64,000 nucleotides of DNA, taken from the NCBI RefSeq assembly GCF_013410745.1, contig NZ_JACCFY010000001.1, positions 62,001 to 126,000 on the forward strand. Reading direction: 5' to 3'. Positions 1 through 64,000 of the stretch are shown piece by piece (the stretch's first letter is position 1; every line of letters begins with the position of its first letter). This DNA is from Nesterenkonia xinjiangensis. GTDB taxonomy: Bacteria; Actinomycetota; Actinomycetes; Actinomycetales; Micrococcaceae. Below the pieces are notes generated by a model. It was not told the DNA's origin and ran no database searches. It was given only the letters and a program-made list of their open reading frames with translations. Both the position numbers and the translations under genes were made by a program.

Positions 1-59
1 AAGGTCGAGGTCCGGTGGTCTGGTTCCGCCCACGCCGGGTCTGCCGCGGGCTCAGGGAA

Positions 60-83
60 CGGCCCCCGCACAGGCAGGGGCCG
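60..83 (-). terminator. Hairpin downstream of the DUF3039 gene
   Basis: A 7-bp GC-only inverted repeat (arms 60-66 and 77-83, 10-nt loop) lies about 55 nt past the stop of the minus-strand DUF3039 gene. There is no T tract, which is common for actinobacterial terminators. The stem is short, so this is a modest call. Confidence 0.35.
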
Positions 84-137
84 GGCTGAGGCCAGAGATG
101 CTCACGCGGCGGAGGGGCCCGCCGTCGTCAGGATGGG

Positions 138-548
138 TCAGCGGTTGCGTCCGAAGCCGAAGAAGCCGCCGCCGCGGCCGGCTGAGCCGCCGTCACCGTC
201 GCCACCCTGGATGCCCTCGTAGATCTCCTGGCACTCGGGGCAGACCGGAAACTTCTTCGGATCACGGGAGGGGATCCAGACCTTGCCGCACAGGGCGACG
301 ACCGCGCCCCCCTCGAGAGCCGACTCCATGATCCTGTCCTTCTTCACATAGTGCGAGAAGCGCTCATGGTCGCCCGGCTCGGACAGCTGCTCCTGGTGCT
401 CACGCTCGATCGTGGTCGCCCCGCCCGGGGACGGTGCGGAGGCCGGATCTGCCGTGTGCATGCCGGAGGATGCCACGGTGGGCACGGACGGGAGGTCCTG
501 CGCGCCGGGCAGGCGGACGCTGTGCTGGTGAACCATCATGGACGTCAT
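138..548 (-). CDS. DUF3039 domain-containing protein
   Basis: A 136-aa protein matching the actinobacterial DUF3039 family by eye. The first 55 or so residues are low-complexity; the conserved core begins at GDHERFSHYVKK and runs through ALCGKVW and DPKKFPVCPECQEIYEG. Cys in LCGK plus the CPEC pair could form a metal site, which is inference. The tail is Gly-rich (GGDGDGGSAGRGGG). The function of the family is not known to me. The ATG at 548 is preceded by a GGAG-type site about 8 nt upstream; ATGs a few codons further in are possible. It reads away from the ABC pair with about 100 nt in between that hold nothing recognisable. Confidence 0.75.
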   Translation of the reverse strand: MTSMMVHQHSVRLPGAQDLPSVPTVASSGMHTADPASAPSPGGATTIEREHQEQLSEPGDHERFSHYVKKDRIMESALEGGAVVALCGKVWIPSRDPKKFPVCPECQEIYEGIQGGDGDGGSAGRGGGFFGFGRNR

Positions 549-651
549 TCTACCGCTCCATCCCTGACACAGTCATCGCGACGCCACACGGCCGGGATGC
601 TGATCCATCCCCAGCGACCCTCTCTCCTCCCCGCGCCCGGCACCACGGGGC

Positions 652-2241
652 TCAGGCGTGGGCCCGGACCTGCTGGAACAGCTCGGGCTGGCTGCGGTCG
701 TAGATGCGGGCGCCCAGGACCAGCCCCGCGATGAGCAGCGCCGCACCCTTGAGCACGGCCAGGATCCCCGTCAGCACCCCGATCCAGGCGATGTCGACGA
801 CCAGCCAGACGATCCAGCCGGCGAGCTCCGGGATCATCAGCACGACGATGGCCAGCATGGAGAGCAGCTGGACGGCCATCACCCGCCCCATCGCACCCTG
901 CGGCTGCTTGAAAGGGCTCTCCCCGGGCCTGGGCACCGGATACGTGAACCGGGCGGAGACGACCAGCGAGACGCCGACCGCGGTGAACAGGGCGCCCAGG
1001 CTCAGCCCTGTGGTGAGCAGCACCTGCATGGCGGCCCCGGCGATGAGGGCGGGGATCACCGCGGCCACCAGGGTCGCCGGCAGCGCGAACAACAGCAGCG
1101 CGAAGGCTCTGCCGAATCGATCATCGATGCCGCGGACCCCTGACGTCACGTGCAGACTGAAGGCCGTGTGGTCATAGGCCACATCCGCAGAGATGGCGAA
1201 GCCCAAAGTGAAGGCCAAGAAGGGACCGAGGGCATAGAGGAAGCCGGTCTGTCCGGTCTGCAGGTGCATCACAGTCACGAGGATCACCAGGCCGGGCACG
1301 ACCACGAGCGAGCCGCCGTACCGGGGGTCCTTCAGCCAATAGGTCAGGGCACGGGCCGCCACCGCGGCCCACGGGCGATCCGGCAGGAGGGCGAACAGCC
1401 CCAGGCGACCCTGCTGGGCGGCTCCGCGGCGGACTGTGGCCGAGCCGGGGCGCTCCGTGATCTTGACCAGACCGGCGCGGATGACCAGCACGGCCGCACC
1501 GGCGGTCCCGGCGAGGATGAGCAGGTGGATCAGGAAGCCTCCCCAGTCGCCGGCCGCGACGTCCCCGGGCAGCGCGGTCCCCGCGCCCAGCGGGGTGTAG
1601 GAGATGACTCGGGTGACCGTCGGCAGCGCCTCGGCGAGGCTGCCGAAGGCATCCTGCAGGAGCGTGGACGCCGGCCAGATGAGGATCGCCAGGCCCAGCC
1701 CGGTGACCGCCATCAGATCACGGAAGCGGCGTCCGTCCAGCCAGGCGCTGGCCGTCGTGGTGACCGCTTGGCTGACCAGCGAGAAGGTCACCAGCAGTAT
1801 CGGAGCGCTGGCCGCGGCAGTGATCATGGCCGCCGGCTCGGCGCGCCAGTAGAGCACGTGGCCGAGCAGCCACACCACCGTGAGCAGGGCTCCGAGGGAC
1901 AGCAGGCCACACAGCACCAGGCCCGTGACCAGGGACCGTCGAGGCACCGCTGTGGTCACGAAATGTCGGGGGTCCATCAGACTGTCACGACCGGTGAGGA
2001 ACAGCGGGATCAGCAGCCAGAGCAGCAGCACGGCAGCACCGAGCAGCACGGAGACGGTGTGCCGAGTCTCCAGCGCCAGGCCGGCGACAGGAGACCCGCT
2101 CACCACCAGAGCGGTGACCAGCAGACTCGTCATGCCCAGCCCGTAGAGCAGCATGAACAGCGTGCCGACGACCTGCCAGGCGGAGCGTCTGAAGCTGTTG
2201 GCGGCCAGCGCGAGCTTCAGGCGGATCAGAGTCGCAACCAT
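652..2241 (-). CDS. ABC transporter permease, multi-span membrane protein
   Basis: A 529-aa integral membrane protein with roughly a dozen hydrophobic segments, alternating with short Arg-rich loops such as VPRRS and RAGLVKITERPGS. It overlaps the 3' end of the preceding ATPase gene by 16 nt, so the two are translationally coupled and form one exporter: this chain is the transmembrane half. The ATG at 2241 has a GAGGAG site 5 nt upstream, inside the ATPase coding sequence. Length and layout resemble actinobacterial ABC-2-like exporters with a single large permease. The substrate cannot be told from sequence; no resistance, peptide or polysaccharide genes adjoin it. Confidence 0.8.
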   Translation of the reverse strand: MVATLIRLKLALAANSFRRSAWQVVGTLFMLLYGLGMTSLLVTALVVSGSPVAGLALETRHTVSVLLGAAVLLLWLLIPLFLTGRDSLMDPRHFVTTAVPRRSLVTGLVLCGLLSLGALLTVVWLLGHVLYWRAEPAAMITAAASAPILLVTFSLVSQAVTTTASAWLDGRRFRDLMAVTGLGLAILIWPASTLLQDAFGSLAEALPTVTRVISYTPLGAGTALPGDVAAGDWGGFLIHLLILAGTAGAAVLVIRAGLVKITERPGSATVRRGAAQQGRLGLFALLPDRPWAAVAARALTYWLKDPRYGGSLVVVPGLVILVTVMHLQTGQTGFLYALGPFLAFTLGFAISADVAYDHTAFSLHVTSGVRGIDDRFGRAFALLLFALPATLVAAVIPALIAGAAMQVLLTTGLSLGALFTAVGVSLVVSARFTYPVPRPGESPFKQPQGAMGRVMAVQLLSMLAIVVLMIPELAGWIVWLVVDIAWIGVLTGILAVLKGAALLIAGLVLGARIYDRSQPELFQQVRAHA

Positions 2242-3044
2242 GACAACTCCTCGTGCCCGCCCTCGAGCCCGATCAGCTCCACGAAGCGACTCTCCAGGTC
2301 ACCGCCGTCTCGGACCTCCTCCACGGTCCCCGAGACCAGCAGACGCCCTTCGGCGATGATGCCCACGTGGGAGCACATCCGTTGCACGAGGTCCATCACG
2401 TGGCTGGAGAGGATCACCGTGCCACCGGAGGCCACGTAGCTGTCCAGCAGGCCTCGGATGGTGCGGGCAGAGACCGGGTCCACCGCCTCGAAGGGCTCGT
2501 CCAGGACGAGCAGCTCCGGAGCATGGATCATCGCGGAGGCCAGCGCGATCTTCTTGGTCATGCCGGCCGAATAGTCGGCGACGAGCTGACCCGCCGCCTC
2601 AATGAGGCCGAGCACGCGCAGCAGGTCCGCCGTCCGCTCGGCGACGGTCTCCCGGTCCATCCCACGCAACAGGCCCGCATAGGTGACGAGCTGCTCCCCG
2701 CTCAGCCGGTTGAAGAGCATCACCCCGTCGGCGAGCACACCCATGCTGCGCTTGGCCTGGAGCGGCCGGGCCCACACGTCGACGCCGCCGACCTCCGCTC
2801 TGCCGTGGTCCGGGCGCAGCAGGCCGGTGGCCATGGAGAGCGTGGTGGTCTTCCCGGCGCCGTTGGGGCCGACGAAGCCGTAGAACGACCCTCGAGGGAC
2901 CTCCAGGTCGAGACCGTCCACGGCGAGCTTCTCACCGAACCGCTTCCCCAGGCCGCTCAGCCGCAGGGCGGGCGGGCGGTCGGTGGGTTCGCTGTCGTGC
3001 GGCAGTACCGGTGCGGGCGACGTCGTGCGGCCGAGCTCTGTCAT
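2226..3044 (-). CDS. ABC transporter ATP-binding protein
   Basis: A 272-aa nucleotide-binding subunit. Walker A is GPNGAGKTT (residues 59-67), a CcmA/drug-exporter style signature YSAGM is at 158-162 and Walker B LLVLDEPFE at 178-186, followed by an SSHVMD switch histidine. The overall pattern is that of ATPases powering ABC-2 type exporters; it works with the downstream permease, which overlaps it by 16 nt. The ATG at 3044 lies only 7 nt after a TAGCCT box on the same strand, so the mRNA is probably leaderless; no Shine-Dalgarno sequence is seen. The transported compound is unknown. Confidence 0.9.
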   Translation of the reverse strand: MTELGRTTSPAPVLPHDSEPTDRPPALRLSGLGKRFGEKLAVDGLDLEVPRGSFYGFVGPNGAGKTTTLSMATGLLRPDHGRAEVGGVDVWARPLQAKRSMGVLADGVMLFNRLSGEQLVTYAGLLRGMDRETVAERTADLLRVLGLIEAAGQLVADYSAGMTKKIALASAMIHAPELLVLDEPFEAVDPVSARTIRGLLDSYVASGGTVILSSHVMDLVQRMCSHVGIIAEGRLLVSGTVEEVRDGGDLESRFVELIGLEGGHEELSWLRL

Positions 3045-3051
3045 GGTCGTC

Positions 3052-3057
3052 AGGCTA
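3052..3057 (-). promoter_or_regulatory. Candidate -10 box of a leaderless ABC exporter transcript
   Basis: TAGCCT read on the minus strand fits the TANNNT pattern, and its end is 7 nt from the ATG at 3044, which places transcription start on or next to the start codon. The -35 region is not recognisable. Supported mainly by the absence of a ribosome binding site. Confidence 0.35.
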
Positions 3058-3105
3058 GTCTGTCGGCTGGAGGGCCGGCATCACCCGCGAGGATGATTCA
3101 TCGGC

Positions 3106-4065
3106 TCAGAACAGCGCGCGGGCCAGTTGCTGACGCGACGTGTTCACCCGAGGGTCGGTGTCCCCGACGATGGAGTAGAGCTCCACCAGGTGGGCCCTGG
3201 CCCGCTCCCGCTCTTCGCCGAAGTGGCCGCGGATGAAGGTGATCAACCGGGCGAAGGCGTCCTCCACGTGACCGCCGAGGACGTCCAGGTCGGCCACAGT
3301 GATCTGCGCGCCGACGTCGTCCGGGCTTTGCGCCGCCGCCGAGCGAGCCTGGTGGAGGTCCACGTCCTGGGTGCGCCGCATCAGCCGCACCTGGGCCAGA
3401 CCGATCGAAGCGTCGGTGTCGCCCGGGTTCTCCCGCAGCGCCTGCTCGTAGGCGTCGATCGCTCCGTCGAGGTCACCGATCTCCAAGCAGTCGTGGGCTT
3501 TCTGGTGCAGCGGAGGCAGCTCGGGCTCCTCATCGGCGGCACGCGCACGCCGGCTCTGCGGGGGAAGCTTCTGGGTCATGCCGTTCTGAGTGGCCAGCTG
3601 GACCATCTCGGTGACCACCTGGCCGAGCTGGTCGGCCGGCACCGACGAGTCGAACTCGCCGACGGGACGCCCACCGACGAAGGCAGTCGCCACAGGGATC
3701 TGATCCGCTCCCTGGGCCTGCGCAAGCTCCGGGCTGATCGAGGCGTCGACCTCGGCGAGCAGCACACGGCCCTGCTGGGCGTCCACGTGGTCTGCCAGCG
3801 TGGAGCGCATCGTCGTGGAGGCTTCGTCCTCCCCGTGGATCAGCACGATCACCGGCGCCTGGGCCGAGAGCTGCACGATCTGCTGCAGCTGCTCAGGACG
3901 GATCGGCACCACCCAGCTGTCGGCACCGGCGGCGTGCTCGCCGCCGGGCTGTCCCGGCTGGGGGTCCGGCCCACCGGCTCCTCCCAGCTGCGAGAGGTCC
4001 ACCGCACCACGGGCGTTCACCGAGGCGGTCGCGCCGGTCTCGGATTCGGGTCCTGACTGGGTCAC
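3106..4065 (-). CDS. YbbN-like thioredoxin-fold/TPR co-chaperone
   Basis: About 319 aa. After a Gly/Pro-rich start, residues from about 60 to 165 form a thioredoxin-like domain (VIVLIHGEDEAS, VLLAEVDAS, PVATAFVGGRPVGEFD) that lacks the CxxC redox pair, as in YbbN/CnoX. The C-terminal half carries TPR-like helices (CLEIGDLDGAIDAYEQAL and ASIGLAQVRLM). The family acts as a holdase or co-chaperone in the cytoplasm; that role is taken from the family. I prefer the GTG at 4065 because a GGAGGAG site lies about 10 nt upstream; an alternative GTG at 4074 would abut that site. It is transcribed with, or just ahead of, the ABC pair. Confidence 0.8.
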   Translation of the reverse strand: MTQSGPESETGATASVNARGAVDLSQLGGAGGPDPQPGQPGGEHAAGADSWVVPIRPEQLQQIVQLSAQAPVIVLIHGEDEASTTMRSTLADHVDAQQGRVLLAEVDASISPELAQAQGADQIPVATAFVGGRPVGEFDSSVPADQLGQVVTEMVQLATQNGMTQKLPPQSRRARAADEEPELPPLHQKAHDCLEIGDLDGAIDAYEQALRENPGDTDASIGLAQVRLMRRTQDVDLHQARSAAAQSPDDVGAQITVADLDVLGGHVEDAFARLITFIRGHFGEERERARAHLVELYSIVGDTDPRVNTSRQQLARALF

Positions 4066-4143
4066 AGAGCTCACTCCTCCATCACTGCTGCTGGTCCGTA
4101 CCGACTGCTCCCTCCCCGTCGGCCAGAGGCCGGGCGGGCACGG

Positions 4144-6300
4144 TCAGTCGAGGATGTTCACGTCACTCACGATATCGTGCACGCCGAGCAGGACCACCTG
4201 GTCCTCGTCCTCGGCGGGGATGTGGAGGATCATCGACTCCCGGTTGATGACGTCGGCGTCCGCAGTGGTCGTCTGTGTGCCGGCCAGCTCAGCGAGCGTC
4301 TCGTCCTCGAAGATGATCTGGTCCCCCGGCTCGAGCGGCCGCAGCTGCATCGTGGAGTCGAAGGACCCCACGGCGAGCACGGAACCGTCGGGAAGCCGCA
4401 GCGCGGTGGTGCTCCCCTCCACCAGGGGGCGGGTGTAGGAGATCTCCACGTCGGCAGCCGCCTCGCGGACCTCCTCCTGATAGGACTGCAGGTCCTCGAT
4501 GTAGGGGTTGTCCTCCACGTGCGCGCCGAAATAGTACTCACGGTTGTTCAGGAACACCGCCGTGCGGATCATGGCGTAGTCCGGGGCGAAGCGGGCGACC
4601 TCGGCCTCCGGGTCCACCGGGACGATTCCCCCCTCCTCTGCGGCGATGGCCGGGAACTCGGTGCCGGGCATCATCATCACGGCCTGAGTGAGCCGGTAGT
4701 TCTCCCGCGGCGAGTCCTGTTCGATCACCAGCACCTGGGGAATCTCGGACTCTTCGTGTCGGGTGATGACCACGGCCTGGCGCGGGAACTCGGTGGATGA
4801 GGTGACGGCGGCGGCGAGCGGTGCGGAGCCGATGGGCTCCGGGCCGGCGGCGTCGCTGATCTCCTGGTTGCGGTAGGTGAGCTCACGGACCTCGAGGGCG
4901 TTCCCGTCGACGCGCTCTTCGAGGACCTCAGCATCCTGGTCCTCGTCACCGGCCTCGACGACCTCGACGATGTCCTCCAGGATGTGCTGGAGCTGGCTTT
5001 CCAGAAGCACCGAGTACTCACCGGCCTCGGGAACATCAGCGCCGGCGTCCTCAGCGTCCGCGTCGTCGAGCTCCTCCTCAGCCTGCTCATCGGACTGCTC
5101 ATCGGCCTCCTCGGGCGAGGCGCGCAGGCTCCCGGTGACGTCGGCGCCGGGCACTGCGGTGACGGCCACGGCCGCGAGCACCGCGACCGAGGAACTGCGC
5201 CACCAGAATGAGCGGCGTCCGGGCTCCTGGCTGTCAGCGGCAGGGCCCTCAGCCGCAAGATCCTCAGCTGCAAGGTCCTCATCAGGGGTTCCCGCGGGAG
5301 CGGGGGCGGTTTCGTCGTCCTCCTCACGCACCGGCACCCCCTCCGAGCCTGCGGTGGTCTCACCGTCGGCTGGGCTCTCCTCCACACCGGGGGTCGCAGG
5401 GATCACAGTGGTCTCCTCCGAGGTCAGATCCATGACCTCCTCGCCATCGACGTCCTTGTCGTCGGCATCCTCCTCGTCGATCTCGGCACGATCAGCGGCC
5501 TCAGCGTCGGCCGGAGTCCCGGAGGAGGCCTCGGACTCCTCACCCGCGGCGGGGGTGATCGTCGTCGCCGGGGTCGCGTCCGTGGGTTCGGAGGCCCCTG
5601 CGTCCTCGACGTCGGCCCCCTCTGCCTCCTGCGCGTCCTCTGGCACCACCTCGCCGTCATAGGCCGCGGCGAGCACATCGCGCTCCCTCCGGCGGGCGGC
5701 CATGGCGCGGTAGAACAGCAGCAGGGCCAGCAGGATCAGCAGCGCACCGGCCACGCTCAGCGCGATGCCCAGGGTGCGGTCCACCGGCTGCTCGACCTCG
5801 ACAGCGACTGCGGCCGGGGCGGCTTCCTCTCCGTCGCGGAAGAGCATCAGCCCCCAGTCCCCGGAGTCATCGGGGGCGACCCAGCGATACTCCAGAGATC
5901 CTTCGGCGATCTCCGTGGCGACCCACAGGTCAGAACCTGAAGGGTCCGGCACCTGGGCCTCGCCGTCGACATGCTCCGCGACCACGCTCGGCGGCTCCTC
6001 GGCGGAGCCTTCCTCCACACCGGTGATGCGCACATGGGCCGCATCGTCCACCCAGGCGTCGATGTCGTCAAGACGCGCCAGAGCGATCGTGAACTCGCCC
6101 TCAGCTTCGATGGTGAACTCCTCACGCCCCTGCTCGGGATCCACTACGCCGTCGGTGATCACCGTCAGCGGGGCCTCCTCGACCTCGGACGTCTGCGCGG
6201 TGGAGACCTCCTGCGGAGCCCAGACGGACAGCAGGCCGATGCCGGCCGCCAGGGCGGCCAGTCCGAGCAGGAAGGCGAGGATCGATGACAGGAAACGCAC
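4144..6300 (-). CDS. Large acidic membrane protein of unknown function
   Basis: A 718-aa protein I do not recognise. It starts with a signal-anchor (RFLSSILAFLLGLAALAAG), followed by an extracytoplasmic domain of about 150 residues and a second membrane span near residues 175-200 (LGIALSVAGALLILLALLLFY). Then comes a linker of roughly 170 residues very rich in Glu, Asp, Ala and Thr, a third hydrophobic segment (SSVAVLAAVAVTAV) and a C-terminal domain of about 290 residues beginning EYSVLLESQLQHIL. The GTG at 6300 has AAGGA 9-10 nt upstream. The strong acidity suits a salt-tolerant host. It diverges from the AI-2E-family gene, with a perfect hairpin in the leader (see 6340-6366). Confidence 0.65.
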   Translation of the reverse strand: MRFLSSILAFLLGLAALAAGIGLLSVWAPQEVSTAQTSEVEEAPLTVITDGVVDPEQGREEFTIEAEGEFTIALARLDDIDAWVDDAAHVRITGVEEGSAEEPPSVVAEHVDGEAQVPDPSGSDLWVATEIAEGSLEYRWVAPDDSGDWGLMLFRDGEEAAPAAVAVEVEQPVDRTLGIALSVAGALLILLALLLFYRAMAARRRERDVLAAAYDGEVVPEDAQEAEGADVEDAGASEPTDATPATTITPAAGEESEASSGTPADAEAADRAEIDEEDADDKDVDGEEVMDLTSEETTVIPATPGVEESPADGETTAGSEGVPVREEDDETAPAPAGTPDEDLAAEDLAAEGPAADSQEPGRRSFWWRSSSVAVLAAVAVTAVPGADVTGSLRASPEEADEQSDEQAEEELDDADAEDAGADVPEAGEYSVLLESQLQHILEDIVEVVEAGDEDQDAEVLEERVDGNALEVRELTYRNQEISDAAGPEPIGSAPLAAAVTSSTEFPRQAVVITRHEESEIPQVLVIEQDSPRENYRLTQAVMMMPGTEFPAIAAEEGGIVPVDPEAEVARFAPDYAMIRTAVFLNNREYYFGAHVEDNPYIEDLQSYQEEVREAAADVEISYTRPLVEGSTTALRLPDGSVLAVGSFDSTMQLRPLEPGDQIIFEDETLAELAGTQTTTADADVINRESMILHIPAEDEDQVVLLGVHDIVSDVNILD

Positions 6301-6339
6301 GGATGGGTGTCCTTAGATGTGGAGGGCACATGAACGGAC

Positions 6340-6366
6340 GGACCGCCGCCACATCGGCGGCGGTCC
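6340..6366 (-). promoter_or_regulatory. Perfect 11-bp hairpin in the leader of the acidic membrane protein
   Basis: Arms 6340-6350 and 6356-6366 are perfectly complementary with a 5-nt loop. On the minus strand a TAGTCT box lies about 10 nt further upstream, so the hairpin would sit at the very 5' end of the transcript. It could be an attenuator, an mRNA-stabilising stem or an operator dyad; the sequence does not decide. Confidence 0.35.
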
Positions 6367-6489
6367 AACACTTTAGACTAACTCACGATAACGATCCGGT
6401 CACGCTCGGGAGCACCTTGGCCGGCTCGTCGGCGCGACGTTCCGGACCGCCTCCCGCGCCCCGACAGGGCGCACAGCTAGGCTGACCTC

Positions 6490-7998
6490 GTGAGTCTCCT
6501 GCAGCGAGCTCTCCGGCGACTGACCCCACGGGGGCGTCGCGCGGGGACAGAGGACGCCAGCCCGGACGCCCCCGCGCGCCCTGACGCCGACCTGGGCAAG
6601 ACCTCTCCGCGGCGCATCTCGCGCCTGCGCCGCTCGCTGCGCCCGATCCTCGAAGACCCTGACGAACCCGTGCGGCGCTACGACGCCTATGGACTGCCGC
6701 CCGAAGTGGACCCGAGCCCCGCTGAGCGGGCCACCCCCGGGGCGGTCGGCCCAGCCGGGTCCGCCGTGCGCCCAGCAGACGGCTCCCAGGGGACCTCGTC
6801 GGGCTCCTCGCCCCAGCCGATGCAGGACGAGCCCTCCGGACACCCGGACACCGCCGTGACAGGCGTCGACGTCGCACCCACCGACTCCTCCCCGCCGGGT
6901 CCCACGCAGCGCGATCCCACGCAGCCCGATCCGCGGGCTCCGCGCGCCCTGCAGCAGTTCACGCAGACCACGCGTCCGGTCTACACAGGCTTCATGTTCA
7001 CCGTCGGCGTCGGCCTGGCACTGCTGATCTTCTACATCGGACAGACGAACACCCAGCTGCTCGTCTGGATCGGGGCGGCGCTGTTCATCGCTTTGGGCCT
7101 GGACCCGGTGGTCCGCGCCCTGGAGCGCCTCGGACTCCCTCGCCCCGCCGGGGTCACCGCGACCATGCTGACCTTCGTCACCACAGTCGCCTCCTTCATC
7201 GCGTGGCTGGCTCCCGCGGTGACCCAGCAGATGTCGAACTTCGCAACCTCGATCCCGCAGATCGTCTACGACATGTCACGCACCCCCTGGTTCCGGCGTC
7301 TGGACGACGACTTCCAGCTCCAGGACATCATCGACACCGAGGTCAGCCGCTTCGTCGCGGACTCGTCGAACATCACCAATGCCCTGGGCGGACTCTTCGG
7401 CGTGGGCGCAGCTGTGCTGACCACAGGCTTCGGGATGCTCGTGGTGGCGGTCCTGGCCCTGTATTTCTTGGCCTCGCTGCCCACCATGAAGGCCTGGGGC
7501 TATCGGCTCGTGCCTCGAACCCGCCGCCCGCGCATCCAGCACCTCGGTGAGAGGATCCTCAACGGCGTGGGCTACTACGTCATCGGCCAGGCCTGCGTGG
7601 CGTTCCTCAACGGTGTGGTGGCCTACATCGCGATCACCATCGCCGGTGTGCCATTCGGGGCCCTCTTCGCCGTCGTCGTCGGGGTACTGGCCTTCATCCC
7701 GCTGGTCGGACCGGTGACCGGCGGCTCACTCGTGACGCTCGTGGCCCTGACCGTGGACTGGCAGACGGCGCTGACCTTCGCGGCGATCTACTTCATCTAC
7801 CTTCAGATCGAGGCCTACCTGGTCTCTCCGCGCATCATGTCCCGGGCGGTGAAGATCCCAGCCGCGGTCGCCGTGATCTCAGTGATCGCCGGAGGCACGC
7901 TGCTCGGCGTCCTGGGCGCCCTGATGGCCATTCCGACGGCGGCCGCCCTCATGCTGCTCATCCGTGAAGTGCTCATCACGCACCAGGACAGTCGCTGA
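6490..7998 (+). CDS. AI-2E family transporter (UPF0118 permease)
   Basis: A 502-aa protein. Residues 1-160 are hydrophilic, rich in Pro, Arg and Asp and probably disordered; the membrane domain then begins (TGFMFTVGVGLALLIFYIG) and carries about eight spans with the family pattern, including VAYIAITIAGVPFGALFAVV, FIPLVGPVTGGS and YLQIEAYLVSPRIMSRAVKIP. Members have been linked to AI-2 export, Na+/H+ antiport and other roles, so the substrate is open. The GTG at 6490 has no Shine-Dalgarno sequence and lies 6 nt after a TAGGCT box, suggesting a leaderless mRNA. The long N-terminal extension is unusual compared with the roughly 350-aa core. Confidence 0.85.
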   Translation: MSLLQRALRRLTPRGRRAGTEDASPDAPARPDADLGKTSPRRISRLRRSLRPILEDPDEPVRRYDAYGLPPEVDPSPAERATPGAVGPAGSAVRPADGSQGTSSGSSPQPMQDEPSGHPDTAVTGVDVAPTDSSPPGPTQRDPTQPDPRAPRALQQFTQTTRPVYTGFMFTVGVGLALLIFYIGQTNTQLLVWIGAALFIALGLDPVVRALERLGLPRPAGVTATMLTFVTTVASFIAWLAPAVTQQMSNFATSIPQIVYDMSRTPWFRRLDDDFQLQDIIDTEVSRFVADSSNITNALGGLFGVGAAVLTTGFGMLVVAVLALYFLASLPTMKAWGYRLVPRTRRPRIQHLGERILNGVGYYVIGQACVAFLNGVVAYIAITIAGVPFGALFAVVVGVLAFIPLVGPVTGGSLVTLVALTVDWQTALTFAAIYFIYLQIEAYLVSPRIMSRAVKIPAAVAVISVIAGGTLLGVLGALMAIPTAAALMLLIREVLITHQDSR

Positions 7999-8026
7999 AC
8001 CCGCGCACCGCGTCCCACCGTCGACC

Positions 8027-8347
8027 TCAGCCGATCCGCCAGCAGTGGCTGTGCCAGTGGCGACGCTCCGCGGCGGCACGCTCGTCGCCGAAGATCGAGT
8101 CCGCCCGCCACGCCACCACGTGCGCGGTGCCGGCCGGGATGGCCAGGTGACATCCCGGGCAGATGTACTCCTTGGCCGCACCGGCTGCGGCGATCCGACG
8201 CACATGGTACTCCCCGTCACGGCGGGAGACCGTTCCCGCGGAGAATCCTCCGGCGGAGAGCAAGCCCGGATTCAGGGGACGGGCCTCGCGCTGCCATTTG
8301 GAGGGTCCGCGCCCGCCGCGCCGTGATCCTCGAGAGCCCTTCGCCAT
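8027..8347 (-). CDS. Small conserved actinobacterial protein with Cys/His metal-site pattern
   Basis: About 106 aa from the ATG at 8347 ([12 protein letters not shown]). The N-terminus is Arg/Gly-rich and basic; the remainder carries CPGC near residue 64, AHVVAW, and HWHSHCW close to the C-terminus, a Cys2/His/Cys arrangement that looks like an HNH-like or zinc-ribbon site. Databases often label this family ATP/GTP-binding, which nothing visible here supports. An ATG at 8356 and a longer open frame to 8431 exist, but the longer form would overlap the divergent nucS start. It is head-to-head with nucS, as seen in relatives, which hints at a nucleic-acid-related role (inference). Confidence 0.7.
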
Positions 8348-8417
8348 GGACCCCATTGTGGCAGAGCCGCCCCGGCATCTCACCGCACGGCGTGCACCGC
8401 ACGCAGCGGCGGAGCGG

Positions 8418-8423
8418 GTAGGA
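8418..8423 (+). promoter_or_regulatory. Candidate -10 box for nucS
   Basis: TAGGAT fits the actinobacterial -10 pattern and ends 9 nt before the GTG start of nucS, giving a leaderless or nearly leaderless message. The AGGA inside it could alternatively serve as a ribosome binding site. Confidence 0.35.
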
Positions 8424-8432
8424 TCGATCACC

Positions 8433-9125
8433 GTGCGATTGGTGATTGCGACATGCTCCGTGACCTATGCCGGACGACTCAACGCCCACCTGGCCCAGGC
8501 GACCCGCCTGCTCATGGTCAAGGCCGACGGCGCGGTGCTCGTCCATTCCGACGGCGGCTCCTACAAGCCGCTGAACTGGATGTCCCCTCCGGCCACCCTG
8601 CGCGTCACTGAACCGGACGCCGAGGAGGCCGAGGCCGGCATCGTCGAGATCTGGACCGTCAAGGCCGATAAGAGCGACGACACCCTGCGCATCTCGCTCT
8701 CCGAGATCCACCATGACTCCAGCCACGAGCTCGGAGCGGACCCCGGGCTGGTCAAGGACGGGGTGGAGTCTGATCTGCAGCGGCTGCTCTCTGAGCAGAT
8801 CGATCGTCTCGGCGATGGCCACAGCCTCATCCGCCGCGAGTACCCAACCCCGATCGGCCCGGTGGACATCCTGGCGAAGGGCCCCGGCGGCACCATCGCC
8901 GTGGAGCTGAAGCGGCGTGGGGACATCGACGGCGTCGAGCAGCTCACGCGCTACCTGGACCTGCTCAACAGAGACCCGCTGCTGGCCCCGGTGGAAGGCG
9001 TCTTCGCGGCGCAGCAGATCAGGCCGCAGGCGCGCACGCTGGCCGAGGACCGGGGCATCCGCTGCGTGGTCCTCGACTATGACGAGATGCGCGGCGTGGA
9101 CGACGCCGAATCCCGCCTGTTCTGA
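8433..9125 (+). CDS. nucS: Endonuclease NucS (EndoMS), mismatch-specific
   Basis: 230 aa from the GTG at 8433 ([16 protein letters not shown]), close to the usual 220-230 aa. The N-terminal DNA-binding half shows [15 protein letters not shown]; the C-terminal RecB-like nuclease half shows [22 protein letters not shown], giving the D-x(n)-E-x-K catalytic set, and [16 protein letters not shown]. NucS cuts both strands at mismatches and replaces MutS/MutL in most actinobacteria, working with the sliding clamp. An in-frame extension to 8163 lacks homology and overlaps the divergent gene, so I reject it. Its location next to the ATP synthase operon is typical for Micrococcales and mycobacteria. 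Confidence 0.93.
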
Positions 9126-9206
9126 CCCCGCCCCGGCCTGACCTCCCCGCTTTCCATTCGGCACCAGCAGCGCTACGGCGCCAGAGGCCGAGCCCTGCGG
9201 TGCGCG

Positions 9207-9264
9207 CACACACGTAGGCCGCCGTCGGGCCCCTCACGGGGTTCGACGGCGGCCTACGTGTGTG
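9207..9264. terminator. Bidirectional terminator between nucS and atpC
   Basis: A perfect 21-bp inverted repeat (arms 9207-9227 and 9244-9264) whose 16-nt loop holds a further CCCC/GGGG stem. It lies between two convergent genes and has no T tract on either side. The position and stability make a shared terminator the natural reading. Confidence 0.85.
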
Positions 9265-9281
9265 TGAAGTGAGTGTGCCGG

Positions 9282-9548
9282 TCAGTCCGTGACCAGCTGG
9301 GCGTCGTCAGCGACGACGGTCACCCGGTCGGAGTCGACCGAGAAGAAGCCACCGTTGAGATGCGCCCGGACAGGGGCACCCTCCACCGGCTCGATGACTA
9401 GCTCACCGGAGGACAGCAGCGCCAGCACCGGAGTGTGACCGGGGAGGATCCCCATGTCACCCTCGATGGTGCGGCCACGGATCGCCTTCGCGGTCCCGGA
9501 CCACACTGCGCGGTCCTGGGAGACCACCTGGACGTCGAGTTCAGCCAT
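9282..9548 (-). CDS. atpC: ATP synthase epsilon subunit
   Basis: 88 aa, starting MAELDVQVVSQDRAVWSG. This is the short form: the N-terminal beta-sandwich is present (GDMGILPGHTPVLALLSSGEL), but the C-terminal helical hairpin of about 50 residues found in E. coli is missing, as in several Micrococcales. Part of the F1 central stalk in the cytoplasm. A GGAAGGAA site lies about 6 nt before the ATG at 9548. Last gene of the atp operon, 31 nt after atpD; the strong hairpin at 9207-9264 closes the unit. An upstream in-frame ATG at 9839 would run inside atpD and is rejected. Confidence 0.9.
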   Translation of the reverse strand: MAELDVQVVSQDRAVWSGTAKAIRGRTIEGDMGILPGHTPVLALLSSGELVIEPVEGAPVRAHLNGGFFSVDSDRVTVVADDAQLVTD

Positions 9549-9579
9549 GATCTGTTCCTTCCCCGTGATGTCCGAAGAC

Positions 9580-11067
<1,488 letters not shown>

Positions 11068-11114
11068 TCAAAGCGGTCAGTTCGGGCGGTCGTTGGCTCC
11101 GCCCCGTGGGCTGC

Positions 11115-12008
11115 TTAGCTCGCGGACAGCGCGTCGGCGCCCGCGATGAGCTCAGTGAGCTCCTGGGTGATCTCGGCCTGTCGTGCGTTGTTGCGCAGCA
11201 GCGTGTACTTGCGGATCAGCTCGTCGGCGTTGTCTGCGGCAGACTTCATCGCCCGCTGACGTGCGGCCAGCTCCGAGGCTGAGGCTTCGAGCATCGCCGA
11301 GAAGATGCGCGACTCGACGTAGCGCGGCAGCAGCGCGTCGAGCACGTCCTCCGGAGTCGGCTCGAACTCGTAGAGCGGCAGCAGCTCGTCCTCGGCCTCG
11401 ACCTCTTTCTCGACGACGGCCAGCGGCAGCATCCGGTGGACCACCGGCTCCTGGCTGATCATCGACTTGAACTCGGTGTAGACCAGGTACAGCTCGTCCA
11501 CGCCGCCCTCGGAGGCGTCCTGGACGAAGCGCTCGATCAGGGCATCCCCGATCTCGCGGGCGGTCTCCACCGCCGGAGAGTCAGTCCCTCCGGTCCAGAC
11601 CTGGTCGTACTCACGCTCACGGAAGTCGAAGTACGCCTGGGCCTTGCGACCGTAGAGATACGGACGGACCTCCTTGTCCTCCTCGCGGAGGTAGGCGATG
11701 AGCGACTCGGCACGCTTGAGCACGTTGGTCGAGTAGGCACCGGCGAGACCGCGGTCAGAGGTCATGATCAGCACCGCCGCGCGGGTCGGGTTCTCCGACT
11801 TCTGCGTCAGCACATGCTCGATGTCGTCCTGCGAGGCCACGGCCGAGACCGCGCGGGTGATGGCCTCCGAATACGGCAGCGACGCGCGCACGCGCTGGCG
11901 CGCCTTGCCGATCCGCGAGGTCGCGATCAGCTCCATCGCTTTGAAGATCTTCTTCATCGACGAGGTCGATGCGATCTTCTCACGGTAGACCCGGATCTGG
12001 GCTCCCAT
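11115..12008 (-). CDS. atpG: ATP synthase gamma subunit
   Basis: 297 aa. The N-terminal coiled-coil helix [29 protein letters not shown]... and the matching C-terminal helix ([36 protein letters not shown]) are clear, as is the [15 protein letters not shown] motif. It is the rotating shaft that couples proton flow to the alpha3beta3 head. Length matches the family. Fourth from last gene of the operon, between atpA and atpD, with about 110 nt of untranslated sequence separating it from atpA. Confidence 0.96.
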
Positions 12009-12120
12009 GCTTGTCCTTCCCTGAAGTGGTCGGCTCCGCCGCCGACGTGGCGAAGAGCTGGCTCTGCAGCGAGCCCTCTCCTGTGCCGACGTCGACGGCT
12101 GGAGTCAGAGTCAGCTCGAC

Positions 12121-13752
<1,632 letters not shown>

Positions 13753-13885
13753 CTGCAGTCCCTGCTCTCCTGTGTCGTGGCCGCAGCTGCGGCCGAGTGG
13801 TTCAAAGATTCACGTGTATGCCAGCGCCATCGGCGCTGGATGTCAACGGCGCTGCGAGACGCGTGCGCTGCTCCGGGTCCCCGGA

Positions 13886-14695
13886 TCAGCCTGCCAGTCT
13901 CCGGTTGAGGTCGTTGAGTCGTGTCGAGACCGTGGAGTCCACCACCTCGTCACCGACCTGCACCCGGATGCCGCCGACCACGGAAGGGTCGACGACGACG
14001 TCGAGTTTGAGCTCTCGTCCGAAGTAACGGTCAAGACTGGAGCTCAGCCGCCGCTGGTGGGCGACGTCGAGCTCCTTGGCGACGGTGACCTGGGCGATCC
14101 AACGCTGCTGACGCGCCGCCACCTGCCCGGCGAAGCGCTCCACGAGCGCCTCCGGACGCAGACCACGGGGAGCGGTCACCGCCCGATCGATGAGCAGACG
14201 GGCTTCAGCGCCGACTCCGGCGGAGAGACGCCCGGCCAGCTTCCGCTTGGCCTCGGCCTCCGCCTGAGGCTCGGTGAGCGCATGCTGCACCTCGTGAGAG
14301 GAGGACACCGCGCGCCTGAAGCTCAGGAGATCGGACTCCAGCGCCTCGAGACCCTCGAGACCGCCCTTCTCCGCCTGAACGGCGGCGACCGAGACCGCGA
14401 GACGCTCGACCGCGTCACCGAGGTCGCGCTCCCGGCTCCAGCGCTGTGAGGCCACGGCCTCGAGCACGGTCGCGGTGCCGGCCCGCACCTTGGCGCCGAA
14501 GAGCGCGCGCACCACAGAGGCACGATCCTGCGCCTCACGGGAAGGGTCGGTCAGGCTCCTGCGCAGCGCGGGCGAGGAGTCCAGCACGTCCAACGCGTGG
14601 AAGAGCTCAGCCGCGACCGCGAGCTCGGCACCGTCGAGCGTGTCCGCCAGCTGCTCCTGCAGCGAAGCGAAGGATTCTCCGGTCACCGCAGCCAT
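13886..14695 (-). CDS. atpH: ATP synthase delta subunit
   Basis: 269 aa, longer than the roughly 180 aa of E. coli because of the actinobacterial N-terminal extension; the delta/OSCP C-terminal signature VVDPSVVGGIRVQVGDEVVDSTVSTRLNDL is clear. It belongs to the peripheral stalk and attaches F1 to the b subunit. Here it is a separate gene, not the b-delta fusion known in mycobacteria. The start ATG at 14695 shares its A with the atpF stop (TAATG), so translation is coupled. Confidence 0.93.
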   Translation of the reverse strand: MAAVTGESFASLQEQLADTLDGAELAVAAELFHALDVLDSSPALRRSLTDPSREAQDRASVVRALFGAKVRAGTATVLEAVASQRWSRERDLGDAVERLAVSVAAVQAEKGGLEGLEALESDLLSFRRAVSSSHEVQHALTEPQAEAEAKRKLAGRLSAGVGAEARLLIDRAVTAPRGLRPEALVERFAGQVAARQQRWIAQVTVAKELDVAHQRRLSSSLDRYFGRELKLDVVVDPSVVGGIRVQVGDEVVDSTVSTRLNDLNRRLAG

Positions 14696-15255
14696 TACTG
14701 TGCCGCTCCTGTCCTGTTCGACTGCTCGGCGTCGAGGTCAGCGAGGAAACGGTCCACCACGCGCTCTGAGCGGGCGTCATCCTCCAGAGCCTCTCCGACG
14801 ATCCGGCCGGCCAGCTGCGTCGCCAACGCGCCGACGTCCTGGCGCAGCGTCACGGCCGCCTGCTGGCGCTCCGCTGCGATCTGCTGCTGAGCCTGCTCGG
14901 TGATGCGAGCAGCCTCTGCCGCCGCCTTCTCCTTGTGCTCGGCGACGATCTGAGCGCCCTCCGCGCGAGCCTCCTCGCGGATGCGGCTGGCCTCGGCACG
15001 GGAGTCAGCCAGGTTCTGCTCGTACTCGGCCTTCATCGCCTCGGCCTCGGCCATGGCCTCCTCGGCCTGGCTCAACCCACCCTCGATCGCCGTGCGGCGA
15101 TCCTGGTAGGCCTTCTCGAAGGCCGGAGCGATGAACTTCACCACGACGGCGAGCAGCGCCAGGAAGCCCAGGATGACGACAAGGGTCTCCCAGAGGTTGG
15201 GAACCAGCGGGTTGGCGTCCTCGGCCGCTGCCTGGATCAGTGAAGTGCTGATCAT
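14695..15255 (-). CDS. atpF: ATP synthase b subunit
   Basis: 186 aa from the ATG at 15255 (MISTSLIQAAAEDANPLVPNLW). One membrane span (TLVVILGFLALLAVVVKFI) is followed by a long Ala/Glu/Arg-rich coiled coil (QAEEAMAEAEAMKAEYEQNLAD). It forms the peripheral stalk dimer. GGGTGA lies 4-5 nt before this ATG; GTG at 15273 and ATG at 15267 are alternative in-frame starts. Its stop overlaps the atpH start by one base. Confidence 0.94.
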   Translation of the reverse strand: MISTSLIQAAAEDANPLVPNLWETLVVILGFLALLAVVVKFIAPAFEKAYQDRRTAIEGGLSQAEEAMAEAEAMKAEYEQNLADSRAEASRIREEARAEGAQIVAEHKEKAAAEAARITEQAQQQIAAERQQAAVTLRQDVGALATQLAGRIVGEALEDDARSERVVDRFLADLDAEQSNRTGAAQ

Positions 15256-15339
15256 GTGTTCACCCATTTTCACTAGTCAGACGGTCTGAAGGGGGTCCAG
15301 GCCAGCTGCACCCCTCACACGGGCTGTGTCAGAGCCTGG

Positions 15340-15543
15340 TCAGATCACGAAGGCGAAGACGATCGCCAGGACGAAGACCGCCTCAGCCAGGGCGAAGCCG
15401 AGGATGGCGATCGGCTGGAGGACACGCTGGGCCTCGGGCTGGCGAGCGACACCGTTGATGTACGCGGCGAAGACCAGGCCGATGGCGATGGCAGCACCGA
15501 GACCGGCGATGCCCATGCCGAGCATGTTCAGGGATCCATCCAT
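15340..15543 (-). CDS. atpE: ATP synthase c subunit (proteolipid ring)
   Basis: 67 aa hairpin of two membrane helices: [22 protein letters not shown] and, after the polar loop ARQPEAQ, the second helix with the ion-carrying Glu54 in [12 protein letters not shown]. No Na+-binding signature is seen (no Gln in helix 1, no ES/ET pair), so protons are the likely ion. AGAGAG purines lie ahead of the ATG. Most of the gene is overlapped, in another frame, by the aberrant 3' extension of atpB, which I attribute to a frameshift there rather than to a true overlap. Confidence 0.95.
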
Positions 15544-16531
15544 GGAATTTCTCTCTTTCTGTCTCGATCCCGGTGCGTGTCACCGGGACTGTCTCTGGTC
15601 GTCCGGCCGGGGCTGCCGGCCGGACGATCGTTTCTGCGGGTGGGGCGCTCCGTGGAGAGCTCCCCGGGTCTGCGTTCTTGTCCTCGTGCCGATCGCGAGT
15701 CTGCCGATGCGGAAGGACGGGGTCAGTGGCGTCGGCCTCGATCGAACCCTGGATGTAGATCGCCGTCAGCAGCGCGAAGACGAAGGCCTGAAGGACCATC
15801 ATGATCAGTTCCAGGAAGTAGAGCGGGATGGAGCCGAGCAGGATCAGGAAGCCCAGACCGCTGGAGCCGATGCCTTCCTGCTGGGCGATGAGGAACTCCG
15901 CACCGGAGCCGGCCAGCATCACGATGATGTGACCTGCCAGCATCACGGCCATCAGACGCAGCGAGTGGGTCAGCGGGCGGATGAGGAAGTTCGAGAGGAA
16001 CTCGATGGGGACCAGAAGCGGCAGCAGCCACTTCGGCACGCCCGAGGGCACGGTCATCAGTTTCACGAAGCGACCGCCGTGGAGCTTGAAGCCCATGCCG
16101 ATCCAGGTCACCCAGATGATCGCGGCGATGGCGTAGGCCGAGCCGGCGTGGGAGAAGGTCGGCATCTGCAGGAGGGGCACCGCGCCGAAGAGGTTGTTGA
16201 ACAGCACGAAGAAGAAGACCGTGAAGAGGAACGGCACCCACGGTTTGAAGTGCTTCTCCCCGAGGATGTCCCGCCCCAGGCTGTTCCGCACGAAGGAGTA
16301 GCCACCCTCGGCGATGAACTGGAGCCTCGACGGCACCAGCTCGTGCTTCCGGATGGCGAACATGAAGAACCACCAGATGGCCAGCACGGCGAGGATGACC
16401 ATCAGCATGTTCTTGCCGAAGCCGGTCCCCCATTCCGCCATCCACGGGAAGATCTCCGGAAGATGGGTCTCACTGATCGTCGGCGGGGTGAAACCACCCT
16501 CGTCGGCGGCTACGAGCGCAAGCGACTGCAA
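15383..16531 (-). CDS. atpB: ATP synthase a subunit, apparent frameshift at the 3' end
   Basis: Residues 1-268 are a normal a subunit: several membrane spans and the essential Arg in [15 protein letters not shown], ending [12 protein letters not shown]. As written the frame does not stop but continues for about 114 codons to 15383, through the spacer and 161 nt into atpE; this tail ([17 protein letters not shown]...) is Arg/Pro/His-rich and unlike any a subunit. One additional G in the GG at 15728-15729 would give ...EADAH and a stop at 15723-15725, a normal 269-aa protein. So the real gene is probably 15723..16531 with a single-base deletion, either a sequencing error or a true mutation. The start is a TTG at 16531 with GAGAGG about 7 nt upstream. 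Confidence 0.85.
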
Positions 16532-16919
16532 CGCTGGTCCTCTCTGCGGTGTCCGTCATCGGGCACATGGGGCATGGGCCCCGGGCATCGGCGAGCCGGA
16601 GGGTCTCCGTCTCTACGTCGTTCTCGGCGCGATCGGCGGATGCTCTCCAGTGACATGCACACAGAGATATCCCTCAACCCCGGAACGGGGATGAGCTGGG
16701 GAATGGTGGTTGGACAGAATCCATCACCGTGATGCGGCCCTCAGTCAGCCTATCAAAGACCGAGGGGACGCACGGCACCTCCCTCGCGCCAGGTACAACT
16801 GTACTACGAGCTGTAGAAGTCCACGTCACTGTGACTCACCCCTCGCGACCTCACCCGCACAGCCGTCTCGGTCCGAGGACTCGTGCGACTCCGCCGGAAC
16901 CAGCACGCAGGAGACGGCT
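16532..16919 (-). promoter_or_regulatory. 388-nt spacer between atpI and atpB, probable atp operon promoter
   Basis: No gene is seen here on either strand. On the minus strand a TAGGCT box (16747-16752) could drive atpBEFHAGDC, giving a leader of about 200 nt; no clear -35 is visible. A near-palindrome GTACAACTGTAC at 16793-16804 lies upstream of that box and could bind a regulator. The long leader has no recognisable riboswitch. Confidence 0.35.
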
Positions 16920-17339
16920 TCAGCCCTCTTCGGGATCGACGGCGATGCGCATCCTCATGAAGGCAGTGATCTCGGCGATCTGCCAGACCACGACGACCCC
17001 GGCTGCGGGGAAGAGCGTCCATCCGGGGACGATCCACCCCGGTGCGGGCACCGAGGTCAGCACCACTGCCAGCAGGATGATCTTCACCGCGAATCCCAGC
17101 ATGAAAGCCGTGATCGCCTGGGCGGGGACCACTCGCTCCGCGATGTCCACCAGCAGCAGGCTCAGCGCCGAGAACACGACCACGATCATTCCGCCGAGAG
17201 ACGCGCTGAGCGCGGCGTCGGCACCGGCGACCGCCAGGCCGGCCAGAGCGGCGAGCAGCGTCGCGGAGACGCCCGCCGCCAGGGAGACCAGGAGCACCCT
17301 CCTCCAGCCGGTGGCACGCGGGAACAGCTTCGTCGTCAT
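16920..17339 (-). CDS. ATP synthase I-like small membrane protein
   Basis: 139 aa from the ATG at 17339 (MTTKLFPRATGWRRVLLVSL). Four hydrophobic segments can be seen, near residues 16-38, 46-65, 75-97 and 105-127, as in AtpI proteins, which lie ahead of atpB and assist c-ring assembly or Mg2+ uptake; that role is inferred from position and topology only. The ATG overlaps the wecA stop by 4 nt (ATGA). An upstream open extension to 17531 runs inside wecA and is rejected. Confidence 0.7.
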   Translation of the reverse strand: MTTKLFPRATGWRRVLLVSLAAGVSATLLAALAGLAVAGADAALSASLGGMIVVVFSALSLLLVDIAERVVPAQAITAFMLGFAVKIILLAVVLTSVPAPGWIVPGWTLFPAAGVVVVWQIAEITAFMRMRIAVDPEEG

Positions 17340-18490
17340 CCAGACCTCTCTCGTCGGGCGCGCAGGGCCCGCTCCGCCGCCTGTCGGTTCACCCTGCGGG
17401 CTCGGCGGCGCAACCAGGGGCTCAGGGTCAGGGCAGTGGCGGCACCCAGGGTGCCCAGCATCACCAAGCTCACGAACCACCATGGCAGGAAGCTGAAGGA
17501 GACCGCGCCGAAGGAGAAGAGTGCGGACCACAGGTAGAGGAGCAGCACCGCCTGCGGATGGGAGTATCCGCCGTCGACCAGTTTGTGATGCAGGTGTCCG
17601 CGGTCCGGGCTGAAAGGTGACGCCCCGCGGGCAGTGCGCCGGATGACGGCCAGCGCCAGGTCCAGGAGCGGCAGCAGCGTGACCGCCAGCGGCAGCAGGA
17701 TCGGCATGTAGGCAGGGACGTTGCGGAAGCGCCAGCCCTCGGAGAGCTGCCCGACGTCCGAGGTCACCGCCACCGCACCGGCGGCCATCACCAGACCCAG
17801 CAGCATCGCCCCAGTGTCGCCCATGATGATGCGCGCGGGATGGAAGTTGTGCGGCAGGAAGCCCAGGCAGGCGCCCACCATCACGGCCATGAGCAGGGTG
17901 ACGAGGTTGGAGGCGTCGAACTGATTGATCGACAGGGTCAGCAGATAGCTGTAGATGAAGAACGCGCTGCCGCCGATCGCCGCGACCCCCGCGGCCAGCC
18001 CGTCGAGACCATCGATGAAGTTGAAGGCGTTGATGGTCAGCACGACCAGGAACACCGTCAGGGCCGCCTGGACCGGGGCATCCCCCACTCCCAGCCAGCC
18101 GACCGGCATCACTTCCAGCCGCACGCCGTGGATCACGAGCAGAACTCCGGCGCCGATCTGGCCGATCAGTTTGAGGAACCAGTGGATGTCCCAGGCGTCG
18201 TCGGCCATCCCCACGATGAGGATCAGCACCATGGCGGCGAACACCCCGCGCACCGGGGTGAGATCGGCGAAGATGCCGCTCAGGTACGGCACTGCGGCCG
18301 CGGCCGCCAGACCCACCACCATACCCAGGAACATCCCTGCCCCGCCCCAGCGGGGCAGGGTCTGCCGGTGCATGTCCCGGTCACGGACGGGCGTGTAGAC
18401 GCCCAGCGTGAGCGCGACCGTGCGCACCAGCGGCGTGACGGCATAGGTCACCACCGCGGAGATGGTGAGCACGATGAGGAAATAGATCAT
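17336..18490 (-). CDS. wecA: Undecaprenyl-phosphate sugar-1-phosphate transferase (WecA/MraY family)
   Basis: 384 aa with about eleven membrane spans. Family motifs: VRDRDMHRQTLPRWGG, GMADDAWDIHWFLKLIGQ, the Asp-rich NFIDGLDGLAAGVAAIGG, and HLHHKLVDGGYSHPQAVLLLYL. It links a sugar phosphate, usually GlcNAc-1-phosphate, to the undecaprenyl carrier at the cytoplasmic face, the first step of arabinogalactan linker, teichoic acid or other surface-glycan synthesis. Position between tsaC and atpI is conserved in actinobacteria (compare Rv1302 of M. tuberculosis). It lies 18 nt after tsaC and overlaps atpI by 4 nt. Confidence 0.92.
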   Translation of the reverse strand: MIYFLIVLTISAVVTYAVTPLVRTVALTLGVYTPVRDRDMHRQTLPRWGGAGMFLGMVVGLAAAAAVPYLSGIFADLTPVRGVFAAMVLILIVGMADDAWDIHWFLKLIGQIGAGVLLVIHGVRLEVMPVGWLGVGDAPVQAALTVFLVVLTINAFNFIDGLDGLAAGVAAIGGSAFFIYSYLLTLSINQFDASNLVTLLMAVMVGACLGFLPHNFHPARIIMGDTGAMLLGLVMAAGAVAVTSDVGQLSEGWRFRNVPAYMPILLPLAVTLLPLLDLALAVIRRTARGASPFSPDRGHLHHKLVDGGYSHPQAVLLLYLWSALFSFGAVSFSFLPWWFVSLVMLGTLGAATALTLSPWLRRRARRVNRQAAERALRARRERSG

Positions 18491-18508
18491 GAGGACGTCG
18501 GGGGCCCT

Positions 18509-19195
18509 TCAGCCCTCGGTGCCGCTGGAGGTGGTGTCCGACTGAGCACCGTGCACCTCGGGGACCACCGCCTGCAGCTCGGCCAGACTGATCGCACCCT
18601 CACGCACCACCTGCGGCGGTGTCACGGTGCAGTCCACGATCGTCGAGGGGCGTGTGGTGTCCCGCTCACCGTCGTCGAGGTAGACGCTCACAGCCTCTCC
18701 GAGCATCTCGCGGGCCTGCGCCACCTCGGTCGCGGCCGGCAGGCCGGTCCGATTGGCAGAGGAGACCGCCATCGGCCCCGTCTGGTTGAGGAGGTCGAGG
18801 GCGAGGTCGTCTGCGGGCATCCGCAGCGCCACGGTGCCACGGGTCTCCCCCAGGTCCCAGGCCAGTGAGGGCTGGGACCGCAGGATGAGGGTCAGCGCGC
18901 CGGGCCAGAGGGCCTCGGCGAGAACTCGTGCGGCCTCCGGCACCTCGTCAGCCAGCGCGTCCATGACAGCCTGGCGTCCGATGAGCACCGGCGGTGGCAT
19001 GGTCCGGTTCCGTCCCTTGGCGGCCAGCAGGATGCTCACCGCCTGCGGGGAGAAGGCGTCCACGCCGATCCCATAGACGGTGTCGGTGGGGATGACGACG
19101 CATTCGCCTCGCTGCACAGCATCACGGGCCGCGGCGATCCCCTCGGAACGGGCTTCGAGATCATGACAGTCGACAATCTGGCTCACGCGCGTCAT
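18509..19195 (-). CDS. tsaC: L-threonylcarbamoyladenylate synthase (Sua5/YrdC family)
   Basis: 228 aa. YrdC-domain signatures: CVVIPTDTVYGIGVDAFSPQAV, AAKGRNRTMPPPVLIG, WPGALTLIL, GTVALRMPADDLAL, MAVSSANRTGLPAATEVAQA and PSTIVDCT. It makes threonylcarbamoyl-AMP from Thr, bicarbonate and ATP for the t6A37 modification of ANN-decoding tRNAs. No Sua5 C-terminal domain is present; the tail is short and Ser/Thr-rich. It starts within the last codons of prmC (4-nt overlap), so the two are co-expressed. Confidence 0.92.
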   Translation of the reverse strand: MTRVSQIVDCHDLEARSEGIAAARDAVQRGECVVIPTDTVYGIGVDAFSPQAVSILLAAKGRNRTMPPPVLIGRQAVMDALADEVPEAARVLAEALWPGALTLILRSQPSLAWDLGETRGTVALRMPADDLALDLLNQTGPMAVSSANRTGLPAATEVAQAREMLGEAVSVYLDDGERDTTRPSTIVDCTVTPPQVVREGAISLAELQAVVPEVHGAQSDTTSSGTEG

Positions 19196-20172
19196 TCTCC
19201 CATGCTTGTGCCGCTGGACGGGCGGTGCCCTCGAGCTGTGTCTGGTCGGGCGGCATCGCCACGACCGCGGTCCAGGTCCTGGTCCGCGCGGCGCAGTCGG
19301 AGGGCGCTGGTGGCACGGTCCCGTCCGGTGAGGTCCTGGTGAGTGCGCACCTGCGCGAATCGCCGGTCGGACAGCAGCCGGTCTGCAATCGCTCGTGCCT
19401 GCGCCTCGGCGTGCTCCATGATCATCCAGCCTCCGTCGATCAGCAGCGACGCGGCGGCCTCCACCACGGCCAGCGGCATCTCCAGACCGTCCGCCCCGCC
19501 GCCGTAGAGGGCCAGTCCGGGGTCATGCTCCCGGACCTCGATCTCGGTGGGCACCATGTGCGGCGGGATGTAGGGCGGGTTGGACACGACGACGTCGAAG
19601 CTCGCCTGCCATTCCTCGGGCAGGCGGCGCAGATCTCGGCGGTGCAGCGTCACCCCGTGCGGGGTGAGGTTCTCCTCCGCCCAGGCCGCCGCCTGGTCCG
19701 AGAGCTCCACGGCGTGCACCTCAGCCGACGGGTGCTCCGCGGCGATCGATGCGGCCAACGCGCCGGAGCCGGTGCCGAGATCGATCACCCGCGGGGACGC
19801 GGTCGGCTGTGACCTCAGATGGTCCAGCACCGCCTGCGCGACCTGCTCCGTCTCGGGCCGAGGGATGAACACTCCCGGCCCGACGCGCAGCTCCAGCCCG
19901 CGGAACGGTGCCAGACCGGTCAGGTGCTGCAGCGGCACACGGCGGGTGCGCTCGTCGACCAGCGATTCGTACCGAGCCGCCGTGGCCTCGTCGACCGGTG
20001 AACCGACCAGCGCCAGAGCGACTGCCCGTCCCCTGCCTTCATCCAGCACGTGGGCCAGCAGCAGCTCGGCGTCCGCACGTGGCGACGGCACCTGGGCCGC
20101 GGTGAGACGGTCCACGGCCGCGCGCAGCAGGTCATCGAGCGCAGTCTGCGTCTCCGCTCCCCCGCCGATCAT
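19192..20172 (-). CDS. prmC: Release factor glutamine methyltransferase
   Basis: 326 aa. The N-terminal helical domain ends in [21 protein letters not shown], then comes the SAM-binding [14 protein letters not shown] and the catalytic [10 protein letters not shown], with PEVEQVA-like [10 protein letters not shown] between. It methylates the Gln of the GGQ motif of release factors, and sits directly after prfA with a 4-nt overlap, so enzyme and substrate are made together. The last 40 residues ([21 protein letters not shown]...) form a disordered tail beyond the usual 280-aa length. Confidence 0.93.
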
Positions 20173-21287
20173 GTGCGGGAGTCCTCGGCCAGTGCGGCGA
20201 GCCGCTCCTGCTCGTCCAGCTGGAGGCAGGACTGCACCACAGCCTCCAGATCTCCGTCCATGACGGCGTCGAGGTTGTAGGCCTTATAGCCGGTGCGGTG
20301 GTCCGCGACGCGATTCTCCGGGTAGTTGTACGTGCGGATCCGCTCCGAACGGTCCATGGTCCGCACCTGGGACCTGCGCACCTGGGAGTTCTCCGCGTCG
20401 ATCTGTTCCTGTTGGTGGGCCAGCAGTCGGGACCGGAGCACTCTCATCGCGGCGTCCTTGTTCTGCAGCTGCGACTTCTCGTTCTGCATGGCGACCACGA
20501 TGCCGGTGGGCAGGTGAGTGATGCGCACCGCGGAGTCCGTGGTGTTCACGCTCTGGCCGCCCGGCCCGGACGAGCGGTAGACGTCGATCTTCAGGTCGTT
20601 CTGCTGGAGCTCGATCTCCTCAGGCTCCTCGACCTCCGGGAGCACCAGGACCCCCGCGGCGGACGTGTGGATGCGCCCCTGGGACTCCGTCTCCGGGACC
20701 CGTTGGACGCGGTGCACCCCACCCTCGAACTTCAGGTGGGCGAAGACGCCCAGTGCGGGGTCGGTCGCGCCGGACCGGATCGACATCTGGACATCCTTGT
20801 AGCCGCCCAGGTCCGAGGGCGTGGAGGAGATGATCTCCGTCTTCCAACCCTTCGACTCGGCATACCGGGTGTACATGCGCAGCAGATCCGCGGCGAACAG
20901 TGCAGCCTCGTCCCCGCCGGCGCCTCCCTTGACCTCGATGATCACATCGCGGACGTCGTTCTCATCCCGCGGGATGAGCATGCGCAGCAGACGCTCCGCG
21001 GCGGAGTCGAGCTGCTCCCGCAGCAGGATGGCCTCGGCGGCGAAGTCGGCGTCCTCCTCCGCGAGCTCCTGGGCCGCCTCGAGGTCCTCGGTGAGCTGGA
21101 ACCACCGACGGTGGGCCTCCACCACGCCGCCGAGCCGTGCATAACGACGACCCAGTCGGCGGGCGAGGGCCTGATCAGCATGGACATCAGGGTCGGCGAG
21201 GCGTTCCTGAAGCTCAGCATGTTCGGCCAGCAATGTGTCGACCGAGTCGAACATGCGCTTCTCGATGAGGGGATCTGGGACTGCCAT
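20169..21287 (-). CDS. prfA: Peptide chain release factor 1
   Basis: 372 aa. The GGQ catalytic loop is in [20 protein letters not shown], and the codon-reading tripeptide is PET within [18 protein letters not shown], fitting the PxT pattern of RF1 (UAA/UAG). [16 protein letters not shown] is where many relatives begin, so the ATG at 21254 is a serious alternative to the ATG at 21287 used here; neither has an ideal ribosome site (AAGG 11 nt before the first, GAGAAG 3 nt before the second). Followed by prmC. Confidence 0.95.
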
Positions 21288-21339
21288 GGGGACGGTGACC
21301 TTCTTCTGCCGGACGAGAGGGACGGGCGGGCGATGCGAC

Positions 21340-21382
21340 GACGGCGCCGGGAGAGGGCTGTGCGCCCTCTCCCGGCGCCGTC
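21340..21382 (-). terminator. Terminator downstream of rho
   Basis: A perfect 18-bp GC-rich stem (arms 21340-21357 and 21365-21382) with a 7-nt loop lies 17 nt past the rho stop and ahead of prfA. There is no T tract. It probably ends or thins rho transcripts before prfA. Confidence 0.8.
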
Positions 21383-21398
21383 TGTCGTCGTCGGGCCG

Positions 21399-23546
21399 CT
21401 AGTCCTTCTTGTTCTTGTCCCCCAGCGCCGTCTTGCTGGCCAGCATCAGGAACTCCGCGTTCGAGCTGGTCTCCTTGAGCTTGTTGATGAGCAGCTCGAG
21501 ACCCTGCTGCTGCTCCAGTCCGGAGAGGACACGGCGCAGCTTCCACATGATCTTGATCTCCTCGCCGGAGAGCAGGTTCTCCTCGCGGCGAGTGGAGGAC
21601 GCGTTGACGTCCACCGCCGGGAAGATACGGCGGTCGGCGAGGTGCCGCGAGAGACGCAGCTCCATGTTGCCGGTGCCCTTGAACTCCTCGAAGATGACCT
21701 CGTCCATCTTGGATCCGGTCTCCACCAGCGCCGTGGCGAGGATGGTCAGCGAGCCGCCGTTCTCGATGTTCCGTGCCGCGCCGAAGAAGCGCTTCGGCGG
21801 GTAGAGAGCATTGGCGTCCACACCACCGGAGAGGATCCGGCCGGAGGCCGGGGCAGCGGTGTTGTAGGCGCGGCCCAGGCGGGTCATGGAGTCCAGCAGC
21901 ACGACGACGTCCTTGCCCAGCTCCACCAGTCGCTTGGCCCGCTCGATGGCGAGCTCCGCGACGGTGGTGTGGTCATCGGCCGGCCGGTCGAAGGTCGAGG
22001 CGATGACCTCGCCGTCGACGGTGCGCTGCATGTCCGTGACCTCTTCAGGGCGCTCGTCGACCAGCACCATCATGAGGTGGACCTCAGGGTTGTTGATCTT
22101 GATCGACTGCGCGAGCGCCTGCAGGATCATCGTCTTGCCCGCCTTGGGCGGGGAGACGATGAGACCACGCTGGCCCTTGCCGATGGGAGCCAGCAGATCG
22201 ATGACTCGAGGGCTGACCTTCTTGGGGTCGCCCTCCAGACGCAGCCGCTCCTGCGGGTACAGGGGCACCAGCTTGGAGAAGTCGACGCGGTCCGTGTTGG
22301 ACTCGGCCGGCCGGCCGTTGACCGACTCCAGCTTCACCAGCGCGTTGAACTTCTGACGCTTGTTCTGGTTCTCGCCCTCGCGCGGGGCGCGGATGTGGCC
22401 GTGGACGGCGTCACCCTTGCGCAGCGTGTAGCGCTTGACCTGCGCCAGCGAGACATAGACGTCGTTCTGCCCGGGAAGGTATCCGGAGGTGCGGATGAAC
22501 GCGTAGTTGTCGAGGACGTCGAGGATGCCGGCGACCGGCACCAGGACATCGTCCTCGGTGAACTCGGTGTCGTCGACCTCAGGATCGTTGCGTCCCCGAC
22601 GACGGTTGCCGCGCTCATTGCGGTTGCGGTTCCGCCGGTTGCGGCGCCCGCCCTCGCCGTCGCGACCACCATCACGGTTGCCATCACGACCACCATCACG
22701 GTTGCCGTCACGACCACCATCGCGGCTGTCGCGGCTGTCACGACCACCATCACGGCTGTCACGACCGCCATCGCGGCTGTCACGGCCACCGTCACGGCCG
22801 CCGCGGCCTTCGTTCTGGCCCTTCTGGCCGGAGCGCTGACCGTCCTTCTGGCCTCCACGCTGGTCGCCCTTCTGACCCTCGCGCTGCTCGCCCCTCTGGG
22901 GCTGGTCCTCACCGCGGCCACGACGGCCACGGCCGCGCTGCTGATCCTGCTTGGAGGACTCGCCGCCCCCCTGGCGGTTGTCCTGGCGGGCGTCCTGGTC
23001 CCTGCCCTGATCCTTGCCCTGCGACTTCTCCGAGGACCTGTCGCGGTCCTTGTCACCGGTGTCTGCACGGTCGTCGCGGCCGGAGTCGGCATCCTGCTCG
23101 GCCGGCTTCTCCGCCTGATCCGAGCCCTTCGGGCCCTTCGACCCCTTGGCGGAGTCCTTCGGGCTGTCCTTGCTGGAGTCCTTGGCGGAATCCTTCTTGG
23201 CACGCTCCTCGCGGTCCGCGACGGCCCCGCCGCGCTGGTGGGCGGAGATCGCCTCGACCAGGGCAGACTTGCGCATCCGGGAGCTTCCCGTGATGCCGAG
23301 CTGCTGGGCGAGCGCCTGCAGCTGGGCGAGCTTCAGTCCCGCGAGCCCGGCAGCCTTGCCGTCGGCACCCTCGGTCTCGGTGCCCTCGGCCTTCTCCGTC
23401 TTCTTCGCGGCGGAGGCCCTCCTCTGGGTGGTCTTCTTCTCCGCCGGGGCCGAAGTCTCGGCTGTCACGGCGGTCTGTGTCGAGCCGCTCGTCTCGGTGG
23501 ACTCGGCTCCCTGAGCCTGAGCGGTCTCAGTGGTGGTGTCTGTCAC
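21399..23546 (-). CDS. rho: Transcription termination factor Rho
   Basis: 715 aa from the GTG at 23546, which has GGAAGGA 7 nt upstream; an open extension to 23645 is not supported. Order: Thr/Ala-rich start, Rho N domain near 80-125 (LAGLKLAQLQALAQQLGI, RMRKSALVEAISAHQ), a long Arg/Gly/Asp/Lys-rich insertion of over 200 residues, the RNA-binding cold-shock domain (VLVPVAGILDVLDNYAFIRTSGYLPG) and the hexameric ATPase with PIGKGQRGLIVSPPKAGKT and VVLLDSMTRLGRAYN. The insertion is typical of actinobacterial Rho and may add RNA binding or phase separation. The rpmE gene that often follows rho in relatives is absent here. Confidence 0.96.
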   Translation of the reverse strand: MTDTTTETAQAQGAESTETSGSTQTAVTAETSAPAEKKTTQRRASAAKKTEKAEGTETEGADGKAAGLAGLKLAQLQALAQQLGITGSSRMRKSALVEAISAHQRGGAVADREERAKKDSAKDSSKDSPKDSAKGSKGPKGSDQAEKPAEQDADSGRDDRADTGDKDRDRSSEKSQGKDQGRDQDARQDNRQGGGESSKQDQQRGRGRRGRGEDQPQRGEQREGQKGDQRGGQKDGQRSGQKGQNEGRGGRDGGRDSRDGGRDSRDGGRDSRDSRDGGRDGNRDGGRDGNRDGGRDGEGGRRNRRNRNRNERGNRRRGRNDPEVDDTEFTEDDVLVPVAGILDVLDNYAFIRTSGYLPGQNDVYVSLAQVKRYTLRKGDAVHGHIRAPREGENQNKRQKFNALVKLESVNGRPAESNTDRVDFSKLVPLYPQERLRLEGDPKKVSPRVIDLLAPIGKGQRGLIVSPPKAGKTMILQALAQSIKINNPEVHLMMVLVDERPEEVTDMQRTVDGEVIASTFDRPADDHTTVAELAIERAKRLVELGKDVVVLLDSMTRLGRAYNTAAPASGRILSGGVDANALYPPKRFFGAARNIENGGSLTILATALVETGSKMDEVIFEEFKGTGNMELRLSRHLADRRIFPAVDVNASSTRREENLLSGEEIKIMWKLRRVLSGLEQQQGLELLINKLKETSSNAEFLMLASKTALGDKNKKD
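22662..22806 (-). repeat. rho: Tandem Gly-Gly-Arg-Asp codon repeats inside rho
   Basis: About 145 nt of imperfect tandem repeats encode successive GGRDSRD, GGRDGNRD and similar heptads in the Rho insertion. The period is mostly 18-24 nt, with several near-identical copies. The tract is likely to vary in copy number between strains by slippage. Confidence 0.7.
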
Positions 23547-23956
23547 GAAGGATTCCTTCCCCCTCGTCAGGCAGGGGCGGCGCGGGGCGTCTCGGTGCAG
23601 AGGTGATCTGCGCGGTTGACGCGGTCCGACGTCGTCGTCCTGCATCGTGTCTTCAACGGCTCCTCAGATGGCCGTCGGCCTGTTCGTCCACTTCCACGCG
23701 TCCACAGTCGGGAGAGATTCTCTCTGATGGCTCCGGAACGTCATGCCGACATCGCAAGGCGCGTCCTGTTCCGGGTCGAAGCCCGGAGGCTGGACATGGT
23801 GCGCACAGAGAAGAAAGCGACTCGCGCAGAAGAAGTACGGCGATCATCCGCAGGAACTGTGATGTCGTCCTGAGAACTGTGCGGAGTGCTGTCCACGGGA
23901 GAACCTCATCCGACCATTGGTCGCATGGGCTGCTGCCGTTGAGCACACCGCGGCGA
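23547..23956 (-). promoter_or_regulatory. 410-nt leader region of rho
   Basis: No supported gene lies between the rho start and the thrB end. The region should hold the rho promoter and a long 5' leader, which in other bacteria serves Rho autoregulation. I see a short 6-bp CCGCGG dyad just past the thrB stop (about 23950-23967) that could end thrB transcripts weakly, and no convincing -35/-10 pair. Confidence 0.3.
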
Positions 23957-24937
23957 TCACCGCGGGTACCCCTCCACTGTAGCACCTGTGCGGCTGATCG
24001 GAAGGATCGCGGGACGCCACGTGTCGCTCGCGATCCCCTCATGTGCGTCGATGTGCGCCTGGGCCTCACGGGCCGACGACTCGCCGTCGGCGAGCACCAG
24101 CACCGAGGGACCCGCGCCTGAGATCATTGCGGCGTGCCCCGCGGCCCGCAGCGAGTCGACCAGGGCCATCGACGGGGCGAAGGCGGCGCGCCGCTGCTCC
24201 TGATGGAGGCGGTCCTCCGTGGCGGCGAGCAGCAGCTCGGGCGCGGTGGTCAAGGCGTGGACCAGCAGCCCGGTGCGCGCCGAGTTGGCCGCCGCCACCG
24301 CATGGGGGACGGTCTCGGGCAGCACCCCACGAGCCTCCGCGGTGGACTGCTCGAAGTCAGGCACGGCCAGCACGGGGCGCAGCCGTTCGTGCGGGATCAG
24401 CGGGGTGGTGCGGAAGAGCTCCCCCTCCTGCCAGGACAGGGCCACTCCCCCACGCAGTGCGGGCACGTAGTTGTCCGGGTGCCCCTCGACACGCGCACCG
24501 ATCTGCAGCTTCTCCTCCTCGGAGAGCCCCACCGGCAGCAGCGCGTCGGCGACGACGACGGCAGAGGCGACGGCGGCAGCGGATGACCCCAGGCCTCGGC
24601 TGTGGGGGATCTGGTTCCGGGCACTGACCTGGAGGTCAGGGAGCCGGTACCCCTTCCGAGCCAGGATCTGCCCGACCAGCGAAACGACCAGGTGGGACAC
24701 GTCGCGAGGCAGGGTGGATGCGCCCTCTCCCTCCACGGTCACTGAGATCCGCGGCTGCGCAGGGTCCTGGCACGGCGAGGCGACCACGTCGATGACGTCG
24801 TACAGCTGCAGTGCCATGCCCATGCAGTCATAGCCGGGACCGAGGTTCGCCGACGTGGCGGGCACCCGCAGCCGGAAGGAGAACGTCTCCTCCAGCGGCT
24901 CCGCGAGCTCCTGCACGTGGCCGCCGGTCGCGCTCAC
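23957..24937 (-). CDS. thrB: Homoserine kinase
   Basis: 326 aa GHMP kinase. Motifs: [21 protein letters not shown] near the start, the ATP loop [22 protein letters not shown], and the C-terminal [15 protein letters not shown]. It phosphorylates homoserine using ATP, supplying ThrC. The GTG at 24937 overlaps the thrC stop (GTGA), so thrC and thrB are translationally coupled. The gene reads away into the rho leader. Confidence 0.94.
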
Positions 24938-26043
24938 AGTCCCAGCTGGCGTGCGACGGTCTCCACGTCCTGCGGGAGGCGCGTGGGACTGATGTCACTG
25001 CCGTCGGCGTTCTTCAGGGCCCAGTCGGGATCCTTGAGACCGTGCCCGGTCACCGTGATGACGACCTTCGACCCGGCCCGCACCTCACCGGCTGCGTGCT
25101 TGCGGATCAGCCCCGCCACGCCGGCGGCCGAGGCGGGCTCGACGAAGACACCCTCCTTGGAGGACAGCCAGCGGTGTGCCGCGAGGATTTCCTCGTCGGT
25201 GACCGCTTCGATGACGCCGCCGGACCCTTCACGGGCGGCCTCGGCCTGCTCCCAGGAGGCCGGGTTGCCGATGCGGATCGCGGTGGCGACGGTGTCCGGC
25301 TCGGTGATCGGGTGGCCTTCGACGATCGGGGCCGCTCCGGCGGCCTGGAAGCCCCACATGATCGGGGTCCGGGTGGCCTGAGGGGCCAGCGGCTCGGCCC
25401 CCTCTCCGTGGTGCGGGTTGCTCCAGGAGGTCGCGTACTCCTGGTACCCCTTCCAATACGCGGTGATGTTGCCGGCGTTGCCGACGGGCAGGAGGTGCAG
25501 GTCCGGAGCGTCGCCGAGTGCGTCGACCACTTCGAAGGCACCGGTCTTCTGCCCCTCGATGCGGGCGGGGTTCACAGAGTTGACCAGAAAGACCGGATAG
25601 GCCTCGGCAAGTTTGCGGGCGACGTCGAGGCAGCCGTCGAAGTTCCCGTCGATCTGGATCAGCTCGGCACCGTGGGCCACGGCCTGGCTGAGCTTGCCCA
25701 TGGCGATCTTCCCTGCTGGGACCAGCACCGCGCAGGTCAGCCCCGCCTGGGTGGCGTAGGCCGCGGCGGAGGCGGAGGTGTTCCCCGTGGAAGCGCAGAC
25801 CACGGCCTTGGCCCCCTGAGCCACCGCGGCAGTGATGGCCATGGTCATCCCACGGTCCTTGAAGGAGCCGGTGGGATTCATACCCTCCACTTTGAGGTGG
25901 ACCTCACCATCGATGAGCTCGGAGAGCGCCGGGGCGTGCACCAGAGGCGTTCCACCTTCCCCCAGGCTGATGATGCGGGTGTCGTCGTCGACCGGGAGAC
26001 GGTCGGCGTATTCGCGGATCACTCCGCGCCACTGGTGCGCCAC
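24934..26043 (-). CDS. thrC: Threonine synthase
   Basis: 369 aa PLP enzyme. The Schiff-base Lys is in [33 protein letters not shown] and the [15 protein letters not shown] phosphate-binding loop are clear. It converts O-phosphohomoserine to threonine. Compact form as in actinobacteria, without the long N-terminal part of the E. coli enzyme. It lies 72 nt after hom, with a perfect hairpin in the gap that could modulate expression. Confidence 0.95.
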
Positions 26044-26080
26044 GGCGTTGCTCTCCTGTTCCTGCGGATCTGACGATGGG

Positions 26081-26109
26081 CGGGCGGGCCTGTCTCGAAG
26101 GCCCGCCCG
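26081..26109 (-). terminator. Intercistronic hairpin between hom and thrC
   Basis: A perfect 10-bp all-GC stem (arms 26081-26090 and 26100-26109, 9-nt loop) starts 6 nt past the hom stop. It may be a partial terminator or an mRNA-processing stem inside the hom-thrC-thrB unit. No T tract follows. Confidence 0.55.
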
Positions 26110-26115
26110 TCGAGG

Positions 26116-27444
26116 CTACTGTTCGATCTCCACGCGCAGCACCGAGGTGACGGCGCGCACGACCTCGAGGGCCTTGAGGGTGGCGACCGTCTCCGCCAGG
26201 GACTTCTCCTGGGCGGGGTGGGTGACCACCTGCAGCACGGCGCCGTTGTCGTGGTCGGTGTCGACCTCACCGTCCACGGAGACGATCCCTGGCTGCCGCA
26301 TCGCTTCGATGGAGACGTGGTGGTCGGCGAAGACGCGGGCGATCTCAGCGATCACGCCCTCCTCGTCGGCCACCTCCATGTCGATGTAGTACTGGGTGCG
26401 GGCCTTCTCGATCGGCAGCGCCGGCACGATCTCCGCCGGTTCCGAGGGCTCCAGCACCGTCGTGCCCTGGCGCAGTAGGCGTGCGGCAGAGACGAGATCG
26501 CCCAGCACGGCCGAGGAGGTGGGCACCCCGCCGGCGCCCTGGCCGTAGAACATAAGCTCACCGGCGTTCTCCGCGACCACGAAGACGGCGTTGAAGGCCC
26601 CGCGCACGCTGGCCAACGGATGGGTCCGGGGAAGCAGCGTCGGGTGCACACGCAGCACCGCGCCCTCTCCGTCGAACTTCTCCGCGATGGCCAGCAGCTT
26701 GATCACATAGCCGGACGCCGCGGCCGCTTCGATGTCGGCGCCGGTCACCGCGGTGATGCCCTCGCAATGGACGTCATCGATGGTGAACGGCGCGTGGAAG
26801 GCCAGGGCGCCCAGGATCGCCGCCTTGGCGGCCGCGTCGTGCCCCTCGACGTCGGCCGTCGGGTCCGCCTCCGCGTAGCCCAGGCGCTGGGCCTCGGAGA
26901 GCGCGTCCTCGAAGGCCGCACCGGTGGTGTCCATCTGGTCGAGGATGTAGTTCGTGGTGCCGTTGACGATGCCCATCACCTTGGTGATGCGGTCACCGGA
27001 GAGGGACTCCTGGATCGGCCGCAGGATCGGGATGGCGCCACCCACGGAGGCCTCGAAGTGGAGCGGCGCGCCGGTCTCGGCGGCGGTCGCAGCGAGCTCC
27101 CCGCCACGGACGGCGAGAAGCGCCTTGTTGCCGGTCACGACGCCCGCGCCCCGGCGCAGCGCACGATCGATCAGCGCGCCCGCCGGCTCCAGCCCTCCGA
27201 GCAGCTCGATGACCAGGTCGGCCTGGTCCACCAGGGACTCGGCATCCGTGGTGAGCAGCTCACCGGGGATCCGCCAGTCACGGGGGGCCTCGACGTCGCG
27301 CACGGCGACACCGATCAGCCGGACCGGCGCACCGACCCGGGCGCTGATGAGGTCACGCTCCTCCACGAGAGTCCGTGCCACCTGGGCACCGACGCTCCCT
27401 GCTCCGAGCAGTCCGATCGTCAGCGGTTCTGCGGCGCTGGCCAT
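26116..27444 (-). CDS. hom: Homoserine dehydrogenase
   Basis: 442 aa from the ATG at 27444, which has GGGGTGA just upstream; a GTG at 27450 is the alternative. NAD(P) fold GLLGAGSVGAQVARTLVEER, then VVTGNKALLAVRGGELAATA, FEASVGGAIPILRPIQESL, IMGIVNGTTNYIL and the ADPTADVEGHDAAAK catalytic region. A C-terminal ACT domain (YYIDMEVADEEGVIAEIARVF) of about 80 residues suggests feedback control by threonine. It reduces aspartate semialdehyde to homoserine. Order hom-thrC-thrB is standard. Confidence 0.95.
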   Translation of the reverse strand: MASAAEPLTIGLLGAGSVGAQVARTLVEERDLISARVGAPVRLIGVAVRDVEAPRDWRIPGELLTTDAESLVDQADLVIELLGGLEPAGALIDRALRRGAGVVTGNKALLAVRGGELAATAAETGAPLHFEASVGGAIPILRPIQESLSGDRITKVMGIVNGTTNYILDQMDTTGAAFEDALSEAQRLGYAEADPTADVEGHDAAAKAAILGALAFHAPFTIDDVHCEGITAVTGADIEAAAASGYVIKLLAIAEKFDGEGAVLRVHPTLLPRTHPLASVRGAFNAVFVVAENAGELMFYGQGAGGVPTSSAVLGDLVSAARLLRQGTTVLEPSEPAEIVPALPIEKARTQYYIDMEVADEEGVIAEIARVFADHHVSIEAMRQPGIVSVDGEVDTDHDNGAVLQVVTHPAQEKSLAETVATLKALEVVRAVTSVLRVEIEQ

Positions 27445-27521
27445 GGTCACCCCGTTCTGTGTGCGGTCGTGGTCAGGTCGTCAGGGCTGCCATCGTCTCG
27501 AGCGCCCCGCGGGATGGTCGG

Positions 27522-27539
27522 CGCAGGCACACACCTGCG
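27522..27539 (-). terminator. Short hairpin between lysA and hom
   Basis: CGCAGG/CCTGCG form a perfect 6-bp stem with a 6-nt loop just past the lysA stop. It is short and without a T tract, so only a weak terminator candidate. Confidence 0.3.
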
Positions 27540-27547
27540 GACGGCTC

Positions 27548-29038
27548 TCAGCCTCCCGGCAGGTAGCCGGTGTCGCGGCCGAGCATCTGCTCCTCGGTCT
27601 CGCGGCGGATGAGCACCTGAGAGGCCCCGTCCTTCACCGCGACGACTGCGGGCCGGGTCAAGCAGTTGTAGTTGCTCGAAAGCGAATGGCAGTAGGCACC
27701 GGTCGCGGGGACCGCGATGAGGTCGTCCCGCGCCGTCGTCGTCGGCAAGTATACGTCGCGGACGACGATGTCTCCGGATTCGCAGTGTTTGCCCACTATG
27801 CGAGACAGGACATGCTCCCCGGTCACCTGTCGACCGGCGAGCACCGCTGAGTAGTCAGCGTCGTAGAGGACGCCGCGGGCGTTGTCGCTCATCCCTCCGT
27901 CGACGGCGACGTAGCGGCGTGACAGGGTCTCACCCGCCGGCCCGTCGACCTGCACGTCCTTCTGCACGCCGACTCGATAGAGGGTCACCCCGGCGGGTCC
28001 GACGAGGGCTCGGCCGGGCTCGATGGAGATCCGCGGGATCGCGATGCCCGCCTTCGCGCTGGCGCTTCGGACCGCCCCGGCCAGAGCCTGTGCGATCTCC
28101 TGCGGCTGACGCGGAGCATCCGCCTCGGTGTAGGCGATGCCGTGCCCTCCACCGAGGTCCAGCTCAGGGAGCTCCGTTCCGTGGACCTCCCGGACCTGCC
28201 CGAGCAGGCCGATGAGCTTGGCTGCGGCGACTTCGAAGCCCTCGGGCTCGAAGATCTGCGACCCGATGTGACAGTGCAGCCCGCGCAGCTCGATGTGCTC
28301 GGCCGCCAGCGCCCGCTCCACCGCGGTCCAGGCAGGGGACCCGGCGAAGGGATTCCCGCCGGTGGTCCGCCCCGCATCCTCGATCGAGGCCGGGGTCAGG
28401 GAGAGCCCGAACTTCTGGTCCTCGTGCGCGGTGGCGATGTACTCATGGGTCGAAGCGTGCACCCCGGGGGTCAGCCGCAGCATCACGGGAGCGGCGACCC
28501 CGGCGGCCGCCGCCAGCTGCTCGATGCGCTCCAGCTCGTCGAGGGAATCGGCGATGATGCGCCCGATGCCTGCCTCCAGAGCCCGGCCGATCTCCGCGTC
28601 GGACTTGTTGTTGCCGTGCAGCCCGATCCGGGAGGGCTCGACCCCGCCGGCCAGCGCAAGGGCGAGCTCGCCGCCGGAGGCGGTGTCCACGCACAACCCT
28701 TCCTCTGCGGCCCAGCGGGCGACGTGGGTGCTCAGGAAGGCCTTGCCGGCGTAGAAGACGTCGACCTCCGCCTCCGGAGCGAAGGCCTCCGCGAAGGCGC
28801 GCCGGAAGGCCCGGGCACGAGCGCGGAAGTCGGCTTCGCTGATGACATAGAGCGGGGTGCCGTGCTGCGCGGCGAGACTGACGACGTCGACACCGCCGAG
28901 CACCAGGCGCCCTTCGGGGTCGCGGTGGGCGTCTGCCGGCAGCAGCTGCCGCTCCAGTGCGGCCGAGTCGGTGAGCGGGCGCAGCCATTCGGGGGCCAGC
29001 GGATGTGGTGCGGTGATCGCCTCGGCCATCGGGCTCAC
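27548..29038 (-). CDS. lysA: Diaminopimelate decarboxylase
   Basis: 496 aa fold-III PLP enzyme. The PLP Lys is in VDVFYAGKAFLS; HGNNKSDAEI, HCHIGSQIFEP, DLGGGHGIAYTE, SIEPGRALVGPAG, and the C-terminal GKHCESGDIVVRD and CHSLSSNYNC motifs are all present. It makes lysine from meso-diaminopimelate. GTG at 29038 overlaps the argS stop (GTGA); an internal ATG at 29029 is possible. The argS-lysA-hom order is an actinobacterial classic. Confidence 0.95.
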   Translation of the reverse strand: MSPMAEAITAPHPLAPEWLRPLTDSAALERQLLPADAHRDPEGRLVLGGVDVVSLAAQHGTPLYVISEADFRARARAFRRAFAEAFAPEAEVDVFYAGKAFLSTHVARWAAEEGLCVDTASGGELALALAGGVEPSRIGLHGNNKSDAEIGRALEAGIGRIIADSLDELERIEQLAAAAGVAAPVMLRLTPGVHASTHEYIATAHEDQKFGLSLTPASIEDAGRTTGGNPFAGSPAWTAVERALAAEHIELRGLHCHIGSQIFEPEGFEVAAAKLIGLLGQVREVHGTELPELDLGGGHGIAYTEADAPRQPQEIAQALAGAVRSASAKAGIAIPRISIEPGRALVGPAGVTLYRVGVQKDVQVDGPAGETLSRRYVAVDGGMSDNARGVLYDADYSAVLAGRQVTGEHVLSRIVGKHCESGDIVVRDVYLPTTTARDDLIAVPATGAYCHSLSSNYNCLTRPAVVAVKDGASQVLIRRETEEQMLGRDTGYLPGG

Positions 29039-30675
29039 ATCCTCTCCGGGGCGGAGACGCCGAGCAGGGCGAGACCGTTGCGCAGCACCTGGGCGGTGGC
29101 ATCGTTGAGCCAGAGTCGGGTGCGGTTGGTGTCAGTGATCTCCTCGCCGGCGCGGGGCACCATGCGACAGGTGGCGTACCAGGAGTGGTAGGCCGCCGCG
29201 ATCGACTCGAGGTGGCGGGCCACTCTGTGGGGCTCGCGCATCTCGGCGGCACGGGCGACGACGGAGGGGAACTTCCCGAGGTGGGCCAGCAGCTCCTCCT
29301 CCGCGGTGTGGGAGAGCAGCGCGGCGTCGAAACCGGTGCGGTCCACGCCCGCCTCGACGGCGTTGCGCGCGGCGGCGCAGGCGCGGGCATGGGCGTACTG
29401 GACATAGAAGACCGGGTTGTCGTTGGTCTTCGACCGCAGCAGCTCCGGGTCGATGTCGATCGGCGAGTCCGCGGGGAAGCGGGCCAGCGTGTAGCGCAGA
29501 GCATCGGCCCCCAGCCAGGTGATCAGGTCGGCCAGCTCGATGATGTTTCCGGCGCGCTTGGAGAGCTTGGCTCCCTTGACGCTCATCAGCTGGCCGATGA
29601 GGATCTCGATGTTGCGGTCGGGGTCGTCCCCGGCACAGGCGGCGATGGCCTTGAGCCGGACCACGTAGCCATGGTGGTCCGCCCCGAGCAGGTAGATCTT
29701 CTCCTCGAAGCCGCGCTCCCGCTTCGAGAGGTAGTAGGCGGCGTCGGCGGCGAAGTAGGTCGGCTCACCGTCGGCCTTGAACAGCACGCGATCCTTGTCA
29801 TCGCCGAAGTCGGTGGTGCGCAGCCAGACGGCGCCGTCGCGGTCCTCGATATGGCCCTGGCCGCGCAGCGTCTCCACCGCTGCGGCCACTTTGCCGTCAT
29901 CGTGGAGGGACTGCTCGGAGAAGTAGACGTCGAAGTGCACGCCGAACTCCGCAAGGGTGTCCTTGATCTGCCCGAACTGCGCCTGGTAGGCGAGCTCTCG
30001 GACGATGGGCAGGGCCTCCTCCCGCGGCAGGTCCACCAGGTCGGCGCGCGCCGCGAGGGCCTCCTGGGCCAGCTCCTGAGTGTACTCCCCCGGGTAGCCG
30101 CCCTCGGGGACGGCTTCCCCGTGGAGACGCGCCAGCACCGAGGCCGCGAAGACGTTCATCTGGTTGCCGGCGTCGTTGATGTAGTACTCGCTGGTGACCT
30201 CGGCGCCGGAGGCACGCAGCAGGCGGGCGAGCGCGTCTCCCAAGGCCGCCCATCGGGTGTGGCCCAGGTGCAGGGGCCCGGTGGGGTTCGCTGAGACGAA
30301 CTCCATGTTGATGGTGTGTCCGGCCAGCGCCTCGTTGTGCCCGAAGGTCTCCCCGGTCTCCACGATCGTGCGCGCCAGCTGACCGGCCGCCGCGGCGTCG
30401 AGGGTGATGTTGATGAAGCCAGGTCCGGCGATCTCCACCGCCGCGATGCCCTCGGCTTCGCGCAGCCGAGCGGCGAGCAGCTCGGCAAGCTGCCGAGGTG
30501 CCATGCCCGCCTTCTTGGCCAGCTGCAGAGCCACGGTGGAGGCCCAGTCGCCGTGGCCTCGGCTCTTGGGTCGCTCGATGATGATCGTCTCAGGGATCTC
30601 GACGGTCAGCTCACCGGCCTCGACGGCCTCGGAGAGCACATGGGTCACTGCTGAGGAGAGTTCTTCGGGAGTCAC
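29035..30675 (-). CDS. argS: Arginyl-tRNA synthetase
   Basis: 546 aa class I synthetase. The HIGH-type motif is GPLHLGHTRWAALGDAL and the KMSKS-type motif KGAKLSKRAGNIIEL. N-terminal Arg-S domain (GHGDWASTVALQLAKKAG) and the C-terminal anticodon-binding DALR domain (VQYAHARACAAARN and the LNDATAQVLRNGLALLGVSAPERM ending) are complete. It charges tRNA-Arg in the cytoplasm. It is divergent from the arsR-type gene with about 107 nt between, and translationally coupled to lysA. Confidence 0.96.
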   Translation of the reverse strand: MTPEELSSAVTHVLSEAVEAGELTVEIPETIIIERPKSRGHGDWASTVALQLAKKAGMAPRQLAELLAARLREAEGIAAVEIAGPGFINITLDAAAAGQLARTIVETGETFGHNEALAGHTINMEFVSANPTGPLHLGHTRWAALGDALARLLRASGAEVTSEYYINDAGNQMNVFAASVLARLHGEAVPEGGYPGEYTQELAQEALAARADLVDLPREEALPIVRELAYQAQFGQIKDTLAEFGVHFDVYFSEQSLHDDGKVAAAVETLRGQGHIEDRDGAVWLRTTDFGDDKDRVLFKADGEPTYFAADAAYYLSKRERGFEEKIYLLGADHHGYVVRLKAIAACAGDDPDRNIEILIGQLMSVKGAKLSKRAGNIIELADLITWLGADALRYTLARFPADSPIDIDPELLRSKTNDNPVFYVQYAHARACAAARNAVEAGVDRTGFDAALLSHTAEEELLAHLGKFPSVVARAAEMREPHRVARHLESIAAAYHSWYATCRMVPRAGEEITDTNRTRLWLNDATAQVLRNGLALLGVSAPERM

Positions 30676-30745
30676 CCGAACAGTCTACGGCGGCGGCGGC
30701 AGAGCCTGAAAGCGCCACGACCACGGGCCACCGAGCCGCCAGCCC

Positions 30746-30775
30746 TTGACGGTGGGAGGAGCGGGGCATAACGTA
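30746..30775 (+). promoter_or_regulatory. Promoter of the ArsR/SRPBCC pair, leaderless
   Basis: TTGACG (30746-30751) and TAACGT (30770-30775) are 18 nt apart. The -10 ends 7 nt before the ATG at 30783, so the message most likely begins at the start codon. No ribosome binding site is present there, which agrees. Confidence 0.6.
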
Positions 30776-30782
30776 CAACCTG

Positions 30783-31142
30783 ATGGTTTCATATCGAGTG
30801 CCGCAGACTTCCGGCGTCGCCCCTCTGGAGGACGACGACGTCGACCGGATCTTCCGCGCGCTGGCCGATGCCACGCGGCGCGACATCATTCGCCGCACCC
30901 TGGTGGAGGAGGAGACCATCTCCGCCCTGGCGGAGGCCTACGACATGTCCTTCGCCGCCGTGCAGAAGCACGTCACCGCCCTGGCCGCCGCAGGCCTGGT
31001 CGCCAAACAGACCCGGGGCCGGGAACGCCTGGTGCGCGCCCGCCCCGAGACCATCCGACACGCGCAGTCCCTCCTGCACCGATACGAGGAGCTCTGGCGC
31101 ACACGCCTCACGCGACTCGACGACCTGCTGGCTGAGGACTGA
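30783..31142 (+). CDS. ArsR-family transcriptional regulator
   Basis: 119 aa winged helix-turn-helix. The helices follow the ArsR pattern: DRIFRALADATRRDIIRRTL, ISALAEAYDMSFAAVQKHVTALAAAGLVAKQTRGRERLVRA. No cysteine metal site (no CxC), so it belongs to the metal-independent group that accompanies SRPBCC/AHSA1 proteins. It probably represses its own unit in response to a ligand bound by the partner; that is inference from such pairs. The ATG at 30783 seems leaderless. The next gene starts 21 nt downstream. Confidence 0.88.
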   Translation: MVSYRVPQTSGVAPLEDDDVDRIFRALADATRRDIIRRTLVEEETISALAEAYDMSFAAVQKHVTALAAAGLVAKQTRGRERLVRARPETIRHAQSLLHRYEELWRTRLTRLDDLLAED

Positions 31143-31163
31143 GCCCTTCAGGAAGGCAGCACC

Positions 31164-32132
31164 ATGCCCATCACCTCAGTGGACAAAGACCTCGAGGCCC
31201 TGACCATGACCGTCACCGCGGACTTCCCGGTCCCGCTGCGCCGCCTGTGGGACGCCTACGCCGACCCACGCCAGCTCGAACGCTTCTGGGGGCCGCGCGA
31301 GTGGCCCGCCACCTTCACCCGACATGACATGTTTCCGGGCGGACGCTCCGCGTATGTGATGACCGGCCCGGAGGGGGAGACCTCGGCCGGCTGGTGGGAG
31401 TTCCTCGCCGTGACGCCGCCCCACTCCTTCGAGGTCCTGGACGGGTTCGCCGGACCCGACGGCGAGCCGGACCGGAACATGCCGACGATGCGGATGGCCT
31501 TCAGCTTCGAGGAGTCCGCCGACGGGTCCCGCCTGCTCGTCCGCACCTTCTTCAACTCAGCCGACGAGCTGGAGGAGCTGCTGACTATGGGAATGGAGGA
31601 GGGCCTCCGCTCGGCACTGAGCCAGGTGGACGAGGTCCTCCACGACCCCCTGCCCCGCTCCCCCGCCCGCTCGCAGCTTCTCAACGACACCCAGGTCCGC
31701 ATCAGCCGGGTCATCGCAGGATCCGTGGAGGATGTCTGGCAGGCCCATCGCAGCCCGGAGCTGCTGCGGCGCTGGATGCTCGGACCTGACGGATGGACGA
31801 TGCCGGTGTGCGAGGTGGCCGAGGATCCCGGGGACGCGTACCGGTTCGAGTGGGAGTCCGACGAGGGTGAGCAGCGCTTCGGCTTCACCGGGGAGATCCT
31901 GGAGTCCCAGCCCCCGCATCGTGAGGTGACGACCGAGCGGATGATCGGCGTCGAGGGCTCCAGCACCACCAATGAGCTGACGCTGACCCCGGTGGACGCA
32001 GGGACGCTGCTGAACGTGGTGATCACCTATCCGGACAAGGAGCTGCGCGACACCGTCCTGGGCACCGGCATGGTGGACGGCATGGAGACCAGCTACGCCC
32101 GACTCGAGTCAGAGGTGCTCCCTCACCCCTGA
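31164..32132 (+). CDS. Tandem SRPBCC (AHSA1-type) domain protein
   Basis: 322 aa made of two START-like SRPBCC domains in a row, residues about 10-155 and 170-320. Each opens with the typical helix-strand pattern: VPLRRLWDAYADPRQLERFWGP in the first, SVEDVWQAHRSPELLRRWMLGP in the second. Each continues with a curved sheet and a closing helix (TMGMEEGLRSALSQVDEVL; GTGMVDGMETSYARLESEV). Such proteins bind hydrophobic ligands in a central cavity. Paired with ArsR in one operon; ligand unknown. A tandem copy in one chain is less common than a single domain. Confidence 0.85.
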   Translation: MPITSVDKDLEALTMTVTADFPVPLRRLWDAYADPRQLERFWGPREWPATFTRHDMFPGGRSAYVMTGPEGETSAGWWEFLAVTPPHSFEVLDGFAGPDGEPDRNMPTMRMAFSFEESADGSRLLVRTFFNSADELEELLTMGMEEGLRSALSQVDEVLHDPLPRSPARSQLLNDTQVRISRVIAGSVEDVWQAHRSPELLRRWMLGPDGWTMPVCEVAEDPGDAYRFEWESDEGEQRFGFTGEILESQPPHREVTTERMIGVEGSSTTNELTLTPVDAGTLLNVVITYPDKELRDTVLGTGMVDGMETSYARLESEVLPHP

Positions 32133-32269
32133 GGCACCGGGCGCACCGTGCACCCGACGGGGCCGACCCCGCGGGCGCTCGGCCGATTCCGGCCGCCCAC
32201 GGAGCCGGCAGCCTGGAGGGGTCACGGTGGGCCTGCCTGTCTCTCGACGACCGTTAGCGCGGCACACCC

Positions 32270-32297
32270 TTGACATGAACATGCAACGTTGTAACCT
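32270..32297 (+). promoter_or_regulatory. Promoter of the GH43 gene
   Basis: A perfect TTGACA (32270-32275) is 16 nt from TAACCT (32292-32297). It stands about 120 nt before the GTG start and is overlapped by a CAACGTTG palindrome, so repression by promoter occlusion is likely. Confidence 0.65.
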
Positions 32298-32319
32298 GAG
32301 CCACATTCCAACGTTGTAC
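32282..32319 (+). promoter_or_regulatory. Two LacI-type operator palindromes, CAACGTTG
   Basis: Identical palindromic cores CAACGTTG at 32284-32291 and 32309-32316, 25 nt apart, each extended by TGTA or TGTAC on the right side. The first sits between -35 and -10, the second just after the expected transcription start. Palindromes with a central CG are the hallmark of LacI-family operators; no LacI gene is in the window, so the regulator would be encoded elsewhere. Confidence 0.6.
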
Positions 32320-32415
32320 ATCGCGACACCGGCAGGTGCCGCGAGCTGCGACACAGGGAACCCAGGCGCCGTGGTGCGCCCCACCGGACCATCGCTCGAC
32401 CGATGAGGAGAACCT

Positions 32416-34809
32416 GTGACCATCCGGAGCACCCCCCGGAGCGCCGCGGCGACCACGCTCGCCGCCGCGCTGACCCTCACCCTGGCACCGTCGGCCTCCG
32501 CGGCCCCGCCGGGGCCCGACCTGCCAGACCCTCCCGCCTTCACCGAGGTCACCGTGCACGACCCTGCACTGGTCGCCGCCGGCGACGAGCATTGGGTCTT
32601 CGGCTCCCACCTCGCCGCCGCCAAGACCGAGGACTTCATCGACTGGGAGCAGACCGCCCATCACGTCACCCCGGAGAACCCGCTCTTCGAGGACGTCACA
32701 CAGGAGCTGGCCGAGACACTCGAATGGGCGGAGTCGGACACGCTGTGGGCGCCCGATGTGGTCCAGCTGCCGGACGGGCGCTTCGCCATGTACTACAACG
32801 CCTGCCGTGGCGACTCGCCACGCTCGGCGATGGGTGTGGCCATCGCTGACGAGGTGGACGGCCCCTATGAGGACCAGGGCATCATCCTGCGCTCCGGACA
32901 TCGCGAGGGCGAGGGTCCCAGTGAGGACGGCACCGCCTATGACGGCACCGTCCACCCCAACGTGGTCGACCCGGACATCTTCTATGACGAGCACGACGAC
33001 CTCTGGATGGTCTACGGCTCCTACTCCGGGGGCATCTTCCTCCTGGAGCTCGACGAAACCACCGGGCTGCCGAAGCCGGACCAGGGCTACGGCACCCACC
33101 TGATGGGCGGCAACCACAGCCGGATTGAAGCGCCGAACATGATGTTCGACGAGGAGAGCGGCTACTACTACCTCTTCACCACTTTCGGGGGCCTCGACGC
33201 CGACGGCGGCTACAACATGCGCGTGGCCCGCGCCGAGGACCCGGCCGGACCGTACTACGACGCCGAGGGCCACGACATGCGCGAGGTGAAGTCCGACCCC
33301 GAGCTGCCGATATTCGACGACGAGAGCATCGAGCCCTACGGCACCAAGCTGATGGGCAACTTCCTCTTCCAGCGCGAGCTCGGCGACCCCGGCGCGGGCG
33401 ACGGAGTCGGCTACGTCTCCCCCGGCCACAGCACGAGCCACCTGGACCCGGAGACCGGCAGGATGCACCTGATCTTCCACTCCCGCTTCCCCGGGGAGGG
33501 AGAGCGTCACCACGTGCGCACCCATGAGATGCATATGAACTCCCAGGGCTGGCCCGTGGTGGCGCCGTACCGGTACGCCGGCGCCGAGGCGCAGAAGGTG
33601 CATCGCCCGCATGCGGTGGGCGACTACCGCCTCATCGATCACGGCAAGGCCATCAGCGATGAGATCGCCCGGGCCGTGGACATCACTCTGGAGCGGAACG
33701 GCCGCATCAGAGGCGACGTGGAGGGCCGCTGGAAGCTCACCGGTCAGCACGGGGCCGAGCTCACCATCGACGACGAAACCTACCACGGGGTGTTCACCCA
33801 CGAATGGGATCCCACCACCTCCGACTGGGTGCTCAGCTTCAGCGTGCTCTCCTCTGCGGGAGTCAGCCTCTGGGGCAGCCAGCTGGAGCCGATGAGCGAC
33901 GAGGACGTCGTCGCCGCGATCCGCGACGAGCTGCCGCTGCAGGGGGTGGACGAGGTCCTCTCGAGCCTGGAGCTTCCCCAGGAGGCCAGCCGCGGGGCCC
34001 AAATCACCTGGACCAGCAGCGACGAATCGATCATCACAGCCGACGGCGACGTCACCCGCCCTGAGCCCGGCTCGGCGGATGCCGAGGTCACGCTCCACGC
34101 CGAGATCACCCTGGGCGACCACCAGGAGACCGCACGCTTCGACGTCGTCGTCCCCGCCCGGCCCGAACCCGGCATGGTGGCGCACTACCGCTTCGACGGC
34201 AACCTCTCGTCGGCCGAAGGCAGGACCGGGGACGCGGCCGGGGACGGCGTGGTCACCGGAGACCGCATCGAGGACCTCCGCCCGGATGAGCAGGCGAGCT
34301 TCACCCAGGGAGTCGACGGCCAGGCCCTGCAGCTGGACGGTGACTCCGGGATCCGCCTGCCGGACGGCCTGATCAGCGATGCCGACTATGCCGTCAGCTT
34401 CTGGGTGCGGCCGGCCACGGTGGCCCCCTACACCACCACCTTCTTCGGCGCCCGGTCAGACACCGCCTGGGTCAGCCTGGTGCCCGATGCCGGACCCGAC
34501 ACGGAGGGCAGGACCACCCTGTGGTCCGGCTCGGCGCAGCGCTACCTCGGCGATGCGGGTGAACAGCTGCCCGTGGACGAGTGGACGCACGTGGCGTTCA
34601 CCGTGGAGGGCGGTGCTGTCGAGGTTCTCCTGGACGGCGAGCTGGCCCATTCCGGTGAGGACTTCCCCGAAGTGTTCACGACCGCTGACGGCGTGTTCGC
34701 CCTCGGAGTGAACTGGTGGGACACGCCGTTCCACGGCGCCATCGATGACCTGCGCGTCTTCCACGGCGGGCTCGACACCGAGGAGCTCGCGGAGCTGGCG
34801 ACACGCTGA
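32416..34809 (+). CDS. Secreted GH43 glycoside hydrolase, arabinanase-like, with LamG domain
   Basis: 797 aa. A signal peptide ends near SASA-AP (residues 29-30). The five-bladed GH43 domain covers about 45-390: catalytic base Asp49 in VHDPALV, Asp185 in VVDPDIFY, catalytic acid Glu238 in SRIEAPN. A beta-domain follows (to about 490), then an Ig-like region (WTSSDESIITADGDV) and a C-terminal concanavalin/LamG fold (GMVAHYRFDGNLSS; YAVSFWVRP). The layout fits extracellular endo-1,5-alpha-L-arabinanases; other arabinosyl or xylosyl substrates are possible. GTG start with AGGAG 6-7 nt upstream. No sorting signal, so probably released or bound through the LamG domain. Followed by a terminator. 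Confidence 0.85.
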   Translation: MTIRSTPRSAAATTLAAALTLTLAPSASAAPPGPDLPDPPAFTEVTVHDPALVAAGDEHWVFGSHLAAAKTEDFIDWEQTAHHVTPENPLFEDVTQELAETLEWAESDTLWAPDVVQLPDGRFAMYYNACRGDSPRSAMGVAIADEVDGPYEDQGIILRSGHREGEGPSEDGTAYDGTVHPNVVDPDIFYDEHDDLWMVYGSYSGGIFLLELDETTGLPKPDQGYGTHLMGGNHSRIEAPNMMFDEESGYYYLFTTFGGLDADGGYNMRVARAEDPAGPYYDAEGHDMREVKSDPELPIFDDESIEPYGTKLMGNFLFQRELGDPGAGDGVGYVSPGHSTSHLDPETGRMHLIFHSRFPGEGERHHVRTHEMHMNSQGWPVVAPYRYAGAEAQKVHRPHAVGDYRLIDHGKAISDEIARAVDITLERNGRIRGDVEGRWKLTGQHGAELTIDDETYHGVFTHEWDPTTSDWVLSFSVLSSAGVSLWGSQLEPMSDEDVVAAIRDELPLQGVDEVLSSLELPQEASRGAQITWTSSDESIITADGDVTRPEPGSADAEVTLHAEITLGDHQETARFDVVVPARPEPGMVAHYRFDGNLSSAEGRTGDAAGDGVVTGDRIEDLRPDEQASFTQGVDGQALQLDGDSGIRLPDGLISDADYAVSFWVRPATVAPYTTTFFGARSDTAWVSLVPDAGPDTEGRTTLWSGSAQRYLGDAGEQLPVDEWTHVAFTVEGGAVEVLLDGELAHSGEDFPEVFTTADGVFALGVNWWDTPFHGAIDDLRVFHGGLDTEELAELATR

Positions 34810-34842
34810 GGCAAAGCACCCAGCGCTGACAGAACGTCACGG

Positions 34843-34878
34843 GAGGGGCGGTCGACCCGAGAGGGTCGACCGCCCCTC
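34843..34878 (+). terminator. Terminator of the GH43 gene, GNRA-capped
   Basis: A perfect 16-bp stem (arms 34843-34858 and 34863-34878) capped by a GAGA tetraloop, 33 nt past the stop. No T tract follows. It isolates the GH43 gene from the import operon. Confidence 0.85.
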
Positions 34879-34992
34879 TGGCGCGTCAGCCGGATCAGGA
34901 GCGACGCCGGGCGCGGCCGCCGGCGCCGACGCTCCAGCGGCGTTGCATCGATACAAGAAAACGATTCACTTTGTCCCACAAGAATGTGAGTC

Positions 34993-35021
34993 TTGACACA
35001 CTCCCTCTTTCCGTTGATAGT
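34993..35021 (+). promoter_or_regulatory. Promoter of the carbohydrate import operon
   Basis: TTGACA (34993-34998) and GATAGT (35016-35021) with an ideal 17-nt spacer, about 90 nt upstream of the ATG at 35110. Rich in A/T compared with the surroundings. Confidence 0.7.
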
Positions 35022-35045
35022 TGAGCGCAAATGTTGATCATTGTT

Positions 35046-35057
35046 CGAACGCGTTGA
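35046..35057 (+). promoter_or_regulatory. Candidate LacI-type operator downstream of the import operon promoter
   Basis: CGAACGCGTTGA contains the 8-bp palindrome AACGCGTT at 35048-35055, with the central CG typical of LacI-family sites. It lies within about 30 nt of the expected transcription start. It differs from the CAACGTTG pair at 32284-32316, so a different regulator is possible. Confidence 0.4.
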
Positions 35058-35109
35058 CCTCTCCGCCTCGGACCGCACTCCGCTCCTGCCGCACGAAAGG
35101 GCACCACCC

Positions 35110-36354
35110 ATGCATCAGCTTCCCCCGGAACCTGCCAGCCGACTCTCTCCCGAGGCGGGCAGCTTCAGCATCGGCATCGTCGGCGCCGGCCAGTTCTCCA
35201 AGAGCTTCGCCACACTCTGGGACCGGCACCCCCACGTCTCCCGGCTCAGCATCACCGACCTGCAGCCGGAACGGGCTGAGCAGCTCGCCGCGAATTACGA
35301 CGGAGCCACCGTGGTGGGCAGCTTCGAGGCGATGCTGGCCTCCGACGTCGACGCCGTCGCGATCTTCACCCAGCGCTGGACGCACGGGCCGCTGGTGCTG
35401 GCCGCCCTGGAGGCCGGTAAGCACGTCTACTCCGCGGTGCCGATGGCCGTGGAGCTCACCGAGATCGAACAGATCATCGCCGCCGTGGAGCGCACCGGTC
35501 TGACGTACATGATGGGCGAGACCAGCTACTACAACCCGGCCACGGTCTACATGCGGGAGAAGGTCCGCACCGGCGACCTCGGCCAGGTCTTCTACTCCGA
35601 GGGCGACTACGTCCACGACATGGACCTGGGCTTCTACGCGGCCTACCAGTACAGCGGCGGCGAGAACTGGAAGGCCACGGCCAGCTACCCTCCCATGCTC
35701 TACCCCACCCACGCTGTGGGCGGGGTCCTCGGCGCGCTTCCAGCCAGAGCCGTCAGTGTGAGCTGCCTCGGGGTGAAGGACCGGCGAGCAGACGGCGTCT
35801 TCGACCGCGAGGTCAGCCAGTTCGACAACGACGTCTCCAACGCCACCGCCCTGTTCGAACTCTCCGACGGGGGCGTGCTGCGCACCAATGAGATGCGCCG
35901 GGTGGGCTACCCCTCCCATATCCGCGAGTCCCGCTTCCGATTCTTCGGCACCGAGGCGAGCTTCGAGCAGCTCGCCCACCAGACGGTCTGGAACGACAAG
36001 ACCGAGTCCCGCGACATCTCCGATGACTTCCTTCCGGTGCGGGACAGCAGCGGGGACACCGACCTCAGCGACGTCGACCCCGCCCTGCGCGCCGCCTTCA
36101 CCTCCGGCACGGCCCCGGTGCACGACCGTTCCCGCCTGCCCGCGGAGTTCGAGGGGGCTCCCAACGGCCACGAGGGAGCCCACCACTACCTGGCCGACGA
36201 CTTCGTGCGCGGCGTGGTCACCGGGGAACGGCCCCCCGTCGACGCCTGGCTGGCCGCGAAGTTCACCGCCCCGGGCATCGTCGCCCACGCCTCGGCCCGT
36301 GCCGCCGGCACCCGCATGGACATCCCCGACTTCGGCGACGGACCCGGCCGCTGA
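35110..36354 (+). CDS. Gfo/Idh/MocA-family oxidoreductase with altered EKP motif
   Basis: 414 aa from the ATG at 35110 (AAAGGG about 8 nt upstream); an open extension back to 35041 lacks a site. Rossmann fold start SIGIVGAGQFSKSFA, then AIFTQRWTHGPLVLAALEAGKHVYSAVPMAVELTEIE. The place of the catalytic EKP motif is taken by Ala-Val-Pro (109-111), so the usual Lys is missing; the C-terminal domain is normal (GETSYYNPATVYMREK, HAVGGVLGALPAR). First gene of an operon with an ABC sugar importer, so it probably acts on the imported sugar or its acid. Substrate unknown. Confidence 0.85.
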   Translation: MHQLPPEPASRLSPEAGSFSIGIVGAGQFSKSFATLWDRHPHVSRLSITDLQPERAEQLAANYDGATVVGSFEAMLASDVDAVAIFTQRWTHGPLVLAALEAGKHVYSAVPMAVELTEIEQIIAAVERTGLTYMMGETSYYNPATVYMREKVRTGDLGQVFYSEGDYVHDMDLGFYAAYQYSGGENWKATASYPPMLYPTHAVGGVLGALPARAVSVSCLGVKDRRADGVFDREVSQFDNDVSNATALFELSDGGVLRTNEMRRVGYPSHIRESRFRFFGTEASFEQLAHQTVWNDKTESRDISDDFLPVRDSSGDTDLSDVDPALRAAFTSGTAPVHDRSRLPAEFEGAPNGHEGAHHYLADDFVRGVVTGERPPVDAWLAAKFTAPGIVAHASARAAGTRMDIPDFGDGPGR

Positions 36355-36381
36355 CGGCGGCGGAGCCCCTGGGAGGACCTG

Positions 36382-37311
36382 ATGAGCGCAGTCGAGAACC
36401 CCGCCCCCGCACGGCCGCGTCTCGGCCGACCCCGCACGGCCGGACGCCGCGATGACACCCGGCTGGCCCTGATGTTCATCCTGCCCGCCGCGATCGGACT
36501 GGTGGTGTTCTACTTCTGGCCGCTGGTCCGCGGGATCTGGCTCAGCTTCACCTCCTGGGACATCCTCACCCCGGCCCGCTTCGTCGGGCTGGCCAACTAT
36601 CAGGAGATGATCGGTGATCCGGTCTTCTGGAACGCCGTGCGGGTCACGCTGATCTATGTGGTGATCAACATCGGGGTGCAGACCGTGGTGGCGCTGCTGC
36701 TGGCCGTGCTGATGCAGCGCCTGAGCCGCTCCATCCTGCTCCGCTCCCTGGTGCTGACCCCTTTCCTGGTCTCCAATGTCGTCGCGGCCCTGGTGTTCCT
36801 GTGGATACTGGACTTCCAGCTCGGCATCGGCAATCAGTTCCTGGACTCGCTGGGGGTCGGCCGGGTCGGCTTCTTCACCACCGAGGCCTGGGTCATCCCG
36901 ACCATCGCCCTGGTCAACGTCTGGCGACACATGGGCTACACGGCGCTGCTGCTCTTCGCCGGCCTCCAGGCGATCCCGTCCAACCTCTACGAGGCCGCAC
37001 GGGTGGACGGGGCGTCCGAGCTGCGGCAGTTCTTCACGATCACGGTGCCGCTGCTGCGCCCCATCCTGGGGCTGGTGCTGATCATCTCCGTGATCGGCTC
37101 ATTCCAGGTCTTCGACACCGTGGCAGTCACCACCAACGGCGGCCCTGTCGACTCCAGCCGCGTGCTGCAGCTCTACATCTATGACAACGCCTTCGGCCAG
37201 TTCAACTTCGGCTACGCCGCCGCGCTGAGCGTGGCGCTGCTGGTGATCCTCCTGGTGGTCACCGTCCTGCAGTACCGGGTGACCCGAGCCGGCCAGACGG
37301 ACCTGAACTGA
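36382..37311 (+). CDS. Carbohydrate ABC transporter permease, MalF type
   Basis: 309 aa with six membrane spans. The EAA loop that contacts the ATPase is YEAARVDGASELRQFFTITVPLLRP. N-terminal basic stretch, then LMFILPAAIGLVVFYFWPLVRGIWLSFTSWD. One of the two channel subunits of a CUT1 sugar importer. The start ATG follows GGGAGGACCTG. It lies 27 nt after the oxidoreductase and 13 nt before the partner permease. Confidence 0.93.
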   Translation: MSAVENPAPARPRLGRPRTAGRRDDTRLALMFILPAAIGLVVFYFWPLVRGIWLSFTSWDILTPARFVGLANYQEMIGDPVFWNAVRVTLIYVVINIGVQTVVALLLAVLMQRLSRSILLRSLVLTPFLVSNVVAALVFLWILDFQLGIGNQFLDSLGVGRVGFFTTEAWVIPTIALVNVWRHMGYTALLLFAGLQAIPSNLYEAARVDGASELRQFFTITVPLLRPILGLVLIISVIGSFQVFDTVAVTTNGGPVDSSRVLQLYIYDNAFGQFNFGYAAALSVALLVILLVVTVLQYRVTRAGQTDLN

Positions 37312-37324
37312 GGAGGCCACGACC

Positions 37325-38272
37325 ATGACCAGTGCTGCGACCGCCCTCGACCCGACCGAAGCCCGCCCGGCCTCTCCGCCGCCCGCACCTCGACGACGTC
37401 CTCCCCCTCCGGGCAGGATCCTCGCCTGGGCCCTGATGGTCATCCTGCTGATCATCACGCTGTTCCCCTTCTTCTGGATGCTGCGCACGGCGCTGTCCAG
37501 CAACAGCGCGCTCTACGCCAACACGATCTCGCTGATGCCTGCCGATGCGAATCTGGGAGGGTTCCAGCGGGTCTTCGGACTGCAGGAGACCGAACAGGCC
37601 ATCGCGGAGGGCGGGTCCGGAGCGTCGATCGACTTCTGGCGCTACCTGATCAACACCGTCCTGATGGCCACCGGCATCACCCTGTGCCAGGTCTTCTTCT
37701 CCGCCATGGCGGCCTACGCGTTCTCCCGGCTGCACTGGCGCGGACGGGACTTCGTCTTCGGGCTGTTCCTGATCTCGCTCATGGTGCCGGTGATCTTCAC
37801 CCTGCTCCCGAACTTCCTCCTGGTACGCGAGCTGGGCCTGATCGACACGCTGCTGGGGATCATGCTGCCCAGCATGTTCATGACCCCCTTCGCCATCTTC
37901 TTTCTGCGGCAGTTCTTCATGAACGTGCCCCTGGAGGTGGAGGAGGCGGCGATGATCGACGGCGCCGGCAGGATCAGGGTGTTCTTCACGCTGATCATTC
38001 CGATGACGGCGGGGCCGGTCGCCACAGTGTCGATCCTGACCTACATCACGGCCTGGAACGACTACCTGTGGCCGCTCATGGTGTCCTACACCGACGATTC
38101 CCGGGTGCTGACCGTGGCCCTGGGCAACTTCACCGAGCAGAGTCCACAGACCGGGCCGGACTGGGCGGGACTGATGGCCGCGACGCTGGTGGCGGCGCTG
38201 CCGATGCTGCTGCTCTTCCTAGCATTCGCCCGGCGCATCGTCAGCTCCATCGGCTTCAGCGGGATCAAGTGA
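37325..38272 (+). CDS. Carbohydrate ABC transporter permease, MalG type
   Basis: 315 aa, six spans. The EAA loop is VEEAAMIDGAGRIRVFFTLIIPMTAGP; LPNFLLVRELGLIDTLLGIMLPSMFMTPFAIFFLRQFF and AWNDYLWPLMV are characteristic of the MalG side. Partner of the preceding permease. The ATG at 37325 follows GAGGAGGCCACG... closely enough for a good ribosome site. No ATPase gene follows, so the complex must borrow a shared MsiK/MsmK-type ATPase encoded elsewhere. Confidence 0.93.
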   Translation: MTSAATALDPTEARPASPPPAPRRRPPPPGRILAWALMVILLIITLFPFFWMLRTALSSNSALYANTISLMPADANLGGFQRVFGLQETEQAIAEGGSGASIDFWRYLINTVLMATGITLCQVFFSAMAAYAFSRLHWRGRDFVFGLFLISLMVPVIFTLLPNFLLVRELGLIDTLLGIMLPSMFMTPFAIFFLRQFFMNVPLEVEEAAMIDGAGRIRVFFTLIIPMTAGPVATVSILTYITAWNDYLWPLMVSYTDDSRVLTVALGNFTEQSPQTGPDWAGLMAATLVAALPMLLLFLAFARRIVSSIGFSGIK

Positions 38273-38283
38273 GGAGGTCGGAG

Positions 38284-39642
38284 ATGAGAGGCTCACAGGC
38301 ACCCCGCCACGCGGCACGCTCCGCCGGACTGGGACTCGCCGCCGCCCTGGCGGTCACGGCGACTGGCTGCGGGGTCGCCGTCGGCGATGACTCCGTGGAC
38401 CTGGACTACTGGCTCTGGGACGCCAACCAGCTACTGCCCTATCAGCAGTGCGTGGACGCCTTCGAAGAGGAGAACCCGGATGTGCGGGTCCGGATCAGCC
38501 AGTACGGGTTCGACGACTACTGGATGAAGCTCACCGCCGGCTTCGTGGCCGGCACCGCACCGGATGTGTTCACCGACCATCTCTCGCGCTACCCGGAGTA
38601 CGTGCAACGGGACCTGCTGCTGGATCTGGACTCCCTGGACGCCACCGCCGCGGTGGACGCCGACGAGTTCCAGGAAGGTCTGGCGGATCTGTGGGTCGGC
38701 CAGGACGGCGGCTGGTACGGAATGCCGAAGGACTTCGACACGGTGGCGGTCTTCTACAACGAGACCATGCTCTCCGAGGCCGGGCTGACGCCTGAGGACC
38801 TGCAGGACCTGGACTGGAACCCCCAGGACGGCGGCTCCTTCGAAGAGGTCGTGGCCAGGTTGACGGTGGACTCCCAGGGGCATCGCGGGGACGAGGAGGA
38901 GTTCGACCCCGACGACGTCGTCACCTACGGGCTGGCCTCGCAGGGATCCGGGGGCACCTCCGGGCAGACGATGTGGTCCTGGACGGCGGGCTCCACCGGT
39001 TGGCGGTTCACCGACACCGATGTGTGGGGCCAGGAGTACAACTTCGACGATCCGCGCCTCCACGAATCACTGGACTGGCTGTTCGGCTTCGTGGACAAGG
39101 GCTATCTGGCCTCCTATGAGGAGGTCGGTGGCGACGCCAACGCTCAGCAGCAGCTGGGCTCCGGGCAGGCCGCGATGACCACCGACGGGTCCTGGATGAT
39201 CAACTCCTACACGCGTCTGGACGGCGTGGACGTCGGGATCGCTGGACTTCCCTCGGGCCCGACGGGCCATCCGGTCTCCATGTACAACGGCCTGGCGGAC
39301 TCGATCAGCGCCGACACCGACCATCCGCAGGAGGCCGCTCGGCTGGTGGCCTTCCTGGGGTCGGAGACCTGCCAGAACATCGTGGGCGACGCGGCGGTGG
39401 TCCTCCCGGCCCGGCCCGCGTCCACGGACCGAGCCGTCGAGGCCTTCGCCGAGCGGGGGATCGACGTCTCCCCGTTCACCGACCTGGTGGAGGAGCAGCA
39501 CACGATGTTCTACCCGGTGACCGACCAGTTCGGAGCGATCGACGCCCTGATGACTCCGGCGATGGATGAGATCTACATCGGCGGCCGCGACGCGGAGACC
39601 CTGGCCGACCTCAATGAGCGGGTCAACGCGATGCTGGAGTGA
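38284..39642 (+). CDS. Sugar ABC transporter substrate-binding lipoprotein
   Basis: 452 aa. A lipoprotein signal: GLGLAAALAVTATGC with the lipobox Cys near residue 29. The mature part is a family 1 solute-binding protein: YQQCVDAFEEENPDVRVRI, YWMKLTAGFVAGTAPDVFTD, GMPKDFDTVAVFYNETML, ARLVAFLGSETCQNIVG. It captures the sugar outside the membrane and delivers it to the two permeases. ATG at 38284 with GAGGAGGTCGGAG upstream; last gene of the operon. The acidic, Asp-rich surface suits high salt. Confidence 0.93.
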   Translation: MRGSQAPRHAARSAGLGLAAALAVTATGCGVAVGDDSVDLDYWLWDANQLLPYQQCVDAFEEENPDVRVRISQYGFDDYWMKLTAGFVAGTAPDVFTDHLSRYPEYVQRDLLLDLDSLDATAAVDADEFQEGLADLWVGQDGGWYGMPKDFDTVAVFYNETMLSEAGLTPEDLQDLDWNPQDGGSFEEVVARLTVDSQGHRGDEEEFDPDDVVTYGLASQGSGGTSGQTMWSWTAGSTGWRFTDTDVWGQEYNFDDPRLHESLDWLFGFVDKGYLASYEEVGGDANAQQQLGSGQAAMTTDGSWMINSYTRLDGVDVGIAGLPSGPTGHPVSMYNGLADSISADTDHPQEAARLVAFLGSETCQNIVGDAAVVLPARPASTDRAVEAFAERGIDVSPFTDLVEEQHTMFYPVTDQFGAIDALMTPAMDEIYIGGRDAETLADLNERVNAMLE

Positions 39643-39650
39643 CAGGAGCC

Positions 39651-39680
39651 CTGACCTCCGACACCGCCGAGGCGGGTCAG
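39651..39680. terminator. Hairpin between the convergent import operon and purU
   Basis: Outer arms CTGAC/GTCAG (39651-39655, 39676-39680) and inner arms CCGCC/GGCGG (39664-39668, 39671-39675) can form a bulged stem over the purU stop codon. It is the only terminator candidate in the 34-nt convergent gap. Confidence 0.45.
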
Positions 39681-40555
39681 CGCAGCACCACGGTCTTGCT
39701 CCCGTGCAGGATGACCCGGCCCTCTGCGTGCCACCGGACGGCCTCTGAGAGGGCCTTGCACTCGGTGTCCCGCCCGGCTGCGACGAGATCCTCAGGGCCG
39801 TGGGTGTGGTCGACCTCCACGACTCGCTGAGCGATGATCGGGCCCTCGTCGAGCTCGCTGTTGACGTAGTGGGCCGTCGCCCCCACCGTCTTGACGCCCC
39901 GCTCGTAGGCCTGGTGGTACGGCTTGGCCCCCTTGAAGCTGGGCAGGAAGGAGTGGTGGATGTTGATGACGCGGCCCTCCATCCGTGTCGCCAGCGAGTC
40001 GCTGAGGATCTGCATGTAGCGCGCGAGGACCACCAGGTCGATCGACATCCGGTCCACGAGGTCCAGCAGCTCCTGCTCCGCCTGGGGCTTGGTCTCCCGG
40101 GTGACGGGGATGTGGAAGAACGGGATCCCGTGCCATTCGACGAGTCGCTGGTGGTCCGGATGGTTCGACACCACCGCCACGATCTCGATCGGCAGGTCGC
40201 CCTTTCGCGTGCGGAAGAGCAGGTCGTTGAGACAGTGCTCGAACTTCGAGACCATCACCAGCACTCGAGGCTTGGCGTCGGCGGCACGCAGAGTCCAGTT
40301 CATGCCGAAGCGCTCGGCCACGGGGCGCAGCGACGCCTCCACAGCGTCCAGGGAGGACTCCGCGGATGTGGACGACCCGCCGTCGGTGGTGTCGGCCCGT
40401 GCCCGCAGGAAGAAATGGCCGGCCCGCGGATCGTTGAACTGGGCGAGCTCCATGATGTTGCAGCCGTGGTCCAGCAGGACTTCGCTCACGGCATGGACGA
40501 TCCCCAGAGTGGAGGGGCAGTCCAGGGTCAGGATCATCCCACGGTCGCTGGGCAT
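39677..40555 (-). CDS. purU: Formyltetrahydrofolate deformylase
   Basis: 292 aa: an N-terminal ACT domain (LDCPSTLGIVHAVSEVLLDHGCNI), then the formyltransferase-like hydrolase domain with VMVSKFEHCLNDLLFR, the catalytic NIHHSFLPSFKGAKPYHQAYERGVK and GATAHYVNSELDEGPIIAQ. It releases formate and free tetrahydrofolate from 10-formyl-THF. It is the last gene of the sarcosine oxidase unit, where it keeps folate free for further demethylation. It starts inside the last codons of soxG (about 22-nt overlap), so it is co-translated. Confidence 0.93.
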   Translation of the reverse strand: MPSDRGMILTLDCPSTLGIVHAVSEVLLDHGCNIMELAQFNDPRAGHFFLRARADTTDGGSSTSAESSLDAVEASLRPVAERFGMNWTLRAADAKPRVLVMVSKFEHCLNDLLFRTRKGDLPIEIVAVVSNHPDHQRLVEWHGIPFFHIPVTRETKPQAEQELLDLVDRMSIDLVVLARYMQILSDSLATRMEGRVINIHHSFLPSFKGAKPYHQAYERGVKTVGATAHYVNSELDEGPIIAQRVVEVDHTHGPEDLVAAGRDTECKALSEAVRWHAEGRVILHGSKTVVLR

Positions 40556-41196
40556 GAGACCTCCTCAGGATGGTCGGACAAGGATGCGGGGCGGTGCTCG
40601 CGCGCAGCGTCGAGGAGCCACCGTGCCACGTAGTCGGCGAAGGAGGCCCGCGGCATCAGGCGGAAGCTGTGGAGCTCAGTGCGCCACAGCAGCACAGGGA
40701 CCGTGCTGAGGGTCGTCGCCACCGCTGACCCCGGGGGCAGCGCACGGGGGTGCAGATCGGCAGGGACCCCCTTCTCCAGCAGGCTCCTGGCCTGGGCGCC
40801 ACGGACCTCGATGATGGTCCGGTTCGCCGACAGGTCCACCGCCTGACCGGGCGCGTCCCCAAGGGCGGCCCCCAGGGCGGCGGCCAGCAGCGGGTGGCTG
40901 TCCGGGGGCGCCACGACGAGGAACTCGTCGGGTGCCAGCCAGAGCACGCCGACCCCGTCCGGGCCGCCGCGGACTTCGCCGACCTGCGCCGGCAGCCCCG
41001 CTCCTGTGGCGTCGGCGAGCGCGCGGTGTGCGGCGGTGCCGGGCATCGCGCGCAGACCGATCTGCGTGCTGAAGGGCTGTTCCTGCAGCGTGATCTGAGT
41101 CGGCGCCTGCGCGGAGCAGGACGCCAACGCCTCTCGGAGGTGGTCCAGCGGAGCTCGTCTCAGCTCGGCCGGGCCTCGGGTGTGGATGTCAGCCAT
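40534..41196 (-). CDS. soxG: Sarcosine oxidase gamma subunit
   Basis: 220 aa from the ATG at 41196 ([12 protein letters not shown]); it overlaps the soxA stop by 8 nt. SoxG-type GcvT-like fold: [75 protein letters not shown] and [27 protein letters not shown]. It is the small non-catalytic subunit of the heterotetramer. An extension upstream to 41274 would lie within soxA and is not accepted. Confidence 0.9.
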
Positions 41197-44095
41197 CGCG
41201 ACGGCTCCCTTCAGGGTCGAAAAGCACGGTGGGCGAGACGACGACCTCGACTGGTCGATCGTCGACGATCGCATGGAGCGTCTCCCCGATCCTGGTCCGC
41301 CCGCCGGTGATCAGCGCCAGCCCGAAGGTGCGCCCCAGCGCCGGGGAACGGTAGGAGGAGGTGACCCACCCCTCCGTGGGCACCGGTATCTTCGTGAGGT
41401 CGTTGTCCGGATCGATCAGCTGGGAGCCTTCGGGGAGCCGGAGCTGCTCGTCCCGAGGCAGCACCGAAACCAGGTGTTTGCGGTCTTCTCGCACGTTGTC
41501 CGGACGCGAGTACGAACGCCGACCGATGAAGTCCTTGCGGGACGAGACGACCCAGTCCATGCCGGCGTCCTGAGGGGTCACCGTGCCGTCGGTGTCCTGC
41601 CCGACGATGATGTACCCCTTCTCCGCGCGCAGCACATGCATGGTCTCGGTTCCGTAGGGAGTGATCCCATAGGGCGCCCCGAGCGCGGCGATGTCCTCCC
41701 AGACACGCAGTCCGTACCAGGAGGCCACGTTGACCTCGAAGGCGAGCTCGCCCGAGAAGGAGATCCGGCAGATCCGCGCGGGGATGCCGGAGGCGAGCAC
41801 CGTCTCACGGAAGGCCATGAACTCGAAGCCCTCCGCGGAGACGTCGAGATCCGGCGCCAGGGCCGCGATGACGTCTCGGGAGCGCGGACCCGCCACGGCC
41901 ACCGTCGCGTACTGCTCGGTCACCGAGGTGCAGGTGACGTCGAGCTCGGGCCACTCTGTCTGGAGCCACTCCTCCAACCAGTCCAGGACTCCCGCCGCCC
42001 CTCCGGTGGTGGTGGTCATCAGGTAGCGGTCGTCCTCAAGGCGGAGGGTCACGCCGTCGTCGAAGATCATCCCGTCCGGGGCGCACATCACCCCGTAACG
42101 GGCCTTGCCCGGCGCGAGCTTCTTGAAGGCATTGGTGTAGATCCGGTTAAGAAACTCGCCGGCGTCTGCGCCGCGGATCTCGATCTTGCCCAGCGTGGTG
42201 GCGTCCATGAAGCCGACTGAGTCGCGCACGGCGGCACATTCACGCAGCACAGCCGCATCCATGGTCTCTCCGGACCGCGGGAAGTACCAGGGCCGCTTCC
42301 ACTGGCCGACATCCTCGAACTCGGCCCCCTGCTCCAGGTGCCACGGGTGCATGGGCGTGATCCGCGCCGGGTCGAAGAGCTCTCCTCTCCGTGTCCCGGC
42401 GAGCGCGGCGAAGGTCACCGGCGTGTACGGAGGGCGGAACGCGGTGAGCCCGATGCCCGCCGGGTTCTCCTTGCCGAGCAGAGAGGCCAGGGTCGCGACC
42501 AGGGCGGCGCTGCTGGTCTTGCCCTGGTCATGGGCGGTGGAGATGGAGGTGTACCGCTTGACGTGCTCCACCGAACGCATCCCGGCTCCGGTGGCACGCA
42601 TGACGTCGGCGACGGTCTGATCCCGCTGGAAGTCCACGAAGTGGTTCCGGTAGGCCTCCGCGTCGTCTCCGTGGAGCGAGGGCACGAGCCACACGGGCCG
42701 GGCCGGCGCCAGCTGCTCCTCCTGGGCCTGCGGCACCTGGGCCGTGCGGGCGAACCCGGTGTCACTCGCGGCAGCCGCACCGGCCTCTGCGCCCTCCAGG
42801 AGGGCCCCCGCGAGGTCTGCTCGGCCGTTGATCATGCCGGCTGTCCGCTGGCCCGGCACGGGAGCGTCCGGCACGAAGGCCGCCAGCGCGTCGTGCCACC
42901 GGATCCGTCCCTGACGCTGGGTGTGCAGGTGGATGGTCGGGGTGAACCCCCCGGAGAGGGCCAGCACGTCTGCGTCACGGCTGAGGACCTCACCGGTGAG
43001 CGTGCCGTCCTCGGCGATCCCGCTGACCGTCACGGAGGCCAGGCCGCCGTCCTCGTCGGCGCCGGTGCCCACGACGACGGAACCGGTGTGGACGGGCACC
43101 CCCGCGTCCTGTGCCCGACGGGCCCGTGCGGAGAGCTCCGGGCGGGAGTCGACGACGGCGACGACCTGTCCCCCGGCCTTCCGAAGGTCCTCGACGACCT
43201 CGTAGGCCCAGTCTCCGGTGGTGGCGACGACCGTCCGATCCCCGACGAGCACGCGGTGACGATTCAGATAGGACCGCACCGCGCAGGCCAGCATGATGCC
43301 GGGGCGATCGTTGTCGGCGAAGACCAGGTGCCGTTCGTGGGCCCCGGTGGCCAGGACCACCTGGGCGGCGCGGATGTGCCACACGCGTTCCCGGGAGACG
43401 CCGTCGGGCCTCGGACCCTGCCCGTGGGCGGCGCGGCGCTCGACGGCGATCATGTAGTTCGCGTCGTAGCTGCCCACCACGGTGGTGCGTTGCAGGTGGA
43501 CCGCTTCGGACTCGTCCTGCAGCTCGCCCACGACCCCGCGCACCCAGGCATGCGCCGACTGGCCGTCGATGCGGGCGTCGCGCCGGGAGAGGAGCTCTCC
43601 GCCGGCTTCAGCTCGCTCGTCCAGCAGCATCACCCGGGCCCCAGATCGAGCGGCCTCCCGCGCGGCGACCAGCCCCGCAGGACCGGCGCCCACCACCAGC
43701 ACGTCGGTGTGGACGTGCTTGTGGTCGTAGTAGGCCTGATCCTGTCCGGGGTCGAGGGTGCCCAGTCCGGAGAGCAGCCTCACATCCATCCCGTCGACCA
43801 GCTCCACGCTCGGGGCGGTGAGCATCGACTCGGTGACCTGGTCAGGGTCCCCGGGTCTGACGGAGATCAGTGCGTTGGGCTCCTCGACGCCGGTGGAGAA
43901 GATCCCTCGGGGCCGCCGCCGGTAGATCGAGTCGCCGACACGCATGCGCCCGTTGGCGAGCATGGCGCTGGCGACGGTGTCGCCCTCGGCGCCGGCCAGC
44001 TCCTCTCCGTCCAGCATGAAGCGACGCGGCCGGGTGGTCTCGATCCGGGCATGCGGAGTCGTGCCTGCGGGGACTCGACGTGACGTGCTGGTCAT
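41189..44095 (-). CDS. soxA: Sarcosine oxidase alpha subunit
   Basis: 968 aa, normal length. Order: N-terminal SoxA_A3/2Fe-2S-like region ([21 protein letters not shown]), NAD-binding Rossmann domain ([30 protein letters not shown]), a second dinucleotide region, and a C-terminal GcvT-like THF-binding domain from about 570 ([52 protein letters not shown]). The heterotetramer oxidises sarcosine to glycine with H2O2, and passes the methyl carbon to THF as 5,10-methylene-THF. The ATG overlaps the soxD stop by 4 nt. Confidence 0.96.
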
Positions 44096-44394
44096 GTGTG
44101 TGGGCCTTTCCCCGGTGTGGACTCGGTCTCGAGCATCCGGCCGACACGGCGGACCTCGTGGAACTCATAGGTGGTGGTGTGCCGCACCGCGTCGAACCAC
44201 TTCCCGCAGCCGGTCGCGTGCATCCACCGTTCGGCGAAGAGGCCCTTGGTGTTGTCGCGGTAGAACAGGTAGCGGGCCCAGGCGGCGTCGTCCAGGGCGT
44301 GGGGGTCATCGGGGTAGGCGACCTGCGCCTGGCCGCCATAGGTGAACTCGTTCTCGTTGCGTGGTCCGCAGTGCGGGCAGGGGATCAGCATCAT
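44092..44394 (-). CDS. soxD: Sarcosine oxidase delta subunit
   Basis: 100 aa from the ATG at 44394 ([17 protein letters not shown]), preceded by GAAGAGG about 8 nt upstream. Zinc site: Cys6 and Cys9 of CPHC plus the His and Cys of [23 protein letters not shown] and [12 protein letters not shown] are SoxD hallmarks. Small structural subunit. It overlaps soxA by 4 nt; an open extension to 44472 reaches into soxB and is rejected. Confidence 0.92.
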
Positions 44395-44419
44395 GGTGGG
44401 CACCTCTTCGGGCAGGTGT

Positions 44420-45637
44420 TCAGTGGGCGACGGCGGCGGCGCCGTGTTCGTCGATGAGGAAGCCGGTCTCAAACCGTTCCAGGGAGAACGGTGCGTTCAG
44501 CGGGTGCGGCTCGTCATGGGCGATGGTGTGGGCGAAGGTGTACCCGGCGGCCGGAGTCCCCTTGAAGCCGCCGGTGCCCCAGCCGCAGTTGACGTAGAGC
44601 TGGTCGATGGGGGTCTTCGAGATGATCGGCGAGGCGTCGAAGGTCGTGTCCACGACTCCGCCCCAGGTGCGCAGCACATGGGCCCGGGCGAAGATCGGGA
44701 ACAGCTCGACCGCGGCCGCCATCTGCTCCTCGATGATGTGGAAGGCGCCACGCTGCCCATAGCCGACGTATTGGTCGATGCCGGCGCCCATGACCAGTTC
44801 GCCTTTGTGCGCCTGGGAGACGTAGACATGGACGTGGTTGGACATCACCACGGTGGGGTGGACGGGTTCGAAGAGCTCCGAGACGAGCGCCTGCAGCGGG
44901 TGCGACTGGATGGGCAGGGGAAGTCCCGCCAGCTCCGCGACCATGGAGGAATGTCCCGCCGCGCAGAGGCCGACCTTCCCGGCATGGATGCGTCCGCGGC
45001 TGGTCTCCACTCCGACCACGCGCTCCCCGTCCTTGAGGAACCCGGTGACTTCGCAGTTCTGGATCAGGTCCACGCCGAGCTCCGCCGCCCGCCGCGCCAG
45101 CGCCCAGGCCACATGGTCGTGCTTCGCGATGCCGGCCCGGGGCTGGTACGTCGCCCCCATCACGGGGTACCGGATGTCCTCTCCGATGTTGAGGATCGGG
45201 CAGACCTCCTTGACCTCCTCCGGAGTCAGCCATTCGGCGTCGACCCCGTTGAGCCGATTGGCCTCGACGCGCCGCACGGACTCGCGGACGTCTCCCAGCG
45301 TGTGGGCGAGGTTGAGCACTCCTCGCTGGGAGAAGAGGAAGTCGTAGTCGAGCTCCTCCGGGAGCTGCTCCCACATGCTCAGGGAGCGCTCGTAGAGGTG
45401 GGCGCTCTCGTCCCACAGGTAGTTGGAGCGGATGATCGCCGTGTTGCGCGCCATGTTCCCGCCGGCGAGCCAGCCGCGTTCCAGCACGGCCACGTTGGTG
45501 ATGCCGTGGTGGGCGGCCAGGTAGTAGGCGGTGGCGAGCCCATGCCCTCCTCCGCCGACGATCACCACGTCGTAGGAGGACTTCGGCTCGGAGTTCTCCC
45601 AGAGGAACTCCGGGTGCTCAGGCAGCTGTTCGGCCAT
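44420..45637 (-). CDS. soxB: Sarcosine oxidase beta subunit
   Basis: 405 aa flavoprotein. FAD-binding [18 protein letters not shown] near residues 24-41 and [25 protein letters not shown]. His173 in [12 protein letters not shown] occupies the place where the family covalently binds FMN. C-terminal [24 protein letters not shown]. It is the catalytic subunit where sarcosine is oxidised. The ATG at 45637 shares a base with the glyA stop (TGATG). Part of glyA-soxBDAG-purU. Confidence 0.96.
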
Positions 45638-46929
45638 CAGACGACCTCCTTCACGACGGATTCCATGTGGGGATGCAGCGGAAACCTCCCAGCCAGGGAG
45701 GAGACCCGTTCACGCAGCTCCGAGTGGTCTCTGGCGGTCAGCTGAGGGGCAAGAGCGAAGGCGATGATGTCGGCGACCTCGCGGAACTCCTCGTCTCCGA
45801 AGCCTCGGGTAGCCAGAGCCGGGGTGCCGATGCGCAGCCCGGAGGAGATCATCGGTGGTCGTGGGTCGAAGGGCACCGCATTGCGATTGACCGTGATGCC
45901 CACCTGATGAAGCCGATCCTCCGCCTCACGGCCGTCCAGCTCGGAATGGCGCAGGTCCACCAGGACCAGGTGCACGTCGGTCCCACCGCTGACCAGGCTG
46001 ATGCCGGAGGCTGCGACGTCGGGCCGCCGCAGCCGTTCCGCCAAGACCTGGGCGCCGTCGAGGGTCCGCTGCTGCCTGTCCCGGAACTCCGGGGTGGCGG
46101 CGCTGCGGAAGGCGACCGCCTTGGCGGCGATCACGTGCTCCAGAGGCCCTCCCTGCTGGCCGGGGAAGACTGCTGAGTTGATCTTCTTCGCGAGGCCGGC
46201 CCGGGAGAGGATCACACCTCCCCGGGGTCCGCCGAGGGTCTTGTGCGTCGTCGTGGTGACCACGTCGGCGTATGGGATCGGGCTGGGGTGGAGGCCCGCG
46301 GCCACAAGCCCGGCGAAGTGTGCCATGTCCACCAGCAGATAGGCTCCGACTTCGTCCGCGATGCGGCGGAACGCCGCGAAGTCCAGCTGGCGGGGATACG
46401 CGGACCACCCGGCGATGATCACCTGCGGGCGGTGTTCACGGGCCAGGCGGGCCACCTCATCCATGTCGATCAGATGATCGGACTCCCTCACCCTGTAGGA
46501 GACGGCATCATAGAGTCGGCCGGAGAAGTTCAGCCGCATCCCATGGGTCAAGTGACCGCCGTGGGCAAGGTCGAGTCCGAGGATCGTCTCACCGGGCGTG
46601 AGGAGGGCGGAGAGCGCCGCCGCATTGGCCTGGGCTCCGGAATGGGGCTGGACATTGGCCGCTTCAGCCCCGAAGAGCTCCCGCACACGGTCGATGGCGA
46701 TCTGCTCGACCACGTCCACGTGCTCGCAGCCGCCGTAGTATCGAGCACCTGGGTACCCTTCGGCGTACTTGTTGGTCAGCACCGAGCCCTGAGCCTCCAT
46801 CACGGCCGGCGAGGTGAAGTTCTCCGAAGCGATCATCTCCAGCGTGGTGCTCTGTCGCTCCCGCTCGGCGTCGATCGCCGCGGCGATGTCCGGATCCTCC
46901 TCACGCAGCGAGGAGATGGTGTCTGTCAT
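45637..46929 (-). CDS. glyA: Serine hydroxymethyltransferase
   Basis: 430 aa PLP enzyme. [36 protein letters not shown] at the start, the PLP Lys in [16 protein letters not shown], and [11 protein letters not shown]. It interconverts glycine and serine with 5,10-methylene-THF. In this operon it most likely runs toward serine, using glycine and the methylene-THF that sarcosine oxidase and dimethylglycine oxidase produce. A second glyA for biosynthesis is expected elsewhere. It overlaps soxB by one base; 65 nt separate it from the serine dehydratase gene. Confidence 0.95.
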
Positions 46930-46993
46930 AGGTGTCGCTCCTTGTCTGGTTCGAAGTTCTTGCGGCTTCCCCCGGCTGATCAGCGGCGGAGCT

Positions 46994-48418
46994 TCAGCAT
47001 TCGATGACGTTCACAGCCAACCCGCCCTGAGCAGTCTCCTTATACTTCGAGGACATATCCGCCCCCGTCTCACGCATCGTCACGATCACCTCATCCAACG
47101 AGACCCGATGCTGCCCATCCCCCATCAACGCCATCCGCGCCGCATTGACCGCCTTAGTCGCCGCAATCGCATTCCGCTCAATACACGGCACCTGCACCAA
47201 CCCCGAGATCGGATCACAGGTCAACCCCAGATTGTGCTCCATCGCAATCTCCGCAGCATTCTCCACCTGCTCCGCAGACCCACCCAAGACCTCACAAAGC
47301 CCAGCAGCCGCCATCGAAGACGCCGAACCCACCTCCCCCTGACACCCCACCTCAGCACCAGAGATCGACGCCTGCTCCTTATACAGCACCCCAATCGCCG
47401 CAGCAGTGAGCAAATACCGCACCACCGCCTCTTCACGATCCTCCGGCGCGATGAAACTGCCTCCCGGCCCATAATGGGTCGCATAGAACCCCACCGCCGG
47501 AATGATCCCCGCCGCCCCGTTGGTCGGCGCAGTCACCACCCGGCCACCCGAGGCGTTCTCCTCGTTCACGGCCAAAGCCACCAGATTGACCCACTCCTGC
47601 CAATACGCATACGACCGATCCGGATCCTGCTCCGTGAGCCGGGCATGCCACCCCGGGGCACGACGCCGGACGTTCAACCCACCCGGCAGCACCCCGGCGC
47701 GGCCCAACGCGGAGTTCTTACACTCCTCCATGACCTGCCAGATGTGCAGCACCCCAGCCCGGACCTCCTCCTCCGGGCGCATCACGGTCTCATTGGCCAT
47801 CATCACCTCAGAGACAGCCCGGCCGGTGCTGCGGCAGTGCTCCATGAGCTCGGCCGCCGTGGTGAAGGGGTGAGGGACCTCCGCCTCCGCGGACTCGACC
47901 ACCTCACCCAGGGAGGCAGCCTCCGCCTCGGTCACGGTGAGCACGAACCCTCCGCCGATGGAGAAATAGGTCTGCTCAGCCAACGGTGCGCCGGCACCAT
48001 CGACGGCAGTGAGGACCATCCCATTGGAATGCTGCGGCAGGAAGGTCAGGGGCCGCTGCACGAAGTCCTCCACCCGCAGGGTGACATCCACACCAGAACC
48101 AACACCGACCTGGGCACCGACCTGGACCGTCCCGGTGGCGCGCATATCCTCGATGCGCTCATCGACCTCCTCGGGCAGGATCGCCTCTGCGTCCCAGCCC
48201 TCCAGGCCCAGCAGCACCGCCTCGAACGTGCCGTGGCCCTGCCCCGTAGCGGCCAGAGACCCATAGAGATCCACCCGGACCTCCACCAGCCCACCCAGAT
48301 CCTTCTGAGCAGGCAGCTCCTCGACCACGAAACGACGAGCCGCACGCATCGGCCCCACCGTATGGGAAGACGACGGACCGATCCCGACACTGAACAGATC
48401 AAAGACACTGATCGTCAT
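46994..48418 (-). CDS. sdaA: L-serine ammonia-lyase, iron-sulfur, single chain
   Basis: 474 aa with beta and alpha parts fused. N-terminal [24 protein letters not shown]; [4Fe-4S] cysteines in [14 protein letters not shown] and [21 protein letters not shown]; the C-terminus VNVIEC ends in the Cys that enters the active site in this family. It deaminates serine to pyruvate. Its last two thirds use codons ending in G or T far more than the neighbours (TTG, GCG, GGG, ATT, AAT), suggesting a different history. The ATG overlaps the oxygenase stop by 4 nt (ATGA). Confidence 0.95.
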
Positions 48419-49620
48419 CGAGACGCCTGCGCCGCCGTCGCCTGCTCGTCGCGAGCCTCTTTCGGCGCACGCCAGCCGAGAGCTTCATACCACCAGTCGT
48501 GGAATTCACTGATGTGGTGCTCGCTGGGCACCAATGCCCCGCCCGAGGCGTAGACCTTCGAGGACATCGACGGCTGCGTCTGTTCACAGGCCTCGAAGTC
48601 CTGCTGATTGACCCGATGGAAGAGCTCCACGGATTTCGACACGTCCAGGGACCCTGCGCGGATCTGCTCGACCACCTCGGGCAGGAACAGCCAGTCGCAC
48701 TCGACGATGGTGCGGCTCTCCGAGACCGGGAACATCCGGTGGAGGATGACGTGGTCCGGAACGGTGTTGATGAAGACCTGTGGCCGGACGGTGATGGCGT
48801 AATACTTGCGTTCCTGGTCCGGCGCGATGGCGGGCAGTTCGGAGACCCCGGAGGAACCGTCGACGGTGAAGCCGTCGATCTCGCTGCCGAAAGCGGCTCC
48901 ATGGACCTCGCCGTTCTCGCGCTGAGAGGCGAGGCCGTCGGCGAACTCGGGGATGACCTCGGTCAGCTCAGGATGGATCGTGGCGCAGTGGTAGCACTCC
49001 ATGAAGTTCTCGATGATGAGCTTCCAGTTCGCCTGGACGTCGTAGGTCTTCGTCTCCCCGCAGGCGAGGTTCTCGATGCCGTAGTTGTCGATGGACTCCA
49101 CCTCACCGAAGCTGGTCCTGACCTCGCCGAGCACGGCCTGGTCGAAGTCCGGGGGAATGTCGGCCAGGCAGACCCACACATACCCCAGCCATTCGCGTAC
49201 GTGGACCGGTCGCAGGCCGTAGGCCTTGTTGTCGACATCGGGCATGGAGGTCAGATTAGGAGCGGCGACGAGCTCCCCCTCCAGCGCGTAGGTCCAGGCA
49301 TGATAGCCGCACTGCAGGGTCTTGCTGCGCCCCTGATCGGTGGTGCAGACTCGCATCCCCCGATGGCGGCAGACGTTGTAGTAGGCGGCGATGCCGGATC
49401 GTCGGGTCCGGACCACGATGATCTCCTCGCGGCCGATCGTCACCTTCTTCCATTCACCGGCCGAGGGCAGAGAATCAGCTCGGAGCACGCAGTTCCACAT
49501 CTTCTCGAAGATCGCTGCCTGCTCCTGGGCGAAGATCTCCGGGTCGGTGTAGGTGTCCCCCGGCGGTGTGGACCGCAGGGAGGAACCGGGAAGGGGCTCG
49601 TCCAGGTGATCGATGATCAT
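48415..49620 (-). CDS. Rieske oxygenase of the quaternary-ammonium type, probable glycine betaine monooxygenase
   Basis: 401 aa from the ATG at 49620 (GAGAGAA upstream). Rieske ligands Cys84, His86 (CRHRG), Cys104 and His107 (CGYHAWTY). The mononuclear iron site is in [15 protein letters not shown]: His211 and His216, with Glu208 where ring-hydroxylating oxygenases have the bridging Asp. Glu at this place marks the CntA/GbcA/choline monooxygenase/stachydrine demethylase subset. Between serine dehydratase, dimethylglycine and sarcosine oxidase genes, glycine betaine (to dimethylglycine plus formaldehyde) is the most likely substrate; proline betaine or choline are alternatives. An open extension to 49713 overlaps the reductase gene. 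Confidence 0.85.
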
Positions 49621-49664
49621 GGGGATGTGTTCTCTCTTTCCGGGGTCAGGGGCTCGCCAGGGGC

Positions 49665-50882
49665 TCAGGCGACCAGCACGTCTGCGGTGCGGATCTGCCG
49701 CTGCTTCCGCCACCGCTTGACCTCACGCAGGCGGTTGAAGCCGAGGATCCCCACCTCTGCGCCGTCACGCAGGTAGCTGAGCAGCAGGTCATCGGTCTCG
49801 ATGCTGCCGTCGACCACGCGCACCTCGTTGGCGTGGCTGATCCGGCCGGCGGCCTGGATCTTCACCTCGTACTGCTCGGACCAGAAATACGGTTCCTGGA
49901 AAGGGGCCGGTGAGGTGCCGGTGAGGGATGCTGAGAGGATGCCCGCCTGTTCGACGGCCTCCTGCCAATGTCCGACGGGACGCAGCCCCGACGCCTGCGA
50001 TGCCCACTGCGCGCAGTCCCCCGCAGCCCAGATGCCGGGCATGCCGGTGAATCCGGTGTCATCGCAGAGGATGGCCCCGCTGGTGGGGTCCAGGCTCAGG
50101 ACGCCGTCTCTCAGCCAGGAGGTGGCCGGAGTGGCGCCGATGGCGCAGATCACGATGTCCGCCTCCACCCTGTGGCCGTTGGCCAGCACCAGCTCCTGCC
50201 CACTGGGCACGTCCCGGACGGAGTCGGCCCGGCTCGCCGGCGCGAAACTGACACCGTGCCGCTCATGGAGCTTCCGCACAGCCTGGCCGACGGGGACTCC
50301 CAGTCTGGCGGTGCCGGGGTAGTCCTCTCCGGCGGCCACCGTGACCTCGGCGGCTCCTCGCTCCACGCAGGTGGCTCCCGCCTCGAGAGCCAGGAAACCT
50401 CCACCGACGATGGCGATGCGCTTGTTCTCGATCACTCGACTGCGCAGCGCCATCGCGTCGTCGATGTTGCGCAGCACGAAAGTGGCTCCCCCGGACAGCG
50501 GCAGACGGCAGGCCTGCGCTCCAGTGGCGACGACGACGGCATCAGCGGCATGGAAACGACCGTCGGAGGTGTGGACGCCCAGGGGAAACGCGGAGAGATG
50601 CTCGGCCGCGGCCCCGCCGAACCATGTCACGTCCAAGGGGTTCTCAGGGTCATCCAGCACGAGGTGCTCGAACGCCGCGGCCCCGCTGAGGAAGGCCTTG
50701 CTCAATGCGGGACGGTCATAGGCGGGGTGCAGCTCGTCGCCGAGGACGGTGATCGGACCGACGTGGCCGGTGAGCCGGGCCCCGCGTGCCACGTGGTAGC
50801 CCGCCAGACCTGCGCCGACGATCAGCAGGTGTCCTTCGGCGGGGAGGCCGGCGCTGGGGTTCTGCATCGAGGTGGTGTCCAT
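49665..50882 (-). CDS. FAD-dependent ferredoxin reductase (BphA4-like)
   Basis: 405 aa. FAD loop LLIVGAGLAGYHVARGAR, YDRPALSKAFL, NADH loop IAIVGGGFLALEAGATCVERG, the second FAD motif GIWAAGDCAQW and a C-terminal reductase domain (PFQEPYFWSEQYEVKIQAAGR). It shuttles electrons from NAD(P)H to the Rieske ferredoxin encoded just upstream. This makes a three-component oxygenase, unlike the pseudomonad GbcAB system, where one flavin/2Fe-2S reductase (GbcB) serves the oxygenase. The start overlaps the ferredoxin stop by one base (TGATG). Confidence 0.9.
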   Translation of the reverse strand: MDTTSMQNPSAGLPAEGHLLIVGAGLAGYHVARGARLTGHVGPITVLGDELHPAYDRPALSKAFLSGAAAFEHLVLDDPENPLDVTWFGGAAAEHLSAFPLGVHTSDGRFHAADAVVVATGAQACRLPLSGGATFVLRNIDDAMALRSRVIENKRIAIVGGGFLALEAGATCVERGAAEVTVAAGEDYPGTARLGVPVGQAVRKLHERHGVSFAPASRADSVRDVPSGQELVLANGHRVEADIVICAIGATPATSWLRDGVLSLDPTSGAILCDDTGFTGMPGIWAAGDCAQWASQASGLRPVGHWQEAVEQAGILSASLTGTSPAPFQEPYFWSEQYEVKIQAAGRISHANEVRVVDGSIETDDLLLSYLRDGAEVGILGFNRLREVKRWRKQRQIRTADVLVA

Positions 50883-51226
50883 CAGACCGTCACCCCCGGA
50901 GGCAGGTTCGGTGCGTCCTGGGAGAGCTCCACGAGGACGTCCTCGCCGTCGAGTTCGACGCTGTGGACTCGCACCCCGCGCTTCGCGGGCGGCTGATCGA
51001 CCGCTCCTGTGCGGAGCGAGAACGTGCTCTCATGCAACGGGCACTCCACCCTGCAGTCCTCGACCCACCCGGCGGCCAGAGAGGCATCCTGATGGGTGCA
51101 GGTGTCGTCGATCGCGTGCACCTGGCCGTCTTCGGTCAGGAACACAGCGATCGGGGGGCTCACTGCATCGATGCGCAGACCTTCCCCCGGAGTCAGATCC
51201 TGCAGGGAACAGACACGGAAACTCAC
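50882..51226 (-). CDS. Rieske [2Fe-2S] ferredoxin (BphA3-like)
   Basis: 114 aa. Ligands Cys43, His45 (CTHQDASL) and Cys62, His65 (CPLHESTF) are 17 residues apart, as in oxygenase ferredoxins; FSLRTGAVDQPPAKRGVRVHSVELDGEDVLVEL completes the fold. It carries electrons from the reductase to the terminal oxygenase. First gene of the minus-strand catabolic train; GTG start at 51226 with only a weak GGTGAT-type site. It diverges from iclR over an intergenic region full of GCAACA repeats. Confidence 0.92.
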   Translation of the reverse strand: MSFRVCSLQDLTPGEGLRIDAVSPPIAVFLTEDGQVHAIDDTCTHQDASLAAGWVEDCRVECPLHESTFSLRTGAVDQPPAKRGVRVHSVELDGEDVLVELSQDAPNLPPGVTV

Positions 51227-51252
51227 TTGCCATCACCACCGGTTTCACCTAG

Positions 51253-51295
51253 TGTTGCCTATAGAGCAACATGATTTGCTATGCGCAACATGTTG
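51253..51295. promoter_or_regulatory. IclR-type operator cluster between the Rieske operon and iclR
   Basis: Three nested dyads: TGTTGC/GCAACA (51253-51258, 51266-51271), TTGC/GCAA (51276-51279, 51285-51288) and the palindrome CAACATGTTG (51286-51295). GCAACATG occurs twice, at 51266-51273 and 51285-51292, 19 nt apart (about two helical turns). The best guess is binding of the adjacent IclR protein. Confidence 0.55.
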
Positions 51296-51364
51296 TGTGA
51301 TCAGTTTCACCGCACCTGCTGGTCACGTCAAGGGAATCCACCGATTGATTCGAGAGAAATTTTC

Positions 51365-52138
51365 ATGAAGCCAGAGAACCTGAGCCGCATCCAGTCCGTG
51401 GACCGCGCGGTCGAGATCCTGAAGGCCCTCAGCGAAGAGCCACACATGACGATCGCCGAGGTCGCGCGACACCTCGACGTCCACCGCTCCACGGCTTTCC
51501 GCCTCCTCGGAACCCTCGAGCTCCACCACCTGGTCGAACAGGAGTCGGAACGCGGCGCCTACCGCCTCGGCATCGGACTGCTGCGCATGGCGAACTCGGT
51601 CACCGCCCAGATGGACTTCACCAAGGACGCCCAGATCTGCTGCAACGCACTGGCGGCGCAGCTCAACGAGACGGTCAACATCGCCATCCTCGACGACGGA
51701 TACGCCGTGACCATCATCCAGGCCACCGATGACCAGATGCTCAGCGTCAGCCACCAGTACGTGGGGCAGCGCGGACCCCTGCATGCCACCTCGACGGGCA
51801 AGATGCTGCTCGCGCATGCGGAGGAGGACGAGTTCGACCGACTCGTCGAACGCGGCCTCGACAGCTTCACGGGCATGACGATGACCGACCCCGGAGTCTT
51901 GCGGACGGAGCTCGAGACCATCCGTCACCGCAACTGGGCCTCCGCCGTGGCCGAATGGGAGCCGGGGATCAATGCTCTGGCCGTGCCGGTCCGGGGCGAG
52001 GGCGGCCAGGTGAAGGCGGCCCTGTCCATCACCGGCCCCTCGTTCCGTCTCCCGGAGTCCCAGTTCGCAGAGCTCGCGACGCTGCTCAAGGAGCAGGCCC
52101 GCCCCTTGGAAGCGAGAATGGGATTCTTCGAGGACTGA
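51365..52138 (+). CDS. IclR-family transcriptional regulator
   Basis: 257 aa from the ATG at 51365 (MKPENLSRIQSVDRAVEIL), with GAGAGAAA upstream; the open extension to 51281 overlaps the operator cluster and is rejected. Winged helix: MTIAEVARHLDVHRSTAFRLLGTLELHHLVEQE. The C-terminal GAF-like effector domain shows VGQRGPLHATSTGKMLLAHA and AVPVRGEGGQVKAALSITGPSFR. It probably controls both the divergent Rieske-sox train and the downstream dimethylglycine oxidase gene; effector unknown, betaine or dimethylglycine being plausible. Confidence 0.92.
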   Translation: MKPENLSRIQSVDRAVEILKALSEEPHMTIAEVARHLDVHRSTAFRLLGTLELHHLVEQESERGAYRLGIGLLRMANSVTAQMDFTKDAQICCNALAAQLNETVNIAILDDGYAVTIIQATDDQMLSVSHQYVGQRGPLHATSTGKMLLAHAEEDEFDRLVERGLDSFTGMTMTDPGVLRTELETIRHRNWASAVAEWEPGINALAVPVRGEGGQVKAALSITGPSFRLPESQFAELATLLKEQARPLEARMGFFED

Positions 52139-52167
52139 ACATCCAGGGAATCTCCAGCGAAACCCCC

Positions 52168-52197
52168 TTGTGCTCCCCATCACTCGATTCATAGAGT
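52168..52197 (+). promoter_or_regulatory. Candidate promoter of the dimethylglycine oxidase gene
   Basis: TTGTGC (52168-52173) and TAGAGT (52192-52197), 18 nt apart, 51 nt ahead of the start codon. GGTTGCA just after it and GCAACA at 52230-52235 echo the repeats seen in front of iclR, suggesting the same regulator. Confidence 0.4.
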
Positions 52198-52247
52198 GGT
52201 TGCATCTTCACCACCACGTTTCTTAATCAGCAACACTTGGAGGATGC

Positions 52248-54791
52248 ATGTCCCAGCACGCTGCCCCACACGACCCCCGTGTGGTCATCATCGGCCTAGG
52301 AGTCGTCGGGGCCGCTGTCGCGGACGAGCTCGTCCTCCGCGGCTGGCACAACGTCACCGTGGTGGAACAGGGCCCGCTCTACGAGACCGGCGGGTCAAGC
52401 TCGCATGCGCCTGGATTCGTCTTCCAGACCTCTCCGAACAAGGCGATGTGTGAGCTCGCACAGCGGACCCTCGACAAGCTCGACGGTGCTGAAGTCGACG
52501 GTCGCTGGGTGATGAAGCGTGTCGGTGGACTCGAACTCGCCACCACGGCGGAACGGGAGCAGGAGCTGCGCCGCCGCCGGGACTTCGCTGCCTCCTGGGG
52601 TGTGCCCGCACAGCTTCTCGCCCCTCACGAGGTCGCAGAGATCTGGCCCGGGCTGGACACCACGCACGTGCTGAGTGCGTTGCACACCCCGACCGACGCC
52701 GTCGTCAAAGGTGCGCGGGCCGTGGAGTTCCAGGCACGACGGGCTGAGGCCGGAGGTGCTCGCATCATCAGCGAGACGCAGGTGACGGGCATCAGGAGGT
52801 CGGGCGAGCGGGTGACCGGCGTCGAGACCGTGCCGGTGGGGTCAGACCAGGAGCCCGACGTCATCGATGCCGACATCGTCATCACCTGCGCCGGGCTGTG
52901 GGGGCCGAAGCTGGCTCGCGAGCTGCTCGGCATGGACATCCCGATGCTGCCGGTCGAGCACGGCTTCGGCTTCAGCACTCCGGTGGACTCCTTGACCAGT
53001 CTCGACGAGCAGACCGAAGTGGCCCGGCCGATGATCCGGCATCAGGGCCACGGCGTGTACTTCCGCGAATGGGGCTCCCGGATCGCCATCGGCGCCTACG
53101 AGCACAGGACCATCCCAGTCGAGGATCATGACATCACCAGCCCCGAGGAGATCAGCGAACGGGGCGGCCAGGCCTCGATCCACCCCTTCACACGGCAGGA
53201 CTTCGAGGCCACCTGGACCGAGGTGCAGAACCTCCTTCCCGAGCTCCAGGACGCCGCCCTGGACGAGGCCGAGAGCTTCAACGGGATCTTCTCGTTCACC
53301 CCCGACGGCGGTCCACTCCTAGGACCTGTGCCCGGAATCGAAGGGCTCTGGATGGCCCAATCCGTGTGGGTGACCCAGTCCGCCGGCGTCGGACAGGTCA
53401 TCGCCGAATGGCTCACCACCGGGAACCCGGGGATCGACACCCATGGACTCGACGTCTCCCGGTTCGACCCGCTCCTGACCTCCCGGCGATCGGCCCGGGA
53501 ACTGGGTGAGGAGTCCTATGACGAGGTGTACGACATCATCCACCCCCGCGCCACCACTCTGCGCCTGCGCGGGCTCCGAACCTCCCCCTTCTACGAACGC
53601 CAACGCGGACGGGGCGCGGCATTCAGCTCTGCCAACGGCTGGGAGCGTCCCCTGTGGTACGAGTCCAATGCGATGCTGCCGGACAAGCGTCCCGCCGTCC
53701 CGATGCTGGGCGACTCACCCATGCCCACCCGAGACCAGTGGGCGGCGCAGTTCTGGAGCCCACTCGTGGCGGTCGAGGCACGGCGGCTCCGAGAATCGGT
53801 GGGACTGGTGGACATGTCGTCCCTGCCCCGGTGGGAGCTCTCCGGGAAGGGTGCGACAGACTTCCTCAACGGACTCGCCGACGACGGCCTGCTGAGCCGA
53901 CCGGTCGGCCGATCCGTGGGAAGCATCGTCTACGCACTGATGCTCGACGATCGGGGCGGCATCCTCTCAGACATCACCATCGCTCGCACCGGCGAGGAGA
54001 CCTACCACCTCGGAGTCAACGGGAGCCAGGACGCTGCGTGGCTGTGGGGCCGGATGCGCGAGCGGTCGATCGTGCTGCACCTGGCCGACGCCTCCTCCGG
54101 CTCCTGCGGACTGGGGCTGTGGGGACCCCAGGCCAGAGACGTGCTGGCTCAGCTCGTCGAGGAGGACATCTCCCACGAGGCCTTCCGCTTCTATCGGAGC
54201 CGCAGTCTCAGCGTGGGCGGGGTCCCTGTCCTCGCGATGCGGCTCAGCTATGTCGGCGAGCTCGGGTGGGAACTGTACGCACCCGCAGAGTTCGGGCGCT
54301 ATCTCTGGGACGCATTGATCAGCGCGGGCAAATCCCAGGAGATCCTGCCCGTGGGCCGCCGGGCCTTCGAGAGCCTCCGGCTGGAGAAGGGCATGCGGCT
54401 GTGGGGGGCTGACATGACCCGCGAACACACCCCGGCGGAGGCAGGGATCGAGTTCGCGGTGCGCGGCGCCGCACAGGAGAAGCTCAAGGAGCTCGGTGCC
54501 GATCGGCCGGCACGCCGTCTCGTCTGCCTGACCCTGGATGACCCTGCAATGGTCCTCATGGGACACGAACCTGTCTACCACGCGCAGGACCCCGAGGGGC
54601 GTCCCGTCGGTTACGTCACCAGTGCCGATCAGGGCTACACCACCGGCCTCTCCCTCGCCTATGCCTGGCTCCCCACGGAGCTCGCCGCCGAGGGTTCCGC
54701 CGTCGAGGTCTCGTACTTCGGCCGTCGGCTCCACGCCCATGTCGCGGCAGAGCCCGTCTTCGATCCCACCGCTTCACGAATGCGTTCCTGA
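52248..54791 (+). CDS. Dimethylglycine oxidase (FAD oxidoreductase fused to GcvT-like domain)
   Basis: 847 aa. N-terminal FAD fold [23 protein letters not shown] with the GxGxxG at 16-21, [18 protein letters not shown] as in Arthrobacter dimethylglycine oxidase, and [16 protein letters not shown]. The C-terminal half from about 430 is a GcvT-type folate domain ([26 protein letters not shown], and the ending [18 protein letters not shown]). It oxidises dimethylglycine to sarcosine, produces H2O2 and hands the methylene group to THF. GGAGG stands 5 nt before the ATG. It follows iclR and precedes mscR. Confidence 0.93.
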
Positions 54792-54831
54792 GACGCCCAC
54801 CTGCCCCTCATCTGCCATCACAGGAGTACCC

Positions 54832-55926
54832 ATGCCTCATACCGTCAATGCTGTCGTCGTCACCGCCCAAGACGCCCCAGCCACCCTGGAGAAGATCATC
54901 ATCCCCGACCCCGGCCCCGGAGAGGCCCTGGTGGACATCCTCACCTGCGGGGTCTGCCAAACCGATCAGCACTACCAAAAAGGCCTCATCGGCCAGAACT
55001 ACCCCTACCTGCTAGGCCACGAAGCCACCGGCCGCGTCACCGCCATCGGCGAAGGAGTCACCTCGATCAGCCCCGGGGACAAAGTCATCCTGAACTGGCG
55101 CGCCGTCTGCGCAGACTGCCGCGCCTGCCGCAAAGGCCAGCCCCAATACTGCTTCAACACCCACAACGCCACCCAGAAAATGACCCTGACCGACGGCACC
55201 CCCCTAGAACCCGCCCTAGGCATCGGCGCCTTCGCCGAAAAGACCCTGGTCGCCGCCGGCCAATGCACCCTCATCGAAGACACCAAAGAAGAGCACGACG
55301 CCGCCATCGGACTCCTGGGCTGCGGGGTGATGGCCGGCATCGGGGCAGCGATCAACACCGGTGAGGTGGCCCGTGGGGAGTCGGTGGCCGTGATCGGCTG
55401 CGGCGGAGTCGGCACCGCCGCCATCGCCGGAGCCCGCCTCGCCGGAGCCACCACCATCATCGCCGTAGACCTCGACCCCAGAAAACTCGACAAAGCCCGC
55501 CAGCTCGGCGCCACCCACACCGTGGAGGCAGGCAGCACTGATCCGGTAGAAGCCATCCGCGAACTCACCGGCGGATTCGGCGCCGATGTCGTCATCGACG
55601 CCGTCGCCCGCCCCGAGACCTACACCCAAGCCTTCTACGCCCGCGACCTCGCCGGCCGCGTCGTACTCGTCGGTGTCCCAGACCCCTCCTGGAGCGTGGA
55701 ACTGCCCATGATCGACATCTTCGGCCGCGGCGGAGCCCTGAAATCCTCCTGGTACGGCGACTGCCTGCCCAGCCGCGACTTCCCCATGCTGGTGGACCTC
55801 TACCGCCAGAATCGCCTAGACCTGGATGCCTTCGTCACCGAACGCATCCGCCTGGACCAAGTCCAAGAAGCCTTCACCACCATGAACCACGGCGACGTGC
55901 TGCGCAGCGTCGTCGAAATCGGCTAA
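54832..55926 (+). CDS. mscR: S-(hydroxymethyl)mycothiol dehydrogenase
   Basis: 364 aa from the ATG at 54832 (CAGGAG 6 nt upstream). Zinc alcohol dehydrogenase of class III type: catalytic Cys42 (CGVCQTD), His63-Glu64 (GHEATG); structural zinc Cys93, 96, 99 and 107 ([15 protein letters not shown]); NAD loop [19 protein letters not shown]. It oxidises the mycothiol-formaldehyde adduct to S-formylmycothiol. In this place it would remove the formaldehyde released by the Rieske demethylase. Codon use is odd: several CTA and many AAA and CAA codons, unlike the neighbours. An open extension to 54538 lies inside the oxidase gene. Confidence 0.94.
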
Positions 55927-55940
55927 GAGGAGTCCACCCG

Positions 55941-56603
55941 ATGACCACCACGGCACGCATCGAACATCTGATCACCGCAGGAACCTTCTCCCTGGACGGA
56001 GGAACCTGGGAGGTGGAGAACAACGTCTACCTCCTCGGCGATGACCAGGAAGTGCTCATCATCGACCCCGCCCACGACGCCGAGGCTGTGGCCCAGCAGG
56101 TCGGTGACCGCCAGGTCTTGGGCATCCTGCTCACCCATGGCCATGACGATCACATCCGTGAAGTCTTCGAGGTCCAGCGCAAGGTCGGGGGCCGCATCCA
56201 CCTCAACCCCGCCGATCACGTGCTCTGGGAGCAGGTCCACGCCCATGCCCTGCCTGAGGTGGAGATCTCCGACGGCGATGTCTTCACCATCTCCGACACC
56301 CGCCTGACCGCCATCCACACCCCCGGACACTCCCCCGGCTCCACCTGCTTCTACGCCGAAGACCTCCCCCACACCGACGGCTCCCGCGGCTCGGTGCTCT
56401 TCTCCGGGGACACCCTCTTCCAAGGAGGCCCCGGAGCCACCGGACGCTCCCACAGCAGCTTCGAGACGATCATCGAGTCCATCCGAGACCAGATCTTCAC
56501 CAAGCTCCCCGAGAACACCGAGGTCCACCCCGGCCACGGAGACTCCACCCGGATCCAGTCCGAGAAGCCCCACCTCCAAGAATGGGTAGACCGCGGACAC
56601 TGA
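55941..56603 (+). CDS. MBL-fold metallo-hydrolase, partner of mscR
   Basis: 220 aa. The metal motif is LLTHGHDDHIREV (HxHxDH), with HTPGHSPGSTCFY, LFSGDTLFQGGPGATGRSHSSF and VHPGHGDSTRI supplying the rest of the binuclear site. Glyoxalase II-like fold. It follows mscR by 14 nt, a pairing I know from many mycothiol producers; hydrolysis of S-formylmycothiol to formate and free mycothiol is a reasonable but unproven role. GAGG-type site ahead of the ATG at 55941. It ends at a strong bidirectional terminator. Confidence 0.88.
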   Translation: MTTTARIEHLITAGTFSLDGGTWEVENNVYLLGDDQEVLIIDPAHDAEAVAQQVGDRQVLGILLTHGHDDHIREVFEVQRKVGGRIHLNPADHVLWEQVHAHALPEVEISDGDVFTISDTRLTAIHTPGHSPGSTCFYAEDLPHTDGSRGSVLFSGDTLFQGGPGATGRSHSSFETIIESIRDQIFTKLPENTEVHPGHGDSTRIQSEKPHLQEWVDRGH

Positions 56604-56652
56604 CACCCGACGGCCGGGATGATCCCGGACCTTGTCGCACACGCGATCATGG

Positions 56653-56712
56653 CACACAGGCGTCCCCTGCGCTCCAGCACTTGAGAGCTGGTCCGCAGGG
56701 GACGCCTGTGTG
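56653..56712. terminator. Bidirectional terminator closing the betaine island
   Basis: A perfect 19-bp stem (arms 56653-56671 and 56694-56712) with a further CCAGC/GCTGG stem inside the loop, between the convergent metallo-hydrolase and permease genes. No T tract. It resembles the nucS/atpC hairpin in design. Confidence 0.85.
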
Positions 56713-56722
56713 TGGAGCGGCC

Positions 56723-58078
56723 CTAACTCCGCACGACGGAGTCCTCCGCCTCCTGCAGGTCCATCGTGGGCGCCGGCCGACGCAGACCGCGGGTGATGAC
56801 CAGCAGCCAGATCACGCCGACGCCGACCCAGCCCAGCCCCACCATGAAGGCATCAGGGGCCAGTGAAGTCCACAGCCACAGGCACAGTCCGACTCCGATG
56901 ATGGGCAGCACCACGTGGCGGATGAGGTCTCCGCCGTGATGGCGCCCCCGGTCCACTGCGTGGTACTTGATCACACTGAGGTTCACGAAGGTGAAGGCGA
57001 TCAAGGCGCCGAAACTGATCATGGCGGCGGCCAGCTCCAGCGGGAACACCAGGGCCAGCAGGGAGACCGCACCGACCACCAGTGCTGCCAGATAGGGGGT
57101 CCGGAACCGCGGGTGCAGGACGGCGAAGATCCGTCCCGGCATCGCACCGTCACGGCCCATCGTGTAGAGGATCCGCGTCACGGAGACATGCGACGCCGTC
57201 GCCGAGGCCGCACCCCCGGAGATGAAGGCGGCGGTGAAGAAGGCCACCAGGAAGGCCCCACCGGCGCGTGCCATCACGTCGGTGGAGGCTGTGTCCACCG
57301 AGCTGTAGGCCGTCCAGTCCGGGAACACCAGGTGCCCCATCCAGGACAGGAAGATGAAGATGAGGCCTGCGCTGAAGGTGCAGATCAGGATGGCCCGCGG
57401 GATGGTCCGAGTGGGGTCACGGGTCTCCTCCGAGAGGGTGGAGACCGCATCGAACCCGAGGAAGGACAGGCACAGCACTGCGGCGCCGGCGATCAGCGCG
57501 GCGAACTGGAACTCCTCGTTGGCGAAGGGCGCCAACGGGTCGATGGGAGCGTCCTGAGCTGTCAGGGTCACGATGCTCATGATCACAAAGACCACGATGA
57601 AGATCACCTGGATCCCCACCAGCATGCTGTTGAATCCGGCGGCGACCTTGATGCCGAGCACGTTCATCGCGGTGACGATCACGATCGTGACCAGGATGAT
57701 CAGCCACGCGGGCAGCGCGGGCACCGCCGCATGGAGGTAGAGCCCGATGATCATGAAGTTGATCATCGGCAGGAACAGGTAGTCCAGCAGCAGCGACCAG
57801 CCCACGAGGAAACCCAGGTTCGGGCCGAAGGCGTGCTGGGTGTACGTGTAGGCCGAACCGGCGACCGGCAATGCCCGGACCATCCGGGTATAGCTCAGAG
57901 CCGTGACCAGCATGGCGGTCAGCGTGATCACATAGGCCAAGGCCAGGTGCCCGGAGGTGATGGTGCTGACGATGCCGTAGGTGGTGAAGACGGTCAGCGG
58001 AACCATGTAGGCCAGACCGAACAGCACCGCGTAGGGCAGGCCCAGCGTCCGCTTCAGTGCGGGGTTCTCGGTGCTCAC
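56723..58078 (-). CDS. APC-superfamily amino acid permease
   Basis: 451 aa with twelve membrane spans. LGLPYAVLFGLAYMVPLTVFTTYGIV contains the helix-1 unwound region; AGSAYTYTQHAFGPNLGFLVGWSLLLDYLF and SFLGFDAVSTLSEETRDPTRTIPRAI are the best-conserved stretches of the APC family. It is a probable proton symporter for an amino acid or amine. It overlaps the amidohydrolase stop by 4 nt (GTGA), so the two are a unit; the substrate should be a product or substrate of that enzyme. Confidence 0.9.
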   Translation of the reverse strand: MSTENPALKRTLGLPYAVLFGLAYMVPLTVFTTYGIVSTITSGHLALAYVITLTAMLVTALSYTRMVRALPVAGSAYTYTQHAFGPNLGFLVGWSLLLDYLFLPMINFMIIGLYLHAAVPALPAWLIILVTIVIVTAMNVLGIKVAAGFNSMLVGIQVIFIVVFVIMSIVTLTAQDAPIDPLAPFANEEFQFAALIAGAAVLCLSFLGFDAVSTLSEETRDPTRTIPRAILICTFSAGLIFIFLSWMGHLVFPDWTAYSSVDTASTDVMARAGGAFLVAFFTAAFISGGAASATASHVSVTRILYTMGRDGAMPGRIFAVLHPRFRTPYLAALVVGAVSLLALVFPLELAAAMISFGALIAFTFVNLSVIKYHAVDRGRHHGGDLIRHVVLPIIGVGLCLWLWTSLAPDAFMVGLGWVGVGVIWLLVITRGLRRPAPTMDLQEAEDSVVRS

Positions 58079-59706
58079 AGGGCGATCTCTCTCTCACGGT
58101 GGACGACGGTTCCTGCCACGGTGGTCAGGAGCACAGGGGTCTCGCACAGGTCATCGGGGTCGACGTCGACGGGATCCGCTGACCACAGCGCCAGGTCAGC
58201 CTGGCCGCCGGGGGCGATGGTGCCCAGGTCACGGCGACCCAGGGCTTCCGCGGCCCACCGCGTGTAGCCGAGCAGAGCCTGCAGCCCGGTCAGCCGCTGG
58301 TCGGCTTCGAAGGCCGGCGCCTCGGGTCTTCCGGGGTGTCGGCGCAGGCGGGCCCAGGCAAGGCCGATGCGTGCGTCGCTGGTGGCCACCGGCCAGTCCG
58401 AGCCCAGCGCGATCCGCCCGCCGGCGTCCAGCACGTCCTTGATGCGCCAGGCGCGGGCAGCGCGTTCCGGCCCGAGCCGGACGGCCCACGGGTCGGCTCC
58501 CCCCGCCTCTCGCCACTGCATGTGCAGCGGCTGCATGGAGGCTACGACCCCTGCGTCGACCAGCTGCTCCACGTCGCGGTCGGTCATCGTCTCCAGGTGC
58601 TCGATGCGGTGTGGTGCGGCCGCGGGGTCACCCTGTCCCAGCTCCCGGTACACCTGCGTCACGTGGTCCACTCCTGCGTCGCCGCAGGAATGGGTGGCGA
58701 GCTGGAAGCCGGCCTGATGATAAGCGGCCGCGACCTCACGGTACCGGTCCAGCGAGGGCCAGAAGGGGTGGGCCGAATCCCCCGCCGTGTCGGGCTGATG
58801 CAACCAGGCTGTGCCGCTGTCGATGACACCGTCGATGAACATCTTGATCATGGCGACCCGGTACCGCTCACCCTCGACGCCGAACAGCGCGATCCTCTCG
58901 GCGAGGGCCGTGTCGTCGTCGCCCGGGTGATGCCACAGCGCCACCTGCAGGCGCACCGGCAGACCTCCGGGCAGGGCCTCCAAGGCATCGAGGGTCGACA
59001 GAGTGGCCCGGGTGCCGTCCATGATCGTCGCTGTGGTCACTCCGGTGGCGGCCATCTCGGCCAGCTTGGCCTGGACCTTGCGGGCCAGCTCCTCCGGAGG
59101 CCCCTGGGGGACGGCGTCGAACACCAGCGTGTAGGCGGGGATCTCCCGGAGTTCACCGGTGGGGGTGCCGTCCTCCTCGACGACGACCTCGCTGGCATCC
59201 GAGAACTGCTCGGTGCCGTCGACACCCGCGCGAGCCAGGGCGACGCTGTTGGCGAGTCCGGTGTGCATGTCGAAGAAGCGCACCGCCAGGGGGCGGCCTC
59301 CCGTGACCGCGTCGAAGTGGTCTCCGCGGATCCCGGCCTCCTCGAAAGCCTTGTAGTCGAGGTTCCACCCCAGGATCCAGGCGTCGGCAGGCAGCCGGCG
59401 CGCTTCCTCAGCGATGGCCTCACGGATCGTCTCCAGGCTGGTCATGCCGCCGAAGTCGACGCCCACCGTCGATTCGCAGCCCAGCACCGGGTGACAGTGG
59501 GAGTCGATGAGCCCCGGTGTCAGGGTCGCTCCGCGGGCATCGATGATCTCGGTGTCGCCGGCGGCGAGGGCAAGAATCTCGGCGTCACACCCCAGCGCCG
59601 TGATCACACCTCCGGAGACGGCGACGGCGGTCTCCGCCACGGCTTCACCTCCCGTGTCACCGGTCATCGTGCGGATCGTGGCGGAATGGATGATCAGATC
59701 GGTCAT
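58075..59706 (-). CDS. Amidohydrolase, YtcJ-like
   Basis: 543 aa from the ATG at 59706 (MTDLIIHSATIRTM). N-terminal composite beta part, metal motif LIDSHCHPVLG, then ATHSCGDAGVDHV and PHRIEHLETMTDRD as in YtcJ/N-substituted formamide deformylase relatives, ending with ALGSDWPVATSDAR and GQADLALWS. It hydrolyses an amide or formamide bond; substrate unknown. The frame stays open far upstream (to 61119), but that part is antisense to the MFS gene and not homologous. Ribosome site GGAGG is about 13 nt away, rather far. Upstream neighbour is an MFS exporter, downstream the permease. Confidence 0.88.
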   Translation of the reverse strand: MTDLIIHSATIRTMTGDTGGEAVAETAVAVSGGVITALGCDAEILALAAGDTEIIDARGATLTPGLIDSHCHPVLGCESTVGVDFGGMTSLETIREAIAEEARRLPADAWILGWNLDYKAFEEAGIRGDHFDAVTGGRPLAVRFFDMHTGLANSVALARAGVDGTEQFSDASEVVVEEDGTPTGELREIPAYTLVFDAVPQGPPEELARKVQAKLAEMAATGVTTATIMDGTRATLSTLDALEALPGGLPVRLQVALWHHPGDDDTALAERIALFGVEGERYRVAMIKMFIDGVIDSGTAWLHQPDTAGDSAHPFWPSLDRYREVAAAYHQAGFQLATHSCGDAGVDHVTQVYRELGQGDPAAAPHRIEHLETMTDRDVEQLVDAGVVASMQPLHMQWREAGGADPWAVRLGPERAARAWRIKDVLDAGGRIALGSDWPVATSDARIGLAWARLRRHPGRPEAPAFEADQRLTGLQALLGYTRWAAEALGRRDLGTIAPGGQADLALWSADPVDVDPDDLCETPVLLTTVAGTVVHREREIAL

Positions 59707-59801
59707 GACGGTGGTGGCTCCTCCAGATGGAAAGGACTCGGTGGATGAGGGCGACGTCGGCCCGGGACTCGGTCTCGGGGCGCTCGTCGGAGGGACGGGG
59801 C

Positions 59802-61052
59802 TCAACGACTCATCCGGTCCGCGGCGCCGGACGTCGAGGTCGCGGCCTGTCCCTGCGGGAAGGTGGCCAGAGGGTCGCCGGCGGCGACGTCGTGAACGCG
59901 GAGCCGGTCCCCTCCCCGCTCCGGCACGCCGCTGCGCCGAGAGATCATCAGCAGCACCAGACCTGCGACCACGCTGACTGCCGAGACCATGGTGGCGAAC
60001 ATCAGAGGTGACGTGTAGGTCACCAGGATCCCGCCCACGGCAGGACCCAGCGCGATGCCGATGATGTAGATGGTGGAGACGAGCACTCCGACTCGCCCCG
60101 AGACGTCCATGCGAGCGGCCAGCCCCAGGACCAGCACCAGGGCCGCGCCGTAGGCCAGCCCCCAGGCGACGTTGGCGGCGAGGAAGACTGGCGCGGCGGT
60201 GGAGGAGACGATGAGGAACTTCGCCGTGCTGCTGAGGACCAGGATGCCGAAGATCGACAGGGAACGTCCGATCCGCGCCAGCACCAGCGGCGCGACGACG
60301 GCGCCGGTGAGGCCACCGATGATCTGCAGGGAGATCACCACGGAGGACTGCCCCGGCGACAGCCCCACGTTCTGGACGGCGAGGATCTCGAGCATGGCGT
60401 AGACCATGTCTTCGGAGAGCGACCAGAGGCCGAAGACCGCGGCCAGCAGGATCGCGGCGGGGGTGAAGGGCAGGAGCCTGCCGGTGGGCTTCTCCTGGAC
60501 GGGCAGGTTCGGCAGGCCTCCGGCGGCGAACAGGCCCGCCGCCCCCAGCAGTGCGAGCACGGTCAGCAGGTGCTGCAGGTCGTTGCCCAGCAGAGGAACG
60601 ACGGCCAGCAGCAGGGCCGCGCCCGCGCGATTGACGATCGTGACCATAGTGGTGGTCTTGTCCGGGTTCATCGTGACGGCAGTGGACGCGATGCCGGCCG
60701 CCATCACCACCCCGCAGCTGATGCCGCCGATGATGACACCGACCTGCACCACGGAGGGTGTCAGCACCGCCGCCGCGCTGCCGAAGCCGATCACCATGCC
60801 TGTCAGCCCTGTGCGCGCGACCGTGGCGCGGTCTCCGCGGGCGACGAACCTGTTGGCGGCGAAGAGCCCGGTGGCCGTGCCCAGGGACATCAGGGTCACG
60901 AGATTGCCCGCATGAGCCACTGTGAAGCCCAGGTCGTTCACCAGCGCACCGATCAGGACTGGCACGAGGTTGGCGGCCAGGTAGGCCAGGACAAGGGTGC
61001 CGATGAACGACACGACCACTCGGGGAGCCAGCCGGGGCGCGGATGCAGACAT
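59802..61052 (-). CDS. MFS transporter
   Basis: 416 aa with twelve membrane spans. The N-terminal half shows LVPVLIGALVNDLGFTVAHAGNLVTLMSLGTATGLFAANRFVARGDRATVARTGL, where GDRATVAR is the loop 2-3 region. The C-terminal tail (SGVPERGGDRLRVHDV...) is soluble. GAGGAGA lies just ahead of the ATG at 61052. Part of a likely MFS-amidohydrolase-permease operon, 95 nt before the amidohydrolase; it could import the substrate or expel a product. Confidence 0.87.
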   Translation of the reverse strand: MSASAPRLAPRVVVSFIGTLVLAYLAANLVPVLIGALVNDLGFTVAHAGNLVTLMSLGTATGLFAANRFVARGDRATVARTGLTGMVIGFGSAAAVLTPSVVQVGVIIGGISCGVVMAAGIASTAVTMNPDKTTTMVTIVNRAGAALLLAVVPLLGNDLQHLLTVLALLGAAGLFAAGGLPNLPVQEKPTGRLLPFTPAAILLAAVFGLWSLSEDMVYAMLEILAVQNVGLSPGQSSVVISLQIIGGLTGAVVAPLVLARIGRSLSIFGILVLSSTAKFLIVSSTAAPVFLAANVAWGLAYGAALVLVLGLAARMDVSGRVGVLVSTIYIIGIALGPAVGGILVTYTSPLMFATMVSAVSVVAGLVLLMISRRSGVPERGGDRLRVHDVAAGDPLATFPQGQAATSTSGAADRMSR

Positions 61053-61174
61053 GCGGGTCTCCTCGAACGATGGGCCCCATTAAATGAACGGGATTCGTTA
61101 TCTTTGTAACCCGGGTCACATCGGCCTGTCAAGCGGCAGAGCCTGGAGGCCGAGCACAGTTGGGCTCGACGCAG
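61053..61174 (-). promoter_or_regulatory. MFS operon control region with two dyads
   Basis: AACG-N5-CGTT (61087-61099) and GTTA-N6-TAAC (61097-61110) overlap in an A/T-rich patch 35-60 nt ahead of the MFS start. They probably mark an operator. A promoter must lie here, but no clean -35/-10 pair can be assigned. Confidence 0.35.
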
Positions 61175-61223
61175 CATCTGACTCTGCGCATACGCAGAGT
61201 CAGATGTCAGAGAGTCAGATGTC
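61175..61223. repeat. Perfect hairpin plus a direct repeat of one arm
   Basis: A perfect 14-bp inverted repeat (61175-61188 and 61193-61206, loop CATA) whose right arm is partly duplicated: the 13-mer AGAGTCAGATGTC occurs at 61196-61208 and 61211-61223. The gap between MFS and tRNA genes holds nothing else. It could be a second terminator or a duplication remnant. Confidence 0.6.
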
Positions 61224-61317
61224 GGAGAAGCGAGGGAGTCCAGCGCACGAGGGGCGGCGGGGACCAGTGCCGTCGTCGCACATCAGAGACGAGGGACGAG
61301 CACCGCCACCGGAGACG

Positions 61318-61358
61318 AAAAAGTGCTGGGACATCGACGAATCGATGTCCCAGCACTT
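61318..61358 (-). terminator. Intrinsic terminator of tRNA-Arg
   Basis: A perfect 17-bp stem (61321-61337 and 61342-61358) with a UUCG loop on the minus strand, followed by T residues (61318-61320 and the end of the stem). It begins 5 nt past the tRNA and is the only terminator in the window with a T run. Confidence 0.88.
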
Positions 61359-61362
61359 CCAG

Positions 61363-61438
61363 TGGTGCCCCCTGCAGGATTCGAACCTGCGGCCTTCTGC
61401 TCCGGAGGCAGACGCTCTATCCCCTGAGCTAAGGAGGC
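61363..61438 (-). tRNA. tRNA-Arg (anticodon CCG)
   Basis: 76 nt with the CCA encoded. Acceptor stem GCCTCCT/AGGGGGC with one G-T pair, D arm containing AGCTCAGGGGATAGAGC, anticodon arm TCTGC-CTCCGGA-GCAGA with anticodon CCG, and T arm GCAGG-TTCGAAT-CCTGC. It reads CGG codons, which are frequent in this genome. No duplicated 3' end is seen nearby, so it is not occupied by an integrated element here. Confidence 0.95.
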
Positions 61439-61446
61439 GGGGCCAG

Positions 61447-61481
61447 GTCAGCATTGCTGACGTTCTGACCTCGCTAGATTA
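61447..61481 (-). promoter_or_regulatory. Promoter and leader dyad of tRNA-Arg
   Basis: TAATCT on the minus strand (61476-61481) is a good -10, about 37 nt from the mature 5' end; TTCGGT 17 nt further upstream is a weak -35. The short leader contains the perfect dyad GTCAGC-ATT-GCTGAC (61447-61461), possibly a processing signal. Confidence 0.45.
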
Positions 61482-61488
61482 CCAGTCC

Positions 61489-61821
61489 TCAGCCGGTGAC
61501 CGAAATCTGATAGGTCCACAGCTCAGAGGACATGCCCACCGCCGGACGCGCCTGCTCGCCTTCATCGCTGGAGTCAGCGTCGCCGCCCTGGGCATGGGAG
61601 CGCCGGAAGTGCGCGGAGCTCCGCCAATTCTCGAAGTCCTCCTCAGAGGCCCACCGAGTGACCACGAGCCACACGTGTCGACCGTCGGTCGGCTGGAGCA
61701 GCTCGAAGCCTTCGAATCCGGGAGTGCCCTCCATGGACCCGTGGCGGGCGGCAAAACGGTGACCGAGCTCCTCGCCGGACTCCTCGGGCACGGTGATCGC
61801 GTTGATCTTGATGACGCTCAT
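61489..61821 (-). CDS. MhuD-like heme-degrading monooxygenase
   Basis: 110 aa ferredoxin-like ABM fold. It matches mycobacterial MhuD by eye: KINAITVPEESGEELGHRFAAR, GFEGFELLQPTDGRHVWLVVTRW. The heme-site residues are at the expected places: Asn7, Trp66 (DFENWRSSA) and His76 (SHAQGG follows), against Asn7, Trp66 and His75 of MhuD. Such enzymes open heme and release iron without a classical heme oxygenase. Monocistronic; upstream spacer only 69 nt. A plain antibiotic biosynthesis monooxygenase role is the alternative. Confidence 0.82.
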   Translation of the reverse strand: MSVIKINAITVPEESGEELGHRFAARHGSMEGTPGFEGFELLQPTDGRHVWLVVTRWASEEDFENWRSSAHFRRSHAQGGDADSSDEGEQARPAVGMSSELWTYQISVTG

Positions 61822-61890
61822 GCGCCCATTGTGGCAGCAGATCGTCGCACCCGTTCGCAGATGTCACCCAAAACTCCCCGAACCTTGGCT

Positions 61891-62919
61891 TCAGAACAGC
61901 GCAGGCTGATGGGGACCCGGGTCCGCGGCGGGCAGGTCCGGCACCGTGCGCTCGCGCCACATCGGATCCTGTCGCCGTTCGAACCCGTGCCGGCGCCGTG
62001 CCTCCTTGGCTCGGACCCCCAGCCATTTCCGGTACTCGCTGGAAGCATAGGATCCGCCTCGGTAAATCCGCCGATAGCGTGCGACCAGCTCGGGGTACTC
62101 TCGGGCGAGCCACTGCATGTACCACTCGCGAGCCCCGGGCCGCAGGTGCAGAGCTCCCGTGGTGACGTCCACCGCCCCCGCCTCCGCCAAAGCACGGTGG
62201 AGGGCATCGAGGTGCTCCTCGGTGTCTGAGAGCCACGGCAGGATCGGCATCGCCAGCACGGTGCACTCCAGGCCGGCGTCCACGACGGACCGGATCAGGT
62301 TGAGCCGCGCCCGCGGATCCGGAGTGCCCGGCTCCACCCGTTGCTGCAGCTGCGGGTCCACCATGGCCAGCGAGACGGCCACGGACACGGGAACGTGCTG
62401 AGCAGCCTCCGTCAGCAGCGGCAGATCCCGCTTCAGCAGCGGCCCCTTGGTGAGGATGGAGAACGGCGTGCCGGATTCGGCCAGGGCGCGGATGATCCCC
62501 GGCATGAGCCGGTAACGACCCTCGGCGCGCATGTATGGATCCGAGTTCGTTCCCAACGCCACATGGTCACGCCCCCAGCTGGGCCTGGCCAGCTCGGCCC
62601 GCAGGACCTCCACGACGTTGGTCTTCACCACGATCTGAGTGTCGAAGTCCTCCCCGGAGTCGAAGTCCAGGTACTCGTGGGTCTTCCGCGCGAAGCAGTA
62701 GACGCAGCGATGCAGGCATCCACGTGTGGGGTTGATCGTCCAGCCGAACGGCATGTTCGAACCGGCCGGCACGCGGTTCAGTGCCGAACGGCTGGCGATC
62801 TCGTGGAAGGTCACACCCTCGAACTCCGGGGTGCGCACCGTGCGCAGCAGGCCCTTCATCGGCAGCAGCGCGCCGCCGTCGTCGTCGACCTTCTGACCCT
62901 GCCATCGCATGACAGTCAT
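61891..62919 (-). CDS. Rv2578c-family radical SAM protein
   Basis: 342 aa. The [4Fe-4S] motif is RGCLHRCVYCFARKTHEYL (Cys-x3-Cys-x2-Cys). Preceded by NMPFGWTINPT and followed by VALGTNSDPYMRAEGRYRLMPGIIRALAE, FSILTKGPLLKRDLPLL and VSVAVSLAMVDP, as in the spore photoproduct lyase-like group of actinobacteria. Function of the family is not established; a DNA- or RNA-related radical reaction is a guess. The ATG at 62919 has no visible ribosome site; ATG at 62910 (MRWQGQK) is equally possible. Confidence 0.88.
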   Translation of the reverse strand: MTVMRWQGQKVDDDGGALLPMKGLLRTVRTPEFEGVTFHEIASRSALNRVPAGSNMPFGWTINPTRGCLHRCVYCFARKTHEYLDFDSGEDFDTQIVVKTNVVEVLRAELARPSWGRDHVALGTNSDPYMRAEGRYRLMPGIIRALAESGTPFSILTKGPLLKRDLPLLTEAAQHVPVSVAVSLAMVDPQLQQRVEPGTPDPRARLNLIRSVVDAGLECTVLAMPILPWLSDTEEHLDALHRALAEAGAVDVTTGALHLRPGAREWYMQWLAREYPELVARYRRIYRGGSYASSEYRKWLGVRAKEARRRHGFERRQDPMWRERTVPDLPAADPGPHQPALF

Positions 62920-62970
62920 TCGAACACAGATTCGAACGAGTGTCGAGGGGGCACTCGCTCTGCCCTCGAC

Positions 62971-63978
62971 TCAGAGGAGCAGGACCACTCCGATCAGCGA
63001 GACTCCCAGCGCGACCACCGTGCCGAACGCTCCCACGGCCAGGGCCGGCCCGCCTCGTCGCAGCAGCTGAGGCAGGTGGACTCCGGCGCCGATCCCCACC
63101 ATGGCCATGGTCATCAGCAGGGTCGTGATGGTCCGCGCGGGATCGAGCAGGCCAGCCGGCAGATCGACCAGAGAGGCCAGCGCGGCGGCGGCCAGGAATC
63201 CCAGGATGAAGCCCGGCAGCAGCGGAGGACGGCGCCGCCCCGGCCCCGCAGTCTCACCGCTCGCGCGGGCGCCGCGACGCTCGCCGAGTCCGATGAGCAC
63301 GATGATCGGGGCCAGCAGCACCACGCGGGCCAGCTTCACCATCACGGCGACCGCGAGCGCAGTGGCACCCACCATGCCGCCGGCGGCCACGACCTGGCCG
63401 ACCTCATGAACTCCTGCACCGATCCAGATCCCTGCCGAGCGCTCGTCCAGTCCGAGCGGCTCGGCCAGCAGCGGCAGCGCCAGCATGACCAGGGTGCCGT
63501 AGAAGGTGACCACCGCGATCGCCATGGCCGCCGCCGAGTCCACCGCCCTGCCTGACCGGTCGCGCCCATCCCCACGATCCACGGCGGCTGCCGCCGCGGC
63601 GACGGCGGAGGCTCCGCAGATGGCGGTGCCCGTGGCGAGCATGACCGACTCCCCGCGCGGAGTCCCCAACGCCCGAGCTCCCAGCAGCGTGCCCAGAAAG
63701 GTCAGCACCACGGTGCCGACGGCGATGACCACCGCCTCCCAGCCCAGCGCGAGCATGTCCCCGAGCACGAGCTGGAGCCCCAGGAGCACGATGCTGGTGC
63801 GCAGCAGAGTCTTGGCCGCGAAGCCGAGGCCCGCCTCGAACGGGCGCGGTATCCAGCCCAGGGCACGCAGACCGATTCCCCCCAGGATCGCCAGCAGGAG
63901 TCCGGAGACCCCGGGAAGCAGCCCGCCGCCGAGATGGGCTGCGGTGGCAACGAGCAGCGCGAGGGCGACTCCCGGCAT
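62971..63978 (-). CDS. YeiH/UPF0324-family membrane protein, possibly incomplete at the window edge
   Basis: 335 aa seen, with about ten membrane spans. Family motifs: LLGLQLVLGDMLALG, GTAICGASAVAAAAAAV, IGAGVHEVGQVVAAG and the C-terminal VGIGAGVHLPQLLRRGGPALAVG. It belongs to the putative sulfate exporter or CidA-regulated group; function unproven. The ATG at 63978 gives a normal length, but no stop codon appears in frame between it and the window end, so the start could lie beyond 64000. Last recognisable gene of the window. Confidence 0.83.
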   Translation of the reverse strand: MPGVALALLVATAAHLGGGLLPGVSGLLLAILGGIGLRALGWIPRPFEAGLGFAAKTLLRTSIVLLGLQLVLGDMLALGWEAVVIAVGTVVLTFLGTLLGARALGTPRGESVMLATGTAICGASAVAAAAAAVDRGDGRDRSGRAVDSAAAMAIAVVTFYGTLVMLALPLLAEPLGLDERSAGIWIGAGVHEVGQVVAAGGMVGATALAVAVMVKLARVVLLAPIIVLIGLGERRGARASGETAGPGRRRPPLLPGFILGFLAAAALASLVDLPAGLLDPARTITTLLMTMAMVGIGAGVHLPQLLRRGGPALAVGAFGTVVALGVSLIGVVLLL

Positions 63979-64000
63979 CAGCCGGCGCAGGCGCGAAGCC

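Follow-up and report, generated by a model that had tools for sequence, protein, structure and literature searches.

Glycine betaine is a widespread osmolyte that also serves as a source of carbon and nitrogen, and the question raised by this locus is which proteins remove its first methyl group in an actinobacterium, and with which electron partners. Further aerobic routes of betaine demethylation, Bhmt and MtgBCD, have been described (PMC12478193). In the available text of one Arthrobacter genome paper, growth on betaine is scored '+' and the genome prediction 'incomplete' (PMC3534580); in that of another, genes for two of the three betaine-to-glycine steps were not identified (PMC2991359). 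Here, we describe a 64,000-nucleotide stretch of the Nesterenkonia xinjiangensis genome (NZ_JACCFY010000001.1; the window), in which three genes quite probably encode one enzyme system, a three-component glycine betaine demethylase. On our best reading of the sequence, this system would supply the demethylation step left open in the two Arthrobacter papers.

The trio, already proposed in a sequence-only reading, was found at the place and on the strand given there, with fitting Pfam domains (table 1). Ferredoxin, reductase and oxygenase genes all lie on the minus strand and head a train, presumably read as one transcript, in which sdaA, glyA, soxBDAG and purU are close-packed behind them. By coordinates, the ferredoxin and reductase genes overlap by 1 nt, the reductase and oxygenase genes are spaced by 44 nt, and the oxygenase and sdaA genes overlap by 4 nt. 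The divergent side carries genes for an IclR regulator, dimethylglycine oxidase and a mycothiol-dependent formaldehyde dehydrogenase; in the ORF of the last, the TIGR03451 match begins at residue 102, and the true start lies within the ORF. The train holds no aromatic pathway gene; since it also lacks one for a beta subunit, the oxygenase is expected to be a trimer of alpha subunits.

Table 1. Features of the locus, with positions in the window and the basis of each assignment.
Feature	Position	Strand	Basis
Formyltetrahydrofolate deformylase PurU	39677..40555	-	TIGR00655 332.9 bits, cut-off 285.95
Sarcosine oxidase gamma SoxG	40534..41274	-	PF04268 64 bits; true start probably within ORF
Sarcosine oxidase alpha SoxA	41189..44095	-	PDB heterotetrameric sarcosine oxidase 2gag, 1361 bits; Pfam SO_alpha_A3
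Sarcosine oxidase delta SoxD	44092..44472	-	Place between soxB and soxA, sequence reading; true start within ORF
Sarcosine oxidase beta SoxB	44420..45637	-	TIGR01373 616.6 bits, cut-off 529.45
Serine hydroxymethyltransferase GlyA	45637..46929	-	PF00464 533.5 bits; NF000586 601 bits, cut-off 335
L-serine ammonia-lyase SdaA	46994..48418	-	TIGR00720 635.1 bits, cut-off 345.1
Rieske oxygenase alpha subunit, 401 aa	48415..49620	-	Pfam Rieske + Ring_hydroxyl_A
BphA4/HcaD-type FAD-dependent ferredoxin reductase	49665..50882	-	Pfam Pyr_redox_2 + Reductase_C
Rieske-type [2Fe-2S] ferredoxin	50882..51226	-	GTG start; Pfam Rieske/Rieske_2
Predicted IclR operator TGTTGC-N7-GCAACA	51253..51271		Exact match, in 54-nt gap between ferredoxin gene and iclR
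IclR-family regulator, divergent	51281..52138	+	Pfam HTH_IclR + IclR_C
Possible weak operator	52217..52235		2 mismatches; just 5' of dimethylglycine oxidase gene
N,N-dimethylglycine oxidase	52248..54791	+	PDB 1pj5 dimethylglycine oxidase, 753.1 bits, residues 9-846
S-(hydroxymethyl)mycothiol dehydrogenase (formaldehyde removal)	54538..55926	+	TIGR03451 620.5 bits, cut-off 512.9
MBL-fold hydrolase	55941..56603	+	Lactamase_B

Relatives of the locus were drawn from the whole phylum and beyond as the best-scoring 80 of 587 loci (below, the best 80); counts over them are not independent, because they are the top scorers and partly close kin (Streptomyces, Lentzea). The 40 control stretches came from 12 genomes within the order to which the window belongs.

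The oxygenase starts at ATG 49620, just 3' of a purine-rich stretch; the mechanical ORF opens earlier, at GTG 49713. Numbering from that ATG gives Glu208 as the bridging residue, in agreement with the sequence-only reading; the mononuclear iron ligands are His211, His216 and Asp341, and Cys209 and Cys212 form a CxxC pair. All are kept in 79 of the 79 relatives aligned (the best 80 minus L112, whose translation is short), while the biphenyl dioxygenase BphA1 has Asp at the bridging position in the same alignment, and Glu208 is thus no chance feature. Its earlier use as the signature of quaternary-amine oxygenases holds for the group as a whole (CntA/YeaW, GbcA-like proteins, Stc2), but the residue is not specific to demethylation. 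A Cys-X-X-Cys pair at the mononuclear iron occurs in some group V Rieske oxygenases (PMC10952381). The enzyme thus bears two group V sequence marks, bridging Glu and CxxC; its membership by substrate, quaternary ammonium, is putative and drawn from the gene neighbourhood. An AlphaFold model (mean pLDDT 84.7) most resembles the solved folds of Stc2, 3n0q and CntA, with terephthalate dioxygenase close behind.

At the position of CntA Tyr203, the marker that separates groups Va and Vb, the oxygenase has Phe206 (Phe in 79 of the 79 aligned from the best 80), where CntA and OxyBAC have an aromatic residue; the Asn of the GbcA/Stc2 subgroup Vb is absent. An aromatic residue here is tied to group Va (carnitine, choline, benzalkonium) and not to demethylation (PMC7948474), and Phe206 argues against a simple transfer of the GbcA mechanism to this putative demethylase. 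With the GbcA model NF058607 the oxygenase reaches 211.7 bits, under the curated cut-off of 670, although eight GbcA-side proteins, Stc2 among them, likewise fall short of it (411-528 bits). The GbcA-like/Stc2 clade (14 rows, support 98/98) excludes the window's clade in a tree whose GbcA side comprises GbcA-like rows and Stc2, with no experimentally proven GbcA sequence among them. The substrate might then be another quaternary amine (choline, carnitine, proline betaine or a plant betaine), with the dimethylglycine and sarcosine genes just finishing the product; in keeping with this, the residue at 206 is of the group Va type, the closest solved fold is that of the proline-betaine enzyme Stc2, and a relative on a Rhodococcus plasmid, which groups with CntA in the tree and also has Phe at the marker, adjoins a BetT gene. 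We consider this unlikely. Choline oxidase genes lie near 42 and betaine-aldehyde-dehydrogenase-like genes near 38 of the best 80, and the window's own genome encodes a choline oxidase and an aldehyde dehydrogenase elsewhere (beside six BCCT transporters), so that a choline monooxygenase would be redundant. None of the eight recurrent neighbour gene clusters annotated contains a proline- or carnitine-breakdown gene, and the neighbouring dimethylglycine oxidase requires a source of dimethylglycine.

The electron chains of Rieske oxygenases are grouped into classes, class IIB, for example, being a Rieske ferredoxin with a glutathione-reductase-type FAD reductase. Both domain types are present here, with conserved nucleotide-binding motifs in the reductase and conserved cluster ligands in the ferredoxin (Cys43, His45, Cys62 and His65 in a CxH-16-CxxH pattern, kept in 60 of 60 homologues), which places the pair in that class. 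The ferredoxin exceeds the cut-off of the HcaC model NF007422 (124.8 bits against 113) but not that of NF042948 (88.5 bits against 150), and has the biphenyl dioxygenase ferredoxin 2e4p as its best PDB match. The reductase stays under the cut-off of the NCBIfam HcaD model (190.7 bits against 450); its PDB matches are led by the putative oxidoreductase 6tuk, followed by putidaredoxin reductase, BphA4 and TodA.

A GbcB-type reductase encoded elsewhere, named earlier as a partner that would overturn the proposed chain, was sought across the genome (99.57% complete, one contig). No GbcB-type fusion of flavin and plant-type 2Fe-2S domains was found there; the sole GbcB-shaped and sole FAD_binding_6 protein is PaaE, whose gene adjoins paaC and paaD and which scores 504.7 bits with its own model (cut-off 420.8) against 133.7 with that of GbcB (cut-off 500). 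The window oxygenase is the only Ring_hydroxyl_A protein, and a search with the reductase gave 62.9 bits for the next-best match against 903 for itself. The chain proposed from sequence drew further support from the relatives: both carriers lie near the oxygenase gene in 58 of the best 80 loci (48 of the 64 among them with at least 8 kb on each side), and 50 of the 58 have the two within 200 nt of each other; neither occurs in any of the 40 control stretches. A GbcB/CntB/Stc4-type reductase is near 1 of the best 80, whereas 7 of the 8 GbcA/Stc2-like loci on plasmids have one.

Some relatives, mycobacterial ones among them, hold the oxygenase without the pair nearby, as would be expected if another chain fed the betaine demethylase and the adjacent ferredoxin and reductase were passengers. 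Neither carrier is near 17 of the best 80, four of these on short stretches; among 16 genomes looked at, five mycobacterial ones have no ferredoxin match at 1e-15, and five others have matches of 39-45% identity at most. We regard such passengers as very improbable, given the coupling of the genes, the frequency of the pair, the joint predicted operator described below and a genome with neither a second Ring_hydroxyl_A protein to serve nor a GbcB. The distance matrices of oxygenase and reductase also correlate (0.68 over 61 loci; 0.84 over the 45 that also have dimethylglycine oxidase, with a partial correlation of 0.77 given that protein), which is owed in part to shared descent.

At least one gene for dimethylglycine, sarcosine or choline oxidase, ProV or BCCT lies near 70 of the best 80 relatives. 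Dimethylglycine oxidase is found near 49, so that the survey suggested earlier, for the trio beside this enzyme, proved positive; dimethylglycine oxidase, SoxA or SoxB near 55; ProV-type transporters near 19, BCCT near 11 and mycothiol formaldehyde dehydrogenase near 25 (all of the best 80). In the 40 controls there was no dimethylglycine, sarcosine or choline oxidase gene, nor any other betaine-type neighbour except one BCCT. These neighbours favour the non-aromatic reading. That an ordinary aromatic ring-hydroxylating system stands near betaine genes by chance seems highly improbable and is disfavoured: the biphenyl/phenylpropionate-type carriers with their HcaC match, the rank of terephthalate dioxygenase in the fold list and the annotation of a Priestia relative as 'aromatic ring-hydroxylating dioxygenase' would suit it, but the bridging Glu and CxxC, the three folds that head the list and the gene content of the train do not. 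SoxD homologues likewise lie between soxB and soxA in relatives, and an MBL-fold hydrolase recurs near the mycothiol dehydrogenase in 10 of the best 80.

Demethylation of a quaternary amine, as first proposed, is supported by the neighbourhood as the probable reaction, and the substrate, then left open, is narrowed to a predicted glycine betaine. This assignment draws on the genes found together at one place, which cover dimethylglycine oxidase and every enzyme from sarcosine to pyruvate. In several mycobacterial relatives the gene order is dimethylglycine oxidase, a sarcosine-oxidase-like gene and the oxygenase, followed by aldehyde dehydrogenase, permease and GMC oxidase, which leaves the oxygenase with the conversion of betaine to dimethylglycine. 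Against a three-component glycine betaine demethylase weigh Phe206, the GbcA score, the clade position, the HcaC-model pass, the carrier-less loci and the existence of the other aerobic routes. In the proposed mechanism, NADH would reduce the FAD of the BphA4-type reductase, and the ferredoxin would ferry electrons one at a time to the oxygenase's Rieske cluster, from which Glu208, like Glu205 in CntA, would relay them over the interface between subunits to the mononuclear iron. Oxygen would be activated there and one N-methyl group of betaine hydroxylated, yielding N,N-dimethylglycine and formaldehyde. Dimethylglycine oxidase and then SoxBDAG would pass the remaining two methyls to tetrahydrofolate, GlyA and SdaA would convert glycine via serine to pyruvate, PurU would recycle formyl-folate, and the mycothiol dehydrogenase would oxidize the formaldehyde.

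TGTTGC-N7-GCAACA is probably the site through which the IclR protein acts on the promoters of the ferredoxin and dimethylglycine oxidase genes. The match next to iclR is the only exact one in the genome, and 800 kb of control DNA has none at up to one mismatch. Among relatives, matches with up to two mismatches lie 5' of the ferredoxin gene in 38 of 60 cases (0.3 expected from letter shuffles) and of iclR in 28 of 60 (0.2), two counts that overlap in part through one common gap, and also 5' of the genes for dimethylglycine oxidase (24 of 57; 0.3) and mycothiol dehydrogenase (9 of 24; 0.4). Across the phylum, the predicted operator thus joins the genes for ferredoxin, regulator and dimethylglycine oxidase. 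In its own genome it occurs at three places at up to one mismatch, against five for a reversed control pattern, and the three window matches at up to two mismatches do not clearly exceed the chance level (mean 1.18; three are reached in 11 of 100 shuffles). The site before dimethylglycine oxidase is weak alone; stricter matches precede this gene in relatives.

On balance we lean slightly towards a broader view: that quaternary-amine Rieske oxygenases of a lineage of their own, spread in Actinomycetota with outliers in Chloroflexota/Thermomicrobiota and Bacillota, perform the unassigned first step of aerobic betaine breakdown, having reached demethylation apart from GbcA, with a Phe206 pocket in place of Asn, a biphenyl-type two-protein chain and an IclR regulon with this operator. 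The rule that an aromatic residue means no demethylation would then fall; the system offers a test of the group Va/Vb residue rule. It would offer a natural example of partner swapping among Rieske oxygenases, and a marker gene with which genome and metagenome surveys based on gbcAB could also count actinobacterial betaine degraders.

Among known systems, GbcAB/BmoAB of Pseudomonas, Chromohalobacter and Vibrio is alike in predicted reaction, bridging Glu and dimethylglycine/sarcosine gene neighbourhood, and GbcA-like rows of the alignment share the CxxC pair; GbcB, however, is one fused protein where the window has two, and the oxygenases differ in clade, marker residue and model score. Stc2 of Sinorhizobium meliloti (30% identity, VIA Z 35.8) also N-demethylates a betaine, but belongs to the Asn clade, and the gene 3' of stc2 (L120 9217-10275) encodes a GbcB-type protein (37% against a GbcB-like one). 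CntAB/YeaWX shares bridging Glu, CxxC and the aromatic marker, but cleaves C-N to trimethylamine with a fused CntB (CntA about 26% identical in the fold alignment). The ferredoxin of plant choline monooxygenase is of the chloroplast plant type. That enzyme is likewise a quaternary-amine Rieske oxygenase with a separate ferredoxin, as the available text has it (PMC6157903); unlike what is predicted for the window system, it acts on choline and is biosynthetic. The two-carrier wiring, familiar from aromatic degraders, has so far just been guessed at for quaternary-amine oxygenases, and its earlier description as an undescribed variant is softened here, since the available text of a 2017 paper lists such carriers, Rieske ferredoxin ACZ40633 and FAD pyridine-nucleotide-disulphide oxidoreductase ACZ40632, as putative partners of the GbcA-like Sphaerobacter thermophilus oxygenase ACZ37596, whose closest characterized relative is GbcA at 31% (PMC5209329). 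Those partners, of the same kind as ours, were proposed there by homology search of one genome, with neither a tie to betaine genes nor a test of the partners in that text (PMC5209329). BphA3/BphA4 and HcaC/HcaD serve aromatic dioxygenases that, unlike the presumed alpha-only window enzyme, have a beta subunit. A carbazole oxygenase of Nocardioides is an alpha-only enzyme with a Rieske ferredoxin and BphA4-type chain. Compared with Rhodococcus opacus BphA3 and BphA4, the window ferredoxin is 43% and the reductase 29% identical.

The window, bases 62001-126000 of a single-contig genome of 3.57 Mb, carries a Rieske ferredoxin, a BphA4-type FAD reductase and a Rieske oxygenase at the start of a minus-strand gene train in which, by coordinates, neighbours overlap or lie at most 64 nt apart. 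This trio, as described in the sequence-only reading, is confirmed, and the numbering of its bridging Glu208 is correct, the oxygenase starting at ATG 49620. The comparisons below support reading it as a putative group V oxygenase served by a class IIB chain. The dimethylglycine oxidase on the opposite strand scores 753 bits against the solved enzyme 1pj5, and no aromatic pathway genes were seen among the window ORFs read. Between 38000 and 60000 there was no Rfam match at gathering score, and between 39400 and 52400 no sigma-70 consensus promoter. In a Nesterenkonia MAG (L036, 6888-9072), purU directly follows the oxygenase and the sda, sox and gly genes are inverted, so that the trio is retained while the downstream genes are rearranged.

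Coordinates of the trio, the flanking genes and the palindrome in the window
Feature	Coordinates	Strand	Basis
Rieske ferredoxin	51226-50882	minus	
FAD reductase	50882-49665	minus	
Rieske oxygenase	49620-48415	minus	
Train: ferredoxin, reductase, oxygenase, sdaA, glyA, soxB, soxD, soxA, soxG, purU	51226 to 39677	minus	coordinates and family models; soxD by position and reading
iclR, dimethylglycine oxidase, S-(hydroxymethyl)mycothiol dehydrogenase, MBL-fold hydrolase	from 51281	plus	
Palindrome (putative operator)	51252-51272		

Relatives of the oxygenase were collected by scanning 84,980 species genomes with A1, the alignment behind the survey, which gave at least 593 pattern matches and at least 587 confirmed ones; the best 80 of these were kept, 78 of them actinobacterial (Actinomycetota) by title, and Arthrobacter, Pseudarthrobacter and Sinomonas are represented among the matches listed. 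With carrier homologues counted at ≥80 bits, the best 80 of at least 587 divide into 58 loci with both carriers near the oxygenase, two with the ferredoxin only, three with the reductase only and 17 with neither; for those of the best 80 flanked by 8 kb or more on each side, the figures are 48 of 64 with both and 13 of 64 with neither. Since 17 loci lack both carriers, the chain is the usual but not the universal partner. The alternative that a GbcB-type reductase is the true partner finds such a protein (GbcB/Stc4/YeaX/PaaE type) at one of the best 80 loci (L073), where it lies about 7.6 kb away and the pair is present too. The same type was detected at seven of eight plasmid-borne GbcA-like/Stc2 loci and two of seven short actinobacterial GbcA-like loci, and the negative in the window's clade is therefore not due to a blind search. 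None of these 15 loci has a ferredoxin homologue, and one (L132, 31%) has a reductase homologue.

As controls, 40 stretches of 20 kb, chosen arbitrarily in 12 genomes of the same order as the window, were searched at the survey thresholds. They gave a single BCCT gene and no match to the ferredoxin, reductase, oxygenase, IclR, dimethylglycine oxidase, SoxA, SoxB, GlyA, SdaA, PurU, mycothiol dehydrogenase, MBL protein, choline oxidase, aldehyde dehydrogenase or ProV. A close oxygenase (≥480 bits) occurs in 17 of 297 genomes of the order, the window's own included, and the GbcA cut-off was not reached in any of 296 genomes from the phylum. Sixteen genomes missing one or both carriers near the oxygenase were searched in full for the ferredoxin at 1e-15, and 11 gave a match: six at 55-68% identity, two of which are the local ferredoxins of loci L099 and L109, and five reaching no more than 39-45%, which may be other ferredoxins. 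The five genomes with none are all mycobacterial.

Several loci depart from the common arrangement. At six mycobacterial loci (L089, L094, L098, L103, L106 and L115) the oxygenase relatives adjoin dimethylglycine oxidase, and most also choline oxidase, without the pair; five of these six genomes have no ferredoxin match at 1e-15. Some genomes hold both oxygenase types, as does G005 from the window's family, where a window-type oxygenase (L013) coexists with a GbcA-like one (L127) that is accompanied by a GbcB-type reductase. On a Priestia megaterium plasmid (L117, 12001-13155), a 40%-identical oxygenase stands beside an FAD oxidoreductase, a SolA-type oxidase and a BCCT gene. An FAD oxidoreductase of 330 aa lies 2.6 kb away, and the searches detected neither carrier of the pair and no GbcB-type reductase in the vicinity.

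In the window's own genome, a domain search, which sees this catalytic domain only, finds one Ring_hydroxyl_A protein, the window oxygenase. Six Rieske domains are present, two of them in the trio; by their sequences the remaining four are read as follows: L165 as an exported protein (146 aa), L166 as NirD-like (126 aa), L167 as an FAD oxidoreductase (521 aa) bearing a Rieske tail and L168 as QcrA-like; none reads as a further oxygenase. A hidden GbcB was ruled out by whole-genome searches for Fer2 and FAD_binding_6, which return PaaE only: the one FAD_binding_6 protein, in whose frame the better of two Fer2 hits also lies, scores above the PaaE cut-off and adjoins paaC and paaD, both passing their models. 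The other Fer2 hit (L004) is weak and, by sequence, appears to be a xanthine-dehydrogenase-like FeS/FAD protein. The trio reductase scores 903 bits against itself and 62.9 bits against its next match in the genome, a NirB-like protein (209 bits against a cut-off of 578, on a fragment). A mirror-tree comparison fits partnership, although it does not separate co-evolution from shared descent.

Glu208, Cys209, Cys212 and the ligands of both iron centres are invariant in all 79 relatives read (the best of at least 587); passages of PMC10952381 deal with the Cys pair. The solved relatives rank as Stc2, the Silicibacter protein 3n0q and CntA, and VIA-align 2 gives the same ranking on an AlphaFold model (29 sequences, mean pLDDT 84.7): 3vca (Z 35.8, rmsd 2.9, 353 aligned), 3n0q (Z 35.4, rmsd 3.0, 354 aligned) and CntA 6y9c (Z 32.9, rmsd 3.0, 334 aligned), with terephthalate dioxygenase just behind (Z 31.8, rmsd 3.0, 340 aligned). 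As terephthalate and salicylate oxygenases follow the quaternary-amine folds so shortly, the substrate is not fixed by the fold alone. In a tree of 47 rows, with 24 of the 79 relatives hand-picked, the root not fixed and long branches flagged, the window belongs to a clade of 22 actinobacterial rows (support 99/97). This lies within a 28-row group (96/96) with one more actinobacterial row, Bacillota, Chloroflexota/Thermomicrobiota and the CntA side, the last on long branches. The GbcA-like/Stc2 rows form a separate clade of 14 (98/98), in which the GbcA side is represented without an experimentally proven GbcA. Membership of GbcA was ruled out for the window oxygenase by score, clade and residue.

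The residue at the CntA Tyr203 position (Phe206 in the window) conflicts with the glycine betaine reading and is counted against it. According to passages of PMC7948474, it divides group Va (aromatic; carnitine, choline and benzalkonium) from group Vb (Asn; betaine and stachydrine demethylation). It is Phe in 79 of 79 window-clade relatives, Asn in seven and Gly in one of eight plasmid-borne proteobacterial GbcA-like/Stc2 rows, Asn in all six actinobacterial GbcA-like rows, and Tyr in YeaW and four distant rows. Phe also occurs in BphA1 and in the Priestia and Rhodococcus rows, and thus on its own proves no function.

The neighbourhoods point to betaine. Near the best 80 of at least 587 oxygenases are found dimethylglycine oxidase (49), IclR (60), mycothiol dehydrogenase (25), ProV (19), SoxA (18), PurU (18), SoxB (15), GlyA (13), BCCT (11) and SdaA (8), together with choline oxidase (42; a representative scores 704 bits to choline oxidase 2jbv) and a betaine-aldehyde-dehydrogenase-like protein (38; representative 620 bits, slightly below the cut-off of 668.6). 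At least one betaine item is present at 70 of these 80 loci and none at 10. In mycobacterial loci such as L094, partly by reading, dimethylglycine oxidase and a sarcosine-oxidase-like protein come before the oxygenase in the gene row, and aldehyde dehydrogenase, permease and GMC oxidase after it. At nine loci, eight from Streptomyces and one from Nonomuraea, mycothiol formaldehyde dehydrogenase is present and no dimethylglycine or sarcosine gene exceeds the threshold in the stretch seen, which fits an oxygenase that itself releases formaldehyde; at one of the nine, L041, dimethylglycine oxidase starts at the stretch edge. The window's own genome has choline oxidase and aldehyde dehydrogenase adjoining a BCCT gene (G000:C1:284156-289259) and six BCCT genes in all, which fits a betaine user. 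The interpretation of the trio as a quaternary-amine demethylase is supported on these sequence grounds, with the probable substrate narrowed to glycine betaine.

Passages of PMC12093977 and PMC12478193 give gbcAB as the aerobic oxygenase route; Bhmt and MtgBCD are further aerobic betaine routes, and are counted against glycine betaine demethylation by the trio. Betaine catabolism is noted in Arthrobacter and Corynebacterium (PMC12093977, in part), for Arthrobacter sp. Rue61a growth on betaine is listed and the predicted pathway is incomplete (PMC3534580, in part), and in A. arilaitensis two of the three betaine-to-glycine steps were not identified (PMC2991359, in part). Passages of PMC12445004 contain no account of a three-component betaine system. 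The open-licence papers searched yielded no experimentally described three-component glycine betaine oxygenase, a scope that does not establish absence from print. Precedent in print is by homology only, the nearest being, in passages of PMC5209329 (2017), the Sphaerobacter oxygenase ACZ37596, with GbcA (31%) as closest characterised relative and, as putative partners by homology, the Rieske protein ACZ40633 and the FAD pyridine-nucleotide-disulphide oxidoreductase ACZ40632.

Between the ferredoxin gene and the divergent iclR lies an exact palindrome, TGTTGC-N7-GCAACA, which we infer to be bound by the IclR protein; it is also the sole terminator-like site in a 13 kb scan (39400-52400). The pattern, taken from the window, was scored on the 250 nt upstream of relatives' genes at ≤2 mismatches, with plain letter shuffles as background. 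Among loci from the best 80 of at least 587, it was found upstream of ferredoxin (38/60), iclR (28/60), dimethylglycine oxidase (24/57), mycothiol dehydrogenase (9/24), oxygenase (8/79), GlyA (2/13) and SoxB (0/15), against a shuffle expectation of 0.1-0.4; the ferredoxin and iclR counts overlap, one gap often being common to both. The window's own genome alone shows no enrichment (three places versus five for the reversed control). Over whole stretches, 1.56 Mb of relatives and 0.80 Mb of controls contain seven versus zero exact sites, 43 versus zero at ≤1 mismatch and 205 versus 16 at ≤2 mismatches. In Mycobacterium sp. AT1 (L135), the pair adjoins a second oxygenase fragment, 44% identical over 61 residues to the window oxygenase, with an operator-like site (two mismatches) upstream.
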